Shown here: positions 1 through 64,000 of the stretch, piece by piece | Layout of the letters: the number at the start of each line of letters is the position of its first letter | Position numbering within the stretch: position 1 is the stretch's first letter | Source of the DNA: Oceaniglobus trochenteri | GTDB lineage: Bacteria; Pseudomonadota; Alphaproteobacteria; Rhodobacterales; Rhodobacteraceae | NCBI RefSeq assembly: GCF_020529025.1 | Contig: NZ_JACNMM010000012.1 | Coordinates: 1 to 64,000 of the forward strand | Direction of reading: 5' to 3' | DNA: 64,000 bases | The notes under the pieces: generated by a model | What the model saw: only the letters and a program-made list of their open reading frames with translations | Database searches by the model: none | Told to the model about the DNA's origin: nothing | Program-made: the position numbers and the translations under genes

Positions 1-133
1 TATCGCCGACGCGGCACATCCGCAGCAGAGAGGACTTCGATCTCGGGTCTGAACTTATGGTCGGCCATAAGGTCGGACTTAGCACCGACGCCGAAATCCC
101 GTCAGACGGCCTCCGCCGCAGGGATACCATCAA

Positions 134-334
134 GTGGCCCCTAAGTATCCGAACATTACGGTCCAGCTGACTGGGGATGATAGCAATGCATTCATGATCC
201 TCGGGTTGTGCCAACGGGCCGCCAAAGGCGCGGGAATCTCGAAGCAAGAGATCGCCGCGTTCTACCAGGAGGCCACAAGTGGGGATCATGATCATCTGAT
301 CCAAACCGCCATGCGCTGGTTCAGCTGCGAGTAG
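134..334 (+). CDS. small conserved hypothetical protein
   Basis: A 66-residue protein starting at a GTG codon. The pattern (a YPNITVQLTG start, an alternating hydrophobic core, the middle block GISKQEIAAFYQEA, and HLIQTAMRWF near the end) matches a small protein family I recall as common on plasmids and integrative elements, always of unknown function. No signal peptide, membrane segment or catalytic motif is visible. It runs towards the hsdR gene and its last 14 bases overlap the hsdR stop region on the other strand. The GTG start is the first available in frame, has no convincing ribosome site, and could be wrong. The 133 bases before it hold nothing I recognise. Confidence 0.6.
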   Translation: MAPKYPNITVQLTGDDSNAFMILGLCQRAAKGAGISKQEIAAFYQEATSGDHDHLIQTAMRWFSCE

Positions 335-3300
335 CTGCCGAGCTGCTCTGCGTCGCCTTTTTGGCATAGGTCGCTGCGAAAATTGTCTCCGAAAGCCATT
401 TCTTGAACGACGGATTGTCGCTGAACTGCTTGAAAAGTTCGGTGTGGTCTGAAAGCAGCTCGATGACCGCTCGCTCCAGGGCTTTGTCGTGCTCGATACG
501 GGCGTTCTGCTTGTCCGAGTTCTGCATCGCATTCTGGTAGGCTTTGTCGGCCGCGACCTTGGTGGGCAACTCCTCAGCGATCACCTTCCCGATTTTGTCA
601 ACATCCTTCCAATCGATGTTGCCGAACATCTCATTGAACGTCTTCAGGATGTTGCTCAGAAAGTCGAGTTCTGGCTCAGGCTTGCGACCGCCTCCACCCA
701 AAGGTACCGGCCCGATTTCCGCATCCGCATCGGGAAGCGCAATCGACATCGTCGCCTGCGCCTCGACCCGATAGCTGTCCATGTCGATGGCTTCGAGGAT
801 GCCCTTCGAGAGATCCTGCTCCTCAGGCGCTGGCAATTTCGGCGTGAGGAAGTTCAGAAAGATCGAGAGTTTCTCCCACTCCGCGTTCGTGTAGGGCAGA
901 ATGGCCGCGAGGAATCCGTAGGTGCGCGTGAAAGCCTTCGCCTTGCCCTTGAAGTCGACCTGCCCATCTTCATCTAGGTCGGCCTTGTAAACCGCGACAC
1001 ACGCATCGAGGATGGGGTCGAGCTTGTCCCGGTCGGCGCCACCGAGATAAAGCGCCACGAGGTCCTCCACCTGCTCCCAAGAGTAGACTTGGTAGCCGTC
1101 GAGCCGCGCTTTCAGGTCGTGCAGCTTGTTCGGGTCGGTCTCCTCGCTCAGGATCGTCGTGCGGTAGTAGTCCTCGAACGACGCCTTGATGCTATCCACG
1201 TCGTTCATGAAATCCAGCACGAAGGTGTCGTGCTTCTGCGGATGCGCCCGGTTCAAGCGCGACAGCGTCTGCACGGCCTTGATGCCGGAAAGCGTCTTGT
1301 CCACGTACATCGTGTGCAGCAGCGGCTCGTCATAGCCGGTCTGGAACTTGTCGGCGACGATAAGGAACCGGTACGGATCATTCTGGATCGTCTCCTCAAT
1401 CTTGTTGCTGGGAAAGCCGTTAAGCGACGCCTCGGTGACCTTCATTCCGCCATATTCATGCTCGCCAGAGAAGGCGACGATGGCCTGATATGGGCTCTTG
1501 CGCTCTTTCAGATATTCCCCGAAAGCGTGGAAATATTGGATAGCGCGGTGAATACCGCTGGTCACCACCATTGCGCGCGCCGCGCCGCCGATCTTGCGGT
1601 GGGCCATCACCTGGTCGTGGAAATGATCGACCATGATCTCCGCCTTCTTGCGGATCGCATGGTCATGGGACTCCACGTAGCGCCGAAGCTTCTTTTGCGC
1701 CCGCTTGCTGTCAAATTGCGGATCATACTCCACAGTCTTCATCAGGCGGTAGTAGCTGTCGACCGGAGTGTAGTACTTCAGCACGTCGAGGATAAAGCCC
1801 TCTTCGATGGCTTGCTTCATCGAGTAGTTATGGAAGGGGATGTGCCTGACCTTGCCGCCCTCAGGCACCGCCGTGCCGAAAACCTCAAGCGTTTTGTTTT
1901 TTGGCGTGGCTGTAAAGGCGAAATAGCTCGCGTTCGGCAGCACCTTCTTAGCTTCCATAAGCCGGTTTATGGTGTCTTCGACCGTTTCCTCTTCGTCCTC
2001 GGCCCCATTCGCGGCGAGCGCGATGTTCATTTTCGCAGACGTTCGGCCGCCTTGGCTGGAATGCGCCTCGTCGATGATGATGGCGAAGTTTCGACCGCGA
2101 TGGCTGTCGCCGATCTCGTCCAGGATGAACGGAAACTTCTGTACAGTGGTGATGATGATCTTCTTGCCTTGCTGCAGGAACGTCCGCAGCTGCTGCGAGC
2201 CTTCGGTGACTGCGCCAACTATCGAGGATACTTGAGCGAACTGTTTGATGGTGTCGCGGATCTGCTTGTCGAGCACGCGCCGGTCGGTGACTACAATGAC
2301 AGTGTCGAAGGTTGGTTTGCCGCGTGTCTCCAGCCCGATGAGCTGGTGACCGAGCCAAGCGATCGAGTTGCTTTTTCCTGAACCCGCTGAATGCTGGATC
2401 AGGTACCGCTGTCCGGCACCTGCGGCCTCGGCATCAGCCAGCAGCTTGCGCACAACGTCCAGCTGATGGAAGCGCGGGAAGAGCTGTTTCGGTTTCTTTT
2501 TCTTGCCTCGCTCATCGGTCTCCTCAACCACCTGCGCATAGTTTTCGAGGATGTCGGTGAGGTTCCGCTTGGTCAGAATTTGCTTCCACAGATAATTGGT
2601 CTTCAATCCGTTAGGGTTCGGCGGATTGCCCGCGCCGTCGTTCCAGCCCTTGTTGAACGGCAGGAACCAAGAGGCCTTCCCCTTCAGATGCGTGCACATG
2701 CGCACCTCGTGATCGTCGACGGCCCAATGAACGACGCAGCGGCCAAACTGGAACAACAGCTCCTTTGGGTCGCGGTCGCGCTTGTACTGCTCGATCGCGT
2801 CGTCGACAGTCTGTTTAGTCAGGCTATTCTTCAACTCGAAAGTGAAGACAGGCAGGCCGTTAATGAACACGGCGGCGTCGAGCGACAGTTTTGTTTCATC
2901 CTTGGAATAGTGCAGCTGGCGCGTGACACTGAATACATTGGCCGCGAACAGCTCCTCGGCCTTGGTGTTGCCGGGGGTGGGGGTGCCGAAGAACAGCTCG
3001 ACCGAGCCTGGCCCATGCTTCACCCCGTTGCGCAGCAAGTCGATTACACCGCGTTTCGCGATTTCACCCTGCAAACGGTGCAGGAATTGCAGCCGCTTCG
3101 GGCCATCCTCACCAATGCCAAGCGCTTCGACCACGTCTGGCTGAGTGGAATTCAGGAAAGCGAACAGCTTCACGACGTCGATGGCGTGGTCTCGGTCGAA
3201 ATCCTTGGAGTCACCCGCAGTATATCCCGCCTCGTCGATCAGCGAGCGGACGATGAGGGTTTCGAGACCCTTTTCACTCGTGTCAGTGTGCTGCCGCATT

Positions 3301-3875
3301 CGACGAACTCCTTCAACCTGGGTGCCGGGATCGACCCGAATGAGACCTGCTTCGCTGAGGAATGCCTCAAGCATCGGGTCTTTTGCCTCGAACCCTTCGA
3401 TCAGACGTCGCGCCGCGTCGGACGGCATTTCCAGCCGGACACGAGAACTATTGGCTTGGGTCACCGAAGCAATTGATATTTGCCCGAAAGGGACACCGAC
3501 ATACGCGGCAACCATTGAGACTAGGCGTTGCCGCTCTTTTTCGTTCATCTCATCGGGATCACGCGCCACAATCAGATCGACCAGCATCTTTTGTTCTGCC
3601 GACATCGGCGGCGGATCACCGCGTGCAATGATGCACGGCGATTTCTTGTATCGTTGGAGGTAGCTCACGCCCCATTTTTCGTTGTCCGCCCGCTCGTGGC
3701 AGTTGGCGCACAAAGCGATCAGGTTTTCGAGCGAATGGTCCTGCGACTTGCTCCAAGGGATGACGTGCGCATACTCGAGCGGCAGCGACACGCAGCAGAC
3801 CGCGCAATGATGCCGAGCCTCGAAGAGCACATCGCGCTTTATTTCGATTGGGATTGCAGGCCTATTCGTCGGCAT
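321..3875 (-). CDS. hsdR: HNH nuclease-HsdR fusion: type I restriction enzyme R subunit
   Basis: 1184 residues, last gene of the operon. The R subunit of type I enzymes is the ATP-driven translocase and nuclease. Residues 10-65 form an HNH zinc-finger nuclease (Cys24, Cys27, AHVIPW with His37, Asn51, Cys56, Cys59-His60). A short domain at about 143-185 follows, with a beta-strand and helix pattern like the adaptor domains often found next to effectors (unsure). The HsdR proper has a PD-(D/E)xK nuclease (Asp333, Glu347, Lys349), Walker A at 495-502 (HSAGSGKS), DEAH at 601-604, TAT at 654 and a QTLSRLNRAH motif VI. The N-terminal HNH, about 200 residues with its linker, is extra to the usual R subunit. 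It overlaps hsdS by 14 bases. Confidence 0.93.
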   Translation of the reverse strand: MPTNRPAIPIEIKRDVLFEARHHCAVCCVSLPLEYAHVIPWSKSQDHSLENLIALCANCHERADNEKWGVSYLQRYKKSPCIIARGDPPPMSAEQKMLVDLIVARDPDEMNEKERQRLVSMVAAYVGVPFGQISIASVTQANSSRVRLEMPSDAARRLIEGFEAKDPMLEAFLSEAGLIRVDPGTQVEGVRRMRQHTDTSEKGLETLIVRSLIDEAGYTAGDSKDFDRDHAIDVVKLFAFLNSTQPDVVEALGIGEDGPKRLQFLHRLQGEIAKRGVIDLLRNGVKHGPGSVELFFGTPTPGNTKAEELFAANVFSVTRQLHYSKDETKLSLDAAVFINGLPVFTFELKNSLTKQTVDDAIEQYKRDRDPKELLFQFGRCVVHWAVDDHEVRMCTHLKGKASWFLPFNKGWNDGAGNPPNPNGLKTNYLWKQILTKRNLTDILENYAQVVEETDERGKKKKPKQLFPRFHQLDVVRKLLADAEAAGAGQRYLIQHSAGSGKSNSIAWLGHQLIGLETRGKPTFDTVIVVTDRRVLDKQIRDTIKQFAQVSSIVGAVTEGSQQLRTFLQQGKKIIITTVQKFPFILDEIGDSHRGRNFAIIIDEAHSSQGGRTSAKMNIALAANGAEDEEETVEDTINRLMEAKKVLPNASYFAFTATPKNKTLEVFGTAVPEGGKVRHIPFHNYSMKQAIEEGFILDVLKYYTPVDSYYRLMKTVEYDPQFDSKRAQKKLRRYVESHDHAIRKKAEIMVDHFHDQVMAHRKIGGAARAMVVTSGIHRAIQYFHAFGEYLKERKSPYQAIVAFSGEHEYGGMKVTEASLNGFPSNKIEETIQNDPYRFLIVADKFQTGYDEPLLHTMYVDKTLSGIKAVQTLSRLNRAHPQKHDTFVLDFMNDVDSIKASFEDYYRTTILSEETDPNKLHDLKARLDGYQVYSWEQVEDLVALYLGGADRDKLDPILDACVAVYKADLDEDGQVDFKGKAKAFTRTYGFLAAILPYTNAEWEKLSIFLNFLTPKLPAPEEQDLSKGILEAIDMDSYRVEAQATMSIALPDADAEIGPVPLGGGGRKPEPELDFLSNILKTFNEMFGNIDWKDVDKIGKVIAEELPTKVAADKAYQNAMQNSDKQNARIEHDKALERAVIELLSDHTELFKQFSDNPSFKKWLSETIFAATYAKKATQSSSAATRS

Positions 3876-5958
3876 CTGCCCCCTCCATTAACTCGGTGTC
3901 ATCTGTCTCCAGTACGTCGTCCGATAAATCTATGTCTTCCAAGGAAGTGTTTTCGTCCAGAGCAGGAAGCTCGATATGCCTTACGTCCAGTTTTCCGGTC
4001 ACAATGTCGGAAATTAGCCTTTCGCGGTACTCGTTGATCTTCGCGAGTTCAGACTTAAATCTTTTGCGAATAGCCGTTTCGAGATCAATGATGCGCCGTA
4101 TTTCCTGTTGAATTTCGGCCGGTGGAATTCTTATTTTTTCCTTTCGAAGTGATCTTATGTTCAGAGGTCGATTGCGACCTGCAGCTCCGCGAGAGTGTAT
4201 ATCGAGCAATAATTGCCCATAGTCTGATCGAAAGAATGCAAGCAGATAAGAGGTGTCGACGACGCCTTCTGTGCCACGCAATATTGGGTAACGGTGTGAG
4301 GCTATGCACCCGTCAGCTTCATCGCCTACAAGAGCTACCGCCCCCTCCCACGCAAACTGGCCACTAAAGATAAAGTCTCCTGCCTTTATCCAGAAGAAGT
4401 GCGAGTCCCCCAGTTCTTCACCTGGCGTTTCCGGCTTTAGGAACATTCCGCGGCCCCTGTTGTACAAGCCGACAGGGATGTACAAGTTTGCTGGCGCACG
4501 CTCGACCGGTCTGATCACCAACTGTGTTGCAACATCAAGCCTTATCTCTTGCGCGTCTGTAGAATTCATGGCTTCGCGAGTCACAAGCTTAAGACGTTCG
4601 GATGCGGCCTCCGCTATCTTCCTTTTGTTTTGTATGAGGCGACGAATGCGCTGGTCATAGTTCCGAATAAAGGAAACGATTATTCGCTGCTCATCTTCGG
4701 GCGGCTGCATTGCAGGGATAGTGCCAAAGCGGTCCGAATAAAGTCGCAGGAAGCCAGACATGCCGGTTCCAAGCCCTTTGGACTCCTGACGAAATTTGGC
4801 CCTGTAGATGTTCGTCTTGAACAGGTTGACGAAATAATCGGGCTCAATCGGTTGCAGGAGGCGGAAGACCGCATAGTCAGGGCTAACAAGGCCGTCCTCA
4901 CGCGCAACGGCAAACATGCCATTCGATGCCTGCATTCGGTTGAGGACCATTTGGCCGGCTCGGACCCGCTTGTAACCCTTCAAATCCTCTGGCGTTACTG
5001 GCTTGGTCGAGACCTTGTTGTGGGGGATCAACCCGTGTGCCTGGCGCATAGAAAGCAATGTTTCGGTGCCAGTATCCGTTCGATCATCAACTTCGCGAAA
5101 AAGGTACTTGCTTCGCACAACCTGCCAGTGTTCTGGAGCGGCTCCGAGCCAATCATGAGCACTGTCGCGATAACCCGAGTATGGTTTTGGGCCAATGGTA
5201 TTCTCCGCCTCGGCGGCGCGATCAGTTTTAATATCCATTTGGCCCTTGTCGATCATTGGTTGGTCAAAAAGTGAGGGTTGCGGCAGGTCGCGCGGCGGTG
5301 GTGGAGCAACCGGGCGTTCGTGACGTGCATCAAGCCCAACGGGCCGACGGCTACCGCCAGCAGCGCAAATCACCTCAATAGGTTGGCGGAACAGAAGAAA
5401 TTCCGGGATCGACAGCGGTTCGATCTCGTGCAGGCTCTCCGCCTCATCGCCCTTCAGCTGCTCGCGCAGTTCCATCAGCAGTCGGCCAAGCACGTTCATG
5501 CCGACGAGAGTGCCGTCGTCAATCACCTTCGCGCCCCAGAAATCATCCTTGCGGGATTGCTCGACGATGGGCCGGTCCCCGGTCGACAGCAACAGCCTGC
5601 CGAACTCATTCCAGTTCTGCGCCAACTTCACCCGCAGGCTCCAGCGCATGATCTTCACGCGTACTGCGTCCCAATCCGGCCTCGAATCCTTGCGGAACGG
5701 CTTGCTCCGCATTTTCGCCGTCATCGGGCTACGCTCGTCGATGATCGTGCGCTGCACATCCGGCAAATGCGGAAAGCGGCACGCCTGATAAAGAGCCTCC
5801 GACGTTCGGATGCGGACACCGTTCACACATAGCGGAAAGCCTCCAGCCATATTCGACAACCCGCCAAACCGCTCCTTCGTCTTGAGGAAGACGACGCTTG
5901 TTTCGCGGTCATATGTTCGGAACTGATTATTCCGGGACGCTTCAGAAGTCGAAGTCAT
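3862..5958 (-). CDS. hsdS: NADAR-HsdS fusion: type I specificity subunit with N-terminal NADAR domain
   Basis: 698 residues against about 400-450 for an ordinary HsdS. Residues 20-168 are a NADAR (YbiA-like) domain: TSEALYQACRFP at 52-63, SPMTAK at 77-82, WDAVRVKIMRW at 96-106, LLSTGDRPIVEQ at 123-134, KDDFWGAK at 137-144 and NVLGRLLMELRE at 155-166. NADAR enzymes cleave N-glycosidic bonds, including ADP-ribose attached to guanine. A low-complexity Pro-rich linker (about 205-230) leads to two HsdS target-recognition halves (about 256-460 and 470-650), each ended by a helical repeat, followed by an acidic tail. HsdS sets the DNA target for methylation and cleavage. It overlaps the PRTase-like gene by 17 bases and hsdR by 14 bases. 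Confidence 0.9.
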   Translation of the reverse strand: MTSTSEASRNNQFRTYDRETSVVFLKTKERFGGLSNMAGGFPLCVNGVRIRTSEALYQACRFPHLPDVQRTIIDERSPMTAKMRSKPFRKDSRPDWDAVRVKIMRWSLRVKLAQNWNEFGRLLLSTGDRPIVEQSRKDDFWGAKVIDDGTLVGMNVLGRLLMELREQLKGDEAESLHEIEPLSIPEFLLFRQPIEVICAAGGSRRPVGLDARHERPVAPPPPRDLPQPSLFDQPMIDKGQMDIKTDRAAEAENTIGPKPYSGYRDSAHDWLGAAPEHWQVVRSKYLFREVDDRTDTGTETLLSMRQAHGLIPHNKVSTKPVTPEDLKGYKRVRAGQMVLNRMQASNGMFAVAREDGLVSPDYAVFRLLQPIEPDYFVNLFKTNIYRAKFRQESKGLGTGMSGFLRLYSDRFGTIPAMQPPEDEQRIIVSFIRNYDQRIRRLIQNKRKIAEAASERLKLVTREAMNSTDAQEIRLDVATQLVIRPVERAPANLYIPVGLYNRGRGMFLKPETPGEELGDSHFFWIKAGDFIFSGQFAWEGAVALVGDEADGCIASHRYPILRGTEGVVDTSYLLAFFRSDYGQLLLDIHSRGAAGRNRPLNIRSLRKEKIRIPPAEIQQEIRRIIDLETAIRKRFKSELAKINEYRERLISDIVTGKLDVRHIELPALDENTSLEDIDLSDDVLETDDTELMEGADADE

Positions 5959-6988
5959 CTAAATCGACCTCTTGTTCATATGTGCGCCGTTGCAGCAATG
6001 GATACCACTTGCTGAACGGATGATTGCGGTGGGCATCGGGATCGCCCCACCACAAGGCGAGGGGCGCGTTGTTGGGACAGTTCCGATAGGTCACGATGGT
6101 CGAGCCGAAGCCGACGCCAAAACCACTGAACCCGAGAGGGCGCATGATGGCTGAGGGGTTCTGGCAAAATCCACGGATACGCACGCCCGCCATGAGAAAT
6201 TCGCGTTCGAGCAGTTGGCGACCTTCGTCTGATGAGAATATCTCGATTTCTGGCTTGCCGCCCGGTTGGCGTAGCTCCAAGGGGAAACGTCCTTGTTGCG
6301 CCAAATAGGCCGCGAGAGCAGGATCATCTGGGACGGTCGCGGGCCAAAGGACTTCAGACGTACTTCGGTACGCTTTTCTGTTCTCTATTCGCGCTGCTGC
6401 CCAAACATGGAGCTCAAGCTCTTTGCCGGCGGCGGCAGCAACTTCCTTGAGGCTCTTTGTAGACTGCCATTCGCCAAGTCTATGCGTGGCGATTACGAGA
6501 ACGTGCACCACCGCCTTCGCTGGCGCAGCTTCCCTGATCCAGGCCGTCAAGTCATTTTTCACTCGGCCACCAGTGAAAATAACGTCGTCCAAATAGACGT
6601 ATGCACCACCAGGGGCACCACAAGCATCAAGGTTTAGCCCGCACTGTTCCTGAAGAGATTCCCCGAAGAGCCTCCGTATCTGTGTCTGACTTTGCCCATT
6701 CTGTTGGATGTCTAAAAGATGTGCGCGCGACCAGAAACCGGCAATATCTTTGCCAGTTAGATTCTCGTGATTAATCTGTGCAGAAAAAAAGCCCTTAATC
6801 CATTCCTCGGAGAAGTAAGTCTGCTTGAGAACGTGATCCATCTCGCGAAGGATCGGTAGTTGCACGTCCGCGCCAAACTGATTGATCCACCGCTCTACAT
6901 GATCTGGAGTCGGTGCCGGAAGATCGCCTTCGCGATAATCTGCAGTTGTTGCTGCTATTGAAGCAAGGAGGTCATTTCGCTCAGTCAT
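5942..6988 (-). CDS. phosphoribosyltransferase-like protein
   Basis: 348 residues. The only clear motif is YVYLDDVIFTGGRVKNDL near residue 130, which matches the PRPP-binding loop of type I phosphoribosyltransferases (hydrophobic strand, two Asp, then TG). A helical N-terminal part lies before it. The C-terminal third (RIRGFCQNPSAIMRPLGF, then PLALWWGDPDAHRN) resembles the C-terminal block of PRTase-like proteins found in bacterial conflict systems (the PRTase-CE type). The substrate is unknown. It sits between the DUF262 gene (39-base gap) and the NADAR-HsdS gene (17-base overlap), so it is surely co-transcribed. I infer that it makes or removes a ribosyl or ribosyl-phosphate group relevant to the NADAR domain; nothing in the sequence proves this. 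Confidence 0.75.
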   Translation of the reverse strand: MTERNDLLASIAATTADYREGDLPAPTPDHVERWINQFGADVQLPILREMDHVLKQTYFSEEWIKGFFSAQINHENLTGKDIAGFWSRAHLLDIQQNGQSQTQIRRLFGESLQEQCGLNLDACGAPGGAYVYLDDVIFTGGRVKNDLTAWIREAAPAKAVVHVLVIATHRLGEWQSTKSLKEVAAAAGKELELHVWAAARIENRKAYRSTSEVLWPATVPDDPALAAYLAQQGRFPLELRQPGGKPEIEIFSSDEGRQLLEREFLMAGVRIRGFCQNPSAIMRPLGFSGFGVGFGSTIVTYRNCPNNAPLALWWGDPDAHRNHPFSKWYPLLQRRTYEQEVDLDDFDF

Positions 6989-7027
6989 TTGTAGCTCTTC
7001 GGTATGAAAGTAAAAATTAGCTGTTGC

Positions 7028-8824
7028 TTATAAGCCTTCGAAGTAGGTTTTTATCTTCTGCGCCATCAGTTTTCGGCGCTGTTCGAGAAAGTCGTCAAAG
7101 GTCGGGATATCACCGTCTAACAGACTCGCCGGCAGACAGCTCATCTGCAAGTTCGACCGCATCTCATCACCAGTCGTGATCCCGCCATACCTCTTGGGGC
7201 CGCCGTTGCATTGTTCAGAAAGCTCGGTGAAATAAACCTTCGGATCGCGATCACCGATGCCGATATTTATCTCGCTTTGAGCCAGGACGAAGTTGCCAAT
7301 CTGATTGTAGCGGCCTCGCGTCAGGCCCTGGCCCTTGAGGTGATTGCGTGGATAGACATGGTGCACGTCGCTGCGGTTCAGCAGCAGGTCGCGCACGGTT
7401 ATATCGCGAGACAGGAAACCGAGATCACCGAGCTTTGCCTGTGCTGCCTGATAGACCAAGAAATAGGGGCTTGAACCTGATGAGGTTTCCATCTCCTGCG
7501 GCAGCAGCGTATTCCAGAAGCTCTCGGGCAGTTCGGCGTCGATCACGGCATCAGTGTAACTAGCCAAGCCACGAGATTCGATCTGGCGAATATCGAAGTC
7601 GAATGCCGTTTCTGGGCTTCCCGAATAGCGCCCACGAAGCAGCGACATGACGTACCAGCGCCGCACAAGACGCTCCAAGTCGGCAGCGGGCATGCTTTCA
7701 GCTCGACCTCTCAAGTAGAGAATGTAAGCAAAGTTGATCGCGTTCTGACTACGGATTAGCCTTGAGGTCACAAAACCAGCCGAGCGAAGGATCATCGTCA
7801 ATCGGTCGAAATGAGTTTTGTTTATAAAATTCAGGACGCCTGTCTTCAGGCGGGAAAAAGCCTCTTCTGCGACAGCTTCTTCATACTGCTTTGTCTCGAA
7901 GTTTCGACCCGATAGGAGGGCGACAAGGTCTTGGAGCTTTCCGCGTCGGAATTCAGATGTGAACGCAACTCGTAGCATGTCTGTGTAGGTGGGATCGTAG
8001 AGGTCGTCATTGACGTCTTTAAGCCAACGCATCTTCGGGAGGAATTCGGATGTGGCGAATGCCTTATCGCCCTTTTCAATTCGAGGCAAAAATTCAGGCG
8101 CGACAGCAAGGTGGCAGAAATAGTCTATCGCCTTTCGCAGTATGTTACCGCCATAAGTGTCGTTCGCCGCGATTTTCGACATGGCGAAGTCAGCCTGGCT
8201 GAGCGATGCACCGGCCGAGTTCACTCGGATGAAGATCTCGGTCACCGTCTCGATATCGAGATCTTCAGCCAGTTCGATGATGCCAACCTGGTTATTTATA
8301 ACCTTGCGAACCTTCTCCAGCACCAATGAAATCTTATCCTGATCAGCCTCTGGATTGCGCGCTGTGTATTCACGCGTGAGCTTGGTCAGGCTGGCGTCAG
8401 GCGCGAAAACCGTCGCCAAGTCAGGGATCCATGAGGCATCTTTCTGGATGGCCGGGTTCGAGACCTCGAAGCGCTCGTCGACTGGGTGGAAAGCGATCCG
8501 GATGCGTACCGTCTCGTAGTCCTTGGTGAGTACCTCCTGGCCGAGCAACGCGGCCATGAGTGCGGTGACGCGCTGCTGCCCATCGATCAGAATGCGTTTG
8601 CCCGAGGATGTGGAGCCATCCTTCAATCGGACCGACGGGTTTCGCCAAGCGATCAGATAGCCGACCGGGTAGCCCTGATAGAGTGAGTCTAGCAGGTTCC
8701 GTACCTTGGTCGCATCCCATACGAAGGGGCGCTGGATCTCTGGGAATGCGATCTCGCCGGACTTCACCCAAGTCAGCAGTGTCTCAATCGGATGGGGGGT
8801 CACGGAGTAGCGCTGGGTGGCCAT
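7028..8824 (-). CDS. DUF262 / HNH (GmrSD-like) protein
   Basis: 598 residues. The N-terminal DUF262 domain (ParB/Srx-like NTPase fold, the GmrS half) has its signature [10 protein letters not shown] at about 80-89, preceded by [12 protein letters not shown] central helical region follows. The C-terminus has an HNH/DUF1524-type nuclease signature: [12 protein letters not shown] from residue 487 and [14 protein letters not shown] near 508-521. This is the single-chain form of GmrSD, the type IV enzymes that cut DNA with modified bases in an NTP-dependent way. It starts 2 bases after hsdM ends, so it is part of the operon. Having it between M and S is unusual. Whether it restricts modified DNA here or helps the type I complex is not visible. 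Confidence 0.88.
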
Positions 8825-8826
8825 TC

Positions 8827-10959
8827 TCAGTGACCTCCCGTCAGCACGTCTTCAAGCAGCCCTTCGGTTTCCTCCTCAAGCGCCCGGATGTCAGATTCAA
8901 TCTCCTGGAGTGTCCGCAGGGGTTGCGGTTTGTAGAAGTGCCGCGTGAAAGATATTTCATAACCGATCACGGTTTTCGACGGGTCTATCCAGGCGTCAGA
9001 CGCGTGAGGCAGAACCTCACGACGAAAAAAAGCCTCGATACCGCCGCTCTCCAAGAATGGAACCTGCTCTGTATCTCTTAACTCCGTGTCCGGCTCATAT
9101 TCGACGATCACCGCTTTGCCGCCTACGGTTTGATGGTAGCTGCCGCGCAGCGCGTCGGTTTCGGCATCGGCGCTTTGCTTGATCTTGGTCACCTTCCTAA
9201 TAACAGGTTCCGCTTTAGGATCCTTGATGCCCAAACCCGCCATCAGGAGCTTTTGGCGTTTTGCCGTCATACGGACGCCGCGCTTGCCCGCAACAACTTC
9301 GGCTTCTTTAATGAAGTGGTTGAAATCGAAATGGGGGCCATCGCCAAGCCGTTCGGTCACTTCTTCCACAACGTTAAGGAGGGGCTCGTCATCAGCCTCC
9401 GTGCATGTCTTAGTGAAGAGACGCTGCGCGCTAGCCGAAAGTTCGACCTTCAAGCGCAAGGGCCGCTCGACGGTCACCTTCCAGTAGCCAAATGCATCGT
9501 TGGGAAAAATCTTAGACTGCTCATTTTCCTCGCTGTTGAGGAAGCTATCGCAAATTCGCTTGATGTCGTCCGGCCCAAGAACGCAGTTCTTCTTGCCAAG
9601 GTTCTTGCGCAACGGCTTGAACCAAGTCGTCGCATCAATCAACTGGACCTTCCCCTTACGGCATGGTGCCTTGCGGTTACTGAGCACCCAAATGTATGTT
9701 GCGATACCAGTGTTGTAGAAGATGTTCAGCGGCAGCGCGATGATTGACTCGAGCCAGTCGTTTTCAATTACCCAGCGCCGAACATTGCTCTCGCCTGATC
9801 CTGCGTCGCCGGTAAACAAAGCCGACCCGTTGTGTACTTCTGCTATGCGGCTGCCGACTTTGCTGTCTTTCTTCATCTTGCTCAGCATATTGGCCAAGAA
9901 AACCATCTGACCGTCACTGGAACGGGTGATCAGACTAAATTCTGGGTCGCCGCCATGCTCGATGATGAAGCGAGGGTCGGTGATATCCTTCTTGCCGCCC
10001 ATCCGGTCAAGATCGGATTTCCAGCTCTTGCCGTATGGTGGGTTCGACAGCATGAAATCGAATTCTTTCGACGGGAAGGCGTCGGCTGACAGTGTCGAGC
10101 CATATTTCATGTTCTCAGCTTCGGCACCTTCACCCTTTAGGATCAAGTCTGCCTTGCTGATGGCGAAGGTTTCGGGTTGAACTTCCTGTCCGTATAGATG
10201 GACCGAAGCTTCTTTGCCGTGCTCCGTAGCCAGCTGGATAAGCTTTTCCTCTGCCACGGTTAGCATGCCACCAGTGCCGCACGCGCCGTCATAGACAAGG
10301 TAGGTCCCGGACAGGATGTCGTCCGCTATTGGTTTGAAGATGAGGTATGCCATGAGTTCGACGACATCGCGAGGCGTGAAGTGTTCGCCGGCTTCCTCGT
10401 TGTTCTCTTCGTTGAAGCGCCGGATCAGCTCTTCGAAGATTGTACCCATGGAATGGTTGTCTAGGCCGGGTAAGCGTTCGCTGTCATCTCGGTGAAGAAC
10501 TGGTTTTGGGCTGAGATTGACTGACGGATCGAGAAACTTCTCTATTAGGAATCCTAAGATATCCGCGTCTACAAGAGTCGGGATCTGATTGCGGAATTTG
10601 AACTTTTCTAGAACCTCCTGAACGTTAGGCGAGAAGCCATCAAGGTATGCTTCAAAATCCGCTTTTAATTGCTGGCGACGGGCCTTTGATGTCAGATCCC
10701 GCAGGCGAAATTGAGAGGTATTGTAGAAAGCCTCACCAGACGCCTGACAAAGTGCTGCATGCTGATTTGCAACACCTGCTTTGTCGAGCTGGGACTTCAT
10801 TGCGAGAACCGCGTCTTTCGTCGGCTCCAAGACGGCATCAAGCCGACGAACGACAGTCATAGGCAGGATGACGTCCCGATACTTGCCGCGCACATATACA
10901 TCGCGAAGAACATCGTCGGCGATGTTCCAGATGAAATTGCTGATGTTCAGATCACTCAC
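8827..10959 (-). CDS. hsdM: type I restriction-modification methylase subunit HsdM
   Basis: 710 residues. An N-terminal helical HsdM domain (1-150) precedes an N6-adenine methyltransferase domain: motif X at [13 protein letters not shown] (about 191-203), the SAM-binding motif I DGACGTGG (224-231) and catalytic motif IV NPPY at 306-309. It transfers methyl groups from SAM to adenine in the target set by HsdS and protects host DNA. The C-terminal 250 residues are longer than in EcoKI-type M subunits, but such tails are common. It lies 9 bases after the small HTH gene and 2 bases before the DUF262 gene. Confidence 0.94.
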
Positions 10960-10968
10960 TCCGGCCCC

Positions 10969-11169
10969 TCACGTTTTGGTCTGTGCAGCTTTTTTCTGCA
11001 TATCGATCCAGCTATCGAGGTCTGATCGCTTGAACCGCCATGCACCGGCCACCTTGAACCCTGGTAGATCTCCACGTTTGGCTAGCCGATAAACCGTCTT
11101 CTCGTCGACGTTCAGGTAGCCAGCCACATCTCGCACTGTCATGGCCTGGTCAGGCGTATCCGCCATCAT
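10969..11169 (-). CDS. excisionase-family helix-turn-helix protein
   Basis: 67 residues from the ATG at 11169. That start is chosen because a GAGGG ribosome site lies 7 bases upstream; the frame opens further back (to 11238) but those extra residues look non-coding. The sequence MTVRDVAGYLNVDEKTVYRLAKRG then FKVAGAWRFKRSDLDSWI is a textbook MerR/excisionase-type winged HTH. It is the first gene of the R-M operon, with hsdM 9 bases behind it. Proteins of this family at the head of type I operons are usually annotated as binding or excisionase proteins. A role as operon regulator is my inference. Confidence 0.85.
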   Translation of the reverse strand: MMADTPDQAMTVRDVAGYLNVDEKTVYRLAKRGDLPGFKVAGAWRFKRSDLDSWIDMQKKAAQTKT

Positions 11170-11510
11170 CGCGCCCTCGCTGTTTTTTAGAATATAACAG
11201 GGTACTCTGGGGCAAGCCAGTCCAATCATGTCCAGCACTATTCGCGCCTTCCTGACCCGTAGGACGGCATTAGCCGCAATCTAGACATCTGCGACGGGGC
11301 GTGCCGAGTTGTGCCTACCCTCGACACGCCCAAAGTCTAACGCAACCACATGCGCGGTCGCGCAGTCGGCGAAACCTCGGCCGACCTGGTGGGCTCCGAG
11401 CGGGTTCGCCGCCATCCCCACCGCCGCGCTCGATCCGCCCCACGGTGCGGCGTCTCCTGCGGTCCCCGCGCTTGTCGGGTCCGGGTCCCCATCAGTTCTG
11501 GCCGCTTTGA
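11170..11510. other. intergenic region between the two island operons
   Basis: About 340 bases with no supported gene. It must hold the promoter of the minus-strand R-M operon near its left end: an A/T-rich patch lies at 11186-11200. The rest is GC-rich and codes for nothing I trust in any frame. Confidence 0.4.
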
Positions 11511-12428
11511 CTATTCCGCCTCGGGCGGTGGGGCAGAGGCCATCTCGGAGATGGCTTGAAATTCTGTCAGAAACTCCGGCCGATGTTGCATCAGGTACCG
11601 AACGATCCGGGCGTTCCCAAGAAGCTTTGCCAGATACCCCTTGATGACAGTCAGCTGCAGGTGGTCCTGGCCGTAGGAGTCTTGGATCGATGTGATCCCT
11701 TCCTGCAGCCGGGCCAGCTCGCGCTCCATGCGAGCCATGGCCTCCGGGGTGATGCCTCTCATCTTCTTGGGTTTCTTGGTGTCCACCAGCTGCGTCTGGG
11801 GCGTTCCCGCCAGAATTGCAGAGATGTATGCCGGAGAATAATTGTTCGCGTTCATCATCAGCTCGGCGGCCTCAATCTGGCGCATGGCTTTCATCTTGCG
11901 CAGGACTTCGAACACGGCGGTCGCGCAGTGTTTGTCCTTCAGGATGCCGACGGCCTCTTCGCAGATCCCATCGAGGAGCCGGGCCTTGCGCACAATGCTG
12001 CGCGGATTGAGGTCCAGCGCCAGAGCAATCTTTTCCTCGGATACCCCACGCTCGATGGCCCTGCGGATCATCTTGTGTTCCTGAATGGGCGCAAGGCGGC
12101 TGATCCGCTTGTTATAGGTAAAGGCCTCGTCGTCCGTGGAAATCAGACATTCGACTCGTTCGACGCCGAGATCCTTCAACACCTCGATCCGGATATGCCC
12201 GTCAAGCAGCATATAGGTGTCTTCCTCACCCGTGGATCTCGTGACCACCGGCGGTTCGACCAGGCCAACCTCTTTGATCGACGCAGTGATCTGGCGGTAC
12301 TTGCGGCTGGATTTGACCGATGCGCTTAGCGCCTTCACGGGCAGGACAGCCTCTACCGGTACAGTGATGCAATCACTCTCAAAGCCGAGCGCAACCGCGT
12401 CCGGGGTCTTGCACTTGCCCCGGCTCAT
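11511..12428 (-). CDS. ParB/RepB-like partition-family protein (RepB C-terminal type)
   Basis: 305 residues. The ParB N-terminal nuclease-like domain has GLVEPPVV and LLDGHIRIEVLKDLG at about 54-90. An HTH follows (SEEKIALALDLNPRSIVRKARLL). The C-terminal half resembles the plasmid partition protein RepB C-terminal domain, ending in an acidic PPPEAE tail. Its first 4 bases overlap the stop of the other ParB gene (ATGA). ParB proteins bind centromere-like DNA, but no parA or centromere is in view, so a partition role is doubtful. More likely it is an accessory DNA-binding partner of the upstream recombinase. Confidence 0.82.
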   Translation of the reverse strand: MSRGKCKTPDAVALGFESDCITVPVEAVLPVKALSASVKSSRKYRQITASIKEVGLVEPPVVTRSTGEEDTYMLLDGHIRIEVLKDLGVERVECLISTDDEAFTYNKRISRLAPIQEHKMIRRAIERGVSEEKIALALDLNPRSIVRKARLLDGICEEAVGILKDKHCATAVFEVLRKMKAMRQIEAAELMMNANNYSPAYISAILAGTPQTQLVDTKKPKKMRGITPEAMARMERELARLQEGITSIQDSYGQDHLQLTVIKGYLAKLLGNARIVRYLMQHRPEFLTEFQAISEMASAPPPEAE

Positions 12429-13336
12429 TCGGCCGCTCCCGCATCCAGTGATTGCCCGAGATAGGTGGGCAGGGTATCCAGCCCCTCCGCGCGCAAGAGA
12501 GTCAGGAAGTGGTCATCGTCGCGCAGCGAGCGAAACGCCTCCACGACGAACATCAGGCGGCCTTGTGTCAGTTCGGCTTTCTTGATCAGTATCTTCTGTC
12601 GCTCCGCTTCCTGTTGATAGGCTCGCACAAGCGCGTCGCTGGTCAGGGGCCGCTTGGTGCCGTCGCTTCTGCCATAGCGGTTGCGATGAAGGTGCGGGCC
12701 CTGCGCATCACGTAACTGGATGAGACGACGCACAGCGGCCAGTTTCTTACCGCGCAGCTTTTTCTGGGTGTAGGCGTCCATCAGAGCGCGCTGTCCGCCC
12801 TCGGCATCTGTCTTTGAAATGTCGATGGCGAGGTTCAGCGGCAGAAGGCCGGTTTCCACTGCCGAGACCAGCCGTTCTTCGCCACGTTCCAGAAGCCCCG
12901 CAATCATTCCGACATAGTCTGGCGTGACGCCGATCTTGGTGGCAATCTGGCGGTCGTTGTAGCCGCGTTTGCGCAGGTTGCCGATTTCGCGCATCAGGTC
13001 GATCGGGTTGTGCTGGCGGCGCGCGCAGTTCTCCACGAGGCTCATGACGAGGCAGTCGCTCTCATCGGCGTCGATGATGATGGCCGGTATGGCATCCTGC
13101 TGGAGCTCCATGAACGCCTCGAGCCGACCCTGACCGCAGACGAGATCATACTCCGCGGGATCTGTCCCGGCACGTTGCGCGACGGTGATTGGTCGCTTCA
13201 GACCGATCTTCGCAATGTTATCGACCATTTCTTCGAAGGTGCGCCGGTTGCGCACACGGGGATTGAGAATACGAATTCGGTCGGTGGGGATGAGAGTGAC
13301 GTGTTTCTGGGCAATGTCTTGGGCGTCATCTGGCAT
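12425..13336 (-). CDS. ParB N-terminal domain protein
   Basis: 303 residues from the ATG at 13336, which overlaps the recombinase stop by one base (TGATG); the frame opens 87 codons further but that stretch lies inside the recombinase gene. The ParB domain shows NPRVRNRRTFEEMVDNI, RPITVAQR, LVCGQGRLEAFMEL and SLVENCARRQHNP, then an HTH (YNDRQIATKIGVTPDYVGMI). The GQGRLEA box is the ParB/Srx nucleotide-binding signature. With the neighbouring RepB-like gene it gives a pair of ParB proteins behind a serine recombinase, all translationally coupled. Confidence 0.85.
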   Translation of the reverse strand: MPDDAQDIAQKHVTLIPTDRIRILNPRVRNRRTFEEMVDNIAKIGLKRPITVAQRAGTDPAEYDLVCGQGRLEAFMELQQDAIPAIIIDADESDCLVMSLVENCARRQHNPIDLMREIGNLRKRGYNDRQIATKIGVTPDYVGMIAGLLERGEERLVSAVETGLLPLNLAIDISKTDAEGGQRALMDAYTQKKLRGKKLAAVRRLIQLRDAQGPHLHRNRYGRSDGTKRPLTSDALVRAYQQEAERQKILIKKAELTQGRLMFVVEAFRSLRDDDHFLTLLRAEGLDTLPTYLGQSLDAGAAE

Positions 13337-14910
13337 CAGGCGGCCTCCGTGATCCGGGCCCGGCCAGCGAGCGCATAAAAATAGTCGAGCGTGTCGAAGC
13401 GGTAGGCGTCCAGCGACAGCCCGTTCTGCTCGGCCAGCCTCAGTCTGGCCATGGTCATATCGATGCTCGGCAGCAGGTAATAATCGCGTGGTGTTTCGTT
13501 CAATTCGTCCATTCGCACGGCAATCGTGATGTCGGGCACCAGGCCAGTATCGAGACGGATGCGCCATCTCAATGATCCGCCCTGCGTCTCGAAACATCGG
13601 GCCAACACCACCGACGCCGTGAACTCGTCGTTGATCCGGATCAGCTCCGTGTCCGGATCCTGCACCGCCTGTCCTCCACGCTCCGCGACCCCGTCGAGGA
13701 TCCGGGCTACGATGCCGGGGTGGGCCTGCCGCAAGGCCCGGTTGATCTCGACGTAGCGATAGTCGCGCTCTGGCTCGTAACCGATCATCTGGTAAGCGCG
13801 CAGCAGGCTGCCGAAGCGGTTCCGAAAGGCGCTGGACGACGGCAGGTTGTCCTGTTCATCGATGATCAGTCCCGACAGCACGCCTTTCTGTTTCAGCACG
13901 GCGCGCAGGGCTTCGAGCAGTTCGGAATCTGTGAAATGCTGGCTGCGCGCGTCGACGATTTCGCGTGCGCGCAGATACAGCACCTCGTCCACAATGGCGG
14001 GGTAGGCGCCCTCCGCCCGGATCCACATTTCGCGTGGGTTCACCACTCGCTTGTGCTTCAGCTTGAAGGACACCTTGTTGTAAACGTTGTTGCCGATGTA
14101 TTTTTCGTTGGTCAGGACCTGGTGCACTGATGCCCGGGACCATGGCCGCTCAAGATCGGTCAGATGCCCCTCGGCATTCAGGGTTTCCGCAATCTCACGC
14201 TCCGAGCAGCCATCCTCGACGAACATTCGGTACATGCTGCGCACGACATCCTGTTCCTGATCAGGGCCTGGAATGAGGACGACACGGTCAGTCTGAAGGC
14301 TCTTCTGTTCGCCGCGGGACAAGGCACCCTTCGGGTTGCCGTGTTCATCGATAAGCACCCGGCGCAGGCCGTATCCAGCCGCTCCACCTTGGCGGTAGCC
14401 AAGCTCAACCAGGCGGCATTGCCCAGCGAATACCTTCACGGAAAGCTCACGGCTGTATTCGCCGGCCATAACCCGCTTGACGGTTTTCAGAAGGTTGGAG
14501 CCGATGCTGCCGTCGTTTTCGAACTGCTCGCCGCAATAGTGGACCCGGATCCCGGCACGAGAGCAGACATGCTCGTGGTAGGCCCCTTCATCAGCATCCT
14601 GAAACCGGCCCCAGCGGCTGACGTCATAGACCAGAATGGCCTTGAAATCCGCTTGGCCGGTTCGGACCTCGGCCATCAGGTTCTGAAGCGCCTCGCGGCC
14701 GTCCAACCGCAACCCGGACCGACCGGAGTCCTCGAAGACGCGCAGGATCTGCAGGCCCCGGGCGGTGGCGTAATTCCGAATGATATCGAGCTGGTTCTCG
14801 GTCGAGTACTTCTGGTGATCGGTCGACATCCGCACATAGGCGACGGCCGGCACATCCGTTTCAGGCGGCTCGTCGCTCTTGTCGGAATGGGTCGTCCATC
14901 GACCAGTCAC
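13336..14910 (-). CDS. large serine recombinase (resolvase/invertase family)
   Basis: 524 residues from a GTG with a GAGGAG site just upstream. The resolvase catalytic domain starts at AVAYVRMSTDHQKYSTENQ; Ser29 is the nucleophile, and the Arg residues in DSGRSGLRLDGR and DVSRWGRF complete the active site. A recombinase domain follows (about 180-330: GGAAGYGLRRVL, SVHQVLTNEKYIGNNVYNK). The usual Cys-rich zinc ribbon of large serine integrases is not obvious; the C-terminal 180 residues are of a different, unrecognised type. It is the first gene of an operon with two ParB genes. It may integrate or excise the island, but no att pair can be assigned. Confidence 0.9.
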   Translation of the reverse strand: MTGRWTTHSDKSDEPPETDVPAVAYVRMSTDHQKYSTENQLDIIRNYATARGLQILRVFEDSGRSGLRLDGREALQNLMAEVRTGQADFKAILVYDVSRWGRFQDADEGAYHEHVCSRAGIRVHYCGEQFENDGSIGSNLLKTVKRVMAGEYSRELSVKVFAGQCRLVELGYRQGGAAGYGLRRVLIDEHGNPKGALSRGEQKSLQTDRVVLIPGPDQEQDVVRSMYRMFVEDGCSEREIAETLNAEGHLTDLERPWSRASVHQVLTNEKYIGNNVYNKVSFKLKHKRVVNPREMWIRAEGAYPAIVDEVLYLRAREIVDARSQHFTDSELLEALRAVLKQKGVLSGLIIDEQDNLPSSSAFRNRFGSLLRAYQMIGYEPERDYRYVEINRALRQAHPGIVARILDGVAERGGQAVQDPDTELIRINDEFTASVVLARCFETQGGSLRWRIRLDTGLVPDITIAVRMDELNETPRDYYLLPSIDMTMARLRLAEQNGLSLDAYRFDTLDYFYALAGRARITEAA

Positions 14911-15004
14911 ATGCGTATCTCCTCATAATTCCAGGCAAATCCATCGCTCCATTCGGAATCAACGGTTGAATTCTTCGCATCCATGTAAAGCGAAGGAGTG
15001 TGGA

Positions 15005-15403
15005 ATGTCGTTTCCGAAAAAGGGCAAGTTCTTTCCAAAAGAAACCGGATATAATGGGAAAGGCGGTCATCAGACGAAAGGATGCTTTGTCGAAGAAATC
15101 GCATCGGCGTTAAAACGGTCGCTCGGCGACAGTCGGGCGGGTGTGAAGACCGTGGCGGCCTGGACGGGTGCCAACGAGAAGACGGTAAAGAACTGGTTCT
15201 CGGGCACGTATGGACCGAGCGGGGCGCACCTGATTGCGCTGGCGCGGCACTCTGACGAAGTGCTGGGTACCTTCTTGGCGATGGCTGGGCGGGAGGATCT
15301 GATGGTGGCCATCAAGCTCGCGGCTGCCGAAGACGCGATTTCGGAATTACTTGACGCCGTGCGTCAGCTTGGTGGTGACGACCCAAGCGGCAAGGTCAGC
15401 TGA
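15005..15403 (+). CDS. small HTH DNA-binding protein
   Basis: 132 residues from the ATG at 15005, chosen for the AAGGAG ribosome site about 9 bases upstream. It begins with a basic, Gly/Lys-rich segment (FPKKGKFFPKETGYNGKGG). A helix-turn-helix with TVAAWTGANEKTVKNWFSG lies near residues 50-70, like phage-type XRE or Cox regulators. It is divergent from the serine recombinase, with about 95 bases between them, so it may control that promoter. Function unknown beyond DNA binding. Confidence 0.72.
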   Translation: MSFPKKGKFFPKETGYNGKGGHQTKGCFVEEIASALKRSLGDSRAGVKTVAAWTGANEKTVKNWFSGTYGPSGAHLIALARHSDEVLGTFLAMAGREDLMVAIKLAAAEDAISELLDAVRQLGGDDPSGKVS

Positions 15404-15754
15404 TCAGCCGAGCGAACTGAAAGCTATTGTCCCTCAATGGTGCGCAGGATTTCGAAGCGATCCCGTGCGGTGGAAAACTGCACGGGAGAGAGTTGGGCGC
15501 GTGACTCATTCGCTCCGCCACTTGCCCCCGCGAGAGCGTTCTCACGATCCGGCTGCGGCCGGATTCTCCTTTGTATTCAACGGCGTTGCAAGTGGGACGG
15601 TGCACCTGTCTTGGCGCGCGGGTGGTTGGTTGTATTGACCCAGCGGAATCTGCTCAGGTTAAGCCGCTAATCTGAATGCCTCGGCAGGCGTGCGCATGGC
15701 AAGCGCCTGGTGAGGGCGGCGGTTAACCCGCGCCCTGATGACATACGAGACCGC
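15404..15754. other. island/core junction region
   Basis: About 350 bases with no intact gene. It contains the transposase remnant listed separately and otherwise GC-rich sequence with stops in all frames. It lies between the last island gene and the first core gene, so I take it as the eroded right edge of the island. Confidence 0.45.
15659..15724 (-). pseudogene. C-terminal remnant of an IS transposase (integrase core)
   Basis: On the minus strand these 66 bases read NRRPHQALAMRTPAEAF followed by RLAA and a stop. This is the end of the DDE integrase-core transposases of the IS3/IS481 type, whose final motif is N-x-RRPHQAL with TPAEA behind it. Everything upstream in the transposase is missing. 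The thioesterase gene begins immediately to the right, so a longer upstream start for that gene would fall in this remnant. Confidence 0.72.
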
Positions 15755-16195
15755 ATGCTAGCCCGCCATGAACGCGCCCTTGCCGCCTATCCGCATGCGG
15801 TGCAGCTGACCACCCGCTGGTTTGACAATGACGCCTTCGGGCACATGAACAACGCGGTGCATTACCAGTTCTTCGATACGGCGGTGAACCTGCTGCTGCG
15901 CGACCTGGGGCAGGGGCAGGCGGCCGATGGGGCCTCGCGCTTTCTGGTGGTGGAAACCGGCTGTCGTTATTTCGCCGAGATGGCCTATCCCGATCTGGTG
16001 ACGGTCGGTCTTGCGGTGGGGCATGTCGGGCGGTCTTCGGTCCGCTACGATCTGGCGCTGTTCCGCAACGATGAAACCGTCGCCGCGGCGGTTGGTTTTC
16101 TTGTGCATGTCAACACCGTCGAAGCCCAGGCGGCGGCAATGGACGACGGGTTGCGCGCCGCGCTTGGCCGCTACCGGATGCGCAGCGCCCCCTAG
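15755..16195 (+). CDS. hotdog-fold acyl-CoA thioesterase
   Basis: 146 residues from the ATG at 15755. An in-frame GTG at 15710 is rejected because it lies in the transposase remnant. TTRWFDNDAFGHMNNAVHYQFFD is the 4HBT thioesterase signature, with the catalytic Asp in the DxD/AFGHMNN segment, and VETGCRYFAEMAYPD is the second conserved strand. The length and N-terminus match the family, so the gene is intact. It hydrolyses acyl-CoA thioesters; the substrate cannot be read from the sequence. Confidence 0.85.
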   Translation: MLARHERALAAYPHAVQLTTRWFDNDAFGHMNNAVHYQFFDTAVNLLLRDLGQGQAADGASRFLVVETGCRYFAEMAYPDLVTVGLAVGHVGRSSVRYDLALFRNDETVAAAVGFLVHVNTVEAQAAAMDDGLRAALGRYRMRSAP

Positions 16196-16315
16196 GCCGG
16201 GGTGCGGCGGTGCAATCGACCACTGGCAGGCCCGGCCAAATTGACCGATGGCAGGTGCCGCGCTAGGCTGTCGGAAGGTAAAGCGAATGCATTCACAGCG
16301 GCACGAGGATTGGCC

Positions 16316-16618
16316 ATGACATTGAAACTGAAATTTGCGGCGGGAATGGGATTGGTGATCGGGGCCATGGCACCCGGTGTGGCGCTGGCGCAGGATGCCG
16401 CCATCTATGCCTATCCCACGGCCAATTACTGCCCGGCCGGGCTTCAGCCGGTCACCATTGGCGGCGTGATCTGCTGTGGCACCCCGACGCGGCACCAAAG
16501 CTATGCCAGAATGATGCAGCACCCGGTGAAAAAGCGGGCCCACAAGGTGCGCCGGGTGCAACGCGAGTACATTCCGACCCAGAAGGGCATTCCGACGGGC
16601 AAGGGACTGGGCGACTGA
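16316..16618 (+). CDS. small secreted protein of unknown function
   Basis: 100 residues from the ATG at 16316 (GAGG site upstream). A clear Sec signal peptide (MTLKLKFAAG, then a hydrophobic run, APGVALA cut before QD) leads to a short mature chain with a Cys-containing segment (YCPAGLQPVTIGGVICCG) and a basic tail. A small periplasmic protein. I do not recognise a functional family. Confidence 0.7.
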   Translation: MTLKLKFAAGMGLVIGAMAPGVALAQDAAIYAYPTANYCPAGLQPVTIGGVICCGTPTRHQSYARMMQHPVKKRAHKVRRVQREYIPTQKGIPTGKGLGD

Positions 16619-16649
16619 CCTTGGCGCGGCCCGTTCTTGCGATGCCGTG

Positions 16650-16685
16650 AAAAAGGGGCGCGCCGGTTCTGGCGCGCCCCTTTTT
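16650..16685. terminator. bidirectional rho-independent terminator
   Basis: A perfect 15-bp stem starting with AAAAAGGGG, a 6-base loop (GGTTCT), and the matching arm ending in CCCCTTTTT. The A-run on one side and T-run on the other let it work on both strands. It separates the secreted-protein gene and the end of thrS, which converge on it. Confidence 0.92.
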
Positions 16686-16689
16686 CGGT

Positions 16690-18636
16690 TCATTTCAGGT
16701 CGGGTGCCAGGGCCTCTTGCGCCAGGTCCTTCACGACATCCGCCAGGGCGACGGTGCTGGTCTGCTTTTCGCCAAGGCGGCGCAGGCTGACCGTCTTCTC
16801 CTCGACCTCGCGCGCGCCCACGGCCAGGATGACCGGCACCTTGCCCATGGAGTGTTCGCGCACCTTGTAGTTGATCTTCTCGTTGCGGGTGTCGGCCTCG
16901 GCCCGGACACCGGCGGCGCGCAGCCTGGCCGCGACCTCCTGGGCATAATCGTCCACGTCCGACACGATCGAGGCGACAACCACCTGGCGCGGCGCCAGCC
17001 AGAAGGGCAGCTTGCCGGCCCAGTTTTCGATCAGGATGCCGATGAAGCGTTCGAAACTGCCCAGGCAGGCCCGGTGCAGCATGTAGGGACGGTGCTTTGC
17101 CGAATCCTCGCCGATATAGCTGGCGTTCAGGCGTTCGGGCAGGTTGGGATCAACCTGGAAGGTGCCGCATTGCCAGACCCGGCCGATGGCGTCGGTCAGC
17201 TTGAAATCCAGCTTGGGGCCATAGAAGGCACCTTCGCCTTCGTCCAGCGTATAGGGGTGTCCGGTGGCCTTGATGGCCTTTTCCAGCGCCTGTTCGACGT
17301 GATCCCAGGATTCTTCGGAACCGACCCGCTTTTCGGGCCGGGTGGCGAACATGATCTCGAACTTCTCGAACCCCAGGTCCTTGTAGACGCTGGCCAGGTA
17401 GTCGATGAAGGCCGCGCATTCCGCCTCAATCTGGTCTTCGCGGCAGAAGATATGCCCGTCATCCTGGGTAAAACCGCGCACCCGCATGATCCCGTGCAAC
17501 GCGCCCGAGGGCTCATAGCGGTTGCACGACCCGAATTCGGCCATGCGCAACGGCAGGTCGCGATAGGATTTCAACCCCTGGTTAAAAATCTGGACGTGGC
17601 AGGGGCAGTTCATGGGCTTGAGCGCGTTGATCGTCTTTTCGCGCGCGTGGTCTTCGTCGACCTCGACGATGAACATGTGCTCCTGGTACTTGTCCCAATG
17701 GCCCGAAGCCTCCCACAGCTTGCGGTCCACCACTTGGGGGGTGTTCACCTCGACATAGCCGGCGGCGCGCTGCTTGCGGCGCATGTAGTCCTGCAGGGTG
17801 GTGTAGACGGTCCAGCCGTTGGGATGCCAGAACACCTGGCCCGGCGCTTCCTCCTGCATGTGGAACAGGTCCATCTCGCGGCCCAGCTTGCGGTGATCGC
17901 GCAGCGCGGCCTCTTCCAGCATCGTCAGATGCGCCTTCAGGTCGTTGCGGTTCTTGAAGGCCACGCCATAGATGCGTTGCAGCATCGGGCGGCTGGAATC
18001 ACCCAGCCAATAGGCCCCGGCGACATTCATCAGCTTGAAGGCATCGGCGGGCACCTGGCCGGTGTGCTGCAGGTGCGGACCCCGGCAGAGATCCTGCCAG
18101 TCGCCGTGCCAGTACATGCGCAGGGGTTCGTCGCCCGGAATGCGGTTGATCAGCTCAACCTTGAAAGGTTCGCCTTTCGCCTCGTAGTGGGCGATGGCGC
18201 GGTCGCGGTCCCAGATCTCGGTTTTCACCGGCTCGCGGGCGTTGATGATCTCTTTCATCTTCTTTTCGATCACGGCCAGGTCTTCGGGCGTGAAGGGTTC
18301 GGCGCGGTCGAAATCGTAGAACCATCCCTGGTCGCGCACGGGGCCGATGGTGACCTTGACGTCGGGCCAGATCTCCTGAACCGCGCGGGCCATGATATGG
18401 GCCAGGTCGTGGCGGATGAGTTCCAGCGCGGGGTCGTCGTCGGCCATGGTGTTGATGGCGATGGCGGCGTCGCGTTCGATGGGCCAGGCCAGATCCCAAT
18501 GGGCGCCGTCAAGGCTGGCCGATATCGCCTTCTTGCCCAGCGAGGTCGAGATTGACGCGGCCACTTCGGCGGCGGTGATGCCGGCATCGAATTGACGCGC
18601 GTTGCCATCGGGGAATGTAAGGGAAATCTGGGTCAT
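16690..18636 (-). CDS. thrS: threonyl-tRNA synthetase
   Basis: 648 residues, normal full length. It has an N-terminal TGS domain (1-62), the editing domain with [11 protein letters not shown] (His75 region) and an SxAH-type CRGPHL block, and the class II catalytic core ([18 protein letters not shown] motif, [10 protein letters not shown] with the zinc Cys, the motif 2 loop [22 protein letters not shown], and motif 3 ending in [18 protein letters not shown]). A C-terminal anticodon-binding domain completes it. It charges tRNA-Thr in the cytoplasm. Single gene facing the terminator to its left; its own promoter region faces the hydrolase gene. Confidence 0.97.
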
Positions 18637-18810
18637 GGCCCATGCTCCTCGTCGGTTTGGCGCCTACCAAGCGCCCGGTTGCGGGTATGTGGTTGTGCGC
18701 CTGAAATGGCGTTCGGTGCAGATGGTGTCAACCCGCTATCCCGCGCCGCCGAAGCACCGTTGCATCCCTTCGTCAGTGCGATAGGTTTGCCGCAACATCA
18801 GGAGGGCGCG

Positions 18811-19551
18811 ATGGCAGCAGAACTTGAAACCCCGCAGGGCCGCAGGATCGCCCACCATGTTCTGCCGGGCAAGGGGCCGGGCGTGGTGTTTCTGGGCGGT
18901 TTCAAATCCGACATGGGCGGCACCAAGGCGGTGTACCTGGAGGCCTGGGCAAGGGCGCGGGGGCGGGCCTTTCTGCGGTTCGATTATTCCGGCCACGGCG
19001 AATCGTCGGGCGCCTTCGAAGAGGGCAGCATCGGCGACTGGGCCGAGGATGCCATGGCGGCCATCGGCGCGCTGACAAGTGGCCCGCAGGTTCTGGTGGG
19101 GTCGTCCATGGGCGGCTGGATTTCCTGCCTGGTGGCGCGGGCCATGCCCGAAAAGGTGGCGGGCTTCGTCGGCATCGCCGCCGCGCCAGATTTCACCGAA
19201 GACAGCATGTGGGCGGGGTTCGACGACAGCCAGCGCGCGGCACTGACGGGGCAGGGGCGGGTCGAACTGCCCTCGGCCTATGCAGACAGCCCCTATGTCA
19301 TCACCCGGCGGCTGATCGAGGACGGGCGCGAAAACCTTGTGCTGCGCCAGCCCCTGAAGATCGACGCGCCGGTGCGCCTGTTGCAGGGCACGGCGGACGA
19401 GGACGTCGAGACGTCGGTGGCGCTGCGCCTTCTGGATCATATCGAGGGGCCGGATGTGCGTCTGACGCTGGTGCAGGGGGCCGATCACCGGTTTTCGACA
19501 CCCGCCTGCCTGGCGATGATCGAAACCGCGATAGACGAGGTGACAGGATGA
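18811..19551 (+). CDS. alpha/beta hydrolase (ABHD10-like)
   Basis: 246 residues from the ATG at 18811, with AGGAGG 6 bases upstream (a longer frame opens at 18592 but overlaps thrS). The nucleophile elbow VGSSMGGWISC carries the Ser, the acid is in GTADEDVE and the His is in GADHRFS. The FLGGFKSDMGGTKA oxyanion strand and FDYSGHGESSG fit the ABHD10/short-chain thioesterase-like subgroup. Substrate unknown. It overlaps the next gene by 4 bases (ATGA), so the two are co-translated. Confidence 0.85.
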   Translation: MAAELETPQGRRIAHHVLPGKGPGVVFLGGFKSDMGGTKAVYLEAWARARGRAFLRFDYSGHGESSGAFEEGSIGDWAEDAMAAIGALTSGPQVLVGSSMGGWISCLVARAMPEKVAGFVGIAAAPDFTEDSMWAGFDDSQRAALTGQGRVELPSAYADSPYVITRRLIEDGRENLVLRQPLKIDAPVRLLQGTADEDVETSVALRLLDHIEGPDVRLTLVQGADHRFSTPACLAMIETAIDEVTG

Positions 19552-19994
19552 GCGGCGGAGCCATGGAACAGCGGATCAGCCTGATCACCCTTGGCGTGCG
19601 CGACATGGAGGCGCAGGCCGCCTTTTTTGACGCCATGGGCTGGCAGCGGGTGAAAACCGAGGATGGCGTGATTGCCTATGACCTTCCGGGCCAGACGCTT
19701 TGTCTTTATCCGGCGGCAGACCTGGCGCGCGATATCGGCGTCGAGGCCGGGGCGCCCGGCGGGTTTTCCGGCATCACGCTGGGCTATAACGTGCGCGACA
19801 AATCCGAGGTGGCGGCGGTTCTGGCGCGGGTCGAACCGGCGGGCGGGCGCGTTTTGAAACCGGCGGGCGATGTGTTCTGGGGCGGGCATCACGGCTATTT
19901 CGCCGACCCCGAGGGCCATGTCTGGGAAGTGGCCCACAACCCCTTTTCGCCGCTGGGCCGGGATGGCGCCTTTCAATGGAACGGCGCGTCCTGA
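19548..19994 (+). CDS. VOC-family (glyoxalase-like) protein
   Basis: 148 residues starting at the ATGA overlap with the hydrolase gene. It holds the two beta-alpha-beta-beta-beta modules of the vicinal oxygen chelate fold, with ITLGVRDMEAQAAFFDAMGW and FWGGHHGYFADPEGHVWEVAHNP. The His and Glu of the last segment are metal-ligand candidates. It is probably a small dioxygenase, lyase or binding protein. The coupled hydrolase suggests a shared small-molecule substrate, which I cannot name. Confidence 0.85.
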   Translation: MSGGAMEQRISLITLGVRDMEAQAAFFDAMGWQRVKTEDGVIAYDLPGQTLCLYPAADLARDIGVEAGAPGGFSGITLGYNVRDKSEVAAVLARVEPAGGRVLKPAGDVFWGGHHGYFADPEGHVWEVAHNPFSPLGRDGAFQWNGAS

Positions 19995-20105
19995 CGGCCA
20001 GGGGCGAAACTTTGCCATACGACTCTTGATTGGTTGCAGCCGGATTTGGCCGGGCCTAGGGTGCAGTCGAATTCGGACCCTCGAACAAGGCAGGAGGCAG
20101 GCAGC

Positions 20106-20831
20106 GTGAGTGACCCGGTGGTTCTGTTGCCCAGCTTCATGGCCGATGCCCGCATCTGGGGCGCCCAGATCGAAGCCCTGTCATCCACACATGCGGTTCA
20201 CCTGGCCCACCTGGGTATCGGCCCCACAATCGAGGACATGGCAGGCGATGCCCTTGCCCATGCGCCCGAGACATTCGCCCTGGTCGGTCACGGGCTGGGC
20301 GGGATGGTGGCGGTGGAAATGCTGCGCCGGGCGCCCGAACGGGTGACGCGGATCGCGCTGATGTGCACCAACTGCCTGTCGGAAACGCCCCCCGCCGCCG
20401 CCGAACGCGAATTGCGCATCGCCCGCGCCAAGGCCGGCCGCCTGGCCGAGGCCATGGCCGAAGAAATACCCGATGGCTGTTTCGCGCCGGGCGAATACCA
20501 CGACATGGTGGTGCAGTTCGCCCGCGACATGGCGATGGAGCAGGGGGCCGAGGTCTATCTGCGCCAGGCCGCAGCGCTTCAGCGCCGCCCCGATCAGCAG
20601 CGCACCCTGCGCCAGGTGCGGGTGCCGGCCATGGTGATGTGCGGCGAACACGACAGCCTCTATCTGCCGCGCCGCCACGAGTTCATGTCGGGGCTGATTC
20701 CCCGGGCGCAACTGGTGACGGTGCCCGACGCGGGGCACCTGCCCATGGTCGAACGCCCCCGCGCGGTGAACGAGGCGCTGGCGCGCTGGTTGCAGGACGC
20801 CCCGCAGGCGCTGATCCTGAACAAGATCTGA
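20106..20831 (+). CDS. alpha/beta hydrolase fold protein lacking the nucleophile Ser
   Basis: 241 residues from a GTG (AGGAGG about 11 bases upstream). The fold is clear: VVLLPSFMADARIWGAQ, LVGHGLGGMVAVEML, MVMCGEHDSLYLPRR and VPDAGHLPMVERP. The acid (Asp in GEHDS) and the His (in AGHLP) are kept. The nucleophile elbow, normally GHSLGG, reads GHGLGG, with a GGG codon for residue 63. Without the Ser it may be a non-hydrolytic relative or use another mechanism. It stands alone, 111 bases after the VOC gene. Confidence 0.85.
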   Translation: MSDPVVLLPSFMADARIWGAQIEALSSTHAVHLAHLGIGPTIEDMAGDALAHAPETFALVGHGLGGMVAVEMLRRAPERVTRIALMCTNCLSETPPAAAERELRIARAKAGRLAEAMAEEIPDGCFAPGEYHDMVVQFARDMAMEQGAEVYLRQAAALQRRPDQQRTLRQVRVPAMVMCGEHDSLYLPRRHEFMSGLIPRAQLVTVPDAGHLPMVERPRAVNEALARWLQDAPQALILNKI

Positions 20832-20872
20832 AGATATCGCGCCCCGGCGCCACGGCCGGGGGCAGCGGCGGC

Positions 20873-22138
20873 CTATTCCGCCGCGGTGACCGTGCGCTTG
20901 GATGCTTTGGGGGTATTGGCATCGATGAAATCCAGCACGAGGGGGCGGATATTGTTCCGCCAGCTTCTGCCCGCGAAGATGCCGTAATGCCCCGCACCCG
21001 GTTCAAGATGCGCGGCCTTTTTCGAATCGGGAAGGCCGGTCAGCAGGTCAAGCGCGGCCAGACACTGACCGGGGGCGGAAATATCGTCGTTCTCGCCCTC
21101 GACGATCTTGACCGCCACATCGGTGATCTTGCCGATGTCCACCTTGTGCCCATCGACGGTGAAATCGTTGCGGGCCACGTCGCGGTTCTTGAAGATCCGC
21201 TCGACCGTCGAAAGATAGAATTCGGCCGTCATGTCCATGACCGCCAGGTATTCATCGTAAAAGCGGTTGTGCTTGTCGTGGTCACCGTCGATGCCCTTGG
21301 CCACCCTCAGGATCTGGTCCTGGAAGGCCTTGGCGTGGGTTTCGAGATTCATCGACACGAAGGACGACAGTTGCAGCAGCCCCGGATAAACCATCCGGCC
21401 GGCCCCGGCATATTTGAAGCCGACACGCTGCACCGCCGTTTCCTGAAGCTGGCCCATGGTCACCCGGCGGCCGAAATCGGTAACTTCCGTGTCGGCGGCG
21501 TCCGGGTCGATGGGGCCACCGATCAGGGTCAGCGACCGCGGCTGTGCCTCGGGGGTCTGTTCGGCCAGAAGGGCGGTGGCGGCAAGGGCAAGGGGTGCCG
21601 GCTGACACACCGCGATGACATGGGTATCGGGGCCAAGATGGCGCATGAATTCAGCAAGGTAGAGCGTGTAATCCTCGACATCGAACTTGCCCGCCGACAC
21701 CGGGATGTCGCGTGCGTTGTGCCAGTCGGTGATCCAGACATCGGCATCGGGCAGAAGCGAAACGACGGTCGAACGCAGAAGCGTGGCATAGTGCCCCGAC
21801 ATCGGCGCCACCAGAAGGATGCGCCGGGTGCGCGCATTGCGTCCGCCCACGTTGAAACGGATCAGATCGCCGAAGGGTTTCCTCACCTCGGGAACGGTGC
21901 TGACGACGTGGTCGCGCCCGTCATGGCAGACCACGCTTTCGATGCCCCAGTCGGGTTTCGTCACCATGCGCGCAAAGCTGCGTTCGGTCACTTCGCCCCA
22001 GGCGGCCATGATCTGGAACATCGGGTTGGGAAACAGCCCCGTGGCAGGGTACGATCCGATGGCGGCCGCCGTTGCGCCCAGCCACTGGTTGGTGTTGCGC
22101 ATGGTTTCCATCATGTCATAGGTCGCCATATACCGCAT
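20873..22138 (-). CDS. phaZ: intracellular polyhydroxyalkanoate depolymerase
   Basis: 421 residues from the ATG at 22138, chosen for the AAGGAG site 6 bases upstream. This is the PhaZ1-type intracellular depolymerase, which hydrolyses stored PHB in granules. It uses a Cys in the lipase-like box (AVCQPAP, Cys178) as nucleophile. Other family blocks are VWITDWHNARDIPV, GGPIDPDAA, VEGENDDISAPGQ (acid) and LEPGAGHYGIFAGR (His). It is divergent from phaC and shares a 123-base promoter region that holds a PhaR-type palindrome. Confidence 0.93.
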   Translation of the reverse strand: MRYMATYDMMETMRNTNQWLGATAAAIGSYPATGLFPNPMFQIMAAWGEVTERSFARMVTKPDWGIESVVCHDGRDHVVSTVPEVRKPFGDLIRFNVGGRNARTRRILLVAPMSGHYATLLRSTVVSLLPDADVWITDWHNARDIPVSAGKFDVEDYTLYLAEFMRHLGPDTHVIAVCQPAPLALAATALLAEQTPEAQPRSLTLIGGPIDPDAADTEVTDFGRRVTMGQLQETAVQRVGFKYAGAGRMVYPGLLQLSSFVSMNLETHAKAFQDQILRVAKGIDGDHDKHNRFYDEYLAVMDMTAEFYLSTVERIFKNRDVARNDFTVDGHKVDIGKITDVAVKIVEGENDDISAPGQCLAALDLLTGLPDSKKAAHLEPGAGHYGIFAGRSWRNNIRPLVLDFIDANTPKASKRTVTAAE

Positions 22139-22225
22139 GTTGCTCCTTACCCCGGGGAAAACCCGGACAGACTCACGCTTTGATCCCAGCTTGCACAATT
22201 GCTATGGTGGGGGCGCGGTTCATTA

Positions 22226-22240
22226 TGCTGCCGTGCAGCA
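22226..22240. promoter_or_regulatory. PhaR operator candidate in the phaZ-phaC promoter
   Basis: A 15-base near-perfect palindrome TGCTGCCGTGCAGCA (core CTGC-N3-GCAG), the form known for PhaR repressors of Paracoccus and Rhodobacter. It lies 22 bases before the phaC start, in the divergent phaZ-phaC region. A TTGCAC (22193 area) with a fair spacing is a possible phaC -35. Repression is released when PhaR binds PHB granules. Confidence 0.75.
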
Positions 22241-22261
22241 AACTAGGGTGGAAAAGTTAAT

Positions 22262-24067
22262 ATGACAACTCATGATTCCGCGAAGGGCGGCCCGGACGGT
22301 GCGGGTTCGGCCCTGCTCGAGGCCAACCTTGCCAAGGTCGAAGAGCTGTCTGCGCGCCTGGTGGCCGCCTTGTCGAACAAGCGCCAGGTCCCCGGCAGCC
22401 TGCAAGGCCCGGGGCAGGATCTGTTCCAGAAAGCCGCCGCCGCCTACGTCGCCGAGATGATGGCCAACCCCAGCAAGATGATGGAACAACAGGTTGGTTT
22501 CTGGGCAAAATCCATGAAGCATTATCTTGAGGCGCAACAGACTCTGGCCAGCGGAAAGCTGGCCCCGCCGCCCGACACCGGCCCCAGCGACAAGCGCTTT
22601 TCCAACCCCATGTGGGATACGCACCCCTATTTCAATTACCTCAAGCAGCAATACCTCCTCTCGTCCGAGGCAGTGCGTGATGCCGTCACGTCACTTGACG
22701 GGCTGGACCCGGCCGACCGCAAGCGTGTCACCTATTTCACGCAGCAGATCGTCGACATGTTCAGCCCCACCAACTTTCTGGGCACCAACCCCGAGGCCCT
22801 GGCCCGCGCCGTCGAAACCGAAGGGCAATCGCTGGTGGACGGGCTCGAAAACCTCGTGCGCGACATCGAAGCGTCGGACGGTGAACTGTTGGTCAGCCTG
22901 GCCGACAAGGAGGCCTTCAAGGTGGGCGAGAATATCGGCACCTCGGAAGGGTCGGTTGTTTTCCGAAACGAGATGTTCGAGCTGATCCAATATGCCCCCA
23001 AGACCGAGAAGGTGCGCAAGACGCCGCTTCTGATCTTCCCGCCCTGGATCAACAAGTTCTACATCCTCGACCTCAAGCCGAAGAACAGCCTGGTCAACTG
23101 GATCGTCGAGCAGGGCTATACCCTGTTCGTGGTCAGCTGGGTGAACCCCGATGCCTCATTCGCCGATACCGGGCTGGGCGACTACATCGAAAAGGGTTAT
23201 CTGACCGCAATCGAAGAGGCCAAGGCGATCACCGGACAGGACCAGGTGAACGTTGTCGGCTATTGCATCGGTGGCACCACCCTTTCGCTGACCCTGGCCC
23301 TGCTGGAAAAGCGCGGCGACACCTCGGTCAAGGCGGCGACCTTCTTTACCACGCTCACCGATTTCTCGGACCAGGGCGAGGTGGGGGTCTTCCTGAACGA
23401 CGATTTCGTCGATGGCCTGGAACAGGAGGTCTCGAAGACCGGCGTGCTGGAATCCTTCTACATGTCGCGCACCTTCAGCTACCTGCGCTCCAACGACCTG
23501 ATCTATAAGCCCGCCATCCGCAGCTACATGATGGGCGAGGCGCCGCCAGCCTTCGACCTGCTGTTCTGGAACGGCGACGGCACCAATCTGCCCGCGACCA
23601 TGGCCATGGAATACCTGCGCGGGCTGTGCCAGGAAAACCGCTTTGCCGATGGCGGCTTCCCGGTGCTTGGCGAAACCGTGAACATCACCGACGTGAAGGT
23701 GCCGCTTTGCGCCATCGCTTGCGAAACCGATCACATCGCCGCCTGGCGCAGCAGCTATGACGGCGTCCGCCAGATGGGCAGCCGGTCGAAAACCTTCATC
23801 CTGTCGGAATCAGGCCATATCGCGGGCATCGTCAATCCGCCCAGCAAGAAGAAATATGGCCACTACACCAACACCGCCTGGCCCCAAGAGGCAGCCGCCT
23901 GGCAAGAGGGCGCGGATTTCACCGAAGGGTCGTGGTGGCCAACCTGGGAAGCTTGGTTGCGCAAGCGGTCGGGAACGCTGGTCAAGGCGCGAAAACCCGG
24001 CGAAGGGGGGCGCGACATTTTGGCACCCGCACCGGGCACATATGTGACGGCGGTGCCAAAGGTCTGA
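22262..24067 (+). CDS. phaC: class I polyhydroxyalkanoate synthase
   Basis: 601 residues. It polymerises 3-hydroxyacyl-CoA (mainly 3-hydroxybutyryl-CoA) into PHA granules. The catalytic triad is visible: Cys335 in VVGYCIGGTT, Asp490 in CETDHIA and His519 in SESGHIAG. The N-terminal 100 residues are the variable granule/dimer region, followed by FSNPMWDTHPYFNYLKQQYL. The NPPSKKKYGHYTN and WWPTW blocks are typical of the class. Standing alone, without phaE, fits class I. The phasin and regulator genes follow. Confidence 0.96.
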   Translation: MTTHDSAKGGPDGAGSALLEANLAKVEELSARLVAALSNKRQVPGSLQGPGQDLFQKAAAAYVAEMMANPSKMMEQQVGFWAKSMKHYLEAQQTLASGKLAPPPDTGPSDKRFSNPMWDTHPYFNYLKQQYLLSSEAVRDAVTSLDGLDPADRKRVTYFTQQIVDMFSPTNFLGTNPEALARAVETEGQSLVDGLENLVRDIEASDGELLVSLADKEAFKVGENIGTSEGSVVFRNEMFELIQYAPKTEKVRKTPLLIFPPWINKFYILDLKPKNSLVNWIVEQGYTLFVVSWVNPDASFADTGLGDYIEKGYLTAIEEAKAITGQDQVNVVGYCIGGTTLSLTLALLEKRGDTSVKAATFFTTLTDFSDQGEVGVFLNDDFVDGLEQEVSKTGVLESFYMSRTFSYLRSNDLIYKPAIRSYMMGEAPPAFDLLFWNGDGTNLPATMAMEYLRGLCQENRFADGGFPVLGETVNITDVKVPLCAIACETDHIAAWRSSYDGVRQMGSRSKTFILSESGHIAGIVNPPSKKKYGHYTNTAWPQEAAAWQEGADFTEGSWWPTWEAWLRKRSGTLVKARKPGEGGRDILAPAPGTYVTAVPKV

Positions 24068-24089
24068 TTTTCAATCGCTATAGAAAATA

Positions 24090-24102
24090 TGCTGCGATGC
24101 AG
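24090..24102. promoter_or_regulatory. PhaR operator candidate 1 upstream of phaP
   Basis: TGCTGCGATGCAG, with the exact CTGC-N3-GCAG core, 83 bases before the phaP start and inside the short phaC-phaP gap. Confidence 0.7.
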
Positions 24103-24115
24103 AAAAAACTTGAAA

Positions 24116-24130
24116 TGCCGCAGTGCAGCA
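24116..24130. promoter_or_regulatory. PhaR operator candidate 2 upstream of phaP
   Basis: TGCCGCAGTGCAGCA, 13 of 15 bases identical to the palindrome before phaC. With the first site it gives a tandem operator about 55-95 bases before phaP, the arrangement expected for a strongly repressed phasin gene. Confidence 0.65.
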
Positions 24131-24185
24131 TTCATATTGGTTTCAGAAATTCAACGCGGACCTTCCGCAGGATCGGAGAACTGAT

Positions 24186-24632
24186 ATGGCTACGAAAGCA
24201 CAAGACTACACCAAGACCATGCAAGACATGATGGGTGCCTTCCCCGTCGACATGACCGCCTTTCAGGACGGTTTCAAAACCTACGCCGCCTTCGGCGAGA
24301 AGATGAGCAAGGTCGCCCTGGAAGCCGCCGAGAAATCGACCGAGATCTCGACCGCCTGGACCAAGGGCACCATCGCCAAGATGGGCGACGTGACCAAGTC
24401 GAAGTCCGAGGCCGCCGACTACCAGAAATCGGTCAGCGATTTCGCTTCGGCCCAGGCTGAAATGACCAGCGAATCCATGGCCGCCTTCGCCGAAGTGGCC
24501 AAGAAGGTTCAGATGGAAACCGTCGAGATCATGCTGGCCGCCGGCAAGACCGCCAGCGAAGACATGACCGCCGCCGCCAAGAAGGCCGGCGAGGACATGA
24601 CCGCTGCCGCCAAGAAGGCGACCGCGAAGTAA
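24186..24632 (+). CDS. phaP: phasin, PHA granule-associated protein
   Basis: 148 residues from the ATG at 24186 (GGAG site upstream). An amphipathic helical protein with no cysteine. The middle has heptad-like runs, and the C-terminus is a low-complexity Lys/Ala repeat in which MTAAAKKAGED is followed by a near copy. Phasins coat PHA granules and limit their size. It lies between phaC and phaR behind two PhaR-type sites and ends at a terminator. Confidence 0.9.
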   Translation: MATKAQDYTKTMQDMMGAFPVDMTAFQDGFKTYAAFGEKMSKVALEAAEKSTEISTAWTKGTIAKMGDVTKSKSEAADYQKSVSDFASAQAEMTSESMAAFAEVAKKVQMETVEIMLAAGKTASEDMTAAAKKAGEDMTAAAKKATAK

Positions 24633-24677
24633 GGAATGCGATCATCGCCGGCGCTCCTCCCTGCCGGCGATTGTCCT

Positions 24678-24707
24678 GGGCGCGCCTCGTGCGCGCCCTT
24701 TCTTTTT
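24678..24707 (+). terminator. rho-independent terminator after phaP
   Basis: An 8-bp GC stem GGGCGCGC, loop CTCGT, arm GCGCGCCC, then a T-rich run (TTTCTTTTT). It closes the phaP transcript; a separate start for phaR follows. Confidence 0.85.
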
Positions 24708-24708
24708 G

Positions 24709-24740
24709 TGCTGCACTGCCATAGATTGGCGCTGCACCGC
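24709..24740. promoter_or_regulatory. weaker PhaR-type sites upstream of phaR
   Basis: Two GCTGCA-centred motifs: TGCTGCACTGCC at 24709-24720 and GCGCTGCACCGC at about 24729-24740. They resemble degenerate half-sites of the phaC/phaP palindromes and sit just before the phaR ribosome site, so they may serve autoregulation. Below certainty. Confidence 0.45.
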
Positions 24741-24757
24741 AAAACCAGGAGGCTCAA

Positions 24758-25297
24758 ATGGCCGAAACCGCCGCTCCGCTTTTGATCAAGCGTTACGCCA
24801 GCCGCCGCCTCTACAACACCGAAACCAGCGATTATGTCACGCTTGAAGACATCGCAGGTTTCATCCGCGCCGGGCGCGAGGTGCAGATCGTCGATCTGAA
24901 ATCCGGCGACGACCTGACCCGCCAGTACCTGCTGCAAATCGTGGCCGAACATGAATCCAAGGGCGAATCCGTGCTGCCCCTGGGCGTTCTGACCGATCTC
25001 GTGCGCAGCTATACCACCCAGGCGCAATCGGTGGTGCCGCAGTTCCTGGCGATGAGCTTTGACATGCTGCGCGACGGCCAGTCCAAGGCGATGGAGAGCT
25101 TCACCAACCCGATGGCGGCCATGCCGGGATACGAGGCGATGCGCGCCCAGCAGCAGGCCTTCCTCAAGGCGATGACCGGAGGAATGATTCCCACCCCCGG
25201 CACCCCGGCCGAGGACAGCGAAAGCAAGGATGAACTCAACGACATCCGCGCCCAACTGGCCGATCTTCAGGCCAAGCTGGGCAAGCTCGAGAAATAG
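24758..25297 (+). CDS. phaR: PHA synthesis repressor
   Basis: 179 residues. The N-terminal PHB/PHA accumulation-regulator domain (KRYASRRLYNTETSDYVTLEDIAGFI) and the GDDLTRQYLLQIVAEHES block are exact family hallmarks. The C-terminus has a helical, coiled-coil-like tail (DELNDIRAQLADLQAKLGKLEK). PhaR represses phaP and related genes when granules are absent and leaves DNA for granules when they form. It is in its usual place after phaP, behind weaker candidate operators. Confidence 0.95.
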   Translation: MAETAAPLLIKRYASRRLYNTETSDYVTLEDIAGFIRAGREVQIVDLKSGDDLTRQYLLQIVAEHESKGESVLPLGVLTDLVRSYTTQAQSVVPQFLAMSFDMLRDGQSKAMESFTNPMAAMPGYEAMRAQQQAFLKAMTGGMIPTPGTPAEDSESKDELNDIRAQLADLQAKLGKLEK

Positions 25298-25328
25298 GGC
25301 AAAGACCCCCAGTGCATCACGCGACCGC

Positions 25329-25568
25329 TCACGCCGGCGAACAGGCCGCGCGCAGCGCGTCGCGTTCTTCTTCTTCGCTGCCGGAAAACCGGTCGCGCCT
25401 GGCGCGACGGTACCAATAGTCGGCATTGTCGGGGTCGCCCTCGACCCGGTGCAGATGGGCGTGCAGCCAATGGGCAAGGGGGGCATCGCCCGCCTGGGCC
25501 ACTTCGTGCGCCCCTTCCCAGTCGCCATTCTCCAGCTTGTCTAGCGCCGCGCTGATGTCCTTGCTCAT
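25329..25568 (-). CDS. hypothetical small protein
   Basis: 79 residues from the ATG at 25568 (GAGGACG upstream), converging on phaR. The sequence has aromatic/acidic blocks (ALDKLENGDWEGAHEVAQ, HWLHAHLHRVEGDPDNADYWYRRA) that look like a TPR or Sel1-like helical repeat. I recall similar short proteins in Rhodobacterales, all of unknown function. Confidence 0.7.
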   Translation of the reverse strand: MSKDISAALDKLENGDWEGAHEVAQAGDAPLAHWLHAHLHRVEGDPDNADYWYRRARRDRFSGSEEEERDALRAACSPA

Positions 25569-25656
25569 CTCGTCCTCATCTTTGGTCCTGAAATATCCCG
25601 GGGGTGAATTGCCCGGAACGGGCAAGAGGGGGCTGGCCCCCTCCCGCCGCGCTTCG

Positions 25657-27021
25657 TCACGCCACTTCGGCGAAGACCTGCTTGAGCGCCGATTCCAGCC
25701 GCGCGAACATTTCGTCCATCTGCGCCGGGGTCATCACGAAGGCGGGGCACAGCACGATGGCCTGGCCCAGCGGGCGGCAGATCAGACCGTGATCGGTGCA
25801 GGTGTTGGCGATACGCTCGCTCACCGACAGAGCGCCATCGAAGGGCGTCTTGTTGGCCTTGTCCTTCACGGCCTCAAGCGCGCCCATCAACCCCTTGCCG
25901 CGGGCCTCGCCGATGTTGTCCATTTCGGCAATGCGCGCCATCCCGGCCTCGAACTGCGGAATAAGCCCGCGCGCCTGTTCCAGCAGACCGTTCTCGATCA
26001 GGTGGATGGCCTTCAGCGCGATGGCACAGCCCACCGGATGCCCCGAGGCGGTAAATCCGTGGGGGAATTCCTCGATCACCTCGCTGGCGGCCTGCATCCG
26101 GTCGGCCAGGTCGGGCCCCAGGATCACGGCCCCCATGGGGAAATAGCCCGCCGTCAGTGCCTTGGAGGAGATGATCGCGTCGGGCACGAAATCATAGGTC
26201 TGGCAGCCCCACATTTCACCCGTGCGCCCGAAGCCGGTGATCACCTCGTCCGCGACCAGGGGAATGCCGTGTTTCTTCAGGATCGGCTGGATTGCCTGGA
26301 AATACCCTTTCGACGGCGGGATGACCCCGCCCGCGCCCATCACCGGTTCCGCGACAAAGGCGGCGATGGTGTCGGCGCCTTCGCGGGCGATCACCTCTTC
26401 AAGTTCGGCCGCCATGCGGGCGGTGAACTGCTCTTCGCTTTCGCCGTCCTGGCCAAACCGCCAGTAATGCGGGCAGGACAGGTGGTGGAACCCCTCCAGC
26501 GGCAGGCCGAAGACCGAATTGTAGGGCTTGCCGGTCATGCTGGCCGAAACCACCGTCACCCCGTGATAGCCGTTGATCCGGGTGAGGATCTTCTTTCTCT
26601 GCGGCTTGCCCTCGGCGATGCCGAGGAACCACAGCATCTTGACCAGCGTGTCGTTCGCCTCGGACCCCGAGTTGGTGTAGAAGACGCGCCCGCGCTCGAA
26701 GGGCGAAACCTCGATCAGCTTCTCGCTCAGCATCACGGTCTGGTCGGTCATCCGGCCAAAGAAGGCGTGATAGCCGGGAAACCGGTCGTATTGCGCCTTG
26801 GCGGCGGCGGCCATTTCGGGGTGGTCAAATCCCGCGACCATGTTCCAGAGGCCCGCGTTCGCGTCGAGGTATCGCCGCCCGTGAACGTCGATCACATAGG
26901 GGCCTTCGCCATGGGTCAGCACCACGGTGCCGCGCTTGTGGATCGTGGGCAGGTCGGTGAACCCGTAAAAGGTGTTCGCTTCGGCGCGGGCTTCCCAGCT
27001 GTTGGGGGCATCGTCTCGCAT
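25657..27021 (-). CDS. class III (PLP) aminotransferase, putrescine/omega-amino type
   Basis: 454 residues. The PLP lysine is in SSKALTAGYFPMG, and the FTASGHPVGCAIAL, NSGSEANDTLVKM and AEPVMGAGGVIPP blocks are class III hallmarks. The closest character is the putrescine/pyruvate or omega-amino acid group. Its neighbours (glutamine amidotransferase, glutamine synthetase-like and FAD oxidase genes) point to polyamine catabolism. The exact amino donor is inferred, not seen. Confidence 0.88.
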   Translation of the reverse strand: MRDDAPNSWEARAEANTFYGFTDLPTIHKRGTVVLTHGEGPYVIDVHGRRYLDANAGLWNMVAGFDHPEMAAAAKAQYDRFPGYHAFFGRMTDQTVMLSEKLIEVSPFERGRVFYTNSGSEANDTLVKMLWFLGIAEGKPQRKKILTRINGYHGVTVVSASMTGKPYNSVFGLPLEGFHHLSCPHYWRFGQDGESEEQFTARMAAELEEVIAREGADTIAAFVAEPVMGAGGVIPPSKGYFQAIQPILKKHGIPLVADEVITGFGRTGEMWGCQTYDFVPDAIISSKALTAGYFPMGAVILGPDLADRMQAASEVIEEFPHGFTASGHPVGCAIALKAIHLIENGLLEQARGLIPQFEAGMARIAEMDNIGEARGKGLMGALEAVKDKANKTPFDGALSVSERIANTCTDHGLICRPLGQAIVLCPAFVMTPAQMDEMFARLESALKQVFAEVA

Positions 27022-27110
27022 GGTTACACTCCTCGTGCATTTTGCCCAAGGCTATGCGCCCCGGCGGGCGGGATCAATCGGGCATCTTTGGGCGGGCGGC
27101 TTTCCTGTCG

Positions 27111-28316
27111 TCAGGTGCCGGTGGCGCGGTGTGGCGCGGTCACGTCGTCCATGGCGGCCAGCAGGGCGTCGGCAATGCCGTCGATCTGGGCATCGGTCAG
27201 ACGCACCGGCAGGCGCAGATCGCAGGCCCGTTGCAGCATCGCCCGGGTTTTCGGCAGATCGGGGATGGCGCCAAGGAAACCCCAGTTCCAGAAGGCGCGC
27301 GCATTGTCCGGGGCGGCGCCGAAGACCTGCACCGCATGACCACGGGCGGCGGCCCCGTCGCAGAAGGCGCTGACCTGGCCGTCGTTCAGCCCTGCCAGGT
27401 TGAACTGGATCGAATCGGGCGCGCGCACCTCGCCTTGCAGGGGGGCGGGCACTTCGATGTGAGGATTGCCGCGCAGGGCATCGGCCAGCCGATCATGGTT
27501 GCGCAGCCCGGCGGCGATCCGGGCGGGCAGCTCGGCAAGCTGCGGGCGGGCGACGGCAGCCGACAGGTTCGACAGGCGGGTGTTGTACAGCGGCAGGCGG
27601 TTCTGCCAGCGGGCCAGCGCCGCGCTCAGGGCTGCGTCGGGGCCATGCTTGCGCCAGTTGTGTTCATAGGCGCCGGACATGATGACGGCCCGCGCGATCA
27701 GCTCGGGATCGTCTGAGATCAGAATCCCGCCTTCACCGGCGTTGACCATCTTGTAGGACTGGAACGAAAAGCAGCCCATGCGCCCGATGGTGCCGATCCT
27801 GCGCCCGTTCCACAGGGTGCCAAGGGAATGGGCGGCATCCTCGATCACCGGCACGCCGGCGCCGTCGCAAAGCGCCATGATGGCATCCATGTCCGAGGTA
27901 TGACCACGCATGTGGCTGATCAGCACGGCGCCCGCACCCGGTAGCTTGGCGGCGAAATCCTCCATGTCGATACGGTAGTCGGCGTTGCATTCCACGAGGA
28001 CCGGCGTGCATCCCGCATGCAGCACCGACGAGGGCACGGCGGCGAAGGTGAAGGCGGGAATCAGCACCCTGGTGCCGGCGGGCAGGTCCAGCGCCCGCAT
28101 CGACAGGAACAGCGCCGCAGAACAGGACGCCACGGCCAGCGCATAGCGCGCGCCCATCATGCCCGCGAATTCCTGCTCCAGCAGCGTGACCGGCGCATCC
28201 TGCCGCGCGGTATAGCGGAACAGATCGCCCGAAGTCAGAAGCTCGGACACGGCAGCGAGGGCCGCATCCGGGATCGGATCACCATCTTGGGCAGATTTCG
28301 GTCGGGGTGCTGACAT
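27111..28316 (-). CDS. DegT/DnrJ/EryC1/StrS-family PLP aminotransferase
   Basis: 401 residues. Family motifs: NADYRIDMEDF-type substrate strand, VIEDAAHSLG (Asp for PLP N1), GCFSFQSYKMVNAGEGG with the PLP Lys, and SGAYEHNWRKHG. Such enzymes usually aminate sugar nucleotides or inositol-like rings. No sugar biosynthesis genes lie near it. It is followed by the class III aminotransferase on the same strand and is divergent from the amidotransferase gene. Confidence 0.88.
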   Translation of the reverse strand: MSAPRPKSAQDGDPIPDAALAAVSELLTSGDLFRYTARQDAPVTLLEQEFAGMMGARYALAVASCSAALFLSMRALDLPAGTRVLIPAFTFAAVPSSVLHAGCTPVLVECNADYRIDMEDFAAKLPGAGAVLISHMRGHTSDMDAIMALCDGAGVPVIEDAAHSLGTLWNGRRIGTIGRMGCFSFQSYKMVNAGEGGILISDDPELIARAVIMSGAYEHNWRKHGPDAALSAALARWQNRLPLYNTRLSNLSAAVARPQLAELPARIAAGLRNHDRLADALRGNPHIEVPAPLQGEVRAPDSIQFNLAGLNDGQVSAFCDGAAARGHAVQVFGAAPDNARAFWNWGFLGAIPDLPKTRAMLQRACDLRLPVRLTDAQIDGIADALLAAMDDVTAPHRATGT

Positions 28317-28472
28317 GGGGGGCGCCTCTGCTTTGTCCGGGGTGGCGTTACGAAGGGGTTTTACAAAGACTGGCGGGCAAAGACGAGGGTTTTATCATCT
28401 GACGCGGCGCGCCTGTTGCAAGGGGGCGGGGCAGGGATTACGCTCTGCGCGACTTCCACAGATCGGTGATCC

Positions 28473-29162
28473 ATGCATATCGGCATTTTGCAAACCGGGT
28501 TGGCCCCGGACGCCCTGAAACCGCAGACGGGCGACTATCCCGGCATGTTCGCCCGCCTTCTTGATGGCCACGGCCTGACCTTCACCACATGGGTCGTCTG
28601 CGAAGGCGAGATGCCGGCGGGAATCGACGCCGCCGATGGCTGGCTGATCACCGGCAGCAAGCATGGCGCCTATGAAGACCTGCCCTGGATCGCCCCGCTT
28701 GAGGGGTTCATCCGCGATGTTCACGCCGCCGGTCGCCCGATGATCGGCATCTGTTTCGGCCACCAGATCATTGCCCAGGCGCTGGGTGGGCGGGTCGAGA
28801 AGTTCGCCGGTGGCTGGGCCGTGGGCAACACCACCTACCAGGTTGACGGCAAGACCTATCACATGAACGCCTGGCATCAGGATCAGGTGGTGCAGGTGCC
28901 CCCCGGCGCAAGGGTGGCGGGCCACAGCGATTTCTGCGCCAATGCCGCGCTGGCCTATGGCGACACGATCTTCACGGTACAGCCGCACCCCGAGTTCAAC
29001 GCCGATTTCATCGAGGGTCTGATCAACACCCGCGGACGTGGCGTGGTGCCTGATACCTTGCTGCACAAGGCGACCGATGGGTTGAACGAACCGCTGGACA
29101 ACGCCGCCATGGGCGATCTGTTGGCGCGGTTCCTGAAGGCGGGTGCCCATGTCAGCGCCTGA
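28473..29162 (+). CDS. class I glutamine amidotransferase-like protein
   Basis: 229 residues with the GATase1 triad Cys94 (GICFGHQI), His172 and Glu174 (TVQPHPEF). The N-terminal LITGSKHGAYEDLPWI block is typical of the single-domain type. In this setting a gamma-glutamyl-GABA hydrolase-like (PuuD-like) role is plausible. It overlaps the next gene by 14 bases. Confidence 0.85.
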   Translation: MHIGILQTGLAPDALKPQTGDYPGMFARLLDGHGLTFTTWVVCEGEMPAGIDAADGWLITGSKHGAYEDLPWIAPLEGFIRDVHAAGRPMIGICFGHQIIAQALGGRVEKFAGGWAVGNTTYQVDGKTYHMNAWHQDQVVQVPPGARVAGHSDFCANAALAYGDTIFTVQPHPEFNADFIEGLINTRGRGVVPDTLLHKATDGLNEPLDNAAMGDLLARFLKAGAHVSA

Positions 29163-30519
29163 TCCCGAATGGATGGCCCATATCCCCCGTGCCGCCCGCG
29201 CCTTTCTTGAAGGCCGGCGCCTGGACGAGGTTGAGTGCATCATCTCGGACACGCCGGGCATCGCCCGGGGCAAGGCCATGCCGGCCAGCAAGTTCTCGCG
29301 CCAGTCGCAGTTCTTCCTGCCCAATTCGATCTTCTACCAGACGATCACCGGCGGCTGGGCCGAAGCGGCAGGCACCGAGGGGTTCACCGAACCCGACATG
29401 ATCCTGACGCCGGATTATTCCACGGCGACGGCGGCGCCCTGGACGGCGGACTGGACGCTTCAGGTGATCCACGACGCCACATTGCAGAACGGTCAGCCGG
29501 TGCCGACCGCGCCGCGCAATGTGCTGAAACGGGTGGTGCAGGCCTATCACGACAAGGGCTGGAAACCCATCGTGGCGCCCGAGATGGAATTCTATCTTGT
29601 CGCCCGCAACATCGACCCGGGCCAAAGCATCGAACCGATGCTGGGGCGCACCGGACGGCGCGCCGCCGCGCGCCAGGCCTACTCCATGAGTGCCGTCGAT
29701 GAATACGGGCCCGTGATCGACGACATCTACGATTTCGCCGAGGCTCAGGGGTTCGAGATCGACGGCATCACCCAGGAGGGCGGCGCAGGGCAGCTTGAGA
29801 TCAACCTGCGCCATGGATCACCGGTCAAGCTGGCCGACGAGATCTTCTTTTTCAAACGACTGATCCGCGAGGCCGCCCTGCGCCACGATTGTTTCGCAAC
29901 CTTCATGGCCAAACCGATCGAGGGTGAACCGGGCAGTGCGATGCACATCCACCACTCGGTCGAGGACCGCGAGACGGGGCGCAACATCTTCACCGCCGAG
30001 GATGGATCGGAAACGCCCGAGTTTCACCATTTCATCGGCGGGATGCAGCGCCATCTGCCCAGCGTCATCGCCATGCTGGCCCCCTATGTGAACAGCTATC
30101 GCCGCTATGTGAAGGACCACGCCGCACCCATCAACCTGGAATGGGGGCGCGACAACCGCACCACCGGCATCCGCGTGCCGATTTCCGATGCCCAGGGGCG
30201 GCGCGTTGAAAACCGCCTGGCCGGGATGGATTGCAACCCCTATCTCGGCATTGCCGCCTCGCTGGCCTGCGGATACCTGGGGTTGATCGAGAAGGAAAAC
30301 CCGACAGCGGAATTCGCCGGCGATGCCTATACGGCGGAAGAGGCCATTCCACGCGGGCTGTTCGATGCCATCGACCTGTTCGAGGACGCCCCCGCGCTGC
30401 ACGATCTGCTGGGGCACGAATTCGCGCGGGTCTATTCCATCGTGAAGCGCACGGAATACGACGAATTCCTGCATGTCATCTCTCCGTGGGAGCGCGAGCA
30501 TCTGCTGCTCAACGTCTGA
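29149..30519 (+). CDS. glutamine synthetase-family protein (gamma-glutamylpolyamine synthetase-like)
   Basis: 456 residues from the ATG at 29149 (the GTG at 29143 is two codons earlier). The GS beta-grasp and catalytic domains show APEMEFYLV, EGGAGQLEINLRHG, GSAMHIHHSV and NRTTGIRVPI, and NLEWGRDNR. This group ligates glutamate to amines such as putrescine. It is coupled to the amidotransferase and near the FAD oxidase, so the cluster makes a Puu-like route. The substrate is inferred. Confidence 0.88.
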   Translation: MSAPDPEWMAHIPRAARAFLEGRRLDEVECIISDTPGIARGKAMPASKFSRQSQFFLPNSIFYQTITGGWAEAAGTEGFTEPDMILTPDYSTATAAPWTADWTLQVIHDATLQNGQPVPTAPRNVLKRVVQAYHDKGWKPIVAPEMEFYLVARNIDPGQSIEPMLGRTGRRAAARQAYSMSAVDEYGPVIDDIYDFAEAQGFEIDGITQEGGAGQLEINLRHGSPVKLADEIFFFKRLIREAALRHDCFATFMAKPIEGEPGSAMHIHHSVEDRETGRNIFTAEDGSETPEFHHFIGGMQRHLPSVIAMLAPYVNSYRRYVKDHAAPINLEWGRDNRTTGIRVPISDAQGRRVENRLAGMDCNPYLGIAASLACGYLGLIEKENPTAEFAGDAYTAEEAIPRGLFDAIDLFEDAPALHDLLGHEFARVYSIVKRTEYDEFLHVISPWEREHLLLNV

Positions 30520-30536
30520 CCGTGCGACACCGTGAA

Positions 30537-30564
30537 GGGCCGCACCCGTCATCGGGCGCGGCCC
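30537..30564. terminator. hairpin between convergent genes
   Basis: GGGCCGC and GCGGCCC arms enclosing an inner CCCG-TCAT-CGGG stem. It sits between the convergent GS-like and GST genes. It has no T-run, so termination is only likely. Confidence 0.5.
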
Positions 30565-30570
30565 CGCGCG

Positions 30571-31170
30571 TCAGTCGATTCCGTCCAGCGTCTTCATCTT
30601 CGCAAATGAGGGCCGGTCTTCGCACCGTTTGATCCAGGCCCGGATCTTCGGGCTGTCCGGTGTCATGTCGGGCAGCCAGGAAAACGGCGAGGACACCAGA
30701 AGATCGGCAGCGGTAAAGCTGTCACCCATCAGATAGGGGGTGTCGGCCAGGGCGTCTTCGATGAAGGCGACCGCCTCGTCCATGCTGCGGAAGGTGGTGT
30801 GCAGGATCGGCTGATCCATGCCCATCATCTTGAAGACGAAGACCGGTTCGAAGACGCTGCCGTACCAGTCCAGCCAGGACAGATAGGCGCCACGGGTCTT
30901 GTCGCCCACCACGGGCGCCAGGCCCGTTTCGGGGAAGCTGTCGGTCAGGTAAAGGGTGATGGCGCCACGTTCGCGAATGCCCACGCCATCATCCACAAGG
31001 TAGGGCACCTTGCCATCGGGGTGGGGGTTCTCGGGGTCGCGTCCGCCGCTGCCGTCCTGGCGGGGTATGGTGACCTGCCGGACGGTCACGCGGTCGGAGA
31101 CGCCCAGTTCCTCAAGCAGTTGAACGATGGTCGAGGAGCGCGACCGCGGCGCGTGAAAAAGTGTCAGCAT
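30571..31170 (-). CDS. glutathione S-transferase family protein
   Basis: 199 residues from the ATG at 31170 (AAGGAC site 5 bases upstream; a longer frame is not supported). The N-terminal thioredoxin-like domain (MLTLFHAPRSRSSTIVQLLEEL, VPYLVDDGVGIRERGAITLYL) and the C-terminal all-helical domain (YLMGDSFTAADLLVSSPF) are typical. It conjugates or reduces substrates with glutathione in the cytoplasm. It is divergent from the WYL regulator, a pairing often seen. Confidence 0.9.
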   Translation of the reverse strand: MLTLFHAPRSRSSTIVQLLEELGVSDRVTVRQVTIPRQDGSGGRDPENPHPDGKVPYLVDDGVGIRERGAITLYLTDSFPETGLAPVVGDKTRGAYLSWLDWYGSVFEPVFVFKMMGMDQPILHTTFRSMDEAVAFIEDALADTPYLMGDSFTAADLLVSSPFSWLPDMTPDSPKIRAWIKRCEDRPSFAKMKTLDGID

Positions 31171-31250
31171 GATATGTCCTTTCGGGATTTGCCTGTCGTG
31201 ACGGGTTCTGTATAACGGGGCCATCCTGTCAGTTTCCGTCAGTAGAAATC

Positions 31251-31952
31251 ATGGCCCGGTCCGACCGTCTCTTGCGCCTGCTTCAGGCCCTGCGCAGCCT
31301 GCCTGCGCCGGTGACGGCAGCGCGCCTGGCGGCCGAAACCGATGTGTCGGAACGCACGCTCTACCGTGATATCGACGCCCTGCGCGCGGCGGGGGCGGTG
31401 ATCGACGGGGCGGCGGGGCAGGGGTATTGGCTGACCGAAGATCCGGCCCTGCCGCCACAGTCCTTCTCGCGCATCGAGATTGAGGCGCTGGTGCTGGCCA
31501 TGGGCGAACTGGCCGCGCGGGGCGATCCGGCCATCGTGGCGGCGGGCGAGGCGGCATTGGCCAAGATCATCGCCACCCTGCCGGAAACCAAGCAGCGTCA
31601 GGCGATGCATGCGGTTGTCACAGTCAACCGCTGGGGCCGCCCGCCACCCACCACGCTGGACCTGTCGCTGTACCGTCAGGCCTGTTGGGACGAAACCGCG
31701 CTTGATATCGCCTATTGCGATGCATCGGGTGCGGCAACGCGGCGGCGGATCTATCCGCTGACCATCGTCTATTCCGAACGCATCGTGTCGCTGTTGGCAT
31801 GGTGCCTGCTGCGTGCCGATTTCCGCCAGTTCCACATGCACCGCATCGAAAGCGTGACGCTGAGCGATGAGGGGTTCCGACCGCGCCGCGTGGCGCTTTT
31901 GCGCGATTATCTGGCCCGCCTGCGCGGCACCGACCGGAAGGCAAGACCATGA
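31251..31952 (+). CDS. HTH-WYL domain transcriptional regulator (YafY type)
   Basis: 233 residues. The N-terminal DeoR-like winged helix (TAARLAAETDVSERTLYRDIDALRAAGAVI) and the central-to-C-terminal WYL fold (LDIAYCDASGAATRRRIYPL, VSLLAWCLLRADFRQFHMHRI) are seen. It probably senses a small molecule or nucleic acid through WYL and controls the divergent GST gene; 80 bases separate them. It overlaps the FAD gene by 4 bases. Confidence 0.88.
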   Translation: MARSDRLLRLLQALRSLPAPVTAARLAAETDVSERTLYRDIDALRAAGAVIDGAAGQGYWLTEDPALPPQSFSRIEIEALVLAMGELAARGDPAIVAAGEAALAKIIATLPETKQRQAMHAVVTVNRWGRPPPTTLDLSLYRQACWDETALDIAYCDASGAATRRRIYPLTIVYSERIVSLLAWCLLRADFRQFHMHRIESVTLSDEGFRPRRVALLRDYLARLRGTDRKARP

Positions 31953-33244
31953 CGATGGACCTGTTGACAGCCAATGACCGGCCGGGCCGTTACCCGGCCA
32001 GCTGGTACGCCGAAACCGCGACGCCGCTTGCGCCCTTCGCGCCGCTGAAGGGGGCGCAACGGGCCGATGTCTGTATCGTCGGGGCGGGCTATACCGGGCT
32101 TTCGGCGGCGCTGCACCTGGCACAGGCGGGGCTGTCGGTGACCCTGCTCGAGGCGCAGCGCGTCGGCTTCGGCGCCTCGGGGCGCAACGGCGGGCAGGTG
32201 GGCAGCGGTCAGCGCCAGGATCAGGACTGGCTGGAGCGCCAGGCCCCCGGCGCGGCCCGCACCCTGTGGGATATCGCGCAAGAGGCCAAGGCCCTTGTGC
32301 AGGACCTGATCGCCGAGCATCACATCGACGCCGCCTGGCGCCCCGGGGTTGCCCACGCCTGCCACGGCGCCCGTTCGGCCGCCCATGCCCGCGCCTATGC
32401 CGAAAGGCTGGCCCGGGACTACGGCTATGACGCGGTGCAGCCACTGGACCGGGCCGGGATCGGCGCGCTGATCGGCTCCGGCAGTTTCGCGGGCGGTGAT
32501 CTGGACATGGGGGCGGGGCATCTGCACCCCCTGCGCTTTGCCCTGGGGCTGGCGCGCGCCGCCCAGGGGGCGGGGGTGCGCATCCACGAACGATCCCGCG
32601 TGGTGGCGGTGGAGGGTGGACTGGTGCGCACCGAAGACGGAGAGGTGGCCGCCGATCACGTCATCCTGGCCTGCAACGGATACCTGGGCCGCCTGCACCC
32701 CGATATTGCCGCCCGTGTGATGCCGATCAACAACTTCATCGTCGCGACCGAGCCGCTGGGCAATCGAGCCGATGACATCCTCAGCCGCGACATCGCCGTG
32801 GCCGATGACCGCTTCGTGGTGAATTACTGGCGCCTGTCCGAGGATCGCCGCCTGCTGTTCGGAGGTGGCGAAAGCTATGGCTACCGCTTTCCGCGCGACA
32901 TTGCCGCGCTGGTGCGCCGGCCCATGCTGTCGATCTATCCGCAGCTTGCCGATGTGAAGATCACCCATGCCTGGGGCGGTACGCTGGCCATCACGCTGAA
33001 CCGGATGCCCTGTTTCCACCGCGACGGCGGCATCTATACCGCTTCGGGGTATTCCGGGCACGGAGTGGCCATGGCCACCATGGCAGGCCGCATCATCGCG
33101 GCGGCGGTGCAGGGCGATGCCAGCCGGTTCGATACCATGGCCACCCTGCCCACCCGCGCCTTTCCCGGCGGTGGCGCGCTGCGCACACCGCTTCTGGCGC
33201 TGGCGATGACATGGTATGGCCTGCGTGACCGGCTGGGGCTGTGA
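31949..33244 (+). CDS. FAD-dependent oxidoreductase (gamma-glutamylputrescine oxidase-like)
   Basis: 431 residues. The FAD-binding Rossmann motif VCIVGAGYTGLSAALHLAQAG at about 41-61, GASGRNGGQVGSGQ, and the C-terminal SGYSGHGVAMATMAG block place it in the DAO family, PuuB-like subgroup. It oxidises an amine with release of peroxide. Start at the ATGA overlap with the regulator gene. The nearby GS-like and amidotransferase genes support a polyamine route. Confidence 0.88.
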   Translation: MTMDLLTANDRPGRYPASWYAETATPLAPFAPLKGAQRADVCIVGAGYTGLSAALHLAQAGLSVTLLEAQRVGFGASGRNGGQVGSGQRQDQDWLERQAPGAARTLWDIAQEAKALVQDLIAEHHIDAAWRPGVAHACHGARSAAHARAYAERLARDYGYDAVQPLDRAGIGALIGSGSFAGGDLDMGAGHLHPLRFALGLARAAQGAGVRIHERSRVVAVEGGLVRTEDGEVAADHVILACNGYLGRLHPDIAARVMPINNFIVATEPLGNRADDILSRDIAVADDRFVVNYWRLSEDRRLLFGGGESYGYRFPRDIAALVRRPMLSIYPQLADVKITHAWGGTLAITLNRMPCFHRDGGIYTASGYSGHGVAMATMAGRIIAAAVQGDASRFDTMATLPTRAFPGGGALRTPLLALAMTWYGLRDRLGL

Positions 33245-33253
33245 CGCCCGGGG

Positions 33254-34297
33254 CTAGATGTTGTCCCAGTCCAGCACGACCTTGCCCGACTGGCCCGATT
33301 TCATCGTGGCAAAGCCTTCGGCAAAATCCGCCGCATCGAAACGGTGGGTGATGACGCCCGAGACATCCAGCCCGTTCTGAAGCATGGCGATCATCTTGTA
33401 CCAGGTCTCGAAGATCTCGCGCCCGTAGATGCCCTTCAGGGTGATGGCCTTGAACACGATCCGGCTCCAGTCGACGGGGCTCTTGCCCGGCGGAATGCCC
33501 AGCAGGGCGATCCGCCCGCCCATCACCATCGCCTCGACCATCTGGTCCAGCGCCACCTGGTTGCCCGACATTTCCAGCCCGACATCGAAGCCCTGCTTGA
33601 TGTGAAGCCGCGCCTTCACGTCCTCCAGATCGTCGCTGGCCACGTTGACCGGCGTCACGTCGGCCACCTTTGCGGCCAGATCCAGGCGGTGCTGGTTCAC
33701 GTCGGTGATCACGACATTGCGCGCCCCCGCATGACGCGCCACGGCGGCGGCCATGATACCGATGGGGCCGGCGCCGGTGATCAGCACATCCTCGCCCACC
33801 AGATCGAAGGACAGGGCGGTGTGAACCGCATTGCCCAGCGGATCGAGAATGGCGCCGATATCATCGCTGATCTCATCGGGCAGGGGTACGACGTTGAAGG
33901 CGGGCAGGCGCAGGAACTGGGCGAAGGCGCCCTGTTCGTTCACGCCGATGCCCCGCGTTTCCGGGTCGAGGTGGAACTTTCCCGCGCGGCTCTGGCGGGA
34001 TTTGCGCCCGATCAGGTGACCCTCGCCGCTGCACCGCTGCCCCAGGTCAAGTCCGTCGACATTGCGCCCCAGTTCGACGATCTCGCCGGCAAACTCGTGA
34101 CCCGTGATCAGCGGAACCGGCACCGTCTTCTGCGCCCATTCATCCCAGTTCCAGATGTGGATGTCGGTGCCGCAGATGCCGGTCTTGCGGACGCGGATCA
34201 GCACGTCGTCAGGCCCGATTTCGGGCACCGGTGCGGTTTGCAGCCAAAGCCCCTCGCGCGGGTGGGCCTTAGTCAGGGCGCGCATTTCATTCGTCAT
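33254..34297 (-). CDS. tdh: L-threonine 3-dehydrogenase
   Basis: 347 residues of the medium-chain zinc alcohol dehydrogenase family. Catalytic zinc ligands are visible (GICGTDIH Cys and His, ITGHEFAGE His-Glu), as are the NAD Rossmann motif [17 protein letters not shown] and the Tdh-typical [13 protein letters not shown]-like strand ([14 protein letters not shown]). The four structural-zinc cysteines of E. coli-type Tdh are absent: [18 protein letters not shown] holds none. It oxidises threonine to 2-amino-3-ketobutyrate. It overlaps kbl by 4 bases. Confidence 0.93.
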
Positions 34298-35481
34298 TTC
34301 AATACCTTCATGGCCTTCCCGACCTTTTCGAATGCGTCGAGGGCGCGATCGAGTTCATCGCGAGACAGCGCGGCGTTCATCTGGGTGCGGATGCGGGCCT
34401 GGCCGCGCGGCACCACTGGAAAGAAGAAGCCGCTGACATAGACGCCTTCCTCGAACAGCCGCGCCGCCATCTCCTGAGCCAGCTCGGCCTTGCCCAGCAT
34501 GACCGGGATGATCGGATGTTCGCCGGGCAGGATGTCGAACCCCAGGCGTTCAAGTCCCGCGCGCCAGTGGGCGGCATTGTCAAACAGCCGTTGGCGCAGG
34601 CTGTCGCCCTCTTCCACAAGGCGGATCGCCTCGATCGCGGCGGCGACGATGACCGGCGGCAGGGCGTTGGAAAACAGGTAGGGGCGGGCGCGTTGGCGCA
34701 ACAGGTCGATCACCGGTTGCGGCCCCGCGATATAGCCCCCCAGCGCGCCGCCAAGCGCCTTGCCGAAGGTGCCGGTCAGGATATCGACATCGACGCCGAA
34801 GTGGGCCGGCGTGCCTTGCCCCTTCGGCCCCATGAACCCGGTGGCGTGGCAATCATCGACCATGACCATGGCGCCATGGGCTTCGGCGAGGCGGGTGATT
34901 TCGGGCAGCTTGGCAAGATATCCATCCATGCTGAACACGCCGTCTGTGGCGATCATGATGAACCGCGCGCCATCGGCCTTGGCCGCCTTCAGCTGCTTTT
35001 CAAGATCCGCCATGTCGGAATTGGCATAACGATAGCGTTTCGCCTTGCACAGGCGTATGCCGTCGATGATCGAGGCATGGTTCAACGCATCCGAGATGAT
35101 CGCGTCTTCCGGCCCCAGAAGCGGTTCGAACAGCCCGCCGTTGGCATCGAAACAGGCGGCGAACAATATGGTATCGTCCTTGCCCAGAAAGCGCGCCAGC
35201 CGCGTTTCAAGGTCGCGGTGCAAATCCTGCGTGCCGCAGATGAACCGCACCGAAGCCATGCCGAACCCCTTGGAAGCCATGACGTTTCTGGCGGCCGCGA
35301 CAAGATCGGGATGATCGGCCAAGCCAAGGTAATTGTTGGCGCAAAGGTTGATCACCTGCCGCCCGTTCACCGTTATCTCGCCCCCCTGGGGCGAGGTGAT
35401 CAGGCGTTCGCGTTTCAGCAACTGTTCCGAGTCCAGCTGTGCAAGCGTGTCGGTGACATGGGAAAGAAATGCATTGGTCAT
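34294..35481 (-). CDS. kbl: 2-amino-3-ketobutyrate CoA ligase (glycine C-acetyltransferase)
   Basis: 395 residues from the ATG at 35481 (GGAGGG site upstream). The alpha-oxoamine synthase family is clear: [44 protein letters not shown], and [14 protein letters not shown] with the PLP Lys. It cleaves 2-amino-3-ketobutyrate with CoA to glycine and acetyl-CoA, the second step after Tdh. Upstream of tdh in the same operon (ATGA overlap). Confidence 0.95.
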
Positions 35482-35585
35482 GGCGCCCTCCGGTTTTCCC
35501 TGGCCTATCACAACGGCCCGCTTTTCGAAACCACCGTTCATGCGTGATGACGGAAAATTTCCGTGATGCTGTACGGAGGCGCGGT

Positions 35586-36143
35586 TCAGGCGCCGTGAAC
35601 CACCAGAAAGGCATGGGCCGGGCCTTCGGCCTCGATCCGGTGGGCCACGTCGGCCGGATAACGCGCGGTATCGCCCGCCGACAGGTGTTCTGTTGTTTCG
35701 CCGCTGGTGACGGACAGGCGGCCTTCGATCACTGTCAGATGTTCGCGCGCGCCCTGACCGTGGGGCTGACTGAGAAGCGCGCCCCCGGCGGCAAAGCGCA
35801 GATCATAGACCTCGTGCCGTCCGGCCTCGTCGGGGGGCGACAGGATACGGATGGCACACCCGGTGCCCAGCCGCTCGATGGTGGGAACGGCATCGGCGCG
35901 GATCACCTCGATGCGCCGATCGGCCCCCTGGTCGAGAAGCCCGGCAAAATCCACCTGCAACGCCCGGGTCAGGTTCCAGAGGGTCGAGATGGTGGGCGAG
36001 GATTCGCCGCGTTCGATCTGGCTGACCATGCTGCGCGACACGCCCGAAAGCTTGGCCACAGCCTCCAGCGACAACCCCTTGGAGCGGCGCGCCTCCTTCA
36101 GGCGGCTGGGCAGACGGGACAGGATGGCGTCGGTGGTCTCCAT
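35586..36143 (-). CDS. XRE-family regulator with C-terminal cupin
   Basis: 185 residues from the ATG at 36143; a TTG seven codons earlier (36164) is possible, and neither has a strong ribosome site. The XRE HTH lies at about 15-65 ([38 protein letters not shown]), and a cupin follows ([32 protein letters not shown]). Such proteins sense a small ligand in the cupin. It is 104 bases upstream of kbl on the same strand, so it may regulate kbl-tdh. Confidence 0.88.
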
Positions 36144-36256
36144 GATGCCGGATGCTACCGACAAGCGCCCCCAGACCGCAAGCCGACTTTCCCGGGCGGG
36201 TCGGAATGGTGATCAAAAGCGACGGCCAGCGGCTTTCGTCTGTCCAAGATGATGAC

Positions 36257-36305
36257 ATGGTGCCCCCACACGGACTCGAACCGCGGACCTACTGATTACA
36301 AATCA
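36257..36305. repeat. left attachment repeat (attL/attR core, 49 bp)
   Basis: Forty-nine bases identical to 50697-50745, covering ATGG plus the 3' part of the tRNA-Thr gene up to the anticodon-arm end. Flanking bases differ at both ends, which defines the core. The integrase starts 166 bases to the right. The copy here is the fragment left by integration; the full tRNA is at the other end. Confidence 0.93.
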
Positions 36306-36395
36306 CAAACTCATATTTATACAGTTGGCGCACGTTGGTGCGCTTCACCAGTAATTACATGCGGTTATCCTAATTTTGCAACGATAATCAGTCAG

Positions 36396-36424
36396 TTGAC
36401 ACTGCGCCAGAATGCGCCTTATTG
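36396..36424 (+). promoter_or_regulatory. candidate integrase promoter
   Basis: TTGACA at 36396 and TTATTG at 36419, spaced by 17 bases, in the A/T-rich stretch after the att core and 47 bases before the integrase start. Confidence 0.4.
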
Positions 36425-36470
36425 AAATGGTCTGTTGCAAAAAACGTTGCAAAAAAACGGAGATGGATAG

Positions 36471-37631
36471 ATGACCGCTGCAATCGACTTCACCAAGAAC
36501 GCGAAACTCCTGAAAGCCCCACCGGGCATGTATCGCCACGATGGCGACCGCTTTCCGGGCCTATATCTGAACGTCGGGAAGCGGCGTTCGACGTGGTATC
36601 TCAAGAAGCGCGTCGGCGGTAAAGTAAAGTCGATCAAAGTCGGCGCGTTCCCCGACATGGATGCCGCACAGGCGAGCAAGCAGGGCGAGACCAAGACGAC
36701 ACAGGTGCGCACCAGCCCGGACATTACGACCGTGCGTGACGGCTGGGAGAAGCACTGCGACACGTCGCAGGCAATGGGGTCGATGTCCGACAAGCACCGC
36801 GCCGACATGACGGCCAAGCTGGAACGCCACGCCCCGGACATCCTGAAACTGCATGTTGCCGACGTGACCTCCGCCCGCGTGCAGGACGTTGTGAACGGCC
36901 TCGCGAAGGACGGCATGAAGGCAACGGCCCGCCATGTGCGCACGGCCCTCGGGTCCGCCTTCAACTACGCGAACGTCCCCAACCCTGTATCCGGCAAGAA
37001 GGTGCGTGCGCCGAGTTCGGGCGAGACGGAAACCAAGTGGACCCTCGCCTGCAACGCGCACGGCCTCGACGAGGACGACTGGTCGCCCATGTGGGAGGCG
37101 ATCATGGGCATGGACAACGCCCTGCGACGCACGGCTTGGGTCGTGATGCTGTTCACAGGCATTCGCGCGGGCAACGTCCGTTCACTGCGCTGGGACCATA
37201 TTGACCTCCAGATGCGCACGATCCACCTGCCGAAGATGAAGAACAAACTGGCTCGCACGTTGCCTATCTGCGACACGGTGGCTCGCGCTCTGACGGCGAT
37301 CCGGGGCGGCGGTTCCGACTTCGTGTTTCCGGCACATTCCAAGACGGGGCATATCGACCAGCTCGACGTGCTGTCCACTACCATCGAAGGGAAGCAGGTT
37401 CCGGTCTTGAGCCAGCACGACACCCGGCGGCACTTCATGCAGGCGGGCGCGGAGGCGTTCCTGCCCGATTACGTGATCCACTATCTGCGCGGCGACGTGT
37501 CGGGCGGCAAAGGTAACGACATGCTGATGAAATACATGAAACGGATGGGCAATCACCGCGCGCCTGCGGAAATCGAAAAGGTCGTCTTGCAGCGGATTAA
37601 GGTAGAACCTTCTTTCGACATTGTTTCTTAA
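36471..37631 (+). CDS. tyrosine recombinase/integrase
   Basis: 386 residues. An N-terminal Arm-type region (YRHDGDRFPGLYLNVGKRRSTWYLKKR) precedes the core-binding domain (about 85-160) and the catalytic domain: Arg in FTGIRAGNVRSLRWDHID, a Lys in the beta hairpin, His-x-x-Arg in SQHDTRRHFMQAGA and the Tyr nucleophile candidate in MLMKYMKRM. It is the integrase of the tRNA-Thr element, transcribed away from the nearby att repeat. Confidence 0.93.
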   Translation: MTAAIDFTKNAKLLKAPPGMYRHDGDRFPGLYLNVGKRRSTWYLKKRVGGKVKSIKVGAFPDMDAAQASKQGETKTTQVRTSPDITTVRDGWEKHCDTSQAMGSMSDKHRADMTAKLERHAPDILKLHVADVTSARVQDVVNGLAKDGMKATARHVRTALGSAFNYANVPNPVSGKKVRAPSSGETETKWTLACNAHGLDEDDWSPMWEAIMGMDNALRRTAWVVMLFTGIRAGNVRSLRWDHIDLQMRTIHLPKMKNKLARTLPICDTVARALTAIRGGGSDFVFPAHSKTGHIDQLDVLSTTIEGKQVPVLSQHDTRRHFMQAGAEAFLPDYVIHYLRGDVSGGKGNDMLMKYMKRMGNHRAPAEIEKVVLQRIKVEPSFDIVS

Positions 37632-37751
37632 CCCTGCCTGCACTAAGTTGAGGGTGCACCAATGCAACGTCGTGAGACGCCGCGCGCCATAGTGGCGGGT
37701 GCCAGCATATTGCTCAGGGGATCGGCGCCTGAGCATGAGGGCTAAGCCGAA

Positions 37752-37820
37752 ATATCAACGGGCGCGAAGAGCGCAACATGGCCCACCTGTTCACGACCGG
37801 ACAGCAGGAACCGTTGATAT
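37752..37820 (+). promoter_or_regulatory. structured leader with terminal inverted repeat before alpA-like gene
   Basis: ATATCAACGG at 37752-37761 is the exact inverse complement of CCGTTGATAT at 37811-37820; the right arm runs into the ATG of the next gene. Inside are a GCGC-GAAGA-GCGC hairpin and a TGTTC/GGACA hairpin close to the ribosome site. It could fold as a three-way leader that hides the start, or be two operator half-sites. Confidence 0.5.
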
Positions 37821-38064
37821 GTCTCAGGACCAACTGTGCGCAATCGAGTCGCGCCTTGAAGAACTCGAAACCCGACTATCCCATCCCCGCATGATGACTC
37901 CCCTTCAGGTTTGCGACTTCCTGCAAATCTCCGAACGCGCGCTCTATGACATGAAGGAGCGCGGCGACGCGCCGCCAGCCATCTACTTCAGCCAGCGGAC
38001 AGTGCGCTACGACCTGCACGAGGTCATGGCGTGGGCGAAGCAAAAAGAAGTGGGGCATGGGTGA
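37819..38064 (+). CDS. AlpA/excisionase-like helix-turn-helix protein
   Basis: 81 residues from the ATG at 37819. A short acidic helix precedes an HTH of the AlpA/MerR type (MMTPLQVCDFLQISERALYDMKERGDAPPAIYFSQRTVRYDLHEVMAWA). In phage satellites such proteins act as excisionases or regulators. Its start codon lies in the right arm of the inverted repeat. It shares one base with the next gene (TGATG). Confidence 0.85.
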   Translation: MSQDQLCAIESRLEELETRLSHPRMMTPLQVCDFLQISERALYDMKERGDAPPAIYFSQRTVRYDLHEVMAWAKQKEVGHG

Positions 38065-39275
38065 TGGCGACGAAAGCAGATACCGTTGTATTCCAAGAAG
38101 CGGAAGCGTTGCGGCAATTCACACTCGGGCAGAACAAGCGCGTGGAGGCGTGGCTAACAGACAACTGGGAACATGTCGGGCTGTCAGGTCCAATCAACAA
38201 GAGCACCGTGTCTAAGGCTCTGTCGTCGATGCCCGTGGTCAAGCCTGTCGCAGATGCGCTCGACGTGCTGTTCTCCGAGATGCGCGACGATCCTTGGGCT
38301 TGGTGCGAGCCGCCGGGTCATGTCGAAGAAATGCCCAGCTATGCGCCCCTGACTTGGTGGTTCAAGACACTGCGGCTCAAGGACGGGTTGCCGTGGTCCC
38401 GCTTCGAACGGATGCCATCGAAGCCGCTGACGGACGAGGATCGCTCGTGGGTGCAGGAACGTCTCGACGAATGGTCGGCGCGGCTCAAGGCTGCCTGCGA
38501 TCAGTTTAAGACGGACCGTGCACTCGTGCGTGCGCTCGAAGCCGACGAAGATCCCGAGTTTCAAAACTGGCACAGGATCGACGGCGAGTGGCGCATGGGT
38601 AAGAAACCACCACGCGACACTGCCGAGAAGGACTTACGACGACGTGTCGGCAATGCGGGCCTCTACGGGCGATCAGAGGACGAGATCGGGCTAGCATGGG
38701 CGCTCGCAGATGCGACGATCACATTGCCGGATATAGTCGAGGCGAAGCTGACATATTCGAGGCCTCGCGCGGTGTCTGGTGTCACGCATTTCTCGGAGCC
38801 TATCGAGCCGTGGAACGGCCAGGAGTTCGATGGCGTCGAGATTGCAGAGTTCGTTTACGACAAACCATATACGGACACCGAGGCCTACACGATCAAACAC
38901 AGGGTTCGCTTCTACTGGGCTGGTGATCGCTACAAGGTCGAAGACGTGGAGCCTTTCGCGAAGGTCAAAGATGTCGATGGCTGGCGGGCCACGACGGCGC
39001 AAGAGCGCGATCTGTTCATGACGGGGATCAAACGCAAGCACCTGACGCGCGGCGAGATTGCCGCTATGCGGGATGAATGGATCGAACGGACATGGGATGT
39101 GCAAAAAGCGGAGCCGTCTTTGCGCGAGCAGTTCCCAGATGGCGTTCCGCGATCTTTCACTGAGGAGGCGTTCGAGCGCGTCTTTAGAGAGATCGACGAA
39201 GAAGCGGCAGCCGACGAGCAACGCGAGGTCGCTCGTCAGCGGATGGCGTTCATGCGGCAACTGCGCCGCAGGTAG
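38064..39275 (+). CDS. hypothetical protein of the element
   Basis: 403 residues, ATG overlapping the previous stop. Acidic and Trp-rich with long helical stretches (LTDEDRSWVQERLDEWSARLKAACDQFK) and no membrane segment. No ATPase, primase or nuclease motif is clear. Its place right after the AlpA-like gene is where satellites keep replication genes, but the sequence gives no proof. I do not recognise the family. Confidence 0.65.
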   Translation: MATKADTVVFQEAEALRQFTLGQNKRVEAWLTDNWEHVGLSGPINKSTVSKALSSMPVVKPVADALDVLFSEMRDDPWAWCEPPGHVEEMPSYAPLTWWFKTLRLKDGLPWSRFERMPSKPLTDEDRSWVQERLDEWSARLKAACDQFKTDRALVRALEADEDPEFQNWHRIDGEWRMGKKPPRDTAEKDLRRRVGNAGLYGRSEDEIGLAWALADATITLPDIVEAKLTYSRPRAVSGVTHFSEPIEPWNGQEFDGVEIAEFVYDKPYTDTEAYTIKHRVRFYWAGDRYKVEDVEPFAKVKDVDGWRATTAQERDLFMTGIKRKHLTRGEIAAMRDEWIERTWDVQKAEPSLREQFPDGVPRSFTEEAFERVFREIDEEAAADEQREVARQRMAFMRQLRRR

Positions 39276-39426
39276 GAAACAGTTCTGCCACGAGTTGGCG
39301 GCGCGTAGCATCGTCAACGCGATCCCGCAGCCACTGGGAACAGGTTGCGGGATCGTTCAGCGCGTTCGCACGGGCGAGGCGGTTGATCAGGCGGGGGTGG
39401 ACGCTTGGGGGGAAGTCGAAAGGCAT
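39250..39426 (-). CDS. small hypothetical protein (minus strand)
   Basis: 58 residues from the ATG at 39426, with AAAAGGAG about 8 bases upstream. It begins MPFDFPPSVHPRLINRLARANALND and ends FPTCGAVAA; the last 26 bases overlap the end of the preceding plus-strand gene. The strong ribosome site is why I accept this short gene. Function unknown. Confidence 0.6.
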   Translation of the reverse strand: MPFDFPPSVHPRLINRLARANALNDPATCSQWLRDRVDDATRRQLVAELFPTCGAVAA

Positions 39427-39446
39427 GTCGGGTCTCCTTTTGAGGT

Positions 39447-39602
39447 TTACTTGCCGAGGGAGTCGAGAATCTCTTCGCACTCTTTGCGGGTCGTCTTGGG
39501 CATGAGCCAGCGGCGGATGGTGTCGAGGTCGATGCCTTCGGCGTAGAGGCGGTGGGCGTGGTCTCGGGCCATCGTACTGCCTTCGGATTGGTCATTTGTC
39601 AT
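39447..39602 (-). CDS. small hypothetical protein (minus strand)
   Basis: 51 residues, ATG at 39602 with AAGGAG 8 bases upstream. It starts MTNDQSEGSTMARDHAHRL and holds the helical segment GIDLDTIRRWLMPK, ending in LDSLGK. It lies 20 bases before the other small minus-strand gene and shares its leader style (AAGGAGACCC), so the two form a mini-operon. HTH-like character is possible; no function can be assigned. Confidence 0.6.
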   Translation of the reverse strand: MTNDQSEGSTMARDHAHRLYAEGIDLDTIRRWLMPKTTRKECEEILDSLGK

Positions 39603-40546
39603 GGGTGGGTCTCCTTGCCGTTGCTATGCAACGATCATACGCGCCGCAGCGATGCTTCTTCGACCGCGATTGCAGGTAATACCTATAACTTGGTTGTGGC
39701 TTGGTCGGCCCTGCGCCCTACACGCTAACGCACGCACTGGCGCGTGCGCGCGTGAAACAACGACGGTGGTGTAAAATTACACCGACGTTTTTGCACGAGG
39801 GAAATTGAGGGAATGCCTGTGCAGGGTGCAGGGTGTGCAGGGTCGTCATGAAAGCAAGGGCGTTCAGGGTCAAAAGGCGTGCAGGGCTGATGCAGGGAAC
39901 GCGTTGCTTCGGGAGTGATCACTCCAATTCGATGATCTTGGATCGCGCGTGCGCGCGTGTGTATAGCTGGGGCGAATGTCAATGGGGCGAGGACGAGATT
40001 TCTTGGGTCGCCTGCATTTTGTTGAGCCTGCCTCTCTCCCCTCGAAATCTCCGACCGCTTGTTGCGAGCCGTTCGCAACTGAACCGTGCAAATCAGCCCT
40101 TGTGATAAATAATCAGTGGTTCTGCCATTATTGCTCAAGCGGTTAGTCGGTTTTTGCAACGCGCTTTGCAACATAGGCGAAAGACCTACCAAATAGGTCA
40201 CCTGAATATCCGCAGATCGACCGCGCCAACGCACATGCAGCCAACGCTATCGCCCGACACCGTGCCAGAGCCGCGATCTGCTGAGGCACACGCGGTCGTC
40301 TTGGTCAAATCCGACGCAATATGCCCGACGGCCGATAACGGGCGTCTCTGAGGCGCTGCTGCGGTGTGATCGTCGAACGCCTTTCAGCACCTAACATTCC
40401 CCCTCCAACACCTCCTTCTGTCCGCATCCGCCCCGAAGCGAGGTGATACGCATCATTTGTCGGACCCTGTGATGAAACCGCGCGCCCAAGGGTGGTCCGA
40501 CGTTTCCTGCTCCCCTTGGGCGCGCACATCGCAGAAGGACCACACC
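39603..40546. other. long non-coding region of the element
   Basis: About 940 bases without a convincing gene. It is richer in A/T than the flanks in places and holds the TGCAGGG cluster listed next. Open frames here lack ribosome sites and family character. A replication origin or regulatory region is possible. Confidence 0.4.
39820..39897. repeat. cluster of five TGCAGGG repeats
   Basis: TGCAGGG occurs exactly at 39820-39826, 39827-39833, 39836-39842, 39880-39886 and 39891-39897, with a variant TTCAGGG at 39863. All point the same way. Short direct repeats like these can act as iterons or protein sites. Confidence 0.6.
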
Positions 40547-40816
40547 TTGACCTACCAAGCAGCGATCAGCGGCTCGACCGCGAAGATCACCGTCACCACG
40601 ACGGCCAATTCGACAACCCTGCGCGTCGCCAACGCGGCCAGCTTGGGCAACCAACTGACAGCCCTCGCGACAGACCCCAGCACGGCCCCTGTCGATCAGA
40701 CGCCCGACTACATGGTCTATCCCAGGGACAGCGGCGTGCGCGTCACGTCCGGGCCGGGCCACGTCGATATTCCGTGGCGCTGGGTCATGCCCATCGCAAG
40801 CCAGCTTAACGCCTGA
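40547..40816 (+). CDS. hypothetical protein, phage-type
   Basis: 89 residues from a TTG at 40547, chosen for the GAAGGAC site just before it; the frame could open at 40457. Thr/Ala-rich beta-type sequence (ISGSTAKITVTTTANSTTLRVANAA), ending VDIPWRWVMPIASQLNA. No signal peptide. It lies tightly before the next gene. Function unknown. Confidence 0.5.
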   Translation: MTYQAAISGSTAKITVTTTANSTTLRVANAASLGNQLTALATDPSTAPVDQTPDYMVYPRDSGVRVTSGPGHVDIPWRWVMPIASQLNA

Positions 40817-40818
40817 CC

Positions 40819-41199
40819 TTGCTGCCCGACCTCCCCCGCACGCCCGAAGCGGCCTTGGTCACGGCGATTCTCATGCAGGCCTACCGCGACCTGTTCGTGG
40901 CCGTCCGCACGGAGAGCAACGCGTCCTTCACGACCCAGTCGGATCAGGATCAGGCCATCACCTTCCTGACCGACAAGGCGGGTGCATACGCCCAGCACCG
41001 GAACGCCCTCTGCGCCCTGATAGGGTGGGACGGCGACGTGCTGGCCGCTCGAGTTCGCGCGATGATGGACGGCGACGACTTCGCCCCTCCCACGTCCTAT
41101 GCAACCCCCGCCACGGCCGAACGCCACGCCGCCGCTGTCGAACGCCTGCGGGAACGCTGGCACGCCCTCAAGCATCCCCGACACAACCGCGCCGCCTAG
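40819..41199 (+). CDS. hypothetical protein, phage-type
   Basis: 126 residues from a TTG at 40819, three bases after the previous gene. Helical, with FVAVRTESNASFTTQSDQDQ and the C-terminal ATAERHAAAVERLRERWHALK. No recognised domain. Its place before the packaging genes suggests a phage-derived role. Confidence 0.5.
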   Translation: MLPDLPRTPEAALVTAILMQAYRDLFVAVRTESNASFTTQSDQDQAITFLTDKAGAYAQHRNALCALIGWDGDVLAARVRAMMDGDDFAPPTSYATPATAERHAAAVERLRERWHALKHPRHNRAA

Positions 41200-41368
41200 C
41201 GAGACCTGAAATACACGATCAGCACCTCGTTCTGGATATCTACAAGCCCTGTCAGCCCCAATAAATTGACCTCACGAGCGCAACGGTGCGTCGCTCCTTC
41301 TGTCCAAACCGGATTGAGCGCGGCGTCCCGATGCCGCGCTCAATTTCGGATGGACATAGGAGCATCAG

Positions 41369-42013
41369 ATGCCTGACGACACGACCGCCGCCCTGCAAGC
41401 CCTCATGCAGCAGGTGCAGACCCTCACCGAAACTGTCACCGACCAAGCCAAACGCCTCGACGATCTGCACGCCTTCAATAGCCGCGTGCTGGACGAGAAG
41501 AAGGACGTGCAGCGCCAACTCGAAGCGGCCAAGAATGAGCCGCCCAAGAAGACCCTGATCGACGTGGTGAACGAGGAAACCCGCGAGCGGAAGATGCGCG
41601 CGGCCAATCTCGAAAAGGACGCCGATGGCAACTGGTATCCCAAGGGCGTGCGCCCCGCGCACAGCCTGACCCGCGAAGACGCCCGAGACCCGCGCAAGTA
41701 TGCAGCGGCGAAGGAGGCAGCGCAGAAGGCTGGCGCGACGCTGACCGTGATCGACGACGGCGACGATCCGACCATCCGCAACACAGGCCAGGGCGATGTT
41801 GTTCAGTCGAAGACGTTCACCTTCGACGACACCCACGAGCGCGTCCGCTACATCCGCGCCGACATGGAAACGGGCAAGGGCATCGTCGGTCGCCGGATGC
41901 GGGCCGAGCAAGACGGCTATACCATCAAGACCTTCCGCACAGCGGACGATCTGCCACCCCACGCCCGGACCAAGTTCGAGTTGATGGAGAAAGCCGCGAA
42001 CGCGGAATCCTGA
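41369..42013 (+). CDS. hypothetical protein with N-terminal coiled coil
   Basis: 214 residues, ATG at 41369 with AGGAG about 9 bases upstream. Residues 5-55 are a coiled coil (TTAALQALMQQVQTLTETVT, DQAKRLDDLH). The rest is mixed and charged (NLEKDADGNWYPKGVRPAHSL). It is 3 bases before the terminase small subunit-like gene, so it belongs to the packaging operon. Function unknown. Confidence 0.65.
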   Translation: MPDDTTAALQALMQQVQTLTETVTDQAKRLDDLHAFNSRVLDEKKDVQRQLEAAKNEPPKKTLIDVVNEETRERKMRAANLEKDADGNWYPKGVRPAHSLTREDARDPRKYAAAKEAAQKAGATLTVIDDGDDPTIRNTGQGDVVQSKTFTFDDTHERVRYIRADMETGKGIVGRRMRAEQDGYTIKTFRTADDLPPHARTKFELMEKAANAES

Positions 42014-42015
42014 TC

Positions 42016-42594
42016 ATGGCACAAGGCGGAAACAAGTTCTCGGGGCGTCGAGCCATCATCGACATGCGCCCGGACAAGAACGAGATCATCAAGGACATTG
42101 TTCTGGAACGTCGTCCACTGGCCGAGATCGCGCGCCGCCTTGGTGTCGATTACTCGACGGTGCAGCGGTATCGGGACGACAAGATCACGGAAGAAATGCG
42201 CCGTTCGATCCTCGCGGAATCGCGGATCGACAGCATCAAGGCTGACACCGAAGTGATCAATCAGGACCGCATGGACGTTGCCATGACCTACGAGTCCTTG
42301 GCGAAACGTGTCGAGCGGCTGATCACGAAGGCAGAGCAGAACGAAGACGATGCCTTCGCGCTCACGGCAATGGAAGGCCTGCGGAAGGTGCTGCGCGATA
42401 TTGCGACCATGCAAGGCAAGCTGGCCACCAACCTGACGGTCAACGTGTCCCTCGCGGAATCGAAAGAGTGGGTCACGCTGCGTCGCATTCTGAATGAGGT
42501 CGTCGAAGAAGTCCCAGAAGCCCGCGAACCACTGCTGCGCCGGATGCGCCACGAAGTCCTGTCCGTGACGCGCGAGGAAAGAGGCGCGCTATGA
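42016..42594 (+). CDS. HTH protein, terminase small subunit-like
   Basis: 192 residues. An HTH near residue 40 (PLAEIARRLGVDYSTVQRYRDDK) is followed by long helices (MTYESLAKRVERLITKAEQN, TAMEGLRKVLRDIATMQGKL). This is the layout of small terminase subunits, which bind the packaging site and hand DNA to the large subunit. Position just before the large subunit genes supports it. It overlaps the next gene by 4 bases. Confidence 0.7.
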   Translation: MAQGGNKFSGRRAIIDMRPDKNEIIKDIVLERRPLAEIARRLGVDYSTVQRYRDDKITEEMRRSILAESRIDSIKADTEVINQDRMDVAMTYESLAKRVERLITKAEQNEDDAFALTAMEGLRKVLRDIATMQGKLATNLTVNVSLAESKEWVTLRRILNEVVEEVPEAREPLLRRMRHEVLSVTREERGAL

Positions 42595-42833
42595 CCCATC
42601 GGACATTCGAAGGCTGGCATTCATACGGGCGACGGATCAAGGCAGCGACGAAAGCGGGCAATCGCGACTGGGTGCGCCTGCCGTATTGTCGGAGTGTCAT
42701 GCTGGCCGAAGGCGGCAAGCTGTTCTTCACGGGCAAGGCGTGTAAACGCGGGCATGTCTCGCCGCGCAACGAGCATGGTGATTGCACCCAATGCCACCTG
42801 ATGCGCCTTGCCGAGCGTCGCGATGCCGTTTGA
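42591..42833 (+). CDS. small zinc-finger-like phage protein
   Basis: 80 residues with a Cys/His cluster LFFTGKACKRGH then CTQCH, the four ligands of a zinc finger. The TGKxCKRGH pattern is frequent in short phage proteins next to terminases and HNH enzymes. No catalytic His-Asn-His set is complete here, so nuclease activity is not supported. Confidence 0.7.
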   Translation: MTHRTFEGWHSYGRRIKAATKAGNRDWVRLPYCRSVMLAEGGKLFFTGKACKRGHVSPRNEHGDCTQCHLMRLAERRDAV

Positions 42834-43608
42834 CGCCCTCCATGACTGGTGCAGCCTCGTCGAACGCGACTTGGACCCTGCTGCTGAAATGCTGCACTTC
42901 CTGCGGCAGGAAATCCCGGATGCCGAAAGCGTTGATCCTTGGCAGGTCGAGGCGATCACATCGAACGCGCAGACGGTCGCGCTACTTGTGTGCCGTCAGG
43001 CGGGTAAGTCCTGCGTTCTCGCGACACGCGGCATCCGCGAATTGAAGAATGGCGGCACCACCATCTGCGTCGCGCCCGCCGAACGTCAGACCCGCGAGAT
43101 CACCCGCAAGGTGCAAGCATACCTCCGCGCGACCGACCTAATCGTCGAACGGGCTACCCAGACCGAGATCGAAACGTCGAACGGTGGCCGCTTCATCGCC
43201 GTGCCTGCCTCTGGCGCAACGATCCGGGGCTATACGGCAGACCTGCTTCTGGTGGATGAAATGGCATATCTTTCCGGCGAGAACGGCGGCGAGGATGTTG
43301 TCGTGTCGATCCTGCCGATGCTCAAGGACAATGGACAGATATTCTACGCATCGACTCCAGCAGGGAAGCACAACCTTTTCGCAGAACTATTCCTCGAACC
43401 CAAGGACAACGTGCATCGGATTAAGGTGCCCGGCACGTCGATCCCACGCCTTGCATCCCGCGTTGAACGCCTGCGCGAGCAATTGTCGGCCACGCGCTTC
43501 CGTCAGGAGGTTTTGTGCGAGTTCCTATCGGACGGCCTGTCTTACTTCGACCTGTCGGCCATCGAGAACGCCACATCACAGGAGGCCGCGATATGCCCGA
43601 GGTTCTGA
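42823..43608 (+). CDS. terminase large subunit, ATPase part
   Basis: 261 residues from the ATG at 42823 (a TTG upstream is not needed). The packaging motor ATPase has Walker A CRQAGKS at 57-63, Walker B LLLVDE at 141-146 and a C-motif YASTPAGK. It stops after the RQEVLCEFLSDG block, just where a full-length terminase would go on into its nuclease domain. The nuclease is the next gene, in another frame, with a 16-base overlap. Together they make 499 residues, a normal length. Confidence 0.88.
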   Translation: MPFDALHDWCSLVERDLDPAAEMLHFLRQEIPDAESVDPWQVEAITSNAQTVALLVCRQAGKSCVLATRGIRELKNGGTTICVAPAERQTREITRKVQAYLRATDLIVERATQTEIETSNGGRFIAVPASGATIRGYTADLLLVDEMAYLSGENGGEDVVVSILPMLKDNGQIFYASTPAGKHNLFAELFLEPKDNVHRIKVPGTSIPRLASRVERLREQLSATRFRQEVLCEFLSDGLSYFDLSAIENATSQEAAICPRF

Positions 43609-44309
43609 ACCTGATCCACATGCCCGATGGGCGCGTGATCAACGAGACCAACATGGACCCGGCCATCGAGAGAGTGACCGGATTTGTCAGATACTTCGTC
43701 GGCGCAGACCTTGGGCAAGCCAACGACTTCTCGTCGGCGGTGGTCCTGAAAGACCAGCAGTTGCCCATCCATGACGGCACCCGCGTCGTCCTTGGTCCGC
43801 GCGAGCGCACCGTCGTCTTCGCGGACAAGTTCCGGGGCGTGTCCTACGTCGATGTGGTCGATTACCTCATTCGCCTTCGCAACGCGCCGCCCTTCGGTGG
43901 AAAGTCGGAATTGATCATCGACGGAACGAGCATCGGACGGGTCGTTTCGGACATGATGTTCGAGCAATCCGTCGATCACACCGCCGTGCAGATGACAGGT
44001 GGTCAAGAGTGGCGGCGATCCGGGCGCTACGTCAACGCGTCCAAGACCCTAATGATCGAAAACCTCGCCGTCCTGTTCGCGTCGGGCGACCTCAAGTTCG
44101 CGCATAACTTGCCCCTGCGGTCGGAGATCGAAGAAGACCTGGCCTCGTTCACGACGCAGACGACCGCTGCCGGGAACCAGATCATCACGCAGTCCCGCAA
44201 CGCCTCGGGTCACGGCGACACAGGCATTGCCCTGATCGTCGCAGCCTTCGCTTCGCAGTATCTCGTGCCGCAGAATATCCGCGTCTCGACCCTGAAAGGC
44301 TGGTTCTAA
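43593..44309 (+). CDS. terminase large subunit, nuclease part
   Basis: 238 residues from the ATG at 43593, with GGAGG about 9 bases upstream. RNase H-like nuclease core: FVGADLGQANDFSSAVVL (Asp39), SELIIDGTSIG, and GHGDTGIALIVAAFA near the end. It cuts concatemers during packaging. It has its own ribosome site, so it is a separately translated half rather than a simple frameshift. Confidence 0.85.
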   Translation: MPEVLNLIHMPDGRVINETNMDPAIERVTGFVRYFVGADLGQANDFSSAVVLKDQQLPIHDGTRVVLGPRERTVVFADKFRGVSYVDVVDYLIRLRNAPPFGGKSELIIDGTSIGRVVSDMMFEQSVDHTAVQMTGGQEWRRSGRYVNASKTLMIENLAVLFASGDLKFAHNLPLRSEIEEDLASFTTQTTAAGNQIITQSRNASGHGDTGIALIVAAFASQYLVPQNIRVSTLKGWF

Positions 44310-44488
44310 CCCGCGCTGTCGTCGCGCACTTGGCCGCTGCGCCTGCCATTGCCCGACGAAGCGCACGAGACGCGAGCAAACACCCCCGAAAAATCGCGCG
44401 CTGATGGGCGTCTCGATGTTTTGGGCATCGTTGCGCCTGCCAGCCCGCAATGCGCCTTAGACGCATGCTGCTGAATGCCTAAGTCGCC

Positions 44489-46453
44489 CTACTCGTTCAG
44501 CATTTTGTTACAGACCGCGAACACCTTTTCGGCTCTTTCTAGGGTCACCATTATGTCGTCGCCGTCGCCTTCTAGAATGCCAGGGTTGCGGATCAGCCAG
44601 TCCGCAGGCCGGTAATGGCTGTATTCAGGAATTTCAGCGGGTAGCAGTCGGAAAAATGCCTCAGCCTGTTTGACTTGCCTTGGCGCACCCTCGGACTCAG
44701 CCAACTTCTCTGCCGTGATTGCATTATCACCATCTAGTGCATAGCAGCCGTTGATCACCTTGCAGAAAAACTCTGGATGCATGACATCTTCAATATCCGC
44801 TTCGGGTTGATCTAGCAACTCTGCAATTGTGTGAAGCCGCTCCGCCGCCAAGACTTCCGCTCGGCGCAGGCGCTCAATCTTACCATTGTCACCTTGCCCT
44901 TGGTCTGAAAGCACCGCCACGTTCAGGTGGTTGCCGTGAAAGAGCGAAATAAAGGGTCGAATGTTGTCGATCCCGCCTGCTGGGCAAGTGGTCCATTTTG
45001 AGTCTAGGCCGACCCGCCCCCGTCTCTCAAGTTCATTCGAAAATACTTGTAAATAGAGAATGTCTGATGGACCTTCCACGAGCAGGCTGTTCTCTCCGAT
45101 AAACAAAGATTGTGTAACGGAATACCCGAGCGCCCCTTGCAGCGGGAACAACGTGTCCTTGTCGGTACTCATCACGTCATCTGTGACCTTCGTGCCCTCG
45201 GATTGCGGGCGCCCCCGTCTATCAGAAGTAATCACGTCTTCGACCACGCGGCAGTCGGCCAGCCGATCATGGGGAACCATGAATGGCGAGTGGGTGGAAT
45301 AGATCACTTGATGGTCAGGTAGCAGCTCTTCTGCGATGTAACGTAATAAATCAGCTTGGGCTTTGCCGTGGAGGGTCAGGCCGGGTTCATCAAGAAGAAT
45401 GATCACATTGTCAGTATCCCGTCGCATCATGGCAAACTGAACGAGGAACGAGAAGAACCAAACGAACCCCGCGCTTCGCTCTGAAAAGGATACGCTGGCC
45501 CTATGCAGTTGATTGTAGACCCTCGCCCTTGCCACGGCACCCGCATTGAATGGCGCTTTGTCTTCCGCGCGCCCCTCGCTCAAATTGACCTGAACTTCAA
45601 GATTATCGTTCTGCGACCAATACTCAAATATTTGATCGGTAATATCTGCGGAAGCGGCTTCACATTTTGCGTTAAGTTCCTCATATCGCGGAGAGTTATT
45701 GAGTTCATCCAACGACGTTCCGGCCAAGCGGAGAAAGTCCAGGAATATCTGATCACCGGGAGATATGCCGTCCGCAGCCTTGTCCGTGGCAATCTTCTGA
45801 GCGGAAATTTGTCCGCTCATCCGATCATAGTGTGACGTGTAAAAGAAGTGAGGCACAATTGGGTTGAGAAGGTCGATACCGCGCTTCGTTACTGAATGAT
45901 CCCGAAAACTCTCAAATCTGGCCTTCAGGGTATTCAACTTCTCAGTGGAATTTTCTTGTGCTGCGACGGCTGCAATTGCCTGCTTTGCCGTCGTCGATTT
46001 CGCAAGGACGGCTTTTTCAGCAGCGTTCATCTGCATCATTTCAATTGCGTTTTTGATCGCCGCGCCTTCATCAACCGGAACGGACCAATATGTTCCCTTT
46101 TGGTTGTATTCCTTCCAAATCTTGAACTCTCTCGACGTAATGGCGCTTTCCCCAAACTCATCGCAAAGCATTTGGTGTCCTTGATCGGACAATTCCCACC
46201 AAGTTTCGACCACCGTAGCATCATTTCTAGGATGACGTTCTGCAAATCGTGCGGAGTATCGCCTCGGATAATTCTCAGTAACGTCAAAGTCTGACTGTGC
46301 GTTCCCGTAAGGCCGTATGGACTGAAGTGCGGTAAGAGTGGCGGTCTTGCCGGCCTCATTCTTACCAACCAAGCAACAAAGTTCGCTTGTCGAGAATTTC
46401 CCAGAATCTAGAATTGATCGAAAGTTCTGAACTCTAACATGCGTCAATTTCAT
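44489..46453 (-). CDS. OLD-family ATP-dependent endonuclease
   Basis: 654 residues. An SMC-like ATPase with Walker A GKNEAGKT at 30-37, a signature-like VSFSERSAGF, and Walker B VIILLDEP. A TOPRIM nuclease follows (LLVEGPSDILYLQ near residue 460; VAVLSDQGQGD near 513). OLD proteins attack phage or recombination intermediates. No partner UvrD-like helicase (as in Gabija) sits next to it, so I call it a solitary OLD. Minus strand, opposite to the terminase genes. Confidence 0.88.
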   Translation of the reverse strand: MKLTHVRVQNFRSILDSGKFSTSELCCLVGKNEAGKTATLTALQSIRPYGNAQSDFDVTENYPRRYSARFAERHPRNDATVVETWWELSDQGHQMLCDEFGESAITSREFKIWKEYNQKGTYWSVPVDEGAAIKNAIEMMQMNAAEKAVLAKSTTAKQAIAAVAAQENSTEKLNTLKARFESFRDHSVTKRGIDLLNPIVPHFFYTSHYDRMSGQISAQKIATDKAADGISPGDQIFLDFLRLAGTSLDELNNSPRYEELNAKCEAASADITDQIFEYWSQNDNLEVQVNLSEGRAEDKAPFNAGAVARARVYNQLHRASVSFSERSAGFVWFFSFLVQFAMMRRDTDNVIILLDEPGLTLHGKAQADLLRYIAEELLPDHQVIYSTHSPFMVPHDRLADCRVVEDVITSDRRGRPQSEGTKVTDDVMSTDKDTLFPLQGALGYSVTQSLFIGENSLLVEGPSDILYLQVFSNELERRGRVGLDSKWTTCPAGGIDNIRPFISLFHGNHLNVAVLSDQGQGDNGKIERLRRAEVLAAERLHTIAELLDQPEADIEDVMHPEFFCKVINGCYALDGDNAITAEKLAESEGAPRQVKQAEAFFRLLPAEIPEYSHYRPADWLIRNPGILEGDGDDIMVTLERAEKVFAVCNKMLNE

Positions 46454-46688
46454 GCTGCTTTGCTCCGCTGCTCGTTATGCGCGAGAATGCACGATTCAAG
46501 ATAGCTCTACAAGATGTAGCGGCGTAGGCGTCGCAACACGCTTATGATAGCGTGCCCAGCCTCGGAAGGCTTCATGAACAGGTCCGTCCGCATTTCGAAC
46601 GCACGGCGCAACGGGATGACATGCAGCCCGTCGTAAGGATTGTGTGGAGCGATCATCCTCCCGGTCGCTCCACATTCCTTTGCAAAGC

Positions 46689-47462
46689 TTATTTGCAGGC
46701 TGCAACCAGTGCGGCAGCGCGGTTCGTGTCGGCATCGTGGGCCGGGATGCGCTTCACGCCTTTGGGCAGGAGCAGATAGTATTTGCCCGCTTTGCGTTCG
46801 ACGCCTAGCCCAAGTGCGCCCATGTCGGTGCGCAACGCGGACGACACGGTGTCTTTGTTCCAGCCGAGCGTCGCCATCAGTTCCTCGATGGTCGCGCCCT
46901 TGGCCAGAGCCACGGCCATAAGGTGCCGTTTCGAGCCTGCCTTCGTGGCTTTCACGTCTTCGGCCTTGCCGGGTTCGATCATTACGCGGTCAGCGAGAAC
47001 GCGGGGCTTGAGCGCGGCTTTGAGTGCGGCCTTCGCCTCGATGCCTTCGGCCATCAGATCAAACGCAACGCGGATGCCGTCGTCGGCAAGCACCTGTTGC
47101 ACCGGGCCTTCGCCGTTCACTCCCTCGTCCGTGATCACGAGTAGGGCTTTCGTCGTGAGTGAGGCAATCACGCCTTGCACCTGCTTCTGGGTCAGCCCCG
47201 TGCGCTGTGCGATTTCTGGCACGTCGCCCCACGTCATGTTGTCCGCGAGCATGTCGTCCAGGGTCTGGGCACCGTTCGCGTCGATCCCGGCATTTAGGTA
47301 GGCGACAAGGACTCGCTTCTCCAACGCGGTCAGCTTCGGCGGCTGCGCCTCGATCATTGCGACGAGGTCGTCCTTCGAGGTCTTTTTCAGCGCGGAGGCC
47401 GTCAGCGGCTTCGCCAGAATATCGTTGAGGGCGGTTTTGGTCTGGTTGTTGAGGTCGGTCAT
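46689..47462 (-). CDS. DUF3489-like protein
   Basis: 257 residues from the ATG at 47462 (GGAG site upstream). Several helical HTH-like blocks: WGDVPEIAQRTGLTQKQVQGVI and, at the C-terminus, GSKRHLMAVALAKGATIEEL leading into MATLGWNKDTVSSALRTD, which fits DUF3489. Probably DNA-binding. It is divergent from the restriction gene (189 bases between them), so it may control the R-M pair; that is inference. Confidence 0.75.
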   Translation of the reverse strand: MTDLNNQTKTALNDILAKPLTASALKKTSKDDLVAMIEAQPPKLTALEKRVLVAYLNAGIDANGAQTLDDMLADNMTWGDVPEIAQRTGLTQKQVQGVIASLTTKALLVITDEGVNGEGPVQQVLADDGIRVAFDLMAEGIEAKAALKAALKPRVLADRVMIEPGKAEDVKATKAGSKRHLMAVALAKGATIEELMATLGWNKDTVSSALRTDMGALGLGVERKAGKYYLLLPKGVKRIPAHDADTNRAAALVAACK

Positions 47463-47651
47463 AATCTTGTCACTCCGTTGATAGGCGGGCGCGGCGCACC
47501 CGGTGACACGACGTTCGGACCTATCCCCGGCGCTGCTCAACCGGAGATTGCGGGGCTATCCGTTGTTTGTTTGAGACACCGCTTGGCAATCGACTCCCTA
47601 AAGGTCGCGCAGTAGGGTGCCCAAAACGAATTGTTGAGGGGTTACAGGCGG

Positions 47652-48635
47652 ATGGCACTACTGCATGACAAGGTGGCGCAGCTTCGGGAGCAGCGAGGGC
47701 CGATGCCCGAGGCTTTGCAGGGCGTGACGAAGAACCGTATTCGAGCCGTCCTGCAATACCTCGATCTCGGCTCGAACGCGGACCTAGTCGATTGCACCTT
47801 CGCAATGCTCGACGACGAGACGGACAGTTGGTTCACCAAGGCACCTGCTGGGGCGAAGGTCGCTGACGGCGCATCGACGGCTCACCTCGCCTGCCATATC
47901 GGCATCCTGCAACGGGACAGCGGCAAGCTGGATCGTGAGGGGCGCGACTACTGGATCAAGCCGCTCCGTGAGTTGGGAGGGTTCGAGGCGATCACGCTTG
48001 AGAAAGGTGAGTTCATCCCCGGACACGTAAAAGCGAAATCGCCAAACTCCTGCTACCGCCTCGACGAGGCCCTGAAGGCCGTCCTGAAGGCTCCTGACGA
48101 CGCGTGGCGAGATATGCTGGCCGAGTGGGCGCGGGACGACGTGTCGCGCGAACGCCGCGCCTTCCAAGCTGAGATGGCCGAGGCTGCCCGCAAGTTGGTC
48201 GACTCCGGCCACGCGCATCTGATTAGGGCAAGCGTCGAGAATTACGCCCCGCGCTTCCTTCCTGGCTATCAACTGCTCTATGTCGATGATGCGGATGGCG
48301 ACCGCGTATCGGATGCCGAGCGCGCGAAGATGGCAGAAGCCGGGGTGGCCTTGACTTTAGAGGACGCAATGCCCGACGCATTGCTCTGGCACCCGGACAC
48401 GGACCACCTGTGGGTTATCGAGGCGGTGACAAGCGACGGCGAGGTGGACGCGCACAAGGTCGCGCAGATGAACAGGCTGGCCGAAAGGTGTGGAAAGGCG
48501 GGCGTTGGGTTCACGACGACCTACCGGACGTGGAAGGAGGCGGCTGCGCGCCAAGGCAAGCACCAGAACATCGCCTACGACACGTTTATCTGGATTCAGG
48601 GCGACCCGGCAAAGCAGTTCAAAGTGACAGGCTAG
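47652..48635 (+). CDS. BsuBI/PstI-type restriction endonuclease
   Basis: 327 residues from the ATG at 47652. The C-terminal half matches the BsuBI/PstI nuclease domain: DALLWHPDTDHLWVIEAVTS (PD and E residues of the PD-(D/E)xK-like site), then CGKAGVGFTTTYRTWKEAA and AYDTFIWIQGDPAKQF. The N-terminal part is helical and fits the family's N-terminal domain. It should cut unmodified DNA at a short palindrome. Convergent with the methyltransferase, overlapping by 4 bases. Confidence 0.85.
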   Translation: MALLHDKVAQLREQRGPMPEALQGVTKNRIRAVLQYLDLGSNADLVDCTFAMLDDETDSWFTKAPAGAKVADGASTAHLACHIGILQRDSGKLDREGRDYWIKPLRELGGFEAITLEKGEFIPGHVKAKSPNSCYRLDEALKAVLKAPDDAWRDMLAEWARDDVSRERRAFQAEMAEAARKLVDSGHAHLIRASVENYAPRFLPGYQLLYVDDADGDRVSDAERAKMAEAGVALTLEDAMPDALLWHPDTDHLWVIEAVTSDGEVDAHKVAQMNRLAERCGKAGVGFTTTYRTWKEAAARQGKHQNIAYDTFIWIQGDPAKQFKVTG

Positions 48636-50038
48636 AGCAAGTCATCCATCGTTGTGTCGCCGCGGCCTAGCGCCTCAAGCTGGTCGCGGCTCGGATAATG
48701 CAGGTTACGCAGGTCAGTCGCGTTGACCTGCGTATGCCCCGAGAAGATGCGGAAATACTGGTCCACGGCCTCCGAGTTCAGGAAGGCGGCGAGGCCTTTG
48801 GCAAGGTCGAGCGGCAGGCCTTCGCCGCCCTCGTGGAAGTAATTCAAGTGGTTCTCGAACCCCGCGCGCCCGCCGTCGTAAATCGAGGCAACGAGACGGC
48901 GCTTTTCTTCCTTGGCTGTGAAACGCTTGGTCAGGACGTAGATGCCTGCGGGCGTGATTAGCTTCGCCGTGTCGTCGTTGTCGGCCAGCGCATTGTGCTT
49001 TCGGAAGTCAGGTATCGGCCAGCGGATGCCCCCATCGTGGAAGTGTTGGGGGTAGATCAGTGGCACCGTGTCGTCGCCCGGTTCCTTGCGCAGGTTGTCC
49101 CGCGTGCGAAAATCGACGACGCGCCCGGTCGATACCTTGATACCAAGGTCCGCAAGGACGCAGGGGAGCGCCTGAACGCTGTCGGCAAGGTCGTTGCCTG
49201 ACACAGGCAGGCGGATGAAGGCGTGGCGATCAGAGGGGCGCACGATGTCCGAGAACGGCACGGCGCGCGGGTCGGTGAGGTCAGTCGAGAGCGAAACGTC
49301 GCCTTGCGCACAGCCCTTGCGCACGCGGAAGATCATGTTCTCCTGCAACACGTCGTCGTCCTTGAAGGAGGATCGACGGGACTCGAAGACATGCAGGTTC
49401 GAGATTGCAGACCCGCCAAGCAGCAAGCGGCGGAACGGCTCATAGTAGGACCCGTTGCAGAAGGAGCGCGGCGTGATGGCGACGATCTCGCCGCCGTCGT
49501 CCATCTGCTGCAAGGCGACGGCGACGAAGGCAGTGTAGAGGTTCACCGTTTCGATCCCAAGGGAGCGCAAGCCCAGCCGCCATTCCGAGGTCTGATTGAT
49601 CTTGCCGTAGGGCGGGTTGAGGATGGCACAGTTGTAGGTGCGCTGCTCCCGCAGCAGCGGCTCCGCCGACTGCAAGATGTAGTCGTCGCGGACGACGCGG
49701 CTCGTGAAGGATACGCCCGCGCTCGCACACTGATCGGCGCAGGCGGCAAGCGTGCCGTCGAGAATCGACGCAAGCTGGTCGTCCACCTCGTAGCAGGTCA
49801 CGTCTATCGACCTGGGCCTCGCGTCACGGGCAAGCGCTTCCGCGACGAAAGCGGCGGTAAGAGCGCCCATGCCTGCGCCCGCATCGAGCAAGCGTACCTC
49901 GGGCGGCACATCGAACATTCCTGCCATGAAGGACGCTATGCGACCGGGCGTCATGAACTGCCCGAGTTTCGAACGACGCTTCGGATCGAGGGTGGGGGAT
50001 ACTTCGAGGCGGGTCTGGTCGATAGATTCTAGGAGCAA
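48632..50038 (-). CDS. adenine-specific DNA methyltransferase (PstI/Eco57I type)
   Basis: 468 residues. Motif X LGQFMTPGRIASFMAG, SAM motif I LLDAGAGMGALTAAF, and catalytic NPPYGK (motif IV) are clear. The C-terminal region is the target-recognition part. It protects the element's own target sites against the neighbouring endonuclease. Transcribed towards the restriction gene. Confidence 0.9.
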   Translation of the reverse strand: MLLESIDQTRLEVSPTLDPKRRSKLGQFMTPGRIASFMAGMFDVPPEVRLLDAGAGMGALTAAFVAEALARDARPRSIDVTCYEVDDQLASILDGTLAACADQCASAGVSFTSRVVRDDYILQSAEPLLREQRTYNCAILNPPYGKINQTSEWRLGLRSLGIETVNLYTAFVAVALQQMDDGGEIVAITPRSFCNGSYYEPFRRLLLGGSAISNLHVFESRRSSFKDDDVLQENMIFRVRKGCAQGDVSLSTDLTDPRAVPFSDIVRPSDRHAFIRLPVSGNDLADSVQALPCVLADLGIKVSTGRVVDFRTRDNLRKEPGDDTVPLIYPQHFHDGGIRWPIPDFRKHNALADNDDTAKLITPAGIYVLTKRFTAKEEKRRLVASIYDGGRAGFENHLNYFHEGGEGLPLDLAKGLAAFLNSEAVDQYFRIFSGHTQVNATDLRNLHYPSRDQLEALGRGDTTMDDLL

Positions 50039-50106
50039 TTGTTCTTCCTTTGTTTTCGCCCATCATCGCATCAACGTGCGAGTCTGCCAACCAAAACGGC
50101 ACACAA

Positions 50107-50135
50107 AGGAAAGCCCGCGACCGTTAGGTCGCGGG
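50107..50135 (-). terminator. terminator for the minus-strand small gene
   Basis: CCCGCGACC / GGTCGCGGG 9-bp stem (50114-50135) with a GTTA loop. On the minus strand it is followed by CTTTCCTTTG. It ends the 50143-50385 gene. Confidence 0.8.
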
Positions 50136-50142
50136 TATTGGA

Positions 50143-50385
50143 TCACGCAGCTTTAAGCGCATTGGCATCATCGTTGATGCTCATGCCGAGCGAGTGGATA
50201 TGCTCGTCTAGCTGATCCTTGTAATACGTGATGATCTTGACGTGAGCTTCGCGGCTCAATCCCTCGAATACTCGATCTGGGATGACTTCTCCTTTGAACC
50301 GGAAGGTTCCGTCGCCGTCGATTGAGAAGCTATCGACGTCATGGCAGAGAATATCGTCGAGCGCTTTGATAATAAGATTCCACAT
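50143..50385 (-). CDS. small hypothetical protein
   Basis: 80 residues from the ATG at 50385 (AAAGGA about 8 bases upstream). An alpha/beta chain (MWNLIIKALDDILCHDVDSF, GTFRFKGEVIPDRVFEGLS) ending in a helical DDANALKAA. No known motif. It sits between the methyltransferase and the tRNA-Thr att repeat and ends at a good terminator. Confidence 0.65.
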   Translation of the reverse strand: MWNLIIKALDDILCHDVDSFSIDGDGTFRFKGEVIPDRVFEGLSREAHVKIITYYKDQLDEHIHSLGMSINDDANALKAA

Positions 50386-50696
50386 ATGGAATCCTTTCAC
50401 GGTGGCGAGTGAATATAGAGGGGAGCACCTGCCACCTGCGGAGCCCACGCCTCATCCGACCGCTTGCGCGGAGGAATTCGTCATGTCTGGAACTCCGTTG
50501 ATAGCGAACGCGATTCCGCGTCCGTGGGGCATAGGTAGGCTTCCGAGGCCGGGTAGTCAAGAATTTCTTTTGGTAACAGTGGCTTGCCTGTTTAAACGTC
50601 GAGCGCGACATTTCCGCGATGTTGCAAAGTTGTTGCAAAATCGGAGACACAGCAAATCGCCGCTCGACTATTTATTCAACGATTTCATGATGATAT
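50386..50696. other. element end region before attR
   Basis: About 310 bases without a clear gene. It contains ACTCCGTTGATAG (50492-50504), shared with the start region of the 47462 gene, in front of a tiny minus-strand frame of ten codons at about 50451-50483. A/T content rises towards the att repeat. Confidence 0.4.
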
Positions 50697-50745
50697 ATGG
50701 TGCCCCCACACGGACTCGAACCGCGGACCTACTGATTACAAATCA
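50697..50745. repeat. right attachment repeat (49 bp)
   Basis: Identical to 36257-36305. Here it is the 3' part of the complete tRNA-Thr gene. Confidence 0.93.
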
Positions 50746-50773
50746 GTTGCTCTACCAGCTGAGCTATAGGGGC
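50698..50773 (-). tRNA. tRNA-Thr (anticodon TGT)
   Basis: 76 nt with CCA encoded at 50698-50700. The acceptor stem is GCCCCTA against TGGGGGC (G-U pair accepted), the D arm has AGCTCAGCTGGTAGAGC, the anticodon arm CTGATTTGTAATCAG gives anticodon TGT, and the T arm has GGTTCGAGTCC. It reads ACA threonine codons. Its 3' part is the integration target. Confidence 0.96.
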
Positions 50774-50982
50774 ATTGGGCGGGGATTTAGCAGGGGTCTT
50801 GCGGGCTGGCAAGGTGGATTGTGGGGAAAGCGCGGGTCGTGGTTCGCTGGTGTAGCACCAATCTTGCCGCGGTGCGACGGCGGGCTTGATGGCCGCTCTT
50901 TAGGGTTTTGACCGCCCCCGGTGCTGTTGATAAGGTCGCGTGCAGGCTGCGCCCGGGCGGCGGGCCTTTGGGGATGTGCAGT

Positions 50983-52641
50983 ATGATCAATCTGTCGGGC
51001 ATGGGCGCAAGCGGCGGCGCAATCGTGGGAGCCGCGGCCATCGCCGGTGTTGCGGTGCTGGGGTATTTTGCCCTGCGCCCCGAACCCGCGCTGCCGCCAC
51101 CATCGGTGGTGCCCGATGTGGTGGCGGTGGTGCCGCCAGCCCCGGCCAACGATGCGCCGCAACCGACGCCGCCAAAGGCGCCCGCGCCGCCATCGCGTGG
51201 CGAGGGTGCGCCGCCGGCGCCACCGCCGGCAGGCGACGCGCCAGAGGTCGAGGGCGCCGCGCCGGTGCCCGAACCCGCGCCGCCGCCGCAACAGGGCCAT
51301 CCCGCCCCCAGCTTTGACATCGTGCGGGTCGAACCCGATGGCTCGGCCCTGATCGCCGGGCGTGCCGCGCCGGGCAGCACGGTCTCTGTCCTGCTGGACG
51401 GGGACGAGATTGCCACAGAGCAGGTCGACGGGCAGGGCGGTTTCGTGGCGCTTGTCACCATTGAACCGTCTGCGGTGCCGCGCATCCTGTCGCTGTCGTC
51501 GCGGCTGGGTGACAGTGTGCTGGTGGCGCAACAGACCGTGATCCTTGCGCCAAGTGCCGAAACGCTTTTGGCCGCGGCGCCTGCCGAGGCCGCACCGCAG
51601 CCTCCGGCCCCGGCGGCGGCCCTCCCTGATGCGCCACCGGCCAGGGCGGTTGCCACGCCGCCCCAGGCGCAGACCCCGGCACCGGCCGAGGAGCGCGGCG
51701 CGGAGGAGGCCGATGGGCCGGTTCCTCCCGAGGAAACGACAGCGCCCGAAACGGCGATGCAAACCGCAGAGGCCGACGCGGCCACAGCGGACGATCCCGA
51801 AGCCGATGGCGCGACACCGCCCGCTGTTGACGGCACAGCGCCCGGCGATCTGGCCCTGGCTGACCCGACAACAGAACAACCGCGCCGCCCCGGTGCCAAC
51901 ACCCCGCCCGCCATCCGCGCAACGCCAGGTGCGCCGGGGCGCCCCGCCACATCCCAACCCGAACCGGTGGCCCGGGCAACTCCGCCCGGCCAGCCCGGGA
52001 TGGCCAGCGCACCCACCGCCCCGACAATCGCACAACCCGGCGAGGCGCCCGGCACGCTGCCCGATGCCGCCGCCCCGGCCAGCCCGGCGCCAGCCCCCGC
52101 GCCACCCCGCGTTTTGGTGGCCGACGACAGCGGCATGAAGGTGCTGCAAGAGCCCGGCCCCGGCCCCGATGCCATGTCCAGCGTATCGCTTGACACCATC
52201 AGCTATGACGCGTCGGGCGACGTGGTGCTGGGCGGGCGCGGCGGCCCTTCGCGGTTTGTGCGGGTCTACCTTGACAACGACCCGGTGCGCACCACCCGGA
52301 TCGGCGAAGACGGGCAGTGGCGGGCCGATCTGCCGCGGATCGACACCCGGGTCTATACCCTGCGCGTCGACGAGATCGAGGAGGGCGGCGATGTCGTTTC
52401 GCGCACCGAAACCCCCTTCCGCCCCGAAGCGCCCGAAACGGTGATCGCGGCCGAGACGGCCAGCCCCGATGCGCCGCCGGTGACGGTGGTGACGGTGCAG
52501 CCCGGCTTTACCCTGTGGCGGATCGCGCGCGAGAATTACGGCGACGGCATTCTCTATGTCCGGGTGTTCGAGGCGAACGCCGACAAGATCCGCGACCCCG
52601 ACCTGATCTATCCCGGCCAGATCTTCACCGTTCCCGAATAA
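50983..52641 (+). CDS. LysM domain protein with Pro/Ala-rich middle
   Basis: 552 residues from the ATG at 50983. A membrane anchor at about 11-32 (GGAIVGAAAIAGVAVLGYFAL), an Ala/Pro-rich linker, two Ig-like/carboxypeptidase-regulatory-like segments (VEPDGSALIAGRAAPGSTV; DASGDVVLGGRGGPSRFV), and a C-terminal LysM (VQPGFTLWRIARENYGDG, LIYPGQIFTVPE). A periplasmic peptidoglycan-binding protein. It precedes the exporter gene by 73 bases. Confidence 0.85.
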   Translation: MINLSGMGASGGAIVGAAAIAGVAVLGYFALRPEPALPPPSVVPDVVAVVPPAPANDAPQPTPPKAPAPPSRGEGAPPAPPPAGDAPEVEGAAPVPEPAPPPQQGHPAPSFDIVRVEPDGSALIAGRAAPGSTVSVLLDGDEIATEQVDGQGGFVALVTIEPSAVPRILSLSSRLGDSVLVAQQTVILAPSAETLLAAAPAEAAPQPPAPAAALPDAPPARAVATPPQAQTPAPAEERGAEEADGPVPPEETTAPETAMQTAEADAATADDPEADGATPPAVDGTAPGDLALADPTTEQPRRPGANTPPAIRATPGAPGRPATSQPEPVARATPPGQPGMASAPTAPTIAQPGEAPGTLPDAAAPASPAPAPAPPRVLVADDSGMKVLQEPGPGPDAMSSVSLDTISYDASGDVVLGGRGGPSRFVRVYLDNDPVRTTRIGEDGQWRADLPRIDTRVYTLRVDEIEEGGDVVSRTETPFRPEAPETVIAAETASPDAPPVTVVTVQPGFTLWRIARENYGDGILYVRVFEANADKIRDPDLIYPGQIFTVPE

Positions 52642-52714
52642 TGGCGAAGGCTCTGGCCAATCGCACCACCGCGCCCTAGGTTCCGGTGTTCCCCGAGCCA
52701 GAGCCGAGATTTCC

Positions 52715-54529
52715 ATGCCAGAAGCCCCCTCCGTCAAAGACATCCCCTCCAGCGGGATGAGCGTAATCCGCCGGGTCGCGCCCTATCTCTGGCCCGACGA
52801 ACACCCCTGGGTGAAACGCCGGGTGGTGCTTGCCTTGGCGGTGCTGGTGCTGAGCAAGCTGATCGCCGTGGGCACGCCGTTCTTCTACAAGGCGGCGGTC
52901 GATGCGCTATCGGGCGATGCGCGCGACGTGGCCTGGACGCTGGGCCTGGGGGCAGTGGGGCTGACCGTGGCCTATGGCGCGGCGCGGCTGATGAACGTCG
53001 GCTTCCAGCAATTGCGCGACGTGATCTTCGCCGCGGTCGGGCAACGCGCGCTGCGGCAACTGGCCCTGGAGACCTTCACCCACATTCACCGGCTTTCGAT
53101 GCGCTATCACATCACCCGCAAGACCGGGGGCCTGAGCCGGATCATCGAGCGGGGGGTGAAGGGGGTCGAGTTCCTGCTGCGCTTCCTGCTGTTTTCCATC
53201 GGGCCGCTGGTTCTGGAACTGCTGATGATTGCGGTCGTGCTCGCCTGGGTTTTCGATATCTGGTATCTCGTCGTCGTCTTCGTCACCATCGCGCTTTACA
53301 CTTGGTTCACCTTTGCCGTCACCGAATGGCGGGTGAAGGTGCGCAAGGTGATGAATGACCAGGACACTGATGCCAACCAGAAGGCCATCGACAGCCTGCT
53401 GAACTTTGAAACCGTCAAGTATTTCGGCGCCGAACAGCGCGAGGCCGATCGCTATGACAGCGCGATGGAGAAATATGTCGCCGCCGCGCTGACCACATCC
53501 TATTCGCTGGCCTTCCTGAACTTCGGCCAATCGGTCCTGATCACCGGCGGGCTGGTGGCGGTGATGGTGATGGCGGCGGTGGGCGTGGGCAACGGCGCGT
53601 TGACCGTGGGCGATTTCGTCATGGTCAACGCCTACATGATCCAGATCACGATGCCGCTGAACTTCCTCGGGACCGTCTATCGCGAGATCCGCCAGGCCCT
53701 GGTGGACATGGGCGAGATGTTCGGCCTGCTGGAGCAGCCCGCCGAGGTGCAGGACAAGCCCGGTGCGCCTGCGCTCGAGGTGAAGGGCGGGCGGATCGAG
53801 CTGCGCGACGTGGTCTTCGGCTATGACGCGGCGCGACCGATCCTGAAGGGCATCTCGCTCACCGTGCCGGCGGGCAAGACGGTGGCGATCGTCGGATCAA
53901 GCGGGTCGGGGAAATCGACAATCGGACGGCTGCTGTTCCGTTTCTATGATGTAAGCGGCGGCAGCTTCACCATCGACGGGCAGGACTTGCGCGACGTGAC
54001 GCAGGATTCGCTCCATGCCCAGATCGGGGTGGTGCCCCAGGATACCGTGCTGTTCAACGACACGATCCGCTACAACATCGCCTATGGCCGCCCCACCGCC
54101 AGCCACGCCGAGGTCGAGGCGGCCGCGCGGGCGGCCAAGATCCACGAATTCATCACGGCCCTTCCCGACGGGTACGAAACGACGGTGGGCGAACGGGGGC
54201 TGAAGCTTTCGGGGGGCGAAAAGCAGCGCGTGGGCATCGCCCGCACTCTGCTGAAGGACCCGCCGATCCTGCTGCTGGACGAGGCGACCTCGGCACTGGA
54301 TACCGAGACCGAACAGGACATCCAGACCGAACTCAAGGGGCTGGGGCGCGGGCGCACCGTCATGGTCATCGCGCATCGCCTCTCCACCATCGCGGACGCG
54401 GATCAGATCGTGGTGCTGGAAGCGGGCGAGATCGTCGAACGCGGCAGCCACGAGGAACTGCTGACGGCCCAGGGGCGCTATGCCTCGCTCTGGCATCGCC
54501 AGGAAACCGAAGAGGAAGACGCGGCCTGA
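52715..54529 (+). CDS. Atm1-like ABC exporter (fused permease/ATPase)
   Basis: 604 residues. The six-helix exporter domain comes first (YLWPDEHPWVKRRVVLALAVL, RYHITRKTGGLSRIIERG). The ATPase has Walker A GSSGSGKS at about 394-401, signature LSGGEKQR near 497, and Walker B ILLLDEAT near 518. The N-terminal YLWPD and RKTGGLSRIIERG blocks place it in the Atm1/HMT1 group, which exports glutathione-linked metal or sulfur compounds. Inner membrane. Confidence 0.92.
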   Translation: MPEAPSVKDIPSSGMSVIRRVAPYLWPDEHPWVKRRVVLALAVLVLSKLIAVGTPFFYKAAVDALSGDARDVAWTLGLGAVGLTVAYGAARLMNVGFQQLRDVIFAAVGQRALRQLALETFTHIHRLSMRYHITRKTGGLSRIIERGVKGVEFLLRFLLFSIGPLVLELLMIAVVLAWVFDIWYLVVVFVTIALYTWFTFAVTEWRVKVRKVMNDQDTDANQKAIDSLLNFETVKYFGAEQREADRYDSAMEKYVAAALTTSYSLAFLNFGQSVLITGGLVAVMVMAAVGVGNGALTVGDFVMVNAYMIQITMPLNFLGTVYREIRQALVDMGEMFGLLEQPAEVQDKPGAPALEVKGGRIELRDVVFGYDAARPILKGISLTVPAGKTVAIVGSSGSGKSTIGRLLFRFYDVSGGSFTIDGQDLRDVTQDSLHAQIGVVPQDTVLFNDTIRYNIAYGRPTASHAEVEAAARAAKIHEFITALPDGYETTVGERGLKLSGGEKQRVGIARTLLKDPPILLLDEATSALDTETEQDIQTELKGLGRGRTVMVIAHRLSTIADADQIVVLEAGEIVERGSHEELLTAQGRYASLWHRQETEEEDAA

Positions 54530-54727
54530 CCTTTCGGAGGCGCGCTGGCGCGCGCCCCGACATTGTTTCGGTCGCGCCGGTTTCGGGTGATGGCGTGCCG
54601 GGGACGGGCGGTTGCGCGGGCTGCGCGGACGGAACGCCTCCGGCGGGAGTATTTGGGCAAGAAAGAGGGGGGATGCGCCCCTGTTTCTTTCTTGCTTCAA
54701 ATACTCATCTTCTTCTTCGCCCTGTCC

Positions 54728-57700
54728 CTATTCCGCCGCGCGCAGGTTGGTTGCGGCGTGGGCTGGCAGGTCTTGCGCCCGGTCGTCTTCCGCGGTGTCC
54801 CAGATGATCTCGGGCGAGCGGATCTTGCGGGCGGCGCGGTGTGTTGCCACGTCGCGGGCCGACTTGCCGCGGCGGCGGGCCAGCGCGCCCAGGCCGCGCA
54901 TCGAGCGATAGGCGCCTTCCGAGATCCAGACCCGCAGGGCCAGCAGCGAGGGGGTGAAGACGAGGGTCAGCATCGTTGCGATCCCGAGCCCGAAGACCAC
55001 GGCCGTGGCCAGCTGTTTCCACATGATCGCGGTGGGGCTGTCGAGGGTATAGCCGCCACCGATGAAATCGAGCGAGAGGCCGTACATCATCGGGGCCAGC
55101 CCGGCCATGGTGGTTGTCGTGGTGAGCAGCACCGGGCGGATGCGGTCTTCGGCGGTGCGCACGATGGCCTCGAGACGGGGCATGTAGCGGGCGTATTCCT
55201 GGTAGGTGTCAATCAGTACGATGTTGTTGTTCACCACGATGCCCGCCAGCGCGACGATGCCGGTGCCTGTCATGATGATGCTGAAGGGTTGCCCCATGAC
55301 CAGCATCCCGATCAGGCAGCCCGTGGTCGAAAGCACCACCGCCAGCAGCACGAGGACCGCGTTGTAGAAGCTGTTGAACTGGGCCAGCAGGATGATGAAC
55401 ATGAGACCGAGCGCGCCGACGAAGGCCTTCATCAGGAAGGCGCCGGATTCTTCCTGGTCTTCCTGGTCGCCTGTCCATTCCCAGCTGACCGAGGCGGGCA
55501 GGGGGGCGGTCTCGAGCCACTCGGTGAGGGTGGCGATGCGTTCGTTGGCGTTGATCGGGATGTCCTTGCCCGATGGCCCCGCTTTCGTGAGGTTCGGGGC
55601 GACATCGGCCTTCACGTCGAAATAGCGCGACTGGTCGACCCGGTCGATCTGGCCCAGTTTCTTCACCGGCTTGCGCGTGATGAAGTTGGACAGGGGCACC
55701 AGGCCGTCGCGGGTGCGCACCTTGAGGTTGTCGAGGGTGGAGAGCACCCTGTCCTGTTCGGGCAGGCGGACGCGGATCTCGATCTCTTCGTCCGAGGAGG
55801 GCACGCGCATGGTGTCGAGCAGGATGCCGCGCGTCACCAGTTGCACCATGCCGCCCACGGTGGCCACATCGGCGCCGTAGCGGCCGGCCTTTTCGACATC
55901 GACGTCGATCTGCCAGTCGATGCCGGGCAGGGGGCGGCTGTCCTCGATATCGGTCAGCCCTTCGGTGGTGGCGAATTTTTCGCGGGCGAGGGCGGCGGCG
56001 GCCTGCAGATCGCCCCAGTCGTTGCCCTTCAGCCGCAGGTGGACCGGTTTGCCCGACCCGGGCCCCATGGCCAGGTTCAGCACCTCGGTCTGGATGCCCG
56101 GAAGCTGGGCAAGCCTGCGTTGCAGTTCGGCGATCACCGCATCACCGTCAAGCTGCTCAAGCGTGACCTCGTCGGGGTGGGTGCGGGCATAGTCGGCGCG
56201 ATCCTCCCAGGCGATCAGTTCGATCTGGATCTGGCCGATGGCGTCCAGCGGTGCCTGGCTGCCGGCGGTGTTGGCGTTCAGCCCGCCCTCGCCGGCGAAG
56301 GCGAAGGCGCTTTCGATGCCCTTGGTGGACAGGGCGACGGTTTCGGCTTGGCGCAGCAGCGCGTCCTTCTCGTGCAGCGACAGGTTGCCCCGCGCCTTGA
56401 CGTAGACGATGGCCTGTTCGGGTTCGGATTCGACGAAGAACTCAACGCCGTTGTTGTTGGCGGCGAAATAGCCGAAGACCGAGACGACCACGAAGATGAC
56501 CGCGCCGATCGAGACCAGCGGCATCACCGGGTTGCCGGTGATGAACTTGATGAAATAGCCAAAGGGGCTGCGCCGGCGGTGGGCGTCGATCCGTTTCGGG
56601 GCGCGGGTGATCTTGACCGAGCCGAGGGTGATGGCGGTCAGCGTGGTGCCCAGCAGGAACAGCAGGGCACCCGGCAGAAGCCGCGCCGGGGGCGGCAGCG
56701 GAGAGCCGCCGGGAAAGATGTAGTCGGGGTTGAGAAGCTGCATCGCCGCGATGAAGACCAGCAGGCCGGCCGGCACCACCAGGGCGGCGCGGACCACCCA
56801 GGGCAGCAGCGCGCGCAGCATGTCCGAGGCGCCCTGGAAGGCCCTGCTCATCCGGCCGGCGACGCCGCCCATGACCGGCAGGTAGACAAGCGCCACCAGC
56901 AGCGAGGCCAGCAGCACATAGATCAGCGTGACGGGCAGCATCCCCATGAATTCGCCCGCCACCCCGGGCCAGAACAGCATCGGCAGAAAGGCGCAGAGCG
57001 TGGTGCCGGTGGACGAGACGATGGGCCAGAACATGCGCTTGGCGGCCTCGGTGAAGGCGGCCATGGGGCCGGCGCCTTCGTCGATCCGCCGGTCGGCGTA
57101 TTCGACCACCACGATAGCGCCATCCACCAGCATCCCCACCGCCAGGATCAGGCCGAACATCACGATGTTGGAAATGGTGATGCCCATGACCCCAAGCAGC
57201 ACGAAACACAGCAGGAAGGACGTGGGAATCGCAAAGCCCACCAGCAGCGCCGAACGGATGCCGAGCGCGCCCAGAACCACGATCATAACCAGCGCGATGG
57301 CCGTCAGGACCGAGCCTTCAAGCTGTGACACCATGGAAGCCACCTGGCGCGACTGGTCGTTGCTGGTGCCCACGGTGATCGCATCGCGCAGGTCGGCGGG
57401 CCATGCGTCCTGGGCCTTGGCCACCTCCTCTTTCACCAGCGCGGCGGTGTCGATCAGGTTGAAACCCTTGCGTTTGACCACCTGCAGGGCAACGGTCGTG
57501 TCGCCGTTGAAGCGGGCGGTGCCGGTGCGGTCTTCGAAGGTCAGCCGGATATCGGCCAGTTCGCCCAGGGTCACCACGCGGTCGCCATCCACCTTGACGG
57601 GCAGGGTGTAGATGTCCTGCTGATCGTCGAAGGACGAAGGGATCTTGACCGAGAAGGTGCCGTTCTCGGTCTCGACCTCGCCCGCCGCGATCAGTTGGTT

Positions 57701-58327
57701 GTTGTTCTGCACCACGCCGATCAGTTCGTTGGCGGTGACGTTGTAGGCTTCAAGGCGCAGGGGGTCGATGATCACTTCCAGCATCTCGTCGCGGTGGCCG
57801 GCCAGGGCCGCCTCCAGCACCGGTTCCAGCCCTTCCAGCCGGTCCTGCAGATCCTTGGCCACCTTCAGAAGCGTGCGTTCGGGCAGGGGGCCGGTCAGGT
57901 TGACGATGATGATGGGGAATTCCGAGAAGTTGATCTCGTTGATGCTGTACTTGTCGGCTCCGGCGGGAAACTTGGCCTCGACCGTGTTCATGCGGTCGCG
58001 CACATCGGCCAGGACCTTGGTCTTGTCCCAGCCGAACTCGAACTCCAGCGCGACGCCGGCATAGTTCTCCGAGGCGGTCCCCGAGATCGTCTTCAGCCCA
58101 TCCAGGTCGGAAAGCTCGGTTTCCATCGGCTTGACCAGCAGCTTTTCGCTGTCCTCGGCGGAAATGCCGGGAAAGGGGACCGAGACGAAAAGCGCCGGAA
58201 TCTCGATATCCGGCTCGCCCTCCTTGGGAAGCGAGACATAGGCAAGGCCGCCTGCCACGATCGACAGCATGATGAAGGCAAGGACCATCCGCGCCCGCGA
58301 CGCGGCCCAATCGACGATACCGGTCAT
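54728..58327 (-). CDS. RND efflux permease
   Basis: 1199 residues, longer than the usual 1020-1050. It begins MTGIVDWAASRARMVLAFIM and has the AcrB/CzcA repeats, porter loops and the helix motif GMLVDGAIVVVEYADRR. Between the sixth and seventh usual helices it carries two added hydrophobic stretches (LLPWVVRAALVVPAGLLVF; LLPGALLFLLGTTLTAITLG), and it has a basic tail. It pumps substrates out with the adaptor; its start overlaps the adaptor stop by 4 bases. The substrate is not clear. Confidence 0.92.
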   Translation of the reverse strand: MTGIVDWAASRARMVLAFIMLSIVAGGLAYVSLPKEGEPDIEIPALFVSVPFPGISAEDSEKLLVKPMETELSDLDGLKTISGTASENYAGVALEFEFGWDKTKVLADVRDRMNTVEAKFPAGADKYSINEINFSEFPIIIVNLTGPLPERTLLKVAKDLQDRLEGLEPVLEAALAGHRDEMLEVIIDPLRLEAYNVTANELIGVVQNNNQLIAAGEVETENGTFSVKIPSSFDDQQDIYTLPVKVDGDRVVTLGELADIRLTFEDRTGTARFNGDTTVALQVVKRKGFNLIDTAALVKEEVAKAQDAWPADLRDAITVGTSNDQSRQVASMVSQLEGSVLTAIALVMIVVLGALGIRSALLVGFAIPTSFLLCFVLLGVMGITISNIVMFGLILAVGMLVDGAIVVVEYADRRIDEGAGPMAAFTEAAKRMFWPIVSSTGTTLCAFLPMLFWPGVAGEFMGMLPVTLIYVLLASLLVALVYLPVMGGVAGRMSRAFQGASDMLRALLPWVVRAALVVPAGLLVFIAAMQLLNPDYIFPGGSPLPPPARLLPGALLFLLGTTLTAITLGSVKITRAPKRIDAHRRRSPFGYFIKFITGNPVMPLVSIGAVIFVVVSVFGYFAANNNGVEFFVESEPEQAIVYVKARGNLSLHEKDALLRQAETVALSTKGIESAFAFAGEGGLNANTAGSQAPLDAIGQIQIELIAWEDRADYARTHPDEVTLEQLDGDAVIAELQRRLAQLPGIQTEVLNLAMGPGSGKPVHLRLKGNDWGDLQAAAALAREKFATTEGLTDIEDSRPLPGIDWQIDVDVEKAGRYGADVATVGGMVQLVTRGILLDTMRVPSSDEEIEIRVRLPEQDRVLSTLDNLKVRTRDGLVPLSNFITRKPVKKLGQIDRVDQSRYFDVKADVAPNLTKAGPSGKDIPINANERIATLTEWLETAPLPASVSWEWTGDQEDQEESGAFLMKAFVGALGLMFIILLAQFNSFYNAVLVLLAVVLSTTGCLIGMLVMGQPFSIIMTGTGIVALAGIVVNNNIVLIDTYQEYARYMPRLEAIVRTAEDRIRPVLLTTTTTMAGLAPMMYGLSLDFIGGGYTLDSPTAIMWKQLATAVVFGLGIATMLTLVFTPSLLALRVWISEGAYRSMRGLGALARRRGKSARDVATHRAARKIRSPEIIWDTAEDDRAQDLPAHAATNLRAAE

Positions 58328-59562
58328 TGCTGGATGGCCCCGCTGTTGTCCGCCGTGCGGAAGGTGGGTGTGACGGGCACGCCGTCGGTCACGTATTCCT
58401 GGCCGACGACGATGACCGAGACCGTTTCGTCAAGCCCGGCCAGCCAGACGCCATCGACCGTGTCGCGCAGCACCGACACCGGAACGAAGCGGGCCGTGTT
58501 GTCGTCTGCCACGATTCGCACGCCAAGGTCGCCCTGATCGTCCAGCGTCAGCGCGGACTGGGGCAGAAGGTGCGCCTTGCGGCCATCCGATTGCACCATG
58601 ATCTCGACCGTCTGACCGTCGCTGATGGCAAGGTCGGCGTTGGGAACGGTCACTTCGGTGCGGAAGGTGCGGGTGTTGCTGTCGGCGCTGCGCGACAGGA
58701 AGGTGACGGTGCCCGTCACCTCTTGCCCCGAGGCCAGCCGCGCGCCGGCAAATGCGCCGACCTTCACCTTCGCCACCTCGGTTTCCGGCACGAAGCCCAC
58801 CAGCTTGATCGGGTCAAGCTGGATCACCGTGGCGCAAAGCGCGCCGGGCTGCATCAGCGTGCCCAGTTCGGCGGAATCGGTTTCCAGAAGCCCCGAAAAG
58901 GGCGCGGCGATGGTCAGCTTCTCGATCTCGCGTTCGGCGGCGGCCACGGCGGCCTCGGCGGCCTGCACGCCCGAACTGGCCGACTCCACGCCTGACTTCG
59001 CCGCCTGAACTGCCGCGCGGGCCGATTCGACCGCGGCGGCCGTCTGTGCCACCCGGGTCTGCGAGGCGAAACCGTCCTGCGACAGCTTGCTTGCGGCGTT
59101 GTCGTTGATCGATGCTTCGGACAGGCGCGCCTCGGCCTCGGCGACGCGGGCCATGGCCTCGGGGCCTCGGGCGCGGGATTCGACCAGCCGCGCCTTGGCC
59201 TCGGCCAGTTGCGCGGCGCGGGTGCCGGGGTCAAGCTCGCACAGGATCTGGCCTTCGTCCACGAAGGCGCCCTTGCGCAGGGGCTGGGAGATGATGCGCC
59301 CGCTGGTTTCGGCGCTGACCGACACCTGCCGCGCCGCTTCGGTGCGCCCACGCAGAAGAACGGCGCTGTCGATCACCTGCGCGTCGGATTTCAGCGCAAC
59401 GACGGCAACCCGGGTCGCTGTATCGGTGACCTCGGTGCTTTCCGTTTCGGCCTCTTCGACGGATTCACCTGCCGCAAAGGCCAGAAGGGCCGGGCGTTCG
59501 AACACCACCAGGTAAAGGCTGGCCATCACGAGAAGGGCAGTCAGGATCGAGAAAAAACGCAT
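58324..59562 (-). CDS. RND periplasmic adaptor (HlyD/MFP)
   Basis: 412 residues. An N-terminal membrane or signal helix (FFSILTALLVMASLYLVVF), the biotinyl-lipoyl halves (VSVSAETSGRIISQPLRKGA and TIAAPFSGLLETDSAELG), a long Ala-rich coiled coil between them, and the beta-barrel domain. It links the permease to an outer-membrane channel. No TolC gene lies in the window. Its promoter region holds an inverted repeat. Confidence 0.92.
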   Translation of the reverse strand: MRFFSILTALLVMASLYLVVFERPALLAFAAGESVEEAETESTEVTDTATRVAVVALKSDAQVIDSAVLLRGRTEAARQVSVSAETSGRIISQPLRKGAFVDEGQILCELDPGTRAAQLAEAKARLVESRARGPEAMARVAEAEARLSEASINDNAASKLSQDGFASQTRVAQTAAAVESARAAVQAAKSGVESASSGVQAAEAAVAAAEREIEKLTIAAPFSGLLETDSAELGTLMQPGALCATVIQLDPIKLVGFVPETEVAKVKVGAFAGARLASGQEVTGTVTFLSRSADSNTRTFRTEVTVPNADLAISDGQTVEIMVQSDGRKAHLLPQSALTLDDQGDLGVRIVADDNTARFVPVSVLRDTVDGVWLAGLDETVSVIVVGQEYVTDGVPVTPTFRTADNSGAIQQ

Positions 59563-59642
59563 CGGGGCCTCTTTGAAATGGCGGCAGTCGTCGAGTGTGG
59601 GCGCGGTCTAATGCGCAATCGAATTCTTTGACAGGTATTACG

Positions 59643-59660
59643 CTGAACTAATCGGTTCAG
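59643..59660. promoter_or_regulatory. inverted repeat, operator candidate
   Basis: CTGAAC-N6-GTTCAG, symmetric, in the divergent gap between the RND adaptor and the YfgM-like gene. Size and form fit a TetR-type operator; no TetR gene is in view. Confidence 0.55.
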
Positions 59661-59771
59661 ATTAAACTTTTCCCGACAGCGGCGCAAGACTGCCACAGGA
59701 GCGGTTCTTGCGCCCTTGGCATTGGTCCCCCTGACAGGGTAAGAGGGGCGAAACCGGGATGGGGATATGGC

Positions 59772-60419
59772 GTGAGCGACACCGACAGTTTCATCGACGA
59801 AGTCAGCGAAGAGGTACGGCGCGACCGCCTGTTCGCCCTGATGCGCCGCTATGGCTGGATCGCCATTGCCTGCGTGGTTCTTCTGGTGGGGGGCGCGGCC
59901 TATAACGAATGGCAGAAGGCCAGCCGCCAGTCGGCCGCCCAGGCCTTTGGCGATGCCCTGCTGGGTGCCCTTGAACAGAACGATCCGGCCGACCGCCGCG
60001 CGGCCCTGGCCGGGATCGAAGGCACGCCGCGCCAGAACGCGCTTGTCGCGATGCTGTTGGCGCAGGAGGCCGAAGAGGGTGACGGCAACGTGGCATCCAC
60101 CCTTGAGACCCTGTCGCAGAACGGCGAATTGCCGCAGGTCTATCGCGAATTGGCGCTGCTGAAATTCGTCATGCACGACGACAACGGGCTAAGCCCCGAA
60201 GCCCGTATCGAGCGGCTGACCCCCCTGACCATTCCGGGCGCGCCCTATCGCCTGCTGGCGCTGGAGCAGATCGCCCTGGCCGAGGTGGAGCAGGGCGAGA
60301 CCGAAGCCGCGCTTGAGCGTCTGCAGGGCATCCTGGGGGAAGACCAGGTAAGCCAAGGCTTGCGCCGCAGGGTTTCTCAGTTGATTGTGGCATTGGGTGG
60401 CACGCTGGACGCGGCATGA
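59772..60419 (+). CDS. YfgM-like tetratricopeptide protein
   Basis: 215 residues from a GTG. A short cytoplasmic start, one membrane helix (GWIAIACVVLLVGGAAYNEW), then a helical periplasmic TPR-like domain (ALEQNDPADRRAALAGIEG, ASTLETLSQNGELPQVYREL). In other bacteria this family sits next to bamB and helps envelope protein quality control. bamB follows by 66 bases. Confidence 0.85.
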   Translation: MSDTDSFIDEVSEEVRRDRLFALMRRYGWIAIACVVLLVGGAAYNEWQKASRQSAAQAFGDALLGALEQNDPADRRAALAGIEGTPRQNALVAMLLAQEAEEGDGNVASTLETLSQNGELPQVYRELALLKFVMHDDNGLSPEARIERLTPLTIPGAPYRLLALEQIALAEVEQGETEAALERLQGILGEDQVSQGLRRRVSQLIVALGGTLDAA

Positions 60420-60485
60420 CCGAAGGCCCCGCAAAGGGGCCGCGGCGCGACGGCGGGCAGACCGGCAGAGGGCAGGAGACAAGGC

Positions 60486-61802
60486 ATGGGACTGAGCAAA
60501 CCGGTGATGGCGGCCATTGGCGGGCTGGCGCTTCTTGCGGCCTGCGGTGACCCCGAACTGATCCTCACGGGCGAAAGGCTGGACCTGCGCGCCGATCTTG
60601 ACGGCGCCACCCCGGCCGACCCGGTGGATCTGTCCACCGCGATTTCGCTGCCGGCCATGGTTGCCAATGCCGACTGGACCCAGAAGGCCGGCGGCGCGAC
60701 GCACCGCATCGCACACCCCGCCCTTGGCAACAACCTGACCCGGATCTGGAGCGCGCCCATCGGCGAGGGTGACAACCGCCGTCACCGGATCACCGCCGAT
60801 CCGGTCGTGGCCGACGGGCGGATCTTCACCGTCGACAGCCGGGCACGGGTGATGGCCCATTCCACCGCTGGCGCCGCGCTGTGGTCGGTCGATCTGACCC
60901 CGCCTTCCGACAACCCCGACGACGCCTCGGGCGCCGGACTGGCGGTGTCGGGCAACCGGCTGTTCGTGACCACCGGCTTCGGCGATCTTGTGGCGCTGGA
61001 CGTGGCAACGGGCGCGCGGCTCTGGACACAGGAACTTGACGCCGCGCCTTCGGGTGCGCCGACCGTGGTGGGCGATCTGGTCTACCTCGTGACGCGCGAT
61101 GCCCTGGCTTGGGCGGTGCGCACCGACAAAGGCCGTGTCGAATGGACCCTTCAGGGCACGCCCAGCCCCTCGGGTGTCGTGGGCGGTGCCGCCCCGGCGG
61201 TGAATGACCGGGTTGCGGTCTTCCCCTTTGCGGGCGGTGAACTGGTCAGCGCGCTGCGCAGCGGCGGCACCCGGATCTGGGGCAGCAACGTGGCGGGCAC
61301 GCGCCTTGGCCGGGTCTATGCCCGGGTGTCCGACATTTCGGGCGATCCGGTGATCGACGGCGATCGCGTCTATGCCGGAAGCCCCAGCGGGCGCACCGTG
61401 GCCATCGACCTGACCAGCGGTGAAACGCTCTGGTCGGCACGCGAGGGCGCGATGAGCCCGGTCGTTGTGGCGGGCGGGTCGGTCTTCACCGTCTCGGACC
61501 GGGCCGAGCTGGTGCGGCTTGACGCCGCCACCGGCGGCAAGGTCTGGGGCAGCGAACTGCCGTTCTTCGTCAAGGAGAACGCCCGCAAGCGCAAGGCGGT
61601 CTTCGGCAACTACGGCCCGATCCTGGCGGGTGGGCAGCTGTGGGTGGCCTCGGGCGATGGTGCCCTGCGTGCCTTCAGCCCCGAATCCGGCGCGGCCACG
61701 GGTGGCGTCGATCTGCCCGGCGGTGCGGCAACGAATCCGGTCGTGGCCGGGCGCACGCTCTATGTCGTTTCGTCAAATGGACAGCTTCACGCTTTCCGTT
61801 AG
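60486..61802 (+). CDS. bamB: outer membrane assembly lipoprotein BamB-like
   Basis: 438 residues. A lipoprotein signal (GGLALLAAC with lipid Cys20) then an eight-bladed PQQ-like beta-propeller with repeated blades (GRIFTVDSRARVMAHS, RLFVTTGFGDLVALDV, GSVFTVSDRAELVRLD). BamB is the scaffold subunit of the Bam complex that inserts outer-membrane beta-barrels. Placement between a YfgM-like gene and der is the common bacterial order. Confidence 0.92.
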   Translation: MGLSKPVMAAIGGLALLAACGDPELILTGERLDLRADLDGATPADPVDLSTAISLPAMVANADWTQKAGGATHRIAHPALGNNLTRIWSAPIGEGDNRRHRITADPVVADGRIFTVDSRARVMAHSTAGAALWSVDLTPPSDNPDDASGAGLAVSGNRLFVTTGFGDLVALDVATGARLWTQELDAAPSGAPTVVGDLVYLVTRDALAWAVRTDKGRVEWTLQGTPSPSGVVGGAAPAVNDRVAVFPFAGGELVSALRSGGTRIWGSNVAGTRLGRVYARVSDISGDPVIDGDRVYAGSPSGRTVAIDLTSGETLWSAREGAMSPVVVAGGSVFTVSDRAELVRLDAATGGKVWGSELPFFVKENARKRKAVFGNYGPILAGGQLWVASGDGALRAFSPESGAATGGVDLPGGAATNPVVAGRTLYVVSSNGQLHAFR

Positions 61803-61850
61803 GCGCAATAGGGTGTAAGCGGCGTTTTTCCCATCCCTCGTGAGGGCAAC

Positions 61851-63314
61851 ATGAGCTTTACCCTGGCCATCGTCGGCCGCCCCAATGTCGGCAAATCCAC
61901 GCTGTTCAACCGTCTGGTGGGCAAGCGCCTGGCGCTGGTCGACGATCAGCCCGGCGTCACCCGCGACCTGCGCGAAGGTGCGGCGCGGCTGGGCGATCTG
62001 AAATTCACCGTCATCGATTCCGCCGGTCTGGAAGAGGCCAGCGATGATTCCCTTCAGGGGCGGATGCGCAAGCTGACCGAGCGGGCGGTGGAAATGGCCG
62101 ATGTCTGCCTGTTCCTGGTGGATGCCCGCGCCGGCATCCTGCCCCAGGACGAGGTGTTTGCCGACATCCTGCGCAAGAAGAACAGCCATGTCATCCTGGC
62201 CGCCAACAAGGCCGAAGGGCGGGCCGCCGATGGCGGTGTGATCGAATCCTATGCCCTGGGGCTGGGTGAACCGATCCGCCTGTCGGCAGAACACGGCGAG
62301 GGGCTGAACGATCTTTACGAACAGTTGCGCCCCCTGGCCGATGCCTTTGCCGAACGCGCCAAGGCCCAAGCCGACGAGGCGCCCGAGGTGGACGTGGATG
62401 TTGACGAAGACGCCGACGCGCCGCGCGTTCCCACCAAGGCGCGCCCGCTTCAGGTGGCCGTCGTGGGGCGGCCCAACGCCGGAAAATCCACGCTGATCAA
62501 CCAGTTTCTGGGGGAAGAGCGTCTTCTGACCGGCCCCGAAGCCGGCATCACCCGCGATGCGATTTCGGTGAACATGGACTGGAACGGCGTGCCTGTCCGC
62601 CTGTTCGACACGGCCGGCATGCGCAAGAAGGCCAAGGTGCAGGAAAAGCTTGAGAAGCTTTCGGTCTCTGACGGGCTGCGGGCGGTGAAATTCGCCGAGG
62701 TCGTGGTGGTTCTGCTGGACGTGGCGGTGCCGTTCGAACAGCAGGATCTGCGGATCGCGGATCTGGCCGAACGGGAAGGGCGCGCCGTGGTGGTCGCCGT
62801 GAACAAGTGGGATATCGAGGACGACAAGAGCAACAAGATCAAGCTTTTGCGCGAATCCTTCGAAAGACTGCTACCCCAGCTCAAGGGCGCGCCCCTGGTC
62901 ACGGTCTCGGCCAAGACCGGCAAGGGGCTCGACCGTTTGCAGGACGCCGTGATCAAGGCGCATGAGGTCTGGAATCGCCGGGTGACGACCGCGCATCTGA
63001 ACCGCTGGCTGACCGGCATGGTCGAGGCACATCCGCCCCCCGCACCGGGCGGTCGTCGGATCAAGCTGCGTTACATGACCCAGGCCAAGACGCGGCCGCC
63101 GGGGTTTGTGGTGATGTGTTCTTACCCCGACAAGATGCCCGCCAGCTACGAACGCTATCTGGTGAACGGGCTGCGGTTGGATTTCGACATGCCCGGCACG
63201 CCGATCCGGCTGTGGTTTCGCGGGCAGGGCGACGACAACCCCTATAAGAACCGCACGAAATCAACGCCGTCCCGGCTGCGCAAGCATCTGGGCAAGGGGC
63301 GCGCCGACGAGTGA
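61851..63314 (+). CDS. der: GTPase Der (EngA)
   Basis: 487 residues with two GTPase domains and a C-terminal KH-like domain. G1 motifs are GRPNVGKS near residue 8 and GRPNAGKS near 204; G3 is DSAG in the first and DTAG in the second; the second has NKWD as G4. Der is essential for 50S ribosome assembly. The two domains are joined by an acidic linker ([12 protein letters not shown]). Confidence 0.96.
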
Positions 63315-63339
63315 TCTTTCCGAAAGTGACGGAACGTGG

Positions 63340-63368
63340 CGGGCAGGAGTGATCTTCCTGCCCGTTTT
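63340..63368. terminator. terminator after der
   Basis: CGGGCAGGA / TCCTGCCCG 9-bp stem followed by TTTT. It lies between der and the end of the convergent TspO-like gene. Confidence 0.85.
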
Positions 63369-63371
63369 CGG

Positions 63372-64000
63372 TTACTTCTGCCGCAGCCGCAGGAAGGTCA
63401 GCGCGACAACGACAATGGCCAGCCCCAGCGCCGCCAGCGCAAGGCCCAGGGCGCCGTCGCGGTTCTGCACGGCCACGCCAACAAGGGCCCAGGCCACGCC
63501 AATGCCGAAGGTCGCCACCGCGCGGGTATAGATCATCGCAAGCGACACGATCAGCGCCAGCAAGACGCCGGCCCAGGCCGCCACCAGCGGCCCCGTCCAG
63601 CCCCAACCGGCCAGCAGAAGGCCGACGGACACACAGCTGGCCGCCGTCAGCCACCCGGCATAAAGCCCGATGGGCGCAGCCGCCCACCAGTGATCGCCCC
63701 GCGGCGCGGTGACAAGGGCCACCAGCGCAGTGATCAGCATGACCCAGATCATCACCGTGGCGCCGATCGGGCTGACCAGCGCCATGGGCAACCAGAACAC
63801 CCCGACCGCCAGCGAGACGATCAGCGGCAGACGGTGCGCGTCCCATGCGGCGTCATCCCGGCGTTTCCACATCCCGTAGGCCGCGCTGGCGATCAGCCAC
63901 AGATAGATCACGCTCCAGATCGAAAAGGCATAGCCGGCGGGCTGCACCGGCGGGTCGTCCTGCGGGATCGGATAAAGCGATGGGTCAAAGCCTCCGAACT
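63372..64000 (-). CDS. TspO/MBR-like tryptophan-rich membrane protein, partial
   Basis: The 5' end is beyond the window; the visible part reads from about FGGFDPSLYPIPQDDPPV into GYAFSIWSVIYLWL. It has at least five hydrophobic helices (LIVSLAVGVFWLPMALV, TVMIWVMLITALVALV, LGLALAALGLAIVVVALTF) and Trp-rich loops (GDHWWAAAPIGLYAGW). The GYAFSIWSVIY block resembles the TspO/tryptophan-rich sensory group, which in Rhodobacter modulates pigment gene expression. Membrane protein; role here unproven. Confidence 0.7.
   Translation of the reverse strand, partial: FGGFDPSLYPIPQDDPPVQPAGYAFSIWSVIYLWLIASAAYGMWKRRDDAAWDAHRLPLIVSLAVGVFWLPMALVSPIGATVMIWVMLITALVALVTAPRGDHWWAAAPIGLYAGWLTAASCVSVGLLLAGWGWTGPLVAAWAGVLLALIVSLAMIYTRAVATFGIGVAWALVGVAVQNRDGALGLALAALGLAIVVVALTFLRLRQK

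Follow-up and report, generated by a model that had tools for sequence, protein, structure and literature searches.

The window analysed here, a stretch of 64,000 nucleotides, holds six genes at positions 321-11169 that form one minus-strand operon in the order HTH > hsdM > DUF262 > PRTase > NADAR-HsdS > HNH-HsdR. The operon, its gaps of 9, 2 and 39 bases and its overlaps of 17 and 14 bases, as given in the original prediction, match the ORF coordinates exactly. The first gene (10969..11169; all features described here lie on the minus strand) encodes a small HTH protein of the HTH_17 or excisionase-like, MAD1-like type (HTH_17, 63.3 bits, Pfam). Its frame in the ORF list begins upstream, at a GTG at 11238. 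The second gene, hsdM (8827..10959, GTG start), encodes a type I N6-adenine methyltransferase (N6_Mtase 174.6 bits and HsdM_N 85.2 bits, Pfam), which matches the PADLOC MTase_I model with 836 bits over residues 5-706 and carries an NPPY motif in its translation; its NCBIfam hsdM score is 85.5, below the cut-off of 242.75.

The third gene (7028..8824), an optional accessory, encodes a DUF262 protein of the GmrSD_N type (HEC-05, 110.4 bits). It had been predicted as a DUF262/HNH gene, and the DUF262 part holds, as GmrSD_N (102.3 bits) is its sole Pfam domain. The HNH-like C-terminus amounts to an H-H/N motif in the translation, and when the protein is compared with the GmrSD type IV pattern (DUF262 + DUF1524), its C-terminal part has no Pfam match. 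It is followed by the PRTase-CE gene (5942..6988; PRTase-CE 201.8 bits, Pfam), by the NADAR-HsdS fusion, a single ORF of 698 aa (3862..5958; NADAR 86.9 bits and Methylase_S 33.9 bits, Pfam), and by the HNH-HsdR fusion, a type I restriction subunit of 1184 aa (321..3875; HSDR_N 67.3 bits and SWI2_SNF2 102.3 bits, Pfam). The N-terminal HNH domain of HsdR spans residues 24-70 (3666..3806; HNH 30.4 bits, HNH_2 27.2 bits, Pfam), and the NCBIfam hsdR score is 208.8, below the cut-off of 284.55. Thus, the N-terminal enzyme domains predicted on S (NADAR) and R (HNH) each lie within one ORF.

All three subunits of a type I R-M system are present with the expected domains: HsdM with its SAM/NPPY methyltransferase, HsdS with two target-recognition regions and HsdR with a nuclease and an SF2 motor. 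The operon differs from the usual type I layout by the enzyme domains on HsdS and HsdR and by the two genes between M and S. MADS, the methylation-associated defence system, comprises the protein set MAD1-MAD8. Membership of MADS was rejected, as the HTH protein scores just below the NCBIfam cut-off for MADS1 (78.5 versus 80 bits) and the scores for MADS2 (32.2 versus 720) and MADS5 (17.2 versus 400) fall far below theirs.

A DS-32 pair with NADAR fused to HsdS

The PRTase matches DS-32 component 1 (DS32_1_antiphage) with 416.9 bits (NF053875, cut-off 250) and the NADAR domain, residues 14-194 of the fusion (5377..5919), matches component 2 (DS32_2_antiphage) with 290.2 bits (NF053876, cut-off 240). 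The two ORFs are adjacent and co-directional, with the PRTase first and a 17-base overlap. These scores identify PRTase and NADAR as the partners of the known anti-phage pair DS-32, annotated as such in E. coli (NCBIfam; RefSeq), and phage protection is predicted. The E. coli pair shares the gene order, but there NADAR is a separate protein of 205 aa (L098), whereas the window pair sits inside a type I operon with NADAR on HsdS. A wholly undescribed set, as in the original prediction, is not supported, since DS-32 is known and the embedding of a toxin-antitoxin, DarTG2, in a type I operon has been published (PMC12255303). The name DS-32 probably derives from DefensePredictor (PMC13092281), although a term search of that paper's main text did not find it. 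In the literature searched, we found no mechanism for DS-32, no paper naming PRTase-CE and no demonstration of its activity; nor was a NADAR-HsdS or NADAR-HmaB fusion found there, in a set with few subscription papers or preprints and no supplements.

The closest solved relative of the NADAR domain by sequence is YbiA (2b3w, 72.5 bits), and its structural matches include YbiA and an ADP-ribose-bound NADAR. The HsdS part, residues 255-698 (3865..5196; Methylase_S in 2 stretches, Specificity_I 187.5 bits), gives a model that matches the type I S-subunit structures 7vs4, 1yf2 and 5ybb. Between these better-predicted parts, linker residues 201-254 have a pLDDT below 50. A motif search of this linker revealed QPSLF at residues 227-231 (5266..5280), which follows the clamp-binding consensus QxxLF/QL[SD]LF (PMC12309361). 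Of the 43 distinct linkers of fusions, 36 carry the strict QxxLF motif, as against a mean of 0.22 and a maximum of 3 in 2000 shuffles, and 7 lack it; only 14/45 distinct free C-termini have it. A relaxed form was found in none of four HmaB fusions and in one of two HhH fusions. The window linker thus has the sequence features of a beta-clamp client, a QxxLF peptide in a flexible region, and is a putative binder of DnaN. The linker also has a possible internal ATG start (M241; 5236..5238), preceded at a distance of 5 bases by an SD-like site, from which unfused HsdS could be made. A start codon with an SD-like site is present in the linker of 21/47 fused loci, window included, a raw count taken without a shuffled control.

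The AlphaFold2 model of the PRTase has a mean pLDDT of 90.8, and its top Foldseek matches are phosphoribosyltransferases, albeit weak ones (best E 1e-3; TM 0.26 by query and 0.40 by target). Residues 130-146 (YVYLDDVIFTGGRVKND; 6551..6601) form a PRPP-binding-type motif; in an alignment of 65 PRTases, D134 and G140 are invariant (65/65) and D135 is kept in 64, with one E. Searched against the sequences of solved structures, the PRTase profile gave marginal matches to eight PyrR chains (E 0.41-0.95) and a PTS component (0.59). The same profile also matched an EF-hand protein (E 0.0071), which is unrelated.

Recurrence of the module and its host operons

Loci were gathered through the PRTase, giving 80 genome loci, and the R-M-linked loci number 48 including the window. 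The original prediction had proposed a search for conserved gene order, and had held that the neighbourhood would be chance insertion if the added parts were never found with hsdM/S/R elsewhere. The PRTase lies within an hsd operon in 43/80 genome loci; in 31/80, the PRTase-NADAR pair is free, without R-M. The core HsdM > (DUF262) > PRTase > NADAR-HsdS > (HNH-)HsdR is complete, in the same order and on one strand, in 45/48 R-M-linked loci, and in the remaining three it is truncated where the contig stops. NADAR and HsdS form one ORF in all 47 evaluable R-M loci (duplicate L090 dropped), which span about eight labelled phyla. The chance neighbourhood is therefore rejected, and the claim of a single operon stands. 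DUF262 and HNH were rejected as core parts, given that they match in 19/48 and 8/48 R-M-linked loci, respectively (HNH in one ORF with HsdR in 8/8). The HTH protein has a match in 21/48 (tblastn). NADAR follows the PRTase in 115/116 loci; in the sole exception, L035, the contig stops 81 bases past the PRTase ORF.

On viral contigs, a single-protein scan found no relative, and an alignment scan found 33 loci, one of them duplicating a genome locus. The other 32 comprise 28 free pairs and 4 R-M-linked loci, on contigs that may be phage, prophage or host DNA. The PRTase was absent from all 60 relatives of the window's genome that were searched. From the R-M side, the PRTase-NADAR module is not the usual state: 385 genomes of the class gave 11 HsdM places (at least 68% identity), and two of these have it, one being the window. 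The states on the HsdM tree cluster no more than shuffled labels do, the PRTase changing 7 times as against a shuffled mean of 7.6.

The module also occurs in Hma operons (PADLOC HmaA/B/C), a host absent from the window. NADAR is fused there to the adenine methylase HmaB in four loci (L050 and L057 by PADLOC score, L011 by Pfam DUF1156, L013 by alignment), and two further Hma-type operons have the PRTase with an unfused NADAR. A NADAR-HhH fusion was found in L064 (65 bits) and, by sequence alone, in L058.

DarTG is a DNA ADP-ribosylation toxin-antitoxin. Sibling operons carry DarTG in L142, L144 and L149, with a partial DarT match in L146, and lack any module in L143, L147, L148 and L151; in L083, DarT (238.9 bits, cut-off 150) and Macro lie alongside PRTase-NADAR-HsdS. 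The window operon was rejected as DarTG, as no DarT model matched among the scanned genes and no DarT query matched in L153 (the first 14 kb of the window). In the RRDM island of EPEC, DarTG2 is embedded, unfused, in a type I system (PMC12255303). RRDM resembles the window operon in that a toxin-antitoxin with DNA ribosyl chemistry sits in a type I operon whose first gene is a small regulator, but its DarTG2 genes are separate and lie in the hsdS/hsdR interval, whereas the window PRTase-NADAR lies between M and S with NADAR fused to S.

A proposed writer and eraser within a type I operon

The type I operon has absorbed a DS-32 module, with what is likely a repair enzyme on its DNA-recognising subunit, and the recurrence in distant bacteria suggests a defence that joins methylation to a second, sugar-type chemistry of DNA or nucleotides. 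The ribosyl/ADP-ribosyl theme of the original prediction is borne out by the NADAR fold, the intact PRPP-type motif and the DarTG of sibling operons; that the operon reads or writes a DNA mark is what we infer. Tested NADARs reverse guanine ADP-ribosylation on DNA, and in the DarT-NADAR and YarT-YbiA pairs a NADAR/YbiA-family antitoxin adjoins its toxin, a layout similar to that of the window (PMC11125620). Their toxins are of the ADP-ribosyltransferase type; the NADAR partner in the window is PRTase-CE, which has no ADP-ribosyltransferase fold.

Our main reading, to which we assign a probability of about 0.5, is that a toxic ribosyl-type adduct made by the PRTase is cleared off self DNA by NADAR, an eraser that the fusion ties to the R-M complex. 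Composition, order, fusion, motifs, the YbiA-like NADAR and PRTase swapping are read off the sequences, and from these we infer chemistry and coupling. With PRPP or a similar ribosyl donor, the PRTase would place the adduct on DNA nucleobases (or nucleotides), blocking phage replication, and NADAR would hydrolyse the N-glycosidic adduct off self DNA. Through the QxxLF motif, NADAR would be recruited to the sliding clamp and would clean replicating host DNA, and the HsdS fusion would provide additional loading via the M2S complex. With the eraser built into HsdS, a loss of the R-M complex or its inhibition by phage would take the eraser away as well and set the PRTase free, a PrrC-like second line behind restriction; DUF262 and HNH would be optional additional nucleases. 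PrrC in EcoprrI is a toxic effector in a type I locus, activated on restriction inhibition (PMC12707154). It is an anticodon nuclease, unlike the window PRTase, and the module might be coupled to R-M inhibition by analogy with PrrC only. The main reading is favoured by the match to DS-32, the PRTase-NADAR order, the fusions of NADAR to HsdS, HmaB and HhH, the QxxLF motif, the DarTG of siblings and the DNA activity of tested NADARs; the weak PRTase fold match, the patchy spread of the motif, the siblings lacking the module, the unclustered states on the HsdM tree and the possible internal start speak against it. A fuller version, which we advance tentatively, is a new class of combined defence in which the type I specificity subunit would bear the eraser of a second, non-methyl mark: the PRTase would mark bases (phosphoribosyl-type), NADAR, both clamp- and HsdS/M2S-loaded, would clear self, and self would be defined by methylation plus active removal; it would have arisen at least twice, as the HsdS and HmaB fusions.

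A rather improbable alternative is that an independent DS-32 merely uses the operon promoter, the fusion serving co-expression, stoichiometry or retention, with no crosstalk between restriction and DS-32. This would suit the free pairs and the E. coli annotation, the published unfused DarTG2 (PMC12255303), and the HsdM tree, where PRTase-NADAR, DarTG and plain states interleave and starred branches force at least 4 PRTase changes. Plain piggy-backing, however, does not call for a fusion to a DNA-recognition or modification subunit each time, as seen in every evaluable R-M locus and separately on HmaB, which argues against it. We consider it quite unlikely that NADAR on HsdS strips ribosyl-type protection from phage DNA so that HsdR cuts, while DUF262 would be a type IV nuclease against other modified DNA and the PRTase would play a supporting part. 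DUF262 proteins do include the modification-dependent nucleases GmrSD and BrxU (PMC12707154), and the L060 operon contains an AAA gene and a McrBC-component gene, but the NADAR-PRTase pairing persists without R-M and DUF262 is optional. Equally hard to credit is a signalling circuit in which, on infection, the PRTase would make a soluble ribosyl nucleotide and NADAR degrade it, the HsdS fusion linking its level to R-M and HNH/DUF262 responding. Soluble ADP-ribose derivatives have been put forward as substrates of NADAR domains (PMC9503650); yet the NADAR partners HsdS, HmaB and HhH bind or modify DNA, the clamp-type motif also points to DNA, and with DUF262 and HNH optional there is no constant effector.

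The repeated fusion of DS-32 to subunits that recognise or modify DNA, together with the clamp-type motif, hints that the DS-32 substrate is DNA at replication forks and that a second chemistry can be linked to type I restriction. Should the PRTase turn out to be a DNA-modifying enzyme, phosphoribosyltransferases would count, next to DarT-type ADP-ribosyltransferases, among the immune effectors that modify DNA.

In close operons, the PRTase is swapped, with a mean identity of 66%, whereas its neighbours except HsdS average 82-96%. In L006 and L055, the NADARs are 92% identical and the adjoining PRTases just 52%, so an eraser of the product fits better than a partner-specific inhibitor. No strict tie between the types of PRTase and HsdS was seen, as PRTase and HsdS clusters at 65% intersect. 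The variability of the PRTase between otherwise near-identical operons makes it a likely target of phage counter-measures.

Anatomy of the operon and its DS-32 pair

Six minus-strand genes (321-11169) had been predicted from the sequence, encoding an HTH protein, HsdM, a DUF262 protein, a phosphoribosyltransferase-like protein (PRTase), a NADAR-HsdS fusion and an HNH-HsdR fusion. Our ORF calls matched their positions exactly and reproduced the gaps of 9, 2 and 39 bases and the overlaps of 17 and 14 bases. Pfam backed the proposed domains, including both fusions, except the C-terminal HNH of the DUF262 protein, which found no Pfam support.

Moreover, the PRTase and the NADAR part are the two members of the anti-phage pair DS-32, as indicated by their NCBIfam scores for DS32_1_antiphage (416.9 bits, cut-off 250) and DS32_2_antiphage (290.2 bits, cut-off 240). 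At least one RefSeq record of E. coli annotates the homologous pair as 'phosphoribosyltransferase-like anti-phage protein' and 'NADAR family anti-phage protein'; other records use '-like protein' and 'NADAR family protein'. Of 5426 E. coli genomes, 63 contained a match to the DNA of the pair at the relative locus L098, and in 43 the match covered 80% or more of that DNA; both L098 proteins exceed the same cut-offs. That the name DS-32 derives from DefensePredictor we infer, since the portion of its main text consulted mentions NADAR and PRTase domains and does not contain the name (PMC13092281).

Conserved gene order and fusions of NADAR

Relatives were collected with a profile of four PRTases against genome_contigs (84,980 species), and the best 80 of 164 were kept (43 R-M-linked, 31 free pairs, 4 Hma and 2 HhH); elsewhere, 33 were found in viral contigs and 3 in plasmid records. 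One of the loci, L004, is labelled a Klebsiella plasmid, but at 5.37 Mb it is chromosome-like. Once L001 (the window itself) and L090 (the same contig stretch as L054) were removed and the window was added, the set of 116 loci comprised 48 R-M-linked loci, 62 free pairs, 4 Hma and 2 HhH loci; it was collected via the PRTase and is enriched for window-like PRTases, and L021, L035 and L075 were classed as free despite weak hsd-like matches on the opposite strand. In a less biased survey of the phylum, 3 of 398 genomes passed the DS32_1 cut-off, namely the window's and two of one genus, in which the pair lies in Hma-type operons; one further match was weak.

The order HsdM, PRTase, NADAR, HsdS, HsdR was complete and on one strand in 45 of the 48 R-M-linked loci, the other three (L059, L069 and L116) each being cut by a contig end. 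DUF262 (19 loci) and HNH (8) are optional parts, and the HTH is present in 21; parts were scored by tblastn matches of the window's proteins at E 1e-3, which distant versions may escape; the entire architecture occurs in 5 of the 48, window counted. NADAR and HsdS form a single ORF in all 47 R-M-linked loci with an uncut NADAR. The 43 labelled loci belong to Pseudomonadota (33), Thermodesulfobacteriota, Planctomycetota and Verrucomicrobiota (2 each) and Myxococcota, Chloroflexota, Acidobacteriota and Minisyncoccota (1 each), although many of the 48 are metagenome bins and individual labels are possibly wrong. Accessory genes between NADAR-HsdS and HsdR differ by locus: an AAA gene and an McrBC-component gene (L060:13001-16776), Schlafen AlbA_2 (L076:13151-14638), HTH plus Peptidase_M78 (L077:6046-7227) and DUF1828/1829 (L079:13592-14428).

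A NADAR tree covering 114 of the 116 loci requires 7 changes of the R-M label, compared to 34.8 in shuffles, and its starred branches alone are compatible with a single origin. Two free pairs, L040 and L041, are placed among the fused NADARs and are probably secondary losses. A 355-aa ORF without a Pfam match (L041:11804-12868) follows the second of these pairs.

NADAR is also fused in other operons. In L050, HmaA (1583 bits) and HmaB (1102 bits) flank the pair, NADAR forms the N-terminal part of a fusion with HmaB, and HmaC (801 bits) comes next. The fusion in L057 reaches 1211 bits against HmaB, L011 has NADAR and DUF1156 in a single ORF, and L013 is a NADAR-HmaB fusion by alignment, with its HmaA and HmaC scored. 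In L158, where HmaA, HmaB and HmaC were scored, and in L159, the Hma-type order is kept and NADAR is encoded by its own gene, with its stop codon overlapping the start of the following gene. L064 joins NADAR to a helix-hairpin-helix domain (65 bits), and L058 resembles it by sequence. Since HmaB and HhH fusions exist in other operons, NADAR was joined on more than one occasion to a partner that recognises or modifies DNA.

Clamp-type motif and a writer-eraser reading

The AlphaFold2 model of NADAR-HsdS (mean pLDDT 77.3, pTM 0.51; pLDDT <50 in the linker, residues 201-254) matched the type I S subunits 7vs4, 1yf2 and 5ybb in Foldseek, as well as YbiA (2b3w) and a NADAR with ADP-ribose (8bau). 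A motif was noticed first, free NADARs tending to end in a Q..LF-like peptide and fused linkers carrying QxSLF, and was then tested. Of 43 distinct fused linkers, 36 contain strict QxxLF (same-residue shuffles: mean 0.22, maximum 3 in 2000 shuffles). Of 45 distinct free tails, 14 have it among their final 12 residues (shuffles: mean 0.26, maximum 4). Owing to shared descent, these counts are not independent events. Relaxed forms, picked after inspection, were present in 33 of the 45 free tails. PMC12309361 gives QL[S/D]LF as the common clamp-binding motif, with the general form QxxLF, and places that of PolC at the C-terminus. Against a clamp-type motif count its absence from 7 of the 43 fused linkers and the occurrence of the relaxed form in 0 of 4 HmaB and 1 of 2 HhH fusions.

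The best reading is a writer-eraser pair coupled to R-M. According to PMC11125620, the NADARs examined to date undo ADP-ribosylation of guanine. The PRTase reaction would be the writing step and DNA its target; NADAR might be delivered via the clamp, and an attack on the R-M system would release the PRTase. YbiA also cleaves phosphoribosyl riboflavin intermediates, an activity echoed by the NCBIfam name TIGR02464. DS-32, type I R-M and toxin-antitoxins embedded in R-M are already known; the present analysis establishes anatomy, conservation, motifs and exchange of parts. In the literature searched, some of it in excerpt, we found no description of NADAR-HsdS or NADAR-HmaB fusions, of a clamp-type motif in NADARs or of PRTase swapping. 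The operon is of high interest because the fusions render the DS-32 mechanism testable.

Exchange of parts and genomic setting

The PRPP-type motif is retained (D134 in 65/65, D135 in 64/65, G140 in 65/65) in an alignment of 65 PRTases, a selection from the sequences at hand minus near-duplicates, plasmid loci and L046. The PRTase model (pLDDT 90.8) weakly matched uracil and orotate phosphoribosyltransferases, the best fold match having E 1e-3 and TM scores of 0.26 (query) and 0.40 (target). Across 22 operons whose HsdM shares 78% identity or more with the window's, window counted (19-22 sequences per part, 6 for HNH), mean pairwise identity was 89 for HsdM, 94 for DUF262, 94 for HsdR, 96 for HNH, 89 for HTH and 82 for NADAR; the variable parts were the PRTase, at 66 and forming three clusters at 65%, and HsdS, at 47. 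For example, L022 and L056 share 98% identity in HsdM and HsdR and 47% in the PRTase. The two large PRTase clusters are similar over the first 60 residues (0.66-0.89 per 20-residue bin) and mostly diverge beyond (0.20-0.57, one bin 0.74). The PRTase is thus the second variable part, independent of HsdS type; its swapping may serve to evade phage inhibitors or may reflect variation in substrate.

In a likewise less biased class survey of 385 genomes, HsdM matched at E 1e-100 in 21, with 11 places at 68% identity or more. PRTase-NADAR occupied two (the window and L145, which apparently comes from the contig of L039) and DarT-Macro two (L149 and L146, the latter with a partial DarT match). L147, L148 and L151 showed M, S and R only, L150 showed M, a DUF262 fragment, S and R, a contig edge cuts L123 and L125, and L152 showed HsdM alone. 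These 11 places show differing cargo, so PRTase-NADAR is one among several options in this type I family. DarTG likewise stands in place of PRTase-NADAR in the siblings L142, L144, L146 and L149, the Meiothermus L142 operon reading HsdM, DUF262, HsdS, DUF4433, macro, AAA, DUF4276, HsdR; in Aeromonas L143 the operon is plain, with M, S and R. DUF4433 was confirmed as DarT on the L083 homologue (NF048013, 238.9 bits, cut-off 150), and this Acidobacteria-labelled locus (L083:13223-14936) has both PRTase-NADAR-HsdS and DarT-Macro before HsdR. L144 is plasmid pSYSG_M of Synechocystis PCC 6803, whose type I operon encloses DUF4433/macro and zeta-toxin genes. PMC12255303 places DarTG2 within a type I system in EPEC and mentions Septu in Hma. 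On an HsdM tree of 51 rows, the PRTase-NADAR, DarTG and plain states are intermixed; the PRTase requires 7 changes, of which starred branches impose 4. This is not lower than with shuffled labels (mean 7.6), even though the PRTase rows were selected with a PRTase query.

Immediately upstream of the operon (window 11511-14910) lie two ParB/RepB-like genes and a large serine recombinase. The same three genes, 71-83% identical, precede the L055 operon and were absent before the other R-M loci searched. Since they precede it in both, the operon may travel with this cassette in some genomes. Further along, a phage-type integrase (36471-37628), a tRNA-Thr (50698-50773) and the intervening stretch of reduced GC at 44-48 kb may mark a second genomic island. 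Inside this stretch, an AAA_15/AAA_21 ATPase, OLD-like or AbiEii-like (44492-46453), is a possible second defence gene.
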